A DNA stretch of 30,960 nt from an uncultured Asticcacaulis sp. (GTDB lineage Bacteria > Pseudomonadota > Alphaproteobacteria > Caulobacterales > Caulobacteraceae). The position numbers and the translations under genes are program-made. This document shows positions 1 through 30,960 of this stretch, piece after piece. The stretch is taken from positions 1 through 30,960 of the forward strand of contig CAMLPZ010000016.1 of the NCBI GenBank assembly GCA_946482045.1. The letters run 5' to 3'. The notes under the pieces are model-generated. The model made no database searches. It was not told the DNA's origin and was given only the letters and a program-made list of their open reading frames with translations. The first letter of the stretch is position 1. Every line of letters begins with the position of its first letter.

Positions 1-154
1 CTCGAATAAACGAAGAGAATCAATGTTCGCACATTAAATCAATAGGATGATTAGGCTTTTACCCTAGAGCGTTATGAGATTTGTCTGAATCTGGATTCCC
101 AAATCGGGGATAATTTGATTCACTTGCCTCAGCCGTTTTGTGCTGGAGGTGTTC

Positions 155-505
155 ATGACCCGTCCCTTGTCGATGGACCTGCGTGAGCGCGCGATATCGC
201 GCGTTCAGGCCGGTGAAACCACACGTTCAATTGCCGAGGATTTGGGCGTTGCACCTTCGAGCGTAACGAATTGGTGGCAGCGTTATCAGCGGACAGGCAG
301 TGCTTCTCCCGCCCAGATGGGTGGCTATAAGCCTCGGATATTAAGAGGCGCGCACCGCGATTGGCTTCTTGAGCGTGCACAACGTGACTTCACGCTTTGG
401 GGCCTTGTCCATGAACTGGCCGAGCGTGGGGTGAAAGTCGATTATCATACGGTATGGACCTTCGTGCACGACGAAGGTCTGAGCTTCAAAAAAAAGCATT
501 CGTAA
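155..505 (+). pseudogene. IS630-family transposase, 5' fragment (helix-turn-helix half)
   Basis: This is the N-terminal DNA-binding part of an IS630/Tc1-mariner transposase: a paired-like helix-turn-helix domain (DLRERAISRVQAGETTRSIA, then a second helix with VAPSSVTNWWQRYQ) and the start of the linker domain ending SFKKK. The ATG at 155 is preferred because GGAGG lies six bases upstream; an in-frame GTG at 140 is possible. The natural frame is cut by the IS66 insertion, and the stop at 503-505 comes from the IS66 terminal repeat. The insertion falls just after a run of eight A residues (488-495). Joining the halves puts the downstream SILPSEQDRP segment in another frame, so the gene was already shifted, or used slippage on the A run, before IS66 arrived. 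Confidence 0.85.
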
Positions 506-526
506 GCGTACGGTCGCGCCGTTTGG
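502..526 (+). repeat. IS66 left inverted repeat, with target duplication AAGCATTC at 494-501
   Basis: The outer 12 bases GTAAGCGTACGG match the inverted right end at 11 of 12 positions. Identity drops further in. The 8 bases before it are the left copy of the target duplication. Confidence 0.9.
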
Positions 527-603
527 TCTCCGCATCGAACTGGGCGAAGTTCTGGAGATAATTCCGGAGATATCTCCGGGGCTATCTACGGAGCTAAGCG
601 ATT

Positions 604-984
604 ATGGCACGGATGGAGATCATTACGGGCGGCGGACGACGGCGGCGCTGGCCTGACGAGGACAAGCTGCGTGTGCTTGAAGAAGCCGCGGAGCCTGGTG
701 TTCGCCTGTCGGACGTGGCGCGCCGCCACGATATCCTTCCTCAGCAGATCCGGCGTTGGCGCCGGCAGTTGTTCGGTGAGGTCGAGCCCGTACCTGAAGC
801 GCAGATCTTCGCGCCAGTCGCCTTGGTCGAAGCCGTTACTCCAGCGCTGCCGGGCGGCCGCAGTTCGAAGCCGCGCCCGGTGATGGTGGAGATCACCCTG
901 CGTAATGGCCGAGTCTTGAAGGTGGCTGCCGACCTGGAGCGCCACGTGCTGGCATCGCTCATCGCTTGCGTCGAGGCGGCATGA
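604..984 (+). CDS. tnpA: IS66 family accessory protein TnpA
   Basis: This 126-aa protein is the first IS66 gene. It is a small DNA-binding protein needed for IS66 transposition alongside TnpB and TnpC, although the DDE chemistry is in TnpC. Residues about 15-60 form an IS3/IS911-like helix-turn-helix (WPDEDKLRVLEEAAEPGVRL, then SDVARRHDILPQQIRRWRR). The C-terminal half carries the usual IS66 TnpA pattern of a hydrophobic strand and VEITLRNGRVLKV. Length is normal for the family. It overlaps tnpB by four bases (ATGA at 981-984), which implies translational coupling. It appears intact. Confidence 0.92.
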   Translation: MARMEIITGGGRRRRWPDEDKLRVLEEAAEPGVRLSDVARRHDILPQQIRRWRRQLFGEVEPVPEAQIFAPVALVEAVTPALPGGRSSKPRPVMVEITLRNGRVLKVAADLERHVLASLIACVEAA

Positions 985-1325
985 TCGGACCGGCTGGTAA
1001 TGTGCGGGTGTACCTGGCCTGCGGTGCCACTGATATGCGCAAGGGGATCGAGGGCCTGATCGGCCAGGCTGAGAAGGTCATCCGGCAGGTGCCGTCTTCG
1101 GGCGCGGTGTTCGCCTTCCGCGGCAAGCGTGGCGATCGGCTGAAGATTCTATGGTGGGACGGCCAAGGCTATTGCCTGTTTTACAAGGTGCTGGAGCGGG
1201 GGCGTTTTCCATGGCCGACGCCCAACGACGGTGTTGCCAGACTGACCTCAGCCCAGTTGGCGATGTTGGTTGAGGGCATGGACTGGCGCCGGCCGGCGTG
1301 GACCTCGGCACCAACACGAGTTTAG
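981..1325 (+). CDS. tnpB: IS66 family accessory protein TnpB (Orf2)
   Basis: This 114-aa protein matches the IS66 Orf2 family (PF05717 type). Visible hallmarks are VRVYLACGATDMRKGIEGL near the N-terminus, FRGKRGDRLKILWWDGQGYC in the middle and YKVLERGRFPWP after it. The ATG at 981 overlaps the tnpA stop (ATGA); a TTG start at 966 is possible but less likely. The function is accessory to transposition and its biochemistry is poorly known. The length is typical and I see no lesion. Confidence 0.93.
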   Translation: MIGPAGNVRVYLACGATDMRKGIEGLIGQAEKVIRQVPSSGAVFAFRGKRGDRLKILWWDGQGYCLFYKVLERGRFPWPTPNDGVARLTSAQLAMLVEGMDWRRPAWTSAPTRV

Positions 1326-1400
1326 CCAAAGCCTTATTTTGTAAGCGATTGCGATGCCTTAGGCTGGCATAATTCAGGTAAATCGGCTATTCTCTCGGCC

Positions 1401-2977
1401 ATGGATTTGCGGACCCTGGCTGACATTACCGACGTGGAAACTCTGCGCGCCATCATCGCCGCGCAGGCCCAGCAGTTGGCATATGCGGAAGCCGCCGTGG
1501 TCCGCGAGAAGGCCGAGACCAACAAGCGCGACAGTATTATCGATCTGCTCAGGCCTCAGCTAACGCTCCTTCGTCATGGTAAGTACGGCGCCTCGTCGGA
1601 GAAGGCCAACCAGCTTGAGCTGATGCTGGAAGACCTGGAAGCCAATCGGGCCGAGGTCATGGCTGTGCTTCCCATATCGAAGGCAGAGACTGAGGCGAAG
1701 GACAAGCCGTCGCGCCAACCGCTGCCGGACCATCTGCCGCGCGAAGAGCGTATCTATGAGGCGCCGTGCACTTGCCCAGACTGTGGCGGCACGAGCTTCC
1801 TCAAGGCGCCGGACAGCGTGCACGAGGTCCTCGATTACGTGCCGGCATCCTTCAAGGTCGTCCGCCACATCGAGAAGCGCTTCATCTGCAAGGGCTGCGA
1901 TAAGACCCTGAGTGGCGAGATGCCGGCATCGCCGATCGAACGCGGCAAGCCGGGGGCCGGCCTTCTGGCCCATGTGCTGGTGTCCAAGTTCGACGACCAT
2001 TTGCCGCTCTATCGCCAGTCCGAGATCTATGCCCGTGAGGGCGTGCAGATATCGAGATCGACCCTGGCGGATTGGGTTGGCCAAGCCTCACACTTGCTGA
2101 CGCCCTTGGTAGACCTGATCAAGGAACACGTCTTTGCGGGCTCGCGTCTGCACGGCGACGACACGCCTGTGCCCGTGCTTGAGCCTGGCAAGGGTAGAAC
2201 CAAGACGGGGCGGCTCTGGGTCTATGTCCGTGACGGCCGGCACTACCAGGACCAGGCGCCTCCTGCTGTCGCGTACTTCTTCAGCCCGGATCGCAAGGGC
2301 GAGCATCCGAAGGACCACTTGTCCAGCTTCAACGGGGTGCTGCACGCCGATGCCTATGCCGGCTACAAAAAGCTCTATGGCAACAGCATCACGGAAGCCA
2401 CCTGCTGGGCGCATCTGCGGCGCAAGTTCCACGACGTCATCAAAATCAAGCCATCATCCCTAGCCGACGAGGCGCTACGCAGGATCGGCGAACTCTACGA
2501 GATCGAGGCCCGGGTCAAGGGCCTACCGCCTGACGAACGGCAACGACTTCGTCAAGAGCACGCCCGGCCGCGGGTTGAGGCGCTTCACCGCTGGATCAAG
2601 GACACCTTGCCCAAGGTTCCGCAGAAGCAGACGCTGGCGGAAGCCATGCGCTAGGTTTGTCGCGTTGGGACGCCCTGCAGGTCTACCTCGATGACGGCAC
2701 CGTAGAGATCGACAACAATGCCGCCGAACGCGCCATCCGGCCGATCGCCGTGGGCCGCAACAACTGGCTATTTGCTGGTTCAGATGCTAGCGGCGAGCGC
2801 ACAGCCAATATCCTCACGCTGATCGAGACCGCCAAGCTCAATGGGCTGGAGCCGGAACGGTATCTGACACGTCTCATTGGCTTTGTTTCAGCCTGGCCAA
2901 CCAAGACCAAACATAGGTTGTTGCCCTGGGCGATCACGAATCTGCACAAGGAATCCGAAGTTGGAACCAACGGTTAA
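1401..2977 (+). pseudogene. tnpC: IS66 family DDE transposase TnpC, frameshifted
   Basis: The main IS66 transposase. The first 417 codons (1401-2654) hold a leucine-rich coiled-coil start, a four-cysteine zinc site (C123/C125/C128 then C163/C166 region), and the first two DDE acids in SRLHGDDTPVPVL (about D253/D254) and VLHADAYAGY (about D317). Reading stops at a TAG after EAMR. From about 2655 the family sequence resumes in another frame (SRWDALQVYLDDGTVEIDNN, then AAERAIRP with the catalytic Glu, then LFAGSDASGERTANI and ETAKLNGLEP). Restoring one base near 2653 (CGC TA- GGT TTG) joins the frames, so this is a single-base deletion. The catalytic Glu is therefore not in the first product. 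A sequencing error cannot be excluded. Confidence 0.9.
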
Positions 2978-3236
2978 ATTGCTAAGCGAGCCCACCAACT
3001 ATGCTGTCGTCCACCTACCGACGAGGAACTTCCCTGGCGTAGTCGTCCAAGGAGACTCTTTGAATGCTCTTGTCTCGGACTTGGAAGAGGCTTTGAAAGA
3101 AATAGCCAACCAGAACCTCCAAGAGGCCGCGGACATTATCGCCGATCGACTTGATACGCTTCGAGCGGCGCGTGAATGGTACGAGAAAGTCTGCCGGGAG
3201 AATGCCATCGCACTGCCATATCCAGTCCATCGCTAA
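2961..3236 (+). CDS. Small IS66 passenger protein of unknown function (DUF6959-like)
   Basis: A 91-aa protein encoded between tnpC and the right end of the IS66 element. I place the start at TTG 2961, because AAGGA (2948-2952) lies eight bases upstream and family-like sequence begins here (KLLSEPTNYAVVHLPTRNFP, then GVVVQGDSLNALVSDLEEAL). The reading frame is open further upstream, but that part only shadows tnpC. The start overlaps the tnpC stop by 17 bases, suggesting coupling. It has an N-terminal beta-rich segment and a C-terminal helical part (LDTLRAAREWYEKVCRENAI). From memory it resembles small DUF6959-type proteins, whose function is unknown. No catalytic motif is visible. It is probably cargo rather than a transposition protein. 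Confidence 0.65.
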   Translation: MEPTVKLLSEPTNYAVVHLPTRNFPGVVVQGDSLNALVSDLEEALKEIANQNLQEAADIIADRLDTLRAAREWYEKVCRENAIALPYPVHR

Positions 3237-3259
3237 AAATGGCCACGCCGGACGCTTAC
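3235..3259 (-). repeat. IS66 right inverted repeat, with target duplication AAGCATTC at 3260-3267
   Basis: Read on the minus strand it begins GTAAGCGTCCGG, matching the left end at 11 of the first 12 bases. The exact 8-bp target duplication follows at 3260-3267. Confidence 0.9.
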
Positions 3260-3858
3260 AAGCATTCTGCCCAGCGAGCAAGATCGTCCCCTGATCCAGC
3301 GCCGCCGTCAGCAGTGGAAGATGTATCAGGGACGTCTTGATCCCAAGCGGCTTGTCTTCATTGATGAAACCTGCCAAGACCAACATGGCGCCCCTGCGGG
3401 GATGGTGCCGAAAAGGCCAGAGACTGAAGGCCAAAGCTCCATTCGGCCACTGGCAAACCATGACCTTCATCGCCGCTTTGCGCCATGATCGGATTGATGC
3501 GCCTTGCGTCTTTGATGGCCCGATCAACGGCCGAGGCTTTGTCGACTATGTCGAGCAGTGCCTGGTTCCTGTCCTCAACCCCGGCGACATTGTTATCCTC
3601 GATAACCTCTCAAGCCACAAAGCCAAGGCTGCCAGAAAAGCTATCCGACGTGTCGGCGCCCGGCTGCTCTTCCTGCCGCCCTACAGCCCTGACCTCAACC
3701 CAATCGAACAGGTCTTCGCCAGACTCAAACACCTTATGAGAAAAGCAGCTGAAAGGACTGTAGAGGCGACATGGAACCGCATCGGCGCACTGCTCGATGC
3801 ATTCACACCCCAAGAATGCAGAAACTATCTCAGAAACTCAGGATATGGTGATAACTAA
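3260..3858 (+). pseudogene. IS630-family transposase, 3' fragment (DDE catalytic half, frameshifted)
   Basis: This is the catalytic half of the IS630 transposase. From 3261 one frame reads SILPSEQDRPLIQRRRQQW, then LDPKRLVFIDET, which contains the first catalytic Asp. Near 3374 the family sequence jumps frame and continues TNMAPLRGWCRKGQRLKAKA, PFGHWQTMTFIAALR, VILDNLSSHKA (second Asp) and LPPYSPDLNPIEQVFARLKH (Glu) to the stop at 3856-3858. The expected ETWTKTN junction is two bases short. With the upstream fragment, the coding sequence spans three frames, so no intact transposase can be made without recoding. Confidence 0.88.
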
Positions 3859-3927
3859 TGTCATCATTCTCTAGGTGTTTGATCCCGGGGATTGATGTTT
3901 CGGCTTGAAATCGTTCCGATCCGGGGC

Positions 3928-4870
<943 letters not shown>

Positions 4871-4884
<14 letters not shown>

Positions 4885-6427
4885 GTTCGATCTCCGATCT
4901 TCCAATCTGTTCCTTCCAGGCATGCAGCCGTCGCGCGTAGTCGATCAGCTGATGCACGGTCAGGAGTTTGTCAGCGCCTGATTTGAGGTCCGTATATGTA
5001 TCCGCAGCCCCGTAAAGCCGGCCGATGCGATCCGCCAGGTCGTCCTGCGACTGCTGCAAGTTTCCAAGCGGATGCCCCCTCGCCTTCAGCACTTCATCGC
5101 GGATGAGCTGGGCATAGGCGGGACCAAGCTGCGACTCCTTGACGGCTATGGCCATGATGCGCGCGGCATTGTCGGCCAGAACCTTCACACCGCGTCCCAG
5201 CGCCGGCCCGGCGGCCACCGGCAGGGGCGGCCCGAAGCGGCTGAATGCCGCCCAGGTAAGGCCCAGTCCCAGCAGGATCAGGCTTAGGGACACACCTAGG
5301 TAGGGTGGACGGCTGAGCGCGTGCAACAGGTCGCGGTCAACCGACAGGTTGTTGAACGTCAGGTTGAACACCACGGACGGGCGCGCCTTGCCCGGCGCAA
5401 GCGCGCTTATGATTTCAAGCGCCGCAACGACCTTTTTTGGATCGGCCAGGATCTGGTTATTCAGCAGGTCCGGATCGCTGATCAGGTAGACCGGGACGAC
5501 GGGTTGCGCCCGGCCCTGCGTAACCGAGACCTTTGATATCAGCGCCTCGCCATTGGGTCCGAGCAGAACCGGCGTCAGGTTGGGACCGGTGATCGATTGA
5601 AGATCGGTAATCGTACCCACAGCGAGCGGTGTGCGAAACACCGACTGGCCCGCCGCGCCCTTAACCGTAATCGGCCCCTTCAGGCGCGAATGGCGGACGT
5701 CGTAGACCGGAATGTCATAGGTCAGCAGAGTCTGGCCGTCGTCATACACCTCCTTGCCGGCCGGCGCCTCCGTCCGGATCCATTGTGCATTCTCATCGTC
5801 TTCGTCGTAATCCACATTGGGCGACGGGATGGACGCGACGGGCGACAGGACCATCAGCATCCGGCGCAGGACGTGTCCAGGATAGGGTTGCGGATCGCTG
5901 CCCCAACGCGGCTTGCCGCGCGCCGGACCTGAGACCCACTTCGGCGCCACGACAATGACGACCTTGCCCAGCGGCTTATAGAGAATGTGGTCGGCACGGC
6001 GTTTTTCAGGGACATTCGCCTCGGTTGGCTGTTCCTCGGCCTGCGAGGACGCAGACGCCGAAGACGAGTCGGATGAAGACGAGGACGACGACGCTGACCG
6101 CATGCGCCGCAATGTGCCCAAGCCATCATGATTAAGCGTGATAATCTCGATATCGCTTCGCAGGGGTTGGGCCCCCTCCCCGCCGTCTTCGAAACGATTG
6201 CTCGACACGGCATGCCCCTGGCGCAGCAGCAGCCGCTTCAGGCCCTGATAGCCTTGCGCCGCCGTCGACGTCGGCAGGGACGATGGCCCGCTTTCTGGGT
6301 CCGCCCCCACCGAGAACATGGCGACGGCCACCATGCCGAACATCGACAGGCACAGGATCAGGACCACGGCCGGCAGCCAGCGCCGCGCCTCAGGCACCGT
6401 CAGTTTCGGCACGACGAAGCCGGGCAT
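4871..6427 (-). CDS. DUF4350-domain membrane protein of the MoxR operon
   Basis: A 518-aa protein with a transmembrane helix at about residues 18-40, a large probably extracytoplasmic middle, a second transmembrane helix at about 376-396, and a cytoplasmic C-terminal helical tail ([40 protein letters not shown]). Residues 51-100 ([20 protein letters not shown], then [12 protein letters not shown]) match the start of DUF4350, a Rossmann-like domain of unknown function. A low-complexity stretch (about 111-130) made almost only of Ser with Asp and Ala interrupts it, and an acidic loop [10 protein letters not shown] lies near 207-216. The ATG at 6427 shares its A with the stop of the preceding gene (TGATG). 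A role with MoxR at the membrane is inferred from operon structure. Confidence 0.85.
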
Positions 6428-7176
6428 CAGGCGATCCCTTCCGCGGCGACAAAGTCGACATAGGCCTTCCGGCAGGCGTCAAAGCCCGCTTGGCCCACCG
6501 AAAGTCCGGCGAAATAGCTCTTTTCCACCCACTCGACGATACTGCGGAAGGCCGGACGCGCGGCTTCCGGCAACAGCGGGTGGGTAAGGATGTCACGCGA
6601 GGAATAGTGCGGGCGCACCATGTCCGGGCGGAAGGCATTGATGTCGGCCACCGAACGCACCAGCAGAAGGTGGATGGCTTCGTCGTAGCGCCCCTCCCCG
6701 GCCAGGGCGTCGATGTCACTTAGTATCGCCACCACGGCCGCGCGCGATGGCCGCCAGGCCGTGTCGGCGCGCAAGTGGTCACGGGCGATCAGCCGTTCAA
6801 AGCGCGTGGTGAGGAACAGGCGCACGACGGGCGACAGCAGCAGCAGGATGACGGCCAAGCCAAGCGCATACAGAAGATAGGGCAGCACCGGCGCGATTGG
6901 GGCGAACAGCTCACTGGCGCCCTTGAAGAAGTTGGCAAACCCTTCCGCCAGCTTACGCCAGAATTCGGCGACCGCCGGATCGGGCTTGGGTGTGTGGGCG
7001 AAAGAGGTCTGGAGATCCTTGTCGGCATTGATCGCCTGGATCAGCTTGCGCGCCTCTTCGACAGTCACGCCGGCCTTCGGCGCGGACGCGAGGGCGCTGC
7101 CGGCCTGAGCCTGCACACTCGCTGCCTGAAGGCCGGAAGCTGACACGATGATGGAATCCCCCTTCAGGTCGTACAC
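6427..7176 (-). CDS. DUF4129-like membrane protein, first gene of the MoxR operon
   Basis: A 249-aa protein with one strong hydrophobic segment at about residues 96-122 (YLLYALGLAVILLLLSPVVR) and a cytoplasmic C-terminal region DALAGEGRYDEAIHLLLVRS followed by SRDILTHPLL and GLSVGQAGFDACRKAY. This pattern (helical domain with xxLTHxE-like motif after a TM) is that of DUF4129, a usual partner of MoxR ATPases. The start is a GTG at 7176 with AAGGGGA five bases upstream. No cleavable signal peptide is obvious. The stop overlaps the next gene's ATG by one base. A weak promoter candidate (TTGACG-N17-TTAAGT, minus strand, 7205-7233) lies upstream. The annotation rests on layout and motif pattern, so family membership is probable. 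Confidence 0.75.
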   Translation of the reverse strand: MYDLKGDSIIVSASGLQAASVQAQAGSALASAPKAGVTVEEARKLIQAINADKDLQTSFAHTPKPDPAVAEFWRKLAEGFANFFKGASELFAPIAPVLPYLLYALGLAVILLLLSPVVRLFLTTRFERLIARDHLRADTAWRPSRAAVVAILSDIDALAGEGRYDEAIHLLLVRSVADINAFRPDMVRPHYSSRDILTHPLLPEAARPAFRSIVEWVEKSYFAGLSVGQAGFDACRKAYVDFVAAEGIA

Positions 7177-7752
7177 ACCGGTCCCCTTCCGGCATGGTTG
7201 GCCAACTTAAGGGCCAGTTCTTAACAGCGTCAATAGCCGCGGCATTTATTGTGATCCCCTGACACTTATCCGTAAGCTGACGTAACTGAACCATCCCGCC
7301 GACGGTAAGTCCTTCAGTCGCGAAGTCCGTAAGAATCGCCATTGGCCCGACCGCTGCCGTCGCCATGTCGCGCATGCCTTACATTACTTATTTCATATGC
7401 ACCAATCTTTTCACAGCCAAAATTTGAAGCGGGTAAACTCTTATATTTAAAAAATTTATCTCGTAAAAACAGAGACTTGTGTGTCTTTTTCGCTATAATC
7501 GTATAAATAGTATCATAATATAAAAATAACATTGGTCCTATCTTAGGTTTTCTGACAGCGTTCGTCATTGCTGATTGCCGCCCACCGAAAAGCAGCAACA
7601 TGCAGGGGAAGTACAACACATTCAGGAAGACCTGCAGACGTATAGCGACGGCTGTGGATTTTCATATTTGAATATTTTTTCGCCCACGCATTCGCATGCG
7701 GGGTTTCACCTACCTAATCATCGCGGTGAGGTAGGGTTCACAGGGAAAGACA
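7177..7752. other. Intergenic divergent region with an AT-rich core
   Basis: No convincing gene is seen in these 576 bases. The moxR-operon promoter should lie on the minus strand near 7200-7240. From about 7380 to 7560 base composition drops to roughly one third GC by eye, with runs such as ATAATATAAAAATAAC, in sharp contrast to the GC-rich neighbours. The remainder (about 7600-7752) is the probable 5' leader of the TonB receptor gene, with two hairpins. A minus-strand reading frame (7314-7619) and the extension of a frame across 7180-7375 do not look like protein. Confidence 0.6.
7687..7735 (+). promoter_or_regulatory. Two leader hairpins before the TonB receptor start codon
   Basis: CGCAT-TCGC-ATGCG (7687-7700) is a compact hairpin. 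CCTACC (7709-7714) pairs with GGTAGG (7730-7735). The second stem ends six bases before the ribosome site AGGGAA (7742-7747) of the ATG at 7753. The pairings are visible in the sequence; a control role is only inferred. Confidence 0.35.
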
Positions 7753-10710
7753 ATGAAACACCCAATATCCAGATTTAAGGCCCTCATGGGCGGCGCATCC
7801 ATGGCCGTCCTCGGCATCATCGCGTTTGCCGCGCCGGTCTCGGCACAGGACACGGCTGCCGCCGGAGCCGATAGCGACGTTGTCGTCGTTACCGGCCAGC
7901 GCGGCCAGATCAAGTCCGCCCAGAAACTCAAGCGCGACTCCGACGTCGTGCAAGACTCGGTTACCGCCGTCGATATCGGCGCCCTGCCCGACCGTTCGGT
8001 CGCCGAAGCTCTGCAGCGCATCTCCGGCCTCCAGATTCAGCGCGCCAACGAAGCCCGCGACCCGATCCGCATGACTGCGGAAGGCGGCGGCGTCAACATC
8101 CGCGGCATCAGCTGGGTCCGTTCCGAAACCAATGGTCGTGACATCTTCTCGGCCAAGAACGGCCGTTCCCTGAGCTGGGACGACGTCTCGGCTGACCTGC
8201 TGGCTGGCGTCGACGTCTTCAAGAACCCCTCGGCCGACATGATCGAAGGCGGCATTGGCGGCACGGTCAACCTGCGCACCCGTAAGCCGTTCGACCAGAA
8301 GGGGCGCCTGCTGGCCTTGACCTTTGACCGCACCTATGGCGACCTGCAAAAGGAAAACCAGTATTCAGGCAGCGTGATCTACTCCAATCGCTGGGACACG
8401 AGCATTGGTGAACTGGGCTTCCTGGTAAACTATTCGCAGGCCAATGTCGGCAACGAGACACACGTCATCGGCACTGACCGGTATGTAACGGTCGGTACCG
8501 GTGCGAACACCCGCTACATTCCCAACGTCATGGGCTGGCGCACGATCGACTGGCGTCAAAAGCGCGAAGCCCTCGCCGGCGCGATTCAATGGCGACCAAC
8601 CGAAGACCTGGAATTCACGCTTCAGGCTTTCAACTCCGTGGCCAAGCCTAAAAATACCGAATACAATGTCGGCTTCTATGACGGCACCCTGGCCACGCCA
8701 AATGACTCATATGTCTATGACAGCAATGGCGTCTTCCTGGCCGGCACGGTCGTCGGGGCCGGTATCGATTCCAACACGCGGTGGGGCAACGACCGCAAGG
8801 AAACGACAGACATTTCGCTCGGATTTAAGTGGAATGCCACCGATCGCCTGACGCTGTCCGGCGACGTCCAGCACTTGAAATCGACGGCGGACATATTGTC
8901 CAACACCGTATTTGCTCAGTATTGCGCGACGCAGACTCCGACGCCCTGTACCTCCGAGAACAAGTCGACGGCCAGCATTGACCTGCGCGGCGAGCTTCCG
9001 ACCATCGCCATCCAGGGGCCGAACCGCACGGCGGAGCAAGATGCCTATTATTGGGCGGCGGCTATGGATCACATCGAAAAGAACGAGGGCGAACAACTGG
9101 CCTGGCGTCTGGATGGCCAATACGACTTCGACGACGACGGCTGGCTGACCAGCTTCAAGTTCGGCGTCCGCTCAACCGACCGGGACTATATCACGCGCCA
9201 GTCCAGCTGGAACTGGAGCCTGTTGAGCTCCCAGTACTGGGGCGGCGGCACACCGGTATGGCTGGACGAGGAGGGCGGTTTCGGCTCGGTACCGGCCAAC
9301 CCGAACCTGCCGAACATGTCGCATATGGTTTCCTTCGACAACTTCATGCATGGCGACATTCCGGTCCCGGGCAATATCTGGTTCCCGACCGAGAATCTGC
9401 TCAGTCAGGGCACGGCCTATACCTTCGAGCAGCTCAAAGGCGTTGAAAATGCCGGCTGGGGATGGTCACCACTTACCGACAACTGGGCGAACTACGCTTC
9501 GCAAGGCGGACTTAACACCCAGGACGAAAAGACGGAGGCAGCTTACGGCCTGCTGAAATTCGGTCATGACAATGTGTTCGGCGCCCAAAGGCTCGACGGC
9601 AATTTCGGCGTTCGCGTCGTCAAGACCAAGGTGCACGGAAGCAGCTATATCGTAATGGGAACTGTCGAAGGTCCGCAGGGCATGACCTGCGCGTCCAACT
9701 GTACCCGTTATGACGAGGCGCGAGCCTTCGGTGCCGGACTGACCATTCCTTACGATGGGGAGAATGAATATACCGATACCCTGCCCAGCCTGAACATTCG
9801 CTACCGTTACAACGACGAACTGCAGTTCCGTTTCGCGGCGTCCAAAGCCATGGTTCGCCCGGAAATGTCCTGGATCACGCCATATAGCACGCTCGGTGTC
9901 AGCGGTTTGGTATTCACCCCGATTGGCGCCACCAATACGTTTGCTATCGATGACACCAATATCAACTATTCGGGTACGGGCGGGTCTCCGGACCTGAAGC
10001 CCATCACGGCAAACCAGTATGACCTGACGGCCGAATGGTATTTCGCCCCGACAGGAAGCCTGACCTTCGTCGCCTTTAAAAAGGACCTGACGAACTACAT
10101 CTACACCCAGTCGCAGGTGGAAACCTATACCAACAACGGCATCACGCTGAACTTCAACGTCAACCGCTATGTCAACGGTTCGGAAAAGGGCGATGTCAAC
10201 GGTTGGGAACTCGCCTACAACCAGTTCTATGACTTCCTGCCCGCACCGTGGGATGGCTTCGGCATCCAGGCCAATTACACGAAGATCAATATGTCTGGCG
10301 GCCGCAACCCGGTTTCCAGCGTATTCGACGGCAATGTCGTTGTGAACGCCAACCTCTCCGGCCTGCCAATGGAAGGGATGTCGCCGGAAAGCTACAACTT
10401 CGCTCTGATGTACGAAAAGTACGGCATCTCGGCGCGTATGGCCTACAACTGGCGCGACGCGTACCTGCTGACGACCTCAGCGGCCAACGTCAACCGTCCG
10501 ATGTGGGCAGACGCCTATGGCCAATGGGACGGCTCCGTCTTCTACACGGTCAACAAGCAGGTCAAGGTCGGCTTGCAGGTGACCAATGTCGGCCGCGACG
10601 TGAACTATGTCCGCGTCTCGAGCGATATCACCAAGCCGCTTGAAACCCACTACTACTCGGCGACCAAGACCGATCGCCGCGCTTCGCTGGTGCTGCGCGC
10701 CAGCTTCTAA
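7753..10710 (+). CDS. TonB-dependent outer-membrane receptor (TonB-Xanth-Caul type)
   Basis: A 985-aa outer-membrane active transporter that takes energy from TonB-ExbBD. Residues 1-31 are a signal peptide (hydrophobic core AVLGIIAFAA, cleavage after VSA). A TonB-box-like segment DSDVVVVTGQR follows at about 41-50. The plug domain includes DIGALPDRSVAEALQRISGL, GVNIRGISWV and GGIGGTVNLRTRKPFD. The rest is the beta-barrel, ending in a terminal aromatic (LVLRASF), as expected for an outer-membrane barrel. The plug wording is typical of the TIGR01782 Xanthomonas/Caulobacter subfamily, often tied to carbohydrate uptake. AGGGAA lies five bases before the ATG. The ligand cannot be read from sequence. 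The downstream halogenase-like genes are a common neighbourhood for this receptor class. Confidence 0.95.
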   Translation: MKHPISRFKALMGGASMAVLGIIAFAAPVSAQDTAAAGADSDVVVVTGQRGQIKSAQKLKRDSDVVQDSVTAVDIGALPDRSVAEALQRISGLQIQRANEARDPIRMTAEGGGVNIRGISWVRSETNGRDIFSAKNGRSLSWDDVSADLLAGVDVFKNPSADMIEGGIGGTVNLRTRKPFDQKGRLLALTFDRTYGDLQKENQYSGSVIYSNRWDTSIGELGFLVNYSQANVGNETHVIGTDRYVTVGTGANTRYIPNVMGWRTIDWRQKREALAGAIQWRPTEDLEFTLQAFNSVAKPKNTEYNVGFYDGTLATPNDSYVYDSNGVFLAGTVVGAGIDSNTRWGNDRKETTDISLGFKWNATDRLTLSGDVQHLKSTADILSNTVFAQYCATQTPTPCTSENKSTASIDLRGELPTIAIQGPNRTAEQDAYYWAAAMDHIEKNEGEQLAWRLDGQYDFDDDGWLTSFKFGVRSTDRDYITRQSSWNWSLLSSQYWGGGTPVWLDEEGGFGSVPANPNLPNMSHMVSFDNFMHGDIPVPGNIWFPTENLLSQGTAYTFEQLKGVENAGWGWSPLTDNWANYASQGGLNTQDEKTEAAYGLLKFGHDNVFGAQRLDGNFGVRVVKTKVHGSSYIVMGTVEGPQGMTCASNCTRYDEARAFGAGLTIPYDGENEYTDTLPSLNIRYRYNDELQFRFAASKAMVRPEMSWITPYSTLGVSGLVFTPIGATNTFAIDDTNINYSGTGGSPDLKPITANQYDLTAEWYFAPTGSLTFVAFKKDLTNYIYTQSQVETYTNNGITLNFNVNRYVNGSEKGDVNGWELAYNQFYDFLPAPWDGFGIQANYTKINMSGGRNPVSSVFDGNVVVNANLSGLPMEGMSPESYNFALMYEKYGISARMAYNWRDAYLLTTSAANVNRPMWADAYGQWDGSVFYTVNKQVKVGLQVTNVGRDVNYVRVSSDITKPLETHYYSATKTDRRASLVLRASF

Positions 10711-10715
10711 AAATA

Positions 10716-10743
10716 GGCTGCGCGGGTCCCCACCCGTGCAGCC
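10716..10743 (+). terminator. Strong hairpin just after the TonB receptor stop (no U-tract)
   Basis: GGCTGC-g-CGGGT, loop CCCC, ACCCG-t-GCAGCC: an 11-bp stem with one mismatch, starting five bases after the stop codon. It lacks a T-run, so it may be an mRNA 3'-end stabiliser or a first part of termination rather than a complete intrinsic terminator. Confidence 0.5.
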
Positions 10744-10816
10744 GTGCGCCTTATCGCGCAGGTGTCCCGCCCGTCCAGCGGTCACCTTATCCTCCCGGAC
10801 ATCTGTTAAACTGCAG

Positions 10817-10851
10817 CCCTTCCGGTTTTCTTGTGGCCGGAAGGGTTTTTT
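10817..10851 (+). terminator. Intrinsic terminator between the TonB receptor and the halogenase genes
   Basis: CCCTTCCGG (10817-10825), an 11-base loop, then CCGGAAGGG (10837-10845), followed directly by six T residues (10846-10851). This is a textbook Rho-independent terminator on the plus strand. It ends 39 bases before the halogenase start codon, so it either ends the receptor transcript or acts as an attenuator of the downstream pair. Confidence 0.9.
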
Positions 10852-10890
10852 ATGAGAGCCTTAGGCCGGCAGAACATATCAGGCAGGAAC

Positions 10891-12408
10891 ATGGCCGAAC
10901 CGATACGAAAGATCATTATAGCCGGCGGCGGTACGGCAGGCTGGATGTGCGCCGCCGCGCTGCGCACCAATGTATCACGTGATGTCGAAATCACCTTGGT
11001 CGAGTCCGAAGAGATCGGCATCATCGGCGTCGGCGAAGCGACCATTCCGACCATCCGTGACTTCAATGCCTTGATCGGCCTCGATGAGGCCGAATTCATC
11101 CGCCGTACCGAGGCGACCTTCAAGCTTGGCATTGACTTCCATGGCTGGGGTGCGAAGGACAGCCGGTATTTCCATGGCTTCGGCGATTTTGGCGCCACCT
11201 ATCAGGGTCTGGAACCACACCAGATCTGGCGCAAACTTAGTCTCGACGGCGAGACAACGCCCTTGTCCGCCTGGTCGATGCCGACCCAGATCGCCTACGC
11301 CGGCAAGTTCTTCCCGCCAAACCCCAGTCCCGGCTCGGCGATGCGGGACTATAGCTACGCCTTCCATTTCGACGCCTCCTTGTATGCCGCCTACCTGCGG
11401 GAACTGTGTGAAGGCCGCGGCGTCAAACGCATCAACGGCAAGATCGCGGATGTGAAGCTGAACGCTGAAACCGGCTATATCGACGGCCTGGCGCTGGAAG
11501 ACGGGCGTCAGGTGGACGGTGATTTCTTTGTCGATTGCACGGGTTTTCGCGGCCTGCTGATCGAGGGGGCGCTGAAATCCGGCTATGCCGATTGGTCGCA
11601 CCTGCTGCCGGCGGATCGTGCCTGGGCCGTGCCCTGCGCAAAGACCGACACCATCACGCCCTATACCGTCTCGACGGCGCGCACGGCGGGCTGGCAATGG
11701 CGAATTCCGCTTCAGCACCGTACCGGCAACGGCCACGTCTTCTCAAGCCGCTTCATGGACGAACAGACCGCCGCCGATATCCTCATGCAGAACCTGGACG
11801 GCGCGCCGCTGAAGGATCCGATGCTGATCCGCTTCACAACCGGACACCGCAACCTCTTCTGGAACAAGAACTGCGTCTGCGCTGGCCTGGCTTCCGGTTT
11901 CCTGGAGCCGCTGGAATCGACATCGATAAACCTGATCCAGAGCGCGATCGTCCGTTTTCTGGAACTGTATCCCGGCAAGGGGCCGAACCCCGTCCTGGAG
12001 GCTGAGTACAATCGCCGGCTTCTTCTCAGCTATGAGCGCGTACGCGACTTCATAATCCTGCATTACTGGCTGCAGTCCCGCGATGATGGCGAGCTGTGGC
12101 GCTATACCCGCGACATGGACCTGCCCGACAACCTTCGCCACAAGATCGCGCTGTTCCGGTCACGCGGCATAGTCCTCCTTCACGAGTTCGACCACTTTGC
12201 CCAGCCCAGCTGGATTTCCGTCTATATCGGTCAGGGACTGTTACCTGAGACATACGACCCGCTGGTCGAACGGATATCGTCCGACCAGCTGCGCGCCCTG
12301 ATGGGGCAGCGGCGCGACCAGATCACCGCGGTCGCGACCAGGCTGCCATCGCACGAAGACTTCATTCGCAAGCATTGCCCTTCTCCCAGTTTCCTGCAGG
12401 CGTCATGA
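10891..12408 (+). CDS. Flavin-dependent tryptophan halogenase-like protein 1
   Basis: A 505-aa protein of the tryptophan halogenase family (PrnA/RebH fold). Such enzymes use reduced FAD, oxygen and halide to halogenate an aromatic substrate. Visible: the FAD-binding AGGGTAGW (residues 11-18), GVGEATIP (47-53), the catalytic Lys in ATFKLGIDF (about K78, like PrnA K79), the halogenase signature WQWRIP (268-273), and EPLESTS with the Glu (about E342) matching PrnA E346. ATG 10891 is chosen because it has an AGG-type site and begins right before the dinucleotide-binding fold; the frame stays open upstream through the terminator. It shares ATGA with the next gene. Members of this TonB-receptor-linked clade have largely unknown substrates, so tryptophan should not be assumed. 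Confidence 0.9.
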   Translation: MAEPIRKIIIAGGGTAGWMCAAALRTNVSRDVEITLVESEEIGIIGVGEATIPTIRDFNALIGLDEAEFIRRTEATFKLGIDFHGWGAKDSRYFHGFGDFGATYQGLEPHQIWRKLSLDGETTPLSAWSMPTQIAYAGKFFPPNPSPGSAMRDYSYAFHFDASLYAAYLRELCEGRGVKRINGKIADVKLNAETGYIDGLALEDGRQVDGDFFVDCTGFRGLLIEGALKSGYADWSHLLPADRAWAVPCAKTDTITPYTVSTARTAGWQWRIPLQHRTGNGHVFSSRFMDEQTAADILMQNLDGAPLKDPMLIRFTTGHRNLFWNKNCVCAGLASGFLEPLESTSINLIQSAIVRFLELYPGKGPNPVLEAEYNRRLLLSYERVRDFIILHYWLQSRDDGELWRYTRDMDLPDNLRHKIALFRSRGIVLLHEFDHFAQPSWISVYIGQGLLPETYDPLVERISSDQLRALMGQRRDQITAVATRLPSHEDFIRKHCPSPSFLQAS

Positions 12409-13907
12409 GCAACCGCGTCGAACACATCGTTATTGTCGGCGGCGGGTCTGCCGGCTGGATGACCGCCGCCGCCTTGAGCCGCTATACGCAGGGGATGCCG
12501 GTGCGCATCACCGTGGTGGAGTCCGATGAAATCGGCACTATCGGCGTCGGCGAGGCTTCCATCCCCTTGCTCGGCATCTACAACAGTCTCGTCGGCATGC
12601 ACGAACGCGACTTCATGGTGAATACCCAGGGTACGTTCAAGCTTGGCATCCAGTTCGTCGGCTGGAAGCACGAGGGACATGAATATCTTCACCCCTTCGG
12701 CGCCTATGGCCTGAGCATCGGCGTCTGCGACTTTCATCAGTACTGGCTGAAGGCCTCGCAGGCCGGCTACAGCGCCCCTCTGGAGGACTTCAATCTCAAC
12801 AGTGTCATGGCGCGGCACAACCGGTTCAGCCTGCGCAGCAGCAATGCGAATTCCCCTTTGTCCGGCATGGCCCACGCCTACCACTTCGACGCCGGCCTCT
12901 ACGCCCGCAACCTGCGCCGCGTGGCCGAAGGCAATGGCGTCACACGGACCGAGGGCCGCGTCGTCGAGGTCATGCAGGACCCCGACAGCGGTTTTATCAC
13001 AGGCGTAAAACTGGCGTCAGGCCGGCAAATCCAGGGCGACTTCTTTGTCGACTGTTCCGGCTTCCGGGCCCTGCTGATCGAAGGCGCCCTGAAGGCGGGT
13101 TATGAAGACTGGACGGGGCTTCTGCCCTGCGACCGCGCCGTAGCCGTCCCCAGCGCCCGCACAGCCCCTCTGCTGCCCTACACCCGCGCGACCGCCCGCA
13201 AGGCGGGCTGGCAGTGGCGCATTCCTTTGCAGCACCGCACGGGGAACGGCTATGTCTATTCCAGCCGGCATATGTCCGACGATGAGGCGGTGGCCACCCT
13301 GATGGCCAATCTGGACGGCCAGCCGCTGGCGGACCCGCGCCTTATCCATTTCAGAACCGGACGGCGGACCAAGGCGTGGGTCAAGAACTGCGTCGCCATA
13401 GGGCTTTCAGCCGGCTTCCTGGAGCCGCTGGAATCGACGGCAATCCATTTGATCCAGATGGGCGTCACCAAGCTTTTGACCTTCATGCCAACTGGGACCT
13501 GGTCCCAGGCCCTGGTCGACGAATTCAACCGCCGGACGGCGTTCGAATATGAGGACGTGCGCGACTTCCTGGTGCTGCATTACAAGGCCAACAGCCGCGA
13601 GGGGCAGCCCTTCTGGGAGGAACTGCGTCATAGTCCGGTATCGAGCACCTTGCAGGCACGCATGGACCTGTTCCGCGATTCGGGGCGCCTCTATGTAGCC
13701 GACCACGAACTGTTCAAACTGCCAAGCTGGGTGGTCGTCATGCTCAACCAGGGTGTGGTACCACGCGATTACGACCCGATGGCGGATGCCGTGTCGATGG
13801 ACGCAATCGTCAGCCGGCTCGACTATATCCGCGATACGCTGGCCAGGACGGTGGCAGCGCAGCCGGATCATGCCAATTTCATCAACGGTCATTGCGCAGC
13901 CAGTTAG
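12405..13907 (+). CDS. Flavin-dependent tryptophan halogenase-like protein 2
   Basis: A 500-aa paralogue of the preceding protein. It has VGGGSAGW (residues 11-18), GVGEASIP, the catalytic Lys in GTFKLGIQF (K79), WQWRIPLQHRTGNG (from 269) and EPLESTA with E343, so all halogenase landmarks are kept. The ATG at 12405 overlaps the upstream TGA by four bases; an alternative in-frame start at 12375 would add residues that only shadow the upstream gene. The two copies are clearly diverged in the substrate-facing region after the Lys motif (DFHGWGAKDSRYFHGFGDFG versus QFVGWKHEGHEYLHPFGAYG), which suggests different substrates or positions rather than a recent duplication. An IS481 relic begins within a few bases of its stop codon. 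Confidence 0.9.
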   Translation: MSNRVEHIVIVGGGSAGWMTAAALSRYTQGMPVRITVVESDEIGTIGVGEASIPLLGIYNSLVGMHERDFMVNTQGTFKLGIQFVGWKHEGHEYLHPFGAYGLSIGVCDFHQYWLKASQAGYSAPLEDFNLNSVMARHNRFSLRSSNANSPLSGMAHAYHFDAGLYARNLRRVAEGNGVTRTEGRVVEVMQDPDSGFITGVKLASGRQIQGDFFVDCSGFRALLIEGALKAGYEDWTGLLPCDRAVAVPSARTAPLLPYTRATARKAGWQWRIPLQHRTGNGYVYSSRHMSDDEAVATLMANLDGQPLADPRLIHFRTGRRTKAWVKNCVAIGLSAGFLEPLESTAIHLIQMGVTKLLTFMPTGTWSQALVDEFNRRTAFEYEDVRDFLVLHYKANSREGQPFWEELRHSPVSSTLQARMDLFRDSGRLYVADHELFKLPSWVVVMLNQGVVPRDYDPMADAVSMDAIVSRLDYIRDTLARTVAAQPDHANFINGHCAAS

Positions 13908-14090
13908 CTGTGAGCTCTCAGGAGGTTGTCCATCTGGCCTGAACCGAGGAGACTGAGGTTGCGAAGCTTCAGATTCCAGGACAGACCAGATGAACATGCA
14001 TAAGAATGCTTCTTTGACGCCGAAAGGGTTGAGAGGCCATGTACGTAGCGTCGTGGATGGAGGATTACGCTATTCTGCGGCGGCTTAAGC
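13908..14090 (+). mobile_element. IS481-family element remnant (left end and first codons of transposase)
   Basis: The stretch after the halogenase stop reads like the left end of an IS481 element: a non-coding leader, then ATG at 13990 opening MNMHKNASLTPKGLRGHVRS and VVDGGLRYSAAA before a stop at 14086-14088. The MN(M/I)HKNAxLTPxGR start followed by a VxxVxDGG stretch is typical of IS481 transposases, which then enter a helix-turn-helix with A-A-A, exactly where this copy breaks off. About 32 residues remain of a protein of normally 300 or more. No right end is visible. The boundaries are approximate. Confidence 0.7.
13990..14088 (+). pseudogene. IS481-family transposase N-terminal fragment
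   Basis: A 32-codon fragment. Its start resembles the N-terminus of IS481 integrase-type transposases (MNMHKNASLTPKG), and the frame ends in TAA immediately after SAAA, inside what should be the first helix-turn-helix. It lacks all catalytic residues and is non-functional. It lies tail-to-tail with the cyanophycinase-fusion gene, whose stop is at 14117-14119. Confidence 0.68.
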
Positions 14091-14116
14091 CAGAAAAACC
14101 TCTTGAGGCACCACAT

Positions 14117-16060
14117 CTACTTCAGGCCTTCACCGGCAAAGATGCCAGTTTGCGGGACGGGGGCATCCGAAGACACCGCCCCGCGATACATGCCGAGATC
14201 ATTGATCGCGAACACTGCCTTGCCGTCCTTGTCCATCGCGATCAACCCACCGTCGCCGCCGAGCGCCCCCACAGACATGATAGTGTTATGCGCAGCCTGA
14301 TCGATGGTCTCCTTGTTCCAGCGAACGCGGTCGCAGACCTGACGCGCGGCGCTGTCGCGAATGAAGTACTCGCCCGTGCCTGTCGCCGAGACGGCGCAGT
14401 CACCGTCGCGAGCATAGGTGCCGGCGCCGATCACCGGCGAATCGCCAATCCGGCCCCACTGCTTGCCCATCAGCCCGCCCGTCGAAGTCGCCGCTGCCAG
14501 ATGGCCGTCGGAATCCAGCGCCACGACGCCGATCGTGCCATAAAGATGCGACCGGTCGATGTTGACCAGGTTCTTCGCTTTCCAGGCGTCAAACGCCTTC
14601 TGGCGCTCGGGCGTGATGAAGTATGACGGATCGACCTGTTCAAGCCCCTGCGCGACCGAGAAGGCGTCCGCCCCTTCGCCGGCAATAAACACATGGCGCG
14701 TCTTTTCCATCACCTTGCGCGCCAGGCTGATTGGATTCTTGGTCCGCGTCGCACCGGCGACGGCGCCGGCCTTCATCGTGCCGCCATCCATAATGGCCGC
14801 GTCGAGATAGGACTTGCCGTCGGCGGCAACGACCGCGCCCTTGCCGGCGTTGAACAAGGGATCGTCTTCCAGGACGCGGGCCGTGGCCTCGACGGCATCG
14901 AGAGAGGCGCCCCCCTTGGCCAGCACCGCCTGCCCGGCTTGCAGCGCCTTTGTCAGCGACGCGCGATACCGAGCCTCCTTTTCCGGCGGCATGTTGGCGC
15001 GTTCGATCACCCCTGCCCCACCGTGGAGGGCCAGCGACCAGTGCTGGCGCTGGGTGACCACGCCGTCCTTGATGTCATAGATGCGCGTGAACGCCGGGCT
15101 GCCGACGTCCAGCGTCTTGACATTAAAGGTCGAATTTTTGCCGATGCCGATGACCGATACACCGGTCAGGTTCAGGGGCTTGCCTGGTTCCAAGTCGACC
15201 GGATCGCCGCCCTGGACCAGCCATGCCTTGCCGTCCTTATTGGTATGGACGCGCGCCGTGCCATCCGCTTCGACCGTCACGGCAGCTTCTTCGTCGATGC
15301 CGAGACCGACCAGCGGCCTGGCGTAGCGCGCCGTCGGCGAGGCGCGCAGCGTGTTCGACTTCACCACAAAGGCAAAAAGGCGGCCCAGGCGGTCGCGTTC
15401 GGCGAAATGGCTGTCGGTGACGATGTGCGTCAAAAGCTCGAAATGCAGGAAGTTGTCGACCATGGTGACCGCGGGCCCCAGCGGGTCTTTCAGCGCTTCA
15501 GGCGAAGTCACGCTGCCGTCGTCCATGGCGCCGTAGGACCAGCTACCCTGGACGGCCAGGCCGGCCGAGGTGCCGCCCAACGGCTTGCCGGCTTCGACAT
15601 GGGCGTCGATTACCTCATTGAGCGGCGTGCCCTTCCACATGCGGACATAGCGCGACTGATCGCCACCGGCGAGGAAGATGCCGTCGGCCTTTTTGACCGC
15701 TTCCAGCAGCTTCGGATCGGACGCCGCCTTGCGGTCGGTGAACAGGAAGGTGCGCACGGATGTGACGCCCTTTACGCCATTATAGAATTCTTCCTGGGAT
15801 TCGGTCGTGCCGGATGCGCGCAGGACAACGATGTGGCCATTGCCGGCATGATTGACGAACCAGCGGAAGGCGTCATAGGCCCAGTCGCCGCCGCCCGACA
15901 TCAGAAGCCCGCCCTTGACGTCCCCGGGTGTCGGCTTGGCTTCGTCGCCGATAACGAAGGTCTTGTAACCCGGGCCGCCTGTCCAGCTTTTCGGTTTTGC
16001 CTGCATCGGCAAGGAAACAGCCAGCAAACTCAGGGTAAGGATAGCGATCAAACGGCGCAT
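14117..16060 (-). CDS. Exported cyanophycinase / isoaspartyl peptidase fusion protein
   Basis: A 647-aa two-domain hydrolase with a signal peptide (MRRLIAILTLSLLAVSLPMQ, cleavage near A21). Residues about 45-335 are a peptidase S51 cyanophycinase domain: GGDQ (132-135), nucleophile Ser165 in GGTSAGLAV, and His218 in DSHFAERDRLGRLF. Residues about 340-640 are an Ntn-hydrolase isoaspartyl peptidase/asparaginase (T2): LALHGGAGVI, DDPLFNAGKGAV, nucleophile Thr509 in HLYGTIGVVALD, and GTGEYFIRD. Cyanophycinase releases beta-Asp-Arg dipeptides from cyanophycin, and isoaspartyl peptidase splits these into Asp and Arg, so one polypeptide carries both consecutive steps. T2 enzymes mature by self-cleavage before the Thr, so the protein may end as two chains. 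AGGAG lies seven bases before the ATG. Divergent from a TonB receptor. Domain calls are firm; cyanophycin as substrate is inferred. Confidence 0.92.
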   Translation of the reverse strand: MRRLIAILTLSLLAVSLPMQAKPKSWTGGPGYKTFVIGDEAKPTPGDVKGGLLMSGGGDWAYDAFRWFVNHAGNGHIVVLRASGTTESQEEFYNGVKGVTSVRTFLFTDRKAASDPKLLEAVKKADGIFLAGGDQSRYVRMWKGTPLNEVIDAHVEAGKPLGGTSAGLAVQGSWSYGAMDDGSVTSPEALKDPLGPAVTMVDNFLHFELLTHIVTDSHFAERDRLGRLFAFVVKSNTLRASPTARYARPLVGLGIDEEAAVTVEADGTARVHTNKDGKAWLVQGGDPVDLEPGKPLNLTGVSVIGIGKNSTFNVKTLDVGSPAFTRIYDIKDGVVTQRQHWSLALHGGAGVIERANMPPEKEARYRASLTKALQAGQAVLAKGGASLDAVEATARVLEDDPLFNAGKGAVVAADGKSYLDAAIMDGGTMKAGAVAGATRTKNPISLARKVMEKTRHVFIAGEGADAFSVAQGLEQVDPSYFITPERQKAFDAWKAKNLVNIDRSHLYGTIGVVALDSDGHLAAATSTGGLMGKQWGRIGDSPVIGAGTYARDGDCAVSATGTGEYFIRDSAARQVCDRVRWNKETIDQAAHNTIMSVGALGGDGGLIAMDKDGKAVFAINDLGMYRGAVSSDAPVPQTGIFAGEGLK

Positions 16061-16269
16061 GCAGGCTCCTGTGCGGTATGCAAGTGCAACAAATTTACGT
16101 CACCTTGACGGAGAATTTATGACGCGGCAACAAAATGATTGCGCGTAATAGCAAAATGGTGCCCGTTTCAGACAAGAAATTTCCAGATTCCGTCCATTTT
16201 GGAGCAGAACCTATCGGACCTCTGGAAGATTCGCAGTTGCAACAAAATCTTGCCCCCGGAGATTGAAAG
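16061..16269. promoter_or_regulatory. Divergent control region with three GCAACAAA repeats
   Basis: These 209 bases separate the cyanophycinase-fusion gene (leftward) from the TonB receptor (rightward). The exact octamer GCAACAAA occurs three times in the same orientation (16086-16093, 16127-16134, 16239-16246), twice extended to GCAACAAAAT. TTGACG at 16105-16110 could be a rightward -35 element. The ribosome site GGAGA precedes the ATG at 16270. The repeats could be regulator binding sites shared by both genes; this is inferred. Confidence 0.4.
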
Positions 16270-19062
16270 ATGCCGAATAACCGCCTGGCCCGATACTGCA
16301 AGCTGACGTTGTTGGCGGGTTGTAGTCTGTACGGCCTCCTTGCCACGGCATCGTTTGCGCAAGACACCGCCCCCTCGGCCGAGCCCACCGCCCAGGAAGA
16401 CGGCGGCGTCGTGACGATTCTTGGTTCGCGTATCCCGCGTGTCCGCAAGGAAGGCCCCGCCCCGGTCACCGTCATCACCTCCGAAGAAATCCGCGCCGGC
16501 GGCTATGCCAATGTGCCTGACGTGCTCAAGACCATCACGCAGAACGGCGGTGAAACCCAGTCGATGCAGTCGGGCAATGCCGCCGACTATTCGCCGGGCG
16601 CCCAGCAAGTGAACCTGCGTGGCCTGGGGCCAAACCACACCCTGGTCATGGTCAACGGCCGCCGCATCGCCGACTATCCTATGCCCTATAATGGTGACTC
16701 GAACTTCACCGACATCTCCAACATCCCGCTGGGCATGGTCGATGCCATCGAAGTCCTGAGCGGCTCGGCCTCGGCCATCTACGGCTCGGATGCCCTGGCC
16801 GGCGTCGTCAACTTCAAGCTCAAGCAGCGCGCCGACGGCACGACGCTCGACTACCGCTACGGCTGGACCGAAAAGGGCGGCGGCGCCTCGCACCGCTTCA
16901 ATGCCTCCTCTGGTTTCGACTTTGGCAAGCTGCACGGCGTCTTCGGCGGCGAAGTGATGATTCAGGACCCGGTCTATGGTTATCAGCGCAAGCGCCAGGA
17001 TTCGACCGCCGACGCGCCCGATCCCGACTACCAGATGGGCGTGACCAACTGGCAGCGCGTCGACTATGACGTCTACGCCATCGACGCCACCGAGGCCGAC
17101 TGCGCGCGCACGGCTTCGACCAACGGCGGCACGACCTCGCTCCAAGTGGATTCCTACTACGGCGACGGCGAAGACATTCTGGGCGCCTATTGCGGGTCGC
17201 AAACCGCAGTCGGTTACCGCACGGTGGTCTCCGACCGTCAGAGCGCCAACTTCGTCGGCTCGTTCACCTATGACCTGAGCGAAGACACCCACCTGTTCCT
17301 CGACGCCCAGGCCGGTGTCAGCAAGCTGAAACTGCTCAAGCGTCCGCTGTCCTGGGGCTATCAGGACGAAGACGGCAACGATGTCGGTGACTTCTACAAT
17401 GTCCACGCCTCACGCGATGACACCGACAACTGGTACCGCATCTTCACACCGGAAGAAATGGGCGGACTGGAACCGGCCATGCGCACCGTCGAAGCCAATA
17501 CCTTTACCCTGACCCCCGGCATTCGCGGCACCTTTGGCGAAGACGGCAAGTGGAACTACGAAGCGGCCATCAGCGCCAGCGTCTATAACGCCAAGGTCAC
17601 CTTCCCGATGATCAACGTCGCCAAGGCCAACGCCCTGTTCCTGGGGCCGAAGCTGGGTATGGACACGGACGATGAATATCTCGGCGAAGACGACGGCTAC
17701 GGCCTGCCGGTATTCAACGCCGATCCGACACGCTTCTATACGCCGCTTACGCCGGCCGAGTTCGCTTCGATCCGCGAAGAGAGCATCTATAAGCCACGCT
17801 CGTCGGTCGTCGAGGCTTCGCTCGAAATCGGCACGCGCGACCTGTTCCAGATGCCTGCGGGTCCGGTCGGTTTCAGCGCCATCGTCGAGGCCGGCCGCCA
17901 GGACTATAACCAGGGCACCGACCCGAAGGCGACCCAGCCCTACTATTTCAGCTGGGTGGACTTCACCGCCAAGGGCCACCGCACCCATTCGGCCGCCGCC
18001 GTCGAATTCTCCGTTCCGTTGCTGAAGACCCTGCAATCCAGCGTCGCAGCGCGTTACGACACCTTCGACTATGCCGGCCATAGCGTTGGCGAAGCGACCT
18101 ACAATCTCGGCCTCGAATATCGCCCGCTCGACACACTGCTGTTCCGCGCCGCCTGGGGCACGGGCTTCCGTGCGCCGGACCTGAACTATGTCTATCGCGG
18201 CACCGGCTTCGAAGAAGGCCGCGCGCCTGACTACTACCAGTGTATCCTCGATGGCGATTATCCGGATGACTGCGGTCGCGGTCCGCGCATCCGCGTCCGC
18301 ACCGGCGGCAACCTGAACCTCGAGCCGGAAACGTCGGAATCGTTCAATACCGGCTTCGTCTGGGCGCCCAACCGCGCCTTCGACATCAGCGTCGACTACT
18401 TCAAGATCGACATGAAGGGCCAGGTCGAGGACCTGCTGGTGTCCAACCTGACCCGCACCGAAGGCGAATGCCGCGGGGGCCTGCAGGACATCGATACGCC
18501 GACCTGCCAGGACGCCATCGCCCGCGTCACGCGTGACAGCGACGGCGACATCACCCAGGTCTTCGTCAGCCCGATCAACGTCTCGGTCGAAAGCACGTCG
18601 GGCGTCGACCTGTCGGCGCACGCCCGCTTCGATACGCCGGCTGGCCGCCTGACCCTTACCGGCAGCTATACGCACGTCATCGACCACGACTATGTCCGGT
18701 ATGTCGGCGATCCGTCGATCGACAAGCTGGCCAACGATTCCAGCTACTACATCCCGCGCGACAAGGCTTCTGGCAGCGCAAACCTGGTCACCGGCCCCTG
18801 GTCGATCAACGTCTCGGGCAACTACCTGAGCCGCCTGCCGAACTATGATGAAAACGCCTGGGTCGACGCCTATACGACCTTCAACGGTTCGGTGCAGTAC
18901 AAGGTCAATGACAAGGTCCGCGTCTCGCTGGCGATCACCAACCTGTTCGATACCCGGCCGCCCGTCGACGACACCTGGGTCAGCTACCCCTACTACAATA
19001 CCAGCTGGTACGACGGCCTCGGCCGCTCGGGCTTCCTGCAAGTCACCTACAAGCTGGACTAA
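16270..19062 (+). CDS. TonB-dependent outer-membrane receptor, probable peptide/amino-acid-linked uptake
   Basis: A 930-aa TonB-dependent transporter. Residues 1-30 form a signal peptide (cleavage after SFA). The TonB-box-like segment GVVTILGSRI (46-55) is followed by the plug: PVTVITSEEIRAGGYANVPD, QQVNLRGLGPNHTLVMVNGR, VDAIEVLSGSASAIYGSDA and GVVNFKLKQ, then the barrel with the late TBDR signature FRAAWGTGFRAPDLNYVYRG. It ends FLQVTYKLD, with aromatic and hydrophobic residues in the last strand. The plug style (GSRIPR, RIPxxxxEGPAPV, VDAIEVLxGSASAIYGSDA) is that of receptors often next to peptidases and amidohydrolases. Placement opposite the cyanophycinase fusion suggests uptake of its substrate or products. 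The ligand itself cannot be read from the sequence. Confidence 0.94.
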   Translation: MPNNRLARYCKLTLLAGCSLYGLLATASFAQDTAPSAEPTAQEDGGVVTILGSRIPRVRKEGPAPVTVITSEEIRAGGYANVPDVLKTITQNGGETQSMQSGNAADYSPGAQQVNLRGLGPNHTLVMVNGRRIADYPMPYNGDSNFTDISNIPLGMVDAIEVLSGSASAIYGSDALAGVVNFKLKQRADGTTLDYRYGWTEKGGGASHRFNASSGFDFGKLHGVFGGEVMIQDPVYGYQRKRQDSTADAPDPDYQMGVTNWQRVDYDVYAIDATEADCARTASTNGGTTSLQVDSYYGDGEDILGAYCGSQTAVGYRTVVSDRQSANFVGSFTYDLSEDTHLFLDAQAGVSKLKLLKRPLSWGYQDEDGNDVGDFYNVHASRDDTDNWYRIFTPEEMGGLEPAMRTVEANTFTLTPGIRGTFGEDGKWNYEAAISASVYNAKVTFPMINVAKANALFLGPKLGMDTDDEYLGEDDGYGLPVFNADPTRFYTPLTPAEFASIREESIYKPRSSVVEASLEIGTRDLFQMPAGPVGFSAIVEAGRQDYNQGTDPKATQPYYFSWVDFTAKGHRTHSAAAVEFSVPLLKTLQSSVAARYDTFDYAGHSVGEATYNLGLEYRPLDTLLFRAAWGTGFRAPDLNYVYRGTGFEEGRAPDYYQCILDGDYPDDCGRGPRIRVRTGGNLNLEPETSESFNTGFVWAPNRAFDISVDYFKIDMKGQVEDLLVSNLTRTEGECRGGLQDIDTPTCQDAIARVTRDSDGDITQVFVSPINVSVESTSGVDLSAHARFDTPAGRLTLTGSYTHVIDHDYVRYVGDPSIDKLANDSSYYIPRDKASGSANLVTGPWSINVSGNYLSRLPNYDENAWVDAYTTFNGSVQYKVNDKVRVSLAITNLFDTRPPVDDTWVSYPYYNTSWYDGLGRSGFLQVTYKLD

Positions 19063-19066
19063 AGCG

Positions 19067-19090
19067 AAGGCCGGGAGCGATCCCGGCCTT
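19067..19090. terminator. Hairpin terminator after the second TonB receptor
   Basis: AAGGCCGGGA (19067-19076), loop GCGA, TCCCGGCCTT (19081-19090): a perfect 10-bp stem four bases after the stop codon, followed by a short pyrimidine tract (TCT). On both strands it could end transcripts of the convergent genes. Confidence 0.8.
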
Positions 19091-19095
19091 TCTGC

Positions 19096-19144
19096 TTAGA
19101 TCGGAATGATTTTAGGTGGAAACTTCATTCCGATCTAAGTTTTT
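19096..19144. repeat. Second palindrome / terminator, possible dispersed extragenic repeat
   Basis: TTAGATCGGAATGA (19096-19109) and TCATTCCGATCTAA (19125-19138) are a perfect 14-bp inverted repeat around a 15-base loop containing TTTAGGTGGAAAC, followed by GTTTTTG. It works as a rightward intrinsic terminator. The long arms and TTTAGGTGGAA core resemble repetitive extragenic palindromes of alphaproteobacteria, as far as I recall. Only one copy is present here. Confidence 0.7.
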
Positions 19145-19197
19145 GCTTTGTCGCGATATTTTTGGCGAAAACCGCTGACACTTTTCGCCATATCGCT

Positions 19198-20979
19198 CTA
19201 GAAGCCCTGAGCGTCGTAAACCACCTGTCCGCCGACGAGGGTCATCAGTACCTTCGTGCCGCCGATCTCTTCCGGCGGGATGGCGAACAGGTCGCGGTCT
19301 ATGACGATCAGGTCGGCCAGCTTGCCGGTCTCAAGCGAGCCGGTCTCGGTTTCCTGGTGCAGGCTAAAGGCGGCGTCGATGGTCATGGCGCGAATGGCGC
19401 GCGTCCGTGACAGGCCGGGATCGACGCCCAGGCGTCCGGGGTATTTCTGGGCATCCGCGCCGACGGCCCGGCGCGTGACGGCGATTTGCAGGGCCAGCCA
19501 TTCGTTAAGGGTATCGACCGGCCAGTCACTGCCAAAGACAATGCGCGCGCCGTATATTTCCAGCAAACCGGAAGGTTCGAACAGGGCATGTCGCGCCGGT
19601 CCCAGATAGTCACGCACAGTGTCAACCGTATCTGGTCCCGGCTTGCCCCACTGGAATGACAGGACCGGCAAGGCGTTGAGTTCGGCGAAGCGGCCGTAGT
19701 CGGCCGGATCGACCAGCTCCGCGTGGGCGATCGCCGGGCGTACCGGACTTTGCGGCCGGGTGGCGCGCAGGACGGCCACGGCGTCGAGCGCCTGGCGGAC
19801 CGCGCCGTCGCCATCGGCGTGCATATGCGGATCAATGCCGGCGTCCGATAGCCGGATCAGCGTGTCCTGCAACTGCGCGTCGCTGAAATAGGGCTGTGGC
19901 CCGCAGTTCTTGCCAGGGCGCCAGTGCGGCGCCTCTTTCGTTCCGAAATTCTCGAAATAGGGTGCGACCATGACGCCGGTCAGCGACGGCGCGGCAACCA
20001 CACCGTCCAGGAAAAGCTTGGCTGTGTGCAACCTCAGTCCGGGCTCCGCCCCCTTGCCCAGCCGCTCATAGGCCTGCTTCTGGCGTAACACCTCCGCAAC
20101 GGCCTTGGCGGCATCGTAGTCGGTTCCTGCGTCGATCAGGACGCCAAAGTGCCCGCGCGCCGTCAGCCCGCCAGCCTTCATGACGTCGCGATAAGCGGTG
20201 AGCGTTTCGATATCGGTATAGGCGTCAAGAAAGGTGGTGATGCCCTGCTCGCGCATCATTTTAAGCGCGATTTGCGTCGCCTTGAGATTGGTCGCCGCGT
20301 CCGGCGCGGGGACATGCCGGCTGATCAGGTCCTGGGCGGCGTCTTCGAACCGGCCGGTGGCCTCGCCGCTGGCATCGCGTTGGATGATGCCGTCCTTGGG
20401 ATTGGGCGTATCCCGGGTGATGCCGGCAATCTCAAGCCCACGCCGGTTGGTCAGGTTGGAATGGCCGAACGACGACCGCACCATGATCGGCCGCGCCGTC
20501 CTCAGAGCATCGAGGTCGGCATGACCAAGTACCGTACCCGGCGGCTGCATGGCCTGTTCGTACCAGTTGATGACGACCAGCCATTTTGCCGCATCGGCCT
20601 CCGGCTCGGCATCCAGGCACTGCTGGATCTTCGCCTGGAACTGTGCGACCGTCAGCGCCTCATAGCGCAGATTGCAGTTCAGTTCGCGCAATCCCCCCGA
20701 TTGCGGATGCATATGGCCATCGACCAGGCCTGGCATAGCCATCCGGCCTTTCAGGTCGATTTTCCTGGTCCTGCGCCCGACGAAGGGTTTGGCGCCGGCA
20801 TCATCGCCAACATAGACGATCCGCCCGTCACGCACCGCCAGGCTTTGCGCGACGGTGTCCCTGGCATCGACCGTGTGGATACGGCCATTGACGAAAACCG
20901 TGTCGGCAGGCCTGGGCCTTGCAAGCGCCGGCGAAACACACAGCGCCAGAGCCAGAATACTTACGCAGAGGCTTTTCAT
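19198..20979 (-). CDS. YtcJ-like exported metal-dependent amidohydrolase (amidohydrolase 3 family)
   Basis: A 593-aa member of the amidohydrolase superfamily, D-aminoacylase/YtcJ branch. Residues 1-20 are a signal peptide (LALALCVSPALA), so it is periplasmic. Metal-site landmarks: HMH in PGLVDGHMHPQSGG (H89, H91), a probable bridging carboxyl-Lys in LHTAKLFLDGVV, His in DPHMHADGDGAVRQALD, His in AIAHAELVDP, and the Asp in IVFGSDWPVD. The C-terminus has the usual KLADLIVIDRDLFAIP. I choose ATG 20979, which has GGGAG eight bases upstream; TTG 20994 in the same frame overlaps that site. These enzymes cleave amide, N-acyl or carbamate bonds, and the exact substrate is not evident. Divergent from the M14 gene at 21121 and convergent with the TonB receptor. 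Confidence 0.9.
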   Translation of the reverse strand: MKSLCVSILALALCVSPALARPRPADTVFVNGRIHTVDARDTVAQSLAVRDGRIVYVGDDAGAKPFVGRRTRKIDLKGRMAMPGLVDGHMHPQSGGLRELNCNLRYEALTVAQFQAKIQQCLDAEPEADAAKWLVVINWYEQAMQPPGTVLGHADLDALRTARPIMVRSSFGHSNLTNRRGLEIAGITRDTPNPKDGIIQRDASGEATGRFEDAAQDLISRHVPAPDAATNLKATQIALKMMREQGITTFLDAYTDIETLTAYRDVMKAGGLTARGHFGVLIDAGTDYDAAKAVAEVLRQKQAYERLGKGAEPGLRLHTAKLFLDGVVAAPSLTGVMVAPYFENFGTKEAPHWRPGKNCGPQPYFSDAQLQDTLIRLSDAGIDPHMHADGDGAVRQALDAVAVLRATRPQSPVRPAIAHAELVDPADYGRFAELNALPVLSFQWGKPGPDTVDTVRDYLGPARHALFEPSGLLEIYGARIVFGSDWPVDTLNEWLALQIAVTRRAVGADAQKYPGRLGVDPGLSRTRAIRAMTIDAAFSLHQETETGSLETGKLADLIVIDRDLFAIPPEEIGGTKVLMTLVGGQVVYDAQGF

Positions 20980-21120
20980 CGCGCTATCTCCCAACCTGCC
21001 CGTCGTGGCAATCTAGGCCTTTTCCACTGTAAAGCCAAAGCGCATTCGCCTGGCATGCGGCCAATGGACACCGCCATCAGGCAAGGCTAAGCTGGCCTCT
21101 GGATCATCCCGGATCACCCT

Positions 21121-22251
21121 ATGCACGCACGTTTCTTCGCCACCGCATTTGTCCTGCTCGCGCTTGCCACCCCGCTTTCCGCCGCCACGACCTACACAGG
21201 CGACCGCATCGACGGCGTTCAGGTTATCGACCGGCTGGATGTCGTCGACCTGCCGACCGGCAAGACCAGACTGTGGTTTCGCCCCCTCGATACCGCGATC
21301 GGTCAGGGCTGGTACATCCCGATCGTCGTCATCAAGGGTGCAAAGTCGGGACCGAAGTTCCTGATTACAGCGGCTATCCACGGCGACGAACTGAACGGCA
21401 TCGCCGTCATCCACAGCCTGGCGGACACCATAAAGCCTGAGACCTTAAGCGGCACCATCGTCGCCATTCCAGGTCTGAACACGCCGGGGCTGCTGCATTC
21501 GACGCGCGGCTTCACATCGGACATCATCGGCACCAGTGGCGAAAACCTAAACCGGCTGATGCCCAACGTCCCTCACCCGGATGAGACCGACGGCAGCCCG
21601 GCTTCTCGCTACGACCAACGCATCTGGACGCAGTTGTTCGTCGGCAATGCCGACTTCGCCGTCGACCTTCATACCCAGTCGCGCGGAACGGTCTATCCGG
21701 CTTACGTCTTTGCCCAGACGGGCGAAGCGCGGAAAATCGCCGACGTACTCAGGCCCGATGTAATCAATATGGATCCGGGTGTCGACGGCGCCGTCGAAAA
21801 CATGCTCAACGGGATTGGCGTTCCCGCGGTCACCTATGAACTGGGCGCCCCGGAAACGTTCGACGAGCCCATGATCGCCCGCACCCTGGCGGGCCTGCGC
21901 AATCTGATGACCGCGCGCGGCATGCTGGCCGGCAAGGTGGAGGCGCCCGGCAGGCCCTTTGTCGGCAACGCCATCGGCAACGTCAAATCCGCAAATGGCG
22001 GCTGGGCCCGGCTCAAAGTCAAGATTGGAGATACAGTCAAGGCCGGTCAGCCTTTGTTCAGCGTCCATAACCCCTTCGGCGAAAAGGTCGCCGTGGTCAC
22101 CGCCCCAAATGCCGGCCAGGTTCTGTCGCTGGCGACCGATCCCCGCGTCGAGCCCGGTGACTGGGTGGTCAGACTGATCTGGTGGGACGACGCCTTGCCG
22201 TGCAAGCCCGACGGTTGCCCCCCTGGCCCAATCTCGTCCGACAAGAATTGA
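21121..22251 (+). CDS. Exported succinylglutamate desuccinylase/aspartoacylase-like zinc hydrolase (M14 family)
   Basis: A 376-aa AstE/AspA-type enzyme. Residues 1-21 are a signal peptide (FVLLALATPLSA), unlike the cytoplasmic classic enzymes. The zinc ligands appear as HGDE (H87, E90) and H184 in VDLHTQSRG. Other landmarks are NLNRLMP (substrate-binding Asn-Arg, N144/R145 region) and the probable general base Glu240 in VTYELGAPE. The C-terminal 100 residues form a beta-rich barrel-sandwich-like domain (KVKIGDTVKAGQPLFSVHNP) seen in this family. It would release an acyl group from an N-acyl amino acid or a related small amide in the periplasm. The stop at 22249-22251 faces the kinase gene. 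No strong ribosome site is visible. Substrate unknown. Confidence 0.88.
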   Translation: MHARFFATAFVLLALATPLSAATTYTGDRIDGVQVIDRLDVVDLPTGKTRLWFRPLDTAIGQGWYIPIVVIKGAKSGPKFLITAAIHGDELNGIAVIHSLADTIKPETLSGTIVAIPGLNTPGLLHSTRGFTSDIIGTSGENLNRLMPNVPHPDETDGSPASRYDQRIWTQLFVGNADFAVDLHTQSRGTVYPAYVFAQTGEARKIADVLRPDVINMDPGVDGAVENMLNGIGVPAVTYELGAPETFDEPMIARTLAGLRNLMTARGMLAGKVEAPGRPFVGNAIGNVKSANGGWARLKVKIGDTVKAGQPLFSVHNPFGEKVAVVTAPNAGQVLSLATDPRVEPGDWVVRLIWWDDALPCKPDGCPPGPISSDKN

Positions 22252-22346
22252 CAACGTGTTTAAGACGCCGGCGTTCTGTTCCTGAATGACCCGGTGTTTG
22301 AAACGTGCCCAAACGCGGATAGTTCATTAAAGGACGCGAAACACGC

Positions 22347-24734
22347 TTATACTTCCTTTCCGAGGCCTGCCCTTGGCGGGTTACAACTTTTGCGCAGATA
22401 ATCCTGTACATCAGCATAGCTGTTGTCGCGATCCGTCTTGCTGAGCTGACCCCGGCTATCGAGAAGCTTCCACGCGGCCTTGGTCTCGGCCCATGCCTGG
22501 CAGGCCTTGGCATAGTGGCCCGCATTGTAGAAATTCCCGCCCCGCGTCGCCAGCGTCGTCGCCAGACCACGAACTGCGAACGGTGCGCCGTCGGCACGCT
22601 CAATGCGCAGTTTCTGAGTGGCGATGACCTGATCGCTCACTGTTTCGGCTTGGCCGTACATCTTCTGGTCGGTGAGAACCTGAGCATAGACATCACCGGT
22701 CGCCGCCACCAGTTCCAGGACGCCAAGGTCGGAACTGTCGCGCGCTTTCCAATCTGAGGCCAGCTTATACGCCTCGGCGATCGAGGCCCTGGCTTCAGCG
22801 TCGCGCATATTGGTGCGGTGAACGATGGCATCGTAGCGCAGGCCGAGAATTAGGCCGCGCAGCGCCTTGGGGTTGCCCGCGTCACGACGGACCCGTTCCC
22901 GATTTACGGCGATGTTTTCAGCGAGGGCGGCACGGGCTTGCTCCGGCTGTTTGAGCTTGTGACAAGCCTCCCCCAGCAGACGCAACGAGGCGCTGCGCGC
23001 CGCCAGCACCTTCAGGTCTGAACGGTATCGCTGCGGCATGGCCTTGAAGACGGCATCCGCTCGCAACAACACCTCGCGTCCCTCCTTGAACTTGTCGTCC
23101 CACAGCCAGGAATCGCCTTCCGCCTGTATAGCCGTCAAATACAGCGCGGCGAGTTTCGCATCCGCAGAGGCCAGGGTCTTCAACAGGCCTTGCGCCATTA
23201 TCGCCTGACGCCTTGCTTTTTCAGGATCATTATCGTTGTAGAGGTTATTCCCCGACTGCTCGACCAGCAACTCGGCATAGGCCGCAGCCGCATCGGCATC
23301 ATCCGGGCTCTGTTCGACCGCCGCCTTCAGTACCGCCTCGCCGCGCGCCAGCAGGGCCGTCGCGTCCTTGTACCGGCCAAGCGTGCTTTCCTGGCCACCA
23401 CCCATTACCTGGGACAGGCGGACAAGTCCCTTCCCGGCCTCGACACGAACGGCGACGGGCGCGTTTGTATCGTTTGCCAGCTTGTCGAGATAGTCGACCC
23501 CGGTTTTCGCCAGCAGTTCGCGGGCTTTCGTCGCACCCTCAACCTTGCTGACCTCATCATAGACGTCGAACAGGAGCGTGTTGGCGATGGCGCGTGTTTG
23601 TTCGAAGCGCATTTCGGCCTCGGTCCGCGCCAGCTGGGCCTTGTGATTAGCCAGCAACACAAGGCCGAAAGCCGCAACGACGGCGATGGCGGCAACGGAC
23701 GCCACCAGGACACCAAAGCGATGGCGGCCAGCGAACTTGGCGAAGACGTAGCGCCGCCCGCCGTTCACAGCGGTTACCGGCCAGCCACTGCGATAGGCGT
23801 CAGTATCGGCGCGCAGGGCGTCGGCGGTCGGATAACGGTCCCCGGGCGCGATCGCCGTGGCGCGGGCGATAATGGCGTCGAGCTCGGGATCGGTTTGCGC
23901 GGCAAGCAGGTGCTCAAGCAGCTTCCCCAGCGAATAGATGTCAGCGCCCGTCGTGACTTCGGAGCTATGCATGCGCTCGGGCGCCGCGAAGCCGGGGGTA
24001 AGGCTCAGGCTGGCGGTGCCGCGCGACCGCTCGCCCACGCTGCCTTCGCTGTCGGCCAGACGTGCGATGCCAAAATCGATCAGCTTGACCACGCCGTCGC
24101 GGGTGACCAGCACGTTCGATGGCGTCAGGTCGCGGTGGACGATCAGGTTGCGGTGCGCGAAGGCAACGGCGCGGCACACGTCGCAAAACAGGGCCAGGCG
24201 CGCCTCACGGCTCAAAGCGGCTTCATCGGCGTATTGCAGGACCGGCAGGCCGTCGACCCATTCCATGACGATGAAGGGCTGGCCCTGCTCCGTTTCGCCG
24301 CCGTCATATAGCTGGGCGATATTGGGATGGGACAGGCCCGCCAAAATCTGGCGTTCGCGCTGGAAGCGCTCGATCAGGGACTGCGACAACAGACCCGACT
24401 TGATGATCTTGATGGCGGCGACGTGATTGAAATCACCCGTCATGCGCTCACCACGGTAGACCGCCCCCATGCCGCCGCGACCGATCAGGCCAGTGATGCG
24501 GTAGGCCCCGATGCGTTCGGGTGCGGGTTCTTCTTCCAGGTAGTCGGACGCCGAACCCGTCTTCAGGTTCAGAAGCGTCTCCGCCTTGAGCATGGCTTCA
24601 AGACGTCGCCTCAGCCTAGGCTTGCCCTTTGTCTGCGCTTTGATCCATGTGGGTCGATCGGCTTCGGGGATGTCGAGGAGCGCTTCGAACAAGGCAAGCG
24701 CCAGGCGTTCCGTTTCCAGATCGCTCTCAGTCAT
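22347..24734 (-). CDS. Membrane-anchored Ser/Thr protein kinase with TPR-like C-terminal sensor region
   Basis: A 795-aa Hanks-type kinase. A short helical leader (1-70) precedes the kinase domain (about 77-315): P-loop IGRGGMGAVY (84-93), Lys109 in AAIKII, catalytic loop VHRDLTPSNVLV (199-210) and IDFGIA (219-224), then the activation loop and GADIYSLGKLL. The catalytic loop has Thr where most bacterial kinases have Lys (HRDLKPxN). A transmembrane helix (about 340-362) leads to a roughly 430-aa alpha-helical, TPR-like region (repeated A-x-A-Y/L patterns such as DDADAAAAYAELL and ARAALAENIAVN) on the periplasmic side. The gene starts inside the sigma-factor gene (8-bp overlap), so both are made together. 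It likely controls the sigma factor or an envelope response; this role is inferred. Confidence 0.92.
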   Translation of the reverse strand: MTESDLETERLALALFEALLDIPEADRPTWIKAQTKGKPRLRRRLEAMLKAETLLNLKTGSASDYLEEEPAPERIGAYRITGLIGRGGMGAVYRGERMTGDFNHVAAIKIIKSGLLSQSLIERFQRERQILAGLSHPNIAQLYDGGETEQGQPFIVMEWVDGLPVLQYADEAALSREARLALFCDVCRAVAFAHRNLIVHRDLTPSNVLVTRDGVVKLIDFGIARLADSEGSVGERSRGTASLSLTPGFAAPERMHSSEVTTGADIYSLGKLLEHLLAAQTDPELDAIIARATAIAPGDRYPTADALRADTDAYRSGWPVTAVNGGRRYVFAKFAGRHRFGVLVASVAAIAVVAAFGLVLLANHKAQLARTEAEMRFEQTRAIANTLLFDVYDEVSKVEGATKARELLAKTGVDYLDKLANDTNAPVAVRVEAGKGLVRLSQVMGGGQESTLGRYKDATALLARGEAVLKAAVEQSPDDADAAAAYAELLVEQSGNNLYNDNDPEKARRQAIMAQGLLKTLASADAKLAALYLTAIQAEGDSWLWDDKFKEGREVLLRADAVFKAMPQRYRSDLKVLAARSASLRLLGEACHKLKQPEQARAALAENIAVNRERVRRDAGNPKALRGLILGLRYDAIVHRTNMRDAEARASIAEAYKLASDWKARDSSDLGVLELVAATGDVYAQVLTDQKMYGQAETVSDQVIATQKLRIERADGAPFAVRGLATTLATRGGNFYNAGHYAKACQAWAETKAAWKLLDSRGQLSKTDRDNSYADVQDYLRKSCNPPRAGLGKEV

Positions 24735-25284
24735 TGTCCACCGGGTGGTTCAGGGCGTCTGTGAGCCAGGCCCGCGCCACCGTCCACCGCCGCTTGATCG
24801 TCGCTTCGGACATGCCGGTCACTTCGGCGATATCCTCTACCGTCATGCCGCCGAAATACCGCATCTCCACCAGTTCCATGAGACCCTCGTCAATTGCCTT
24901 CAAACGGATCAGCGAGGAATCGAGGGAAATCAGGTCATAGCGCAGGTCGCCTGCGACGCGAGTCGTCAGTTCGACCTTGTGGTGCTGGCGTTTGTCGCTG
25001 CGCTTCTGGCGGGCGTAGTCGATGAGAATGTTGCGCATCATGCGCGACGCCAGCGCGATCAGGTGGGCGCGATCATTGGCGTCGATGCGTTCGATCTGCA
25101 TCAGGCGCAGGATGACGTCGTTGATCAGATCGCCGGTTGACAGCGACGAATTCTGTTCACGGCGCAGGCGGGCGGCGGCAATCTGACTGAGTTCCGGGTG
25201 CAGACGGCTGATCAGACGGTCGCGGGCACTCATCTCGCCGGCGCGCCACTGCCCGATCAAAACGCGCGTCTGTCCGATCTCCAT
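24727..25284 (-). CDS. ECF-type RNA polymerase sigma factor paired with Ser/Thr kinase
   Basis: A 185-aa sigma-70-family factor. Region 2 is seen at about 20-95 (LHPELSQIAAARLRRE, TGDLINDVILRLMQ, then LIALASRMMRNILIDYARQK), and region 4 at about 125-180 (LVEMRYFGGMTVEDIAEVTG, MSEATIKRRWTVARAWL). The wording matches the TIGR02999-like group, which commonly sits beside Ser/Thr kinases rather than a classical anti-sigma factor. I choose ATG 25284, with AGGGTAGGGG just upstream; longer in-frame starts up to 25347 add a non-conserved leader. The last codons overlap the kinase start. No anti-sigma gene is present, so phosphorylation by the linked kinase is a plausible switch. It probably drives the divergent operon through the motif at 25378-25409. 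Confidence 0.9.
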   Translation of the reverse strand: MEIGQTRVLIGQWRAGEMSARDRLISRLHPELSQIAAARLRREQNSSLSTGDLINDVILRLMQIERIDANDRAHLIALASRMMRNILIDYARQKRSDKRQHHKVELTTRVAGDLRYDLISLDSSLIRLKAIDEGLMELVEMRYFGGMTVEDIAEVTGMSEATIKRRWTVARAWLTDALNHPVDND

Positions 25285-25377
25285 GCCCCTACCCTCATCC
25301 CGACAGGTAACAACGATACCCGACTTTGCGGCCAAAAGCAAAAGCACGGCGGGAGCTTACATTTTTTCAATAGGCCC

Positions 25378-25409
25378 TGAACCGTTTTGTGACGCCATCG
25401 CGCTTACTC
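25378..25409 (+). promoter_or_regulatory. Candidate ECF-type promoter of the protease/zinc-ribbon operon
   Basis: TGAACCGTTTT (25378-25388), 12 bases, CGCTTACTC (25401-25409), located 51 bases before the ATG at 25461. The same two blocks with the same 12-base gap recur at 30929-30960. The layout fits a -35/-10 pair of an alternative sigma factor, most likely the one encoded next door. Read directly as a repeat; promoter function is inferred. Confidence 0.62.
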
Positions 25410-25460
25410 GGATAGAGCGGTCCATCTGCCGGCCGCCGTCCTTTCCGGGGGTCGAAACCT

Positions 25461-26258
25461 ATGCAGCTATCCAAACCAACAGACCTGTCAAGTCTTCTGA
25501 CATCAAAGGTCAAGGCGCGCATGGCTGGCGGCGGCCTGATGGGCAACCGCGCCGCCTGGTATATCGCCGTCGCCGCCCTGCCGCTCGTCTTCTATTTCAT
25601 GGGCCAGGCCGAGATGGCCAGCCAGCGCCAGCAGATGATGGACCAGATCCTCAATCCGCAGGGCTTCCAGCAGCAACAGCAGATGGACCCGCAGATGCAG
25701 GTCCAGCCAATGAACGCACCCAACCTCTCGCAGAATACGGGCGACATCCCCTACGGCCTGGCGCCGGTCGACCTGCCGATCGAAAACATCAGCCAGGAGA
25801 CCAATGTCTGGTGCTGGGCGGCGGTTTCGCAACAGATCATCGCCGCTTCACGCGGCCGCGAACAGACGCCACAACAGTGCGCCCTGGTCGCCACCGCCAA
25901 CAATGCCCCCGCCGAAACCTGCTGCGCCCAGCAGAACCCGCAGTGCGTCGTCACGGGCACGCTACAGCAGATCCAAGGCCTCATCCAGCACTACGGCGGC
26001 CGGACCTCGTCCTATGCCGAACCGACGGATCCAATGACGCTTTATCGCACGCTCAAGCAGGGGCACGCCGTCGTCATTGGCCTTCAGACCAATCCGTCGT
26101 CCGGCCACGTCGTCGTGGCGCGCGGCATGTCCTTCCAGGAAACGCCGCAGGGAGTCACTGCCCTCGTCCACATCAACGATCCCATGGCGCAATTCACACA
26201 GCCCGTGCCCTTCCAGCAGATCGCCGGAATCTGGCGCCAGGCCATCATCGTCAACTGA
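25461..26258 (+). CDS. Membrane-anchored papain-like cysteine protease (C70/AvrRpt2-like)
   Basis: A 265-aa protein. A transmembrane helix at about 31-48 (AAWYIAVAALPLVFYF) is followed by a Gln/Met-rich linker (52-85) and a papain-like domain. The active-site signature is ETNVWCWAAVSQQIIAAS with Cys118 and an oxyanion Gln112 six residues before it; His216 in SSGHVVVARGM and Asn/Asp 239-240 in HINDPM complete the likely triad. This WCWAA...GHxVVxxG arrangement is that of C39-like/AvrRpt2 (C70) proteases. Four or five extra cysteines (C140, C154, C155, C162) suggest disulphides and extracytoplasmic placement. GGGGG lies before ATG 25461. It is the first gene after the candidate promoter. Substrate unknown; neighbouring envelope proteins are candidates. 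Confidence 0.83.
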   Translation: MQLSKPTDLSSLLTSKVKARMAGGGLMGNRAAWYIAVAALPLVFYFMGQAEMASQRQQMMDQILNPQGFQQQQQMDPQMQVQPMNAPNLSQNTGDIPYGLAPVDLPIENISQETNVWCWAAVSQQIIAASRGREQTPQQCALVATANNAPAETCCAQQNPQCVVTGTLQQIQGLIQHYGGRTSSYAEPTDPMTLYRTLKQGHAVVIGLQTNPSSGHVVVARGMSFQETPQGVTALVHINDPMAQFTQPVPFQQIAGIWRQAIIVN

Positions 26259-26291
26259 TCATCATTCGCTGAGCTTTCCGGGACTCTTGCC

Positions 26292-27182
26292 ATGACACAC
26301 ACAGCCACCGCCCCGTCCGCAGACCAGACCGTCTGCCCAAACCCTGCCTGCAGCGCGCAAAACCGCGCCGGAACGCGATTCTGCGCGGCCTGCGGCACGT
26401 CCCTGGCCGGCTCCTCCGGGGGGGTTGCGCCAGGGACGAACCCAATCCCGCCGGCTCCGCCTGTCGCTCCGTCGATACCGCCAATGCGCCCCAACTTCGC
26501 CGGCAATGTCGCGGCGGTGCCGACCGACCGGACGCTGGACCTGCCGATGGCGACGCACCAAGCCTATGCCCACCTGACCGAGGCGCTGCAATCGATGAGC
26601 GCCGACATCACCCAGCCCCATCATCCGACCGGCCTGCTGGCCAGCATTCCGTACAAGTCGCTGGGCACGCCCCTGCGCTTCCGCTGCCAGGCCGTGCTCC
26701 AGCCGACCGGACCGTCCGCCACGCGCCTCAGCTACGGCATCAAGGTCGACTGGTCGTCCACCTTTGTCGTCCTCGGCATCCTGGTCGCCGTCGGCCTGAT
26801 CAATATCATGTTCCTCAGCATGTGGGTCGGGGTGCTGGCGCCGCTGTGCTCGATCGGCGGCATCGGCTGGGCGGTCTATGACTATGCGGTCGGCATCCCC
26901 AATAAGCTGGCAGCGCAGGTCCAGAAGAAGTTGGCGACCGCACCGGTCCAGCCTGTCCAACCCGCGCCGACGCCCATGCCTGCCGCCGCGCCCGTCGCAG
27001 CCCCTGTCACTGGGCCATCCCTCGTCAAGACGCCTGATCCCGCGCCCGCCCCGGCCCCGGCTTCGGCCAGCGAAGACGACGTCATCGCCAAGATCGAGAA
27101 GCTGGCCGTGCTCAAGGGCAAGGGCCTGATCAGCGACGCCGAGTTCGAACAGCGCCGCACCGAACTGCTCGACCGGCTCTGA
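26292..27182 (+). CDS. Zinc-ribbon, two-TM protein with C-terminal SHOCT domain
   Basis: A 296-aa protein with four parts: an N-terminal zinc ribbon (C15, C20, C31, C34 in CPNPACSAQ...FCAACG), a Pro-rich linker, a small alpha/beta domain (about 80-155), two adjacent transmembrane helices (about 157-200), a Pro/Ala-rich linker, and a SHOCT domain (about 263-296: IAKIEKLAVLKGKGLISDAE then FEQRRTELLDRL). SHOCT domains are short oligomerisation or docking modules at protein ends. The alpha/beta plus TM-hairpin part resembles the two proteins encoded next. Both tails should be cytoplasmic. It starts 33 bases after the protease stop and is probably co-transcribed. No enzymatic motif; function unknown. 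Confidence 0.72.
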   Translation: MTHTATAPSADQTVCPNPACSAQNRAGTRFCAACGTSLAGSSGGVAPGTNPIPPAPPVAPSIPPMRPNFAGNVAAVPTDRTLDLPMATHQAYAHLTEALQSMSADITQPHHPTGLLASIPYKSLGTPLRFRCQAVLQPTGPSATRLSYGIKVDWSSTFVVLGILVAVGLINIMFLSMWVGVLAPLCSIGGIGWAVYDYAVGIPNKLAAQVQKKLATAPVQPVQPAPTPMPAAAPVAAPVTGPSLVKTPDPAPAPAPASASEDDVIAKIEKLAVLKGKGLISDAEFEQRRTELLDRL

Positions 27183-27199
27183 CGCAAAAGGGGGGACGC

Positions 27200-27745
27200 A
27201 TGGACAGCTACTGGAAAACCGTCCGGGCCGCGACCGGCGCAACCGCCGAAGACGCCAGGGCCTGCCTGTTCGCAGCCATGACGGGTTGCGGCTTTACCCA
27301 GGAACGCACCCTGGGCCCCGACGCCTGGTCCTTCGTCCGACGCTCATGGCTGCTGGGGCTGGCGACGCGTCACGAATGGCAGGTCAGCTTTGCAACGAAA
27401 GGTCCGCACACCGTCATCTCGGTCCGCTGCGGGCTGGCACCGCGCGCCCTCTACTATCTCGGCATGCTGGCCGGGTTCGGCGTAGCGATGGCGGCGATGA
27501 TGGTCTTTGCCAACCATATGGACGAGACCTGGCTGATTGCCGTGATCGCAGCCGGTTACGCGCTTCCCGTCGTCCATGCGTTTGCCATCCGCCTGCAGGC
27601 CAGCACACTTGAAAAGCGCTTGTGGCCACAGCTTTCCACGCTTCGCCCCTTTGCGTGGTCGCATACCGTCCTGCGCAGCCTGAACTTCGCCTATGGCGAG
27701 GACCGCGTCGTGCCAAGCCGCGAACTGGGGAGCCAAACACGATGA
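27200..27745 (+). CDS. Two-TM protein of unknown function, paralogue of the next gene product
   Basis: A 181-aa protein that I do not recognise as a named family. It starts with SYWKTVRAATGATAEDARAC and AAMTGCGF, has a beta-rich segment (WSFVRRSWLL, HEWQVSFATK, HTVISVRCGL), a transmembrane hairpin at about 84-135 (YYLGMLAGFGVAMAAMMVFA and TWLIAVIAAGYALPVVHAF), and a charged tail. The order of helix, strands, TM pair, tail is repeated in the next protein, with matching YWK, A-R-x-L and AM...GF positions. AAGGGGGGACGC precedes ATG 27200, 17 bases after the preceding stop. It overlaps the following gene by four bases. Membrane location is clear; the job is unknown. Confidence 0.75.
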   Translation: MDSYWKTVRAATGATAEDARACLFAAMTGCGFTQERTLGPDAWSFVRRSWLLGLATRHEWQVSFATKGPHTVISVRCGLAPRALYYLGMLAGFGVAMAAMMVFANHMDETWLIAVIAAGYALPVVHAFAIRLQASTLEKRLWPQLSTLRPFAWSHTVLRSLNFAYGEDRVVPSRELGSQTR

Positions 27746-28218
27746 TCTCTCCCTATGTCTACTGGAAATCGGCTTCGGCCTGTCTCGACGTGCCCGCCCC
27801 CGCCGCGCGGCGGCTGCTGTGCAAGGCCATGGCAGAACAGGGCTTTATGGTTCCCGCCGATCACGCCGGCAACAGCCTGACCTTTACCCGCCCGGTCCCC
27901 CTGCCCGGCCTGCCGCACCTTCAGGTCTGGACCGCCCGCATCGACGGCCAGGGCAAGCGCACGCACATCAATATCGAGTTCGGCCTCGGCGCCACGCCGG
28001 GCACCTGGGGCTATCTCTGTGCCGTGACGATCCTGACGATCGCGCCGATCCTGATGCCAGGCTTTGAGATGGCCGCCATGATCCCGATCCTGTGGCTGAT
28101 GGGCTGTGTGCTGTGGATGCAGTGGCGCCCGGGGCGTCAGGAAGCGCAGATGTGGCAATCGATCGGCATGGGCGCCGCCGTCAGCGAGCGCGCAACATCA
28201 TGGAGGGCCGTCGAGTGA
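27742..28218 (+). CDS. Two-TM protein of unknown function, paralogue of the preceding gene product
   Basis: A 158-aa protein starting at ATG 27742, which overlaps the upstream TGA (ATGA). It begins SPYVYWKSASACLDVPAPAA with RRLLCKAMAEQGF, aligning with the previous protein, then has strands (SLTFTRPVPL, HLQVWTARID, HINIEFGLGA) and a TM hairpin (about 95-138: YLCAVTILTIAPILMPGFEM, MIPILWLMGCVLWM). The tail is short. The paired arrangement suggests a duplicated small membrane domain, perhaps forming a heteromer; this is inferred. Its stop overlaps the GTG start of the next gene (GTGA). Confidence 0.75.
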   Translation: MISPYVYWKSASACLDVPAPAARRLLCKAMAEQGFMVPADHAGNSLTFTRPVPLPGLPHLQVWTARIDGQGKRTHINIEFGLGATPGTWGYLCAVTILTIAPILMPGFEMAAMIPILWLMGCVLWMQWRPGRQEAQMWQSIGMGAAVSERATSWRAVE

Positions 28219-29666
28219 CGCAAGGCGCCCCCAAATTCTGCGGCAATTGCGGCAACGGCCTGATGCCCGGCGAACGGTTCTGCGGCGCATGTGGGGCCGA
28301 CATTGGCGGCGATAGCGCGGCCGCCCCGATCATGCCGTGGCACGGTCACCGCTGTTCGGCGTGTGATGACGGTGCGCGTCTGCGCAGCGATCAGGTCTTC
28401 TGCCCGGTCTGCCGCTGGCTGCGGCCGCTGGCGTCCGACTACCACCTGCCGGTCGACTACTGGATGTGGGATCTCGACGCCGCCGCCATGCGCACCCTGC
28501 GCAATTCCGGCCCGATCAATGCGGCGGCCCAGGCCCTGTCGCAGCGCCTGGGCCGTCCCTATCTCGAAGCCGCCGCCAACGGCATCCGGCTCGGCCCCGA
28601 ACAAATGCCCGACCTGTTCAACCAGGCCATCCGGGCGGCCCGCGTCATCGGTCTGGGCTACATGCCCGAAATCTATATCTCCGGCGACCAGATGTGGGAC
28701 TGCATCACGCTGGGCGACGAGTCCGGGGCGTTCATCGTCGTCGGCTCGGTCCTGCTGAATTTCGGAGACGCAGAGCTGCTGTACCTGCTGGGCCGCGAAA
28801 TGGGCCACGTCGCCGCCGGCCACGCCTTGTGGAACACCGTCTCGCGCTTCATGAGCGGCCAGTCCGCCAGCCGCACCATCATGGGTGAAGGCGTCATGCA
28901 GTTCCTCAACCCGACCAAGATCGTCGAAAGCGCCGTCGAAGCGCCTTTGATGGCCTGGGCGCGGCAGTCGCAGATCACCGCCGACCGCGCCGGCGCGCTG
29001 GTCGTCGGCGATGCCGGCATCGTCCGCCGCGTCACCGTGCAATGGGCGATGAAGTCGTTCCCGGTCCTGAAAAAGCTGAGCTTCGATGCCCTGGAGCGCC
29101 AGATCGCTGATACGGTCGGCGCCACGCATCAGGTCGCCGAAATGACCATGGGCAGCCAGCCCTTTCTGATGCGGCGCCTGCGCCTGCAGCAGGAGTTTTC
29201 CGACACGTCCGACTTCGTGCAATGGCGGCGCGTCATCGACCACTGGATTGACGCCGAAACGCCGAAGGCCCCGCCCGTCGCCGCCGCTTCGCCCAGACAG
29301 CCGGTCGATGACGGCCACGTCCGGCTGAACTGCATCGCCTGCCAGGGGCCGCTGCGCTTTGATCGCGGCCGCTTCGCCAACGAGACCGACGCCATCAAGG
29401 TGCGCTGCCCCAATGCCGATTGCCGCAAGGTCCTTGAGGTCCGGCCCGCCCCGCCGAAATCGGCCCGCATCGAGCGCCTGTCGCCCGAGCAGGACGACAA
29501 TTCGCTGCGTATCGACTGCGCCGCCTGCCGCCGCCCCCTGCGCGTCCTCAAGACCGCGCTCGAAGGCAAGCGCGAGGTGAAGATCCGCTGCGCCAATGCC
29601 GAATGCCGCACCGTGCTTACGGTCCGGCCGCCTGCCGAAATTCAACCTGATGTCCTGACCGATTGA
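28215..29666 (+). CDS. Zinc-ribbon protein with a degenerate M48-like metalloprotease domain
   Basis: A 483-aa protein from GTG 28215 (GGAGG about eight bases upstream; GTGA overlap with the previous gene). It has two N-terminal zinc ribbons (CGNCGNGLMPGERFCGACG at 9-27; CSAC...CPVC at 47-66), an M48 peptidase-like middle (about 75-345) and two similar C-terminal zinc-binding repeats (CIACQGPLRF...CPNADC, about 373-403; CAACRRPLRV...CANAEC, about 435-464). The M48 HExxH motif is replaced by REMGH (194-198) in LLGREMGHVAAGHALWN, and the third-ligand ExxAD region reads QITADRAG (253-257). Two of three zinc ligands thus appear lost, so this is probably a pseudo-protease acting as binding scaffold. 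No signal peptide or clear TM segment, so cytoplasmic or peripheral. Confidence 0.8.
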   Translation: MTQGAPKFCGNCGNGLMPGERFCGACGADIGGDSAAAPIMPWHGHRCSACDDGARLRSDQVFCPVCRWLRPLASDYHLPVDYWMWDLDAAAMRTLRNSGPINAAAQALSQRLGRPYLEAAANGIRLGPEQMPDLFNQAIRAARVIGLGYMPEIYISGDQMWDCITLGDESGAFIVVGSVLLNFGDAELLYLLGREMGHVAAGHALWNTVSRFMSGQSASRTIMGEGVMQFLNPTKIVESAVEAPLMAWARQSQITADRAGALVVGDAGIVRRVTVQWAMKSFPVLKKLSFDALERQIADTVGATHQVAEMTMGSQPFLMRRLRLQQEFSDTSDFVQWRRVIDHWIDAETPKAPPVAAASPRQPVDDGHVRLNCIACQGPLRFDRGRFANETDAIKVRCPNADCRKVLEVRPAPPKSARIERLSPEQDDNSLRIDCAACRRPLRVLKTALEGKREVKIRCANAECRTVLTVRPPAEIQPDVLTD

Positions 29667-29681
29667 GAAAGGAAGTAACCC

Positions 29682-30437
29682 ATGGCCCGTACTGACGAAA
29701 ATCCCTACGACCCGCCCGTCCTGCCCGATATCGAAGGCGTAATCCAAGGCATGGGGGGCTACCCCCAGCCGCAATGGCCGGAAGACGTCATCCTTCCGGA
29801 CAACAAGGACCGCATGGAAGACCAGCCGCCGGTCGATGCCGCGCCAGAACAGCCGGTACCAATTCCACCGCCCCTGCCCGACCATATTCCCCGTCCCGAG
29901 TCACAGCCTGAGCCGGAAGCGACCGAGACATCGCAGTCGGGCGAATTGGACGGTGAGTTACTGGCCCAGAACAGTCTCATCGACAAGGCCCAGCAGCTTG
30001 CAGGCAAGATTGAGGCTGTGTTCCATGAGCGACAGGTGGGGTCCGAAGTCGGCGCCGATGCCGCCGCGTCACTGTCTGCGATTAGTGGCGCGGTCAAGAA
30101 CGCGGATTATGGCGCGGGCGGACTTGGCGGTCACATCAAGGAGGCCATTGAAACGCTTGGTCATGACACGGCCGAACAGCCGGTCGTGGAAGCCCAGGCT
30201 GACGAGGTCTATGAAGCCGAGACCCTCCCGGCCGAAGTCGATGATGCCAGCGTTGGCAACGCTGCCAAAAGCGTGTTTCATGCTCTGGGGGAAATCGGCG
30301 GCAAGCTCAAGGACGCGATCGAAGCTGCTCAGCATGACGACGCCATCATCGAAACCCAGGCGGATGACGTCTACGAAGCCGAAACAGCGACGGTCGAGGC
30401 CGACGACGACAGCGATCCTTACGACAGCGCCCCCTAA
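29682..30437 (+). CDS. Acidic low-complexity protein with internal duplication
   Basis: A 251-aa protein with no family I recognise. The N-terminal 90 residues are Pro/Glu/Asp-rich and look disordered (PVPIPPPLPDHIPRPESQPE). Two helical segments (KAQQLAGKIEAVFHERQ; KSVFHALGEIGGKLKDAIEA) alternate with a duplicated acidic segment: AQADEVYEAETLPAEVDDAS and TQADDVYEAETATVEADDDS. A GHIKEAIETLGHD stretch before the first copy matches GKLKDAIEAAQHD before the second, so the duplicated unit is about 60 residues. AAAGGAAG precedes ATG 29682, 15 bases after the zinc-ribbon gene. No signal peptide, TM helix or cysteine. Perhaps a binding partner of the zinc-ribbon proteins; this is inferred. Confidence 0.7.
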   Translation: MARTDENPYDPPVLPDIEGVIQGMGGYPQPQWPEDVILPDNKDRMEDQPPVDAAPEQPVPIPPPLPDHIPRPESQPEPEATETSQSGELDGELLAQNSLIDKAQQLAGKIEAVFHERQVGSEVGADAAASLSAISGAVKNADYGAGGLGGHIKEAIETLGHDTAEQPVVEAQADEVYEAETLPAEVDDASVGNAAKSVFHALGEIGGKLKDAIEAAQHDDAIIETQADDVYEAETATVEADDDSDPYDSAP

Positions 30438-30443
30438 CCGGCC

Positions 30444-30914
30444 ATGCCTGTTCCCCCCGACCCGAACGCCGTCATAGTGGCCAGCGATGGTGAGATCCAT
30501 GATGCGCACCCTGAAGTCCATGACGACGGTCGGGCGCGCGTCGATATCGCTACGGAGGACGACGCCTCAGCGTTGGAAGCGGCCAGCGCGGATATTGTCG
30601 AGGCGGAAAGCGCAAGCGACGACCGCGAGGAGGACCTGCGCCTTGGCCGGACGGCACCCGCGCAGCAGGCGGCGGCTGCCCAGTCCGCCGCCCAGGTGAC
30701 GGCGACCACGACGGCAGACCCCGCTGCCCGCGATGACGCCACCCTGGCGCCACCACGTAAACCCGACGATCCGCAAGCCATCGATGATCCAGTCACGCCG
30801 GAAAAGGCCGATGAACCGCTCAACCCCTACTTGACCGACGACAAGACCGATCCGGCTCCCGATCCAGTGGCCGACGACGGCACGCCCGGCGACGACGCGG
30901 CGGCATCCGAATAA
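30444..30914 (+). CDS. Short acidic, probably disordered protein
   Basis: A 156-aa protein encoded six bases after the preceding stop, so surely in the same transcript. It is rich in Asp, Glu, Ala and Pro, has no cysteine or hydrophobic segment, and looks disordered throughout. DDASALEAASADIVEAESAS (about 33-52) echoes the E-A-E/VEA wording of the preceding protein, which hints at common origin. The composition could reflect real low-complexity coding, but the intact frame, spacing and codon pattern favour a gene. Function unknown. The last gene before the second promoter-like motif. Confidence 0.6.
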   Translation: MPVPPDPNAVIVASDGEIHDAHPEVHDDGRARVDIATEDDASALEAASADIVEAESASDDREEDLRLGRTAPAQQAAAAQSAAQVTATTTADPAARDDATLAPPRKPDDPQAIDDPVTPEKADEPLNPYLTDDKTDPAPDPVADDGTPGDDAAASE

Positions 30915-30928
30915 TTTTTCACAACGCC

Positions 30929-30960
30929 TGAGCGGTTTTCCGCCCCCGCCACGCTTACTC
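30929..30960 (+). promoter_or_regulatory. Second copy of the candidate ECF-type promoter, at the window edge
   Basis: TGAGCGGTTTT (30929-30939), 12 bases, CGCTTACTC (30952-30960). It matches the motif at 25378-25409 in 18 of 20 motif positions with identical spacing, though the 12-base spacers differ. It begins 15 bases after the acidic gene stop, so it should drive a gene beyond the window. The gene it serves cannot be seen. Confidence 0.58.

Follow-up and report, generated by a model that had tools for sequence, protein, structure and literature searches.

A conserved, apparently new bacterial gene set pairing an M48-like pseudo-protease with hyperacidic proteins, at a kinase–sigma factor locus of Asticcacaulis

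In an uncultured Asticcacaulis sp., a Ser/Thr kinase and an ECF sigma factor are encoded divergently from a run of seven genes. Do these nine genes constitute a system, and what might that system handle? An earlier note on this DNA, which saw no pathway that the set would match, proposed a kinase-controlled sigma factor inducing an envelope proteolysis or quality-control complex. No description of the gene set was found in the open-licence literature, as judged by titles and abstracts, and no paper there combined three of four terms for its parts. Sequence comparisons indicate that the operon is part of a conserved system, apparently undescribed, the core of which is a pseudo-protease of the M48 fold and a hyperacidic protein.

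Gene content of the locus

All nine genes that had been noted were confirmed in the window (the whole 30,960-nucleotide stretch that was analysed), with the kinase and sigma factor genes on the minus strand opposite seven co-directional plus-strand genes. Distances between the latter are, in order, 33, 17, -4, -4, 15, and 6 bp, in agreement with the short gaps and 4-bp overlaps described before. Genes were called with a codon model, as longest-ORF calling had been misled by GC-rich antisense frames. By this model, the sigma factor start at ATG 25284 is better than GTG 25347; the pseudo-M48 gene starts at a GTG that gives a 4-bp overlap, and an ATG at 28200 is also possible. The features are as follows.

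22347..24734, minus: transmembrane Ser/Thr (Hanks-type) kinase (Pkinase, 1.8e-35), with a long TPR-like half past the transmembrane segment
24727..25284, minus: ECF sigma factor (TIGR02999, ECF43-like), overlapping the kinase gene by 8 bp
25378..25406, plus: candidate promoter of the seven-gene operon, TGAACC-N17-CGCTTA (PWM score 18.8, locus held out)
25461..26258, plus: papain-like C70/C39-like protease with a fused N-terminal membrane anchor (PF12385, 26.7 bits)
26292..27182, plus: ZSH, with a zinc ribbon, helix-grip domain, two transmembrane helices, and SHOCT (PF09851)
27200..27745, plus: SM1, a small protein with a soluble domain and two transmembrane segments (hydropathy)
27742..28218, plus: SM2, a paralogue of SM1 (hhalign, 98.4%)
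28215..29666, plus: pseudo-M48 protein with N- and C-terminal zinc ribbons (PF01435, 33.7 bits)
29682..30437, plus: AC1, hyperacidic and Cys-free (pI 4.05, net charge -43)
30444..30914, plus: AC2, hyperacidic and Cys-free (pI 4.05, net charge -29)
30929..30957, plus: second candidate promoter, TGAGCG-N17-CGCTTA, one base off TGANCC

The window ends just past this second promoter site, and its closest relatives (L numbers below are our locus labels) have two further genes there; an extent ending at 30914 is therefore too short.

The pseudo-M48 protein, its acidic partner, and the membrane proteins

The M48-like protein scores above the gathering threshold of PF01435 (33.7 vs. 20.3 bits), and its AF2 model (pLDDT 84) has ZMPSTE24/Ste24p as the first Foldseek matches in the PDB (probability 1.00, but E 1.4e-3 at best and TM-score 0.3). 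By profile and model, it thus has the fold of active M48 peptidases (Ste24/ZMPSTE24, HtpX, abylysin). Unlike these, it has a zinc ribbon at each end, and its listed homologues are without the first zinc-binding His and are variable at the third ligand. In the window, REMGH takes the place of HExxH, and QITAD that of the third-ligand site. Among the best 120 of 388 homologues (matches among 7992 scored proteins, selected without the REMG pattern), HExxH has become R[EQ]MG[HR], or once RELGH, with Arg for the first His in all 120, and the third ligand is E, A, Q, D, or H. Loci were scanned for with a peptide pattern that included REMG, which biases the frequency of Arg among them. Judged from these sequences, the protein, described earlier as inactive-looking, is a pseudo-protease with a degraded metal site.

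The gene directly downstream of the pseudo-M48 gene on the same strand encodes a hyperacidic, Lys/Arg-poor protein in 57 of 57 testable cases, which are mainly from Proteobacteria, Gemmatimonadota, and Acidobacteriota and are related to one another rather than independent, as compared with 6 of 413 other genes (called genes of at least 80 amino acids, over four genes away from the M48 gene). The 57 include L014 and L029, which the codon model did not call and which were added by eye from a list of open reading frames, and exclude L003 and L040, where the contig ends 2 bp past the M48 gene, and L016, where it ends after 235 bp and the lone open frame is not acidic. The distant loci L060–L063 (37–45 bits) are not part of the 57, and none of the four has an acidic neighbour.

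The two acidic proteins reported in the window are indeed strongly acidic. No Pfam family was found for the acidic partner. Family c1, from Acidobacteriota, and family c4, from Proteobacteria, are homologous, aligning by hhalign with a score of 105.8, whereas none of 30 column shuffles exceeded 13.8. All 39 c1 and c4 members are devoid of Cys, acidic, and very low in Lys and Arg; some acidic proteins have no Lys or Arg at all. DxDxDG repeats resembling Ca-binding sites occur in some, DVDGDG forms the C-terminus of c4 in both L001 and L002, and the acidic protein of L026 has an EF-hand-like match under the Pfam cut-off. AC2 has a weak homologue in L001 (31 bits).

Homologues scattered without co-occurrence, which the earlier note named as evidence against a system, were looked for; the genes instead form a recurring set, and this recurrence in other genomes argues for more than chance. 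Within 200 genomes of one order, the pseudo-M48 protein and acidic c4 are found in the identical six genomes (p 1.2e-11), and C70 is found in three, all within those six (p 1.5e-5); both p values treat related genomes as independent. Across 36 pseudo-M48 genomes picked from 63 loci, C70 occurs at E ≤ 1e-10 in seven, always inside the locus, and two Gemmatimonadota loci hold more divergent C70 relatives. In some Proteobacteria the core is joined by the zinc-ribbon/SHOCT protein, C70, a membrane anchor, and a lipoprotein (the labels lipoprotein, clostripain-like, and SEL1-like are our interpretation of the sequences).

The membrane papain-like protease proposed for the window was borne out. Its PF12385 score exceeds the gathering threshold of 19 bits, and its Cys118/His216/Asp240 triad is invariant in 25 of 25 aligned sequences, like that of Peptidase C70 (AvrRpt2 family)/C39-like papain proteases. 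Unlike AvrRpt2-type C70, the protein is membrane-anchored and encoded in an operon of environmental bacteria, with no effector context seen; in L001 and L002, the anchor is encoded separately. By its residues, C70 is likely the only active protease of the operon.

Of the three small membrane proteins described earlier as related, SM1 and SM2 are paralogues, whereas their hhalign matches to ZSH are weak (45.7% and 68.9%), so that the description is partly right. ZSH matches SHOCT slightly over the cut-off and a zinc ribbon under it, and a search with the protein gave only 14 matches. By fold search, its helix-grip domain (AF2 model pLDDT 80) resembles the BamC N-terminal and KA1-type domains, from which ZSH differs by its zinc ribbon, SHOCT, and two transmembrane helices; as the helix-grip is a common fold, function cannot be read from it. 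A membrane protein of the ZSH family (19 cases) or DUF4190-like (20 cases) is encoded within three genes upstream of pseudo-M48 at 39 of 58 loci.

A defence function was considered and rejected. PADLOC matches at E ≤ 0.01 were confined to the kinase (kinase models) and the sigma factor (regulator models, at E 0.003 or weaker), and the seven plus-strand proteins had no match even at E ≤ 0.1, except ZSH (0.064).

The kinase, the sigma factor, and a shared promoter motif

The kinase is 795 amino acids in length and has HRD and DFG motifs, a single transmembrane segment (residues 338–366 by hydropathy), and a weak TPR match under the Pfam cut-off. It is 70% identical to the kinase of A. biprosthecium C19 (L001), which is encoded ~77 kb from that organism's operon. 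The sigma factor matches TIGR02999 (158.7 bits, cut-off 126.15), the family into which ECF43 sigma factors fall. As in ECF43 pairs, a TIGR02999-type ECF gene overlaps the gene of a transmembrane Ser/Thr kinase. In ECF43 sigma factors, region 2.2 carries uncharged residues and a conserved Thr (QTTA type) in place of the acidic DAED; the equivalent site is STGD in the window and L002, and QPT or HPT in the remaining nine of 11 aligned sequences. The pairing resembles the ECF43 type, which is already known (PMC13147305, PMC8999054, PMC8103513). EcfP, the ECF43 sigma factor of Vibrio parahaemolyticus (kinase PknT), is reported to respond to polymyxin and to confer resistance (PMC8999054); for EcfP-PknT and for EcfK-PknS from Xanthomonas citri, the reported outputs comprise resistance to polymyxin and a type VI secretion system. 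These differ from the candidate targets in the window, namely the C70, zinc-ribbon, pseudo-M48, and acidic genes. Regulation of this sort has been described before, whereas the output module appears to be new.

The motif TGANC[CG]-N17-CGCYTA occurs upstream of several system genes, the operon of the window among them. In A. biprosthecium C19 it precedes the acidic c4 gene, the counterpart of which would fall beyond the window end. The motif was picked after inspection of upstream regions, and a spacing of 17 gives 16 matches, as compared with 0–5 for eight other spacings. Seven of the 16 lie outside the regions inspected (L006 8433, 9100, and 13340; L007 77, 4087, and 5348; L008 12025; for 9100, all except its first base), and six of these seven precede system genes. 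With the scored locus held out, PWM sites at the 99th percentile (15.8, from 286 other genes) were found upstream of C70 (4/10), anchor-like genes (4/7, chosen by a Gln-rich rule), ZSH (7/20), c4 (5/16), and the lipoprotein (2/4), and upstream of none of seven sigma factor and nine kinase genes. Counted over whole genomes, the strict motif was enriched in a first set of six (46 vs. 13 in the control) and showed no enrichment in a second set (11 vs. 14). A first form of promoter, GTTTT-N13-GCTTACTC, was discarded, its exact copy occurring only in the window and its relaxed forms not upstream of system genes elsewhere.

The motif follows the sigma factor family across genomes, being present in nine of 14 sigma-bearing and in none of five sigma-lacking genomes. 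The nine include three with the sigma–kinase pair elsewhere in the genome. The sigma-bearing loci with no site above the line are L003, L014, L016, L018, and L005, the last of which has sites slightly under it (15.3 and 13.6) and was scored as absent. That system genes share a motif, and that this motif goes together with the sigma family, supports control by the sigma factor and thereby this part of the earlier proposal.

Possible roles of the system

On balance we lean towards an envelope-associated system of two halves, in which a kinase-activated sigma factor is combined with a pseudo-M48 scaffold for polyanionic clients. The transmembrane kinase would sense an extracytoplasmic signal and activate the neighbouring ECF43-like sigma factor, probably by phosphorylation. 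The sigma factor would bind and drive the TGANC[CG]-N17-CGCYTA promoters of the genes for the anchor/C70, the zinc-ribbon/SHOCT protein, acidic c4, and the lipoprotein. Having lost its cleaving activity, the pseudo-M48 protein may bind the hyperacidic, Cys-free, Lys/Arg-poor clients through its M48 groove and zinc ribbons; the zinc-ribbon protein with two transmembrane helices could tether this complex to the inner membrane, and the membrane-anchored C70 might act on the client or on a membrane partner. The likeliest purpose would be the handling, possibly the export, of polyanionic clients under envelope stress; export is a guess, since, on reading by eye, no transporter family was seen among the widely shared gene clusters and no signal peptide on the acidic proteins. 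The computed basis of this reading consists of the gene content, the lost metal-site residues, the constant pair, co-inheritance, the homology of the acidic families, and the promoter motif with its link to the sigma factor.

A further idea, which we put forward tentatively, is that a protease of the M48 fold, now dead, serves solely to carry Lys/Arg-poor polyanionic proteins, with zinc-ribbon proteins docking it to the membrane, in a widespread bacterial system to which some Proteobacteria added a kinase-activated sigma factor and a papain-like protease. If true, this would constitute a new kind of machinery for protein polyanions, which might serve to export them without a leader, to buffer cations or metals, or to neutralise cationic attack, and would show the reuse of a protease fold as a binding scaffold. 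The constancy of the pair over several phyla points to a conserved cell process. The promoter motif supplies a candidate target set for an ECF43-like sigma factor, and the system is testable in Asticcacaulis.

The acidic proteins might instead be secreted, folding with Ca2+ after a type-I-like or leaderless route, with the membrane proteins and pseudo-M48 as secretion chaperones and C70 trimming the product. RTX/type I substrates typically lack Cys, contain little Lys and Arg, are acidic, and show Ca-binding-like features; the c1 and c4 families have the first three traits throughout, with DxDxDG repeats in some members. However, no ABC, MFP, or TolC genes were recognized by eye among the shared clusters listed in the gene maps, and RTX nonapeptides were not seen when the sequences were read by eye. 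We consider this account less likely than not.

A role for the acidic proteins as anionic decoys, which would sequester cations or cationic antimicrobial peptides, appears unlikely. The net charges of AC1 and AC2 would suit such a role, the low content of Lys and Arg would confer resistance to trypsin-like attack, and EcfP is reported to answer to polymyxin and give resistance (PMC8999054). Decoys would require export, however, and no signal peptide was seen by eye.

An envelope proteolysis or quality-control complex, the remaining part of the earlier proposal, seems similarly improbable. M48 relatives such as HtpX work in membrane quality control, and the operon combines an intact C70 triad with membrane proteins and a kinase-linked ECF sigma factor. 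The M48 site, however, is degraded in 120 of the best 120 of 388 homologues, C70 was found in only seven of the 36 core genomes tested, and the steadiest partner is the acidic protein.

We consider it rather less probable still that the sigma–kinase pair lies beside the operon by coincidence, with the motif serving a different regulator. TIGR02999 sigma factors are found in 51 of the 200 genomes of the order, and in four of six genomes with the core as compared with 47 of 194 without it, a weak link (p 0.04). Core loci are present in five genomes lacking a TIGR02999 sigma factor at E ≤ 1e-20, so the core can do without it. Yet the motif is absent from those five, although much of their gene order is shared and they may represent one loss, and it is present where the pair sits elsewhere in the genome.

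Finally, an M48-like protein that is still an active metalloprotease, processing the acidic protein with an altered metal site, is very unlikely: among the best 120 of 388 homologues, Glu and the second His are each kept in 108, but Glu is Gln in 12, the second His is Arg in 12, the first His is Arg in every one, and the third ligand varies.

Gene content of the window and its closest relatives

The earlier note described a kinase gene, a sigma factor gene, and seven plus-strand genes. All are present, and its account of the gene set is sound.

22347–25284, minus strand: Ser/Thr kinase and ECF sigma factor genes, overlapping by 8 bp
25461–30914, plus strand: seven-gene operon, with successive gaps of 33, 17, −4, −4, 15, and 6 bp

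The products of the operon are an N-terminally anchored C70/C39-like protease, ZSH (zinc ribbon, two TM helices, and SHOCT), two small membrane proteins that are paralogues (SM), an M48-like protein with zinc ribbons, and a pair of acidic proteins, both of pI 4.05. The same arrangement, including kinase and sigma factor, occurs in Asticcacaulis YBE204. In A. biprosthecium C19, the operon is present and the sigma–kinase pair lies ~77 kb off; its kinase is 70% identical to that of the window. The anchor, fused to C70 in the window, is a gene of its own in both relatives, and in both the locus continues with an acidic gene of family c4 and a lipoprotein-like gene (named by sequence reading). Elsewhere in the window, an IS66-type transposase gene (1401–2654; DDE_Tnp_IS66 match) is flanked by ORFs (613–1325 and 2657–2977) that appear to belong to this element (613–2977). 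Positions 7786–20979 hold a nutrient-uptake-like cluster of two TonB receptors, two tandem tryptophan halogenases, an asparaginase-2 family protein, and an amidohydrolase.

A pseudo-M48 protein and its acidic partner

Judged by its motifs, the M48-like protein is a pseudo-protease (pseudo-M48). All of the best 120 of 388 homologues carry R[EQ]MG[HR] or RELGH (95 REMGH, 12 RQMGH, 12 REMGR, and 1 RELGH; one REMGH homologue has an additional, unrelated motif match elsewhere in the protein). The third-ligand position in these 120 is E in 72, A in 31, Q in 14, and D, H, or no match in one each. The top PDB matches of the predicted structure (pLDDT 84.2, pTM 0.67) are ZMPSTE24 and Ste24p (probability 0.99–1.00), and these matches are modest (E of 1.4e-3 at best, TM-scores near 0.3). 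Among 199 sampled genomes from the phylum of genome G026, 19 have M48 profile matches, 10 strong (E ≤ 1.1e-140) and 9 weak (8.7e-37 or worse).

A scan of 84,980 species (one genome each) yielded 63 loci, in which genes were predicted with a codon model. Four of these loci are distant, three stop at a contig end, and two were not called by the model. With these set aside, the first called gene downstream of pseudo-M48 encodes an acidic, K/R-poor protein in the same direction in all 54 remaining loci and in the window (55/55); inspection by eye found such a neighbor at the two missed loci as well (57/57). The same composition rule is satisfied by 6 of 413 other genes (≥80 aa, over four genes away). 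Profile comparison indicates that the acidic families c1, of Acidobacteriota, and c4, of Proteobacteria, are homologous (hhalign 98.4%, score 105.8, versus at most 13.8 in 30 column shuffles and 15.6 reversed). Cysteine is absent from all 39 c1/c4 members, and none of the three scanned reached a Pfam gathering score. Three of the 39 lack any Lys or Arg:

L028:2920–3897: acidic protein, 325 aa
L031:5629–6567: acidic protein, 312 aa
L044:3292–4092: acidic protein, 266 aa

Proteobacterial loci with c4 usually have one or two other acidic genes between it and pseudo-M48. The acidic partner at L026:11157–12518 has repeated DTDGDG motifs and an EF-hand-like match under the Pfam cut-off; some acidic partners may bind calcium.

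Across 200 genomes from the order of Asticcacaulis YBE204, pseudo-M48 occurs in six, c4 in those same six, and C70 in three, every one among the six. In 36 genomes picked from pseudo-M48 carriers, C70 (E ≤ 1e-10) is found in seven, always within the same locus. Because it occurs in only 7/36 pseudo-M48 genomes and 3/6 core genomes, C70 is an add-on to the system. Two Gemmatimonadota loci (L014 and L018) have divergent C70 relatives (29 and 47 bits), and one C70 homologue (P0172) bears its own N-terminal zinc ribbon, a fusion linking C70 to the zinc-ribbon proteins. The three genes upstream of pseudo-M48 include a ZSH-family protein in 19/58 loci and a DUF4190-like membrane protein in 20/58 (24.6 bits for the one member scanned, below the Pfam cut-off of 35). 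Two CxxC pairs are present in 19 of these 20, counting an in-frame upstream stretch. The soluble ZSH domain is predicted to have a BamC/KA1-like fold, which is no proof of function.

The sigma–kinase pair and a proposed mode of action

The kinase–sigma half is of a known kind. In ECF43 pairs, a Thr in sigma2.2 is reported to be phosphorylated by the kinase (PMC8999054, PMC8103513, PMC13147305); one of these reports adds that Thr-to-Ala EcfK is still functional in vivo and that linker sites count too (PMC13147305). The window sigma factor instead has STGD at the position of this Thr, and its phosphosite may therefore be shifted. Within the 200-genome sample, the sigma family (TIGR02999) occurs in 4/6 core genomes and 47/194 others, and thus is bound to the core less tightly than c4.

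By analogy with ECF43 pairs, the kinase would activate the adjacent sigma factor. The induced proteins might then form an inner-membrane assembly, in which the zinc-ribbon membrane proteins and pseudo-M48 would hold the acidic client. The composition of this client and the intact C70 triad suggest that it is handled at the envelope or exported. We found no description of the output module in the open-licence papers searched.

A candidate promoter and its reach

The candidate promoter motif TGANC[CG]-N17-CGCYTA, chosen after reading upstream regions, has 16 matches in 1.09 Mb at spacing 17, versus 4, 0, 3, 5, 0, 1, 0, and 2 at spacings 13–16 and 18–21. Of 19 genomes, 14 carry the sigma family; a site at or above the matrix line given below occurs in 9 of these 14 versus 0 of the 5 lacking it (p 0.02; the five are alike in gene order and may represent one loss). 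At L001 (A. biprosthecium C19), L015, and L017, the sigma–kinase pair is away from the locus and the motif site is retained; the L015 kinase was called in two pieces. Counted genome-wide, the stricter TGANCC form had 46 matches versus 13 in the control over the first six genomes, but was not enriched in six others (11 versus 14).

For scoring by matrix, the locus under test was held out and the line was set at the 99th percentile of 286 other genes. Sites reaching this line precede C70 (4/10), anchor-like (4/7), ZSH (7/20), c4 (5/16), lipoprotein (2/4), and c48-family (1/3) genes, and none of the sigma (0/7), kinase (0/9), or SM (0/6) genes. A second motif copy lies just before the end of the window (within 30929–30960); the gene it would drive, probably an acidic c4, is outside the window.

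In the L007 genome, six of seven matches to the stricter TGANCC form fall within one 22-kb stretch around the system. The L006 genome has 15 matches versus 0 in the reversed control. Three are within the system locus, and others precede a gene of the c48 family (also in L007 and L008), several genes for secreted-looking proteins, and a run of genes that includes those for a SEL1-like lipoprotein and a clostripain-like protein (named by sequence reading); one lies at least 2.9 kb from any gene on its strand. The clostripain-like protein is third in its run (L100:650–3304), and another is encoded near the system at L007:17123–19843; it is possibly a further protease of the regulon. A secreted-looking 204-aa protein follows the motif in two genomes (L104:8197–8811 and L105:13187–13801), and at L105 an additional sigma gene of this kind is found ~3.6 kb away in the same orientation.
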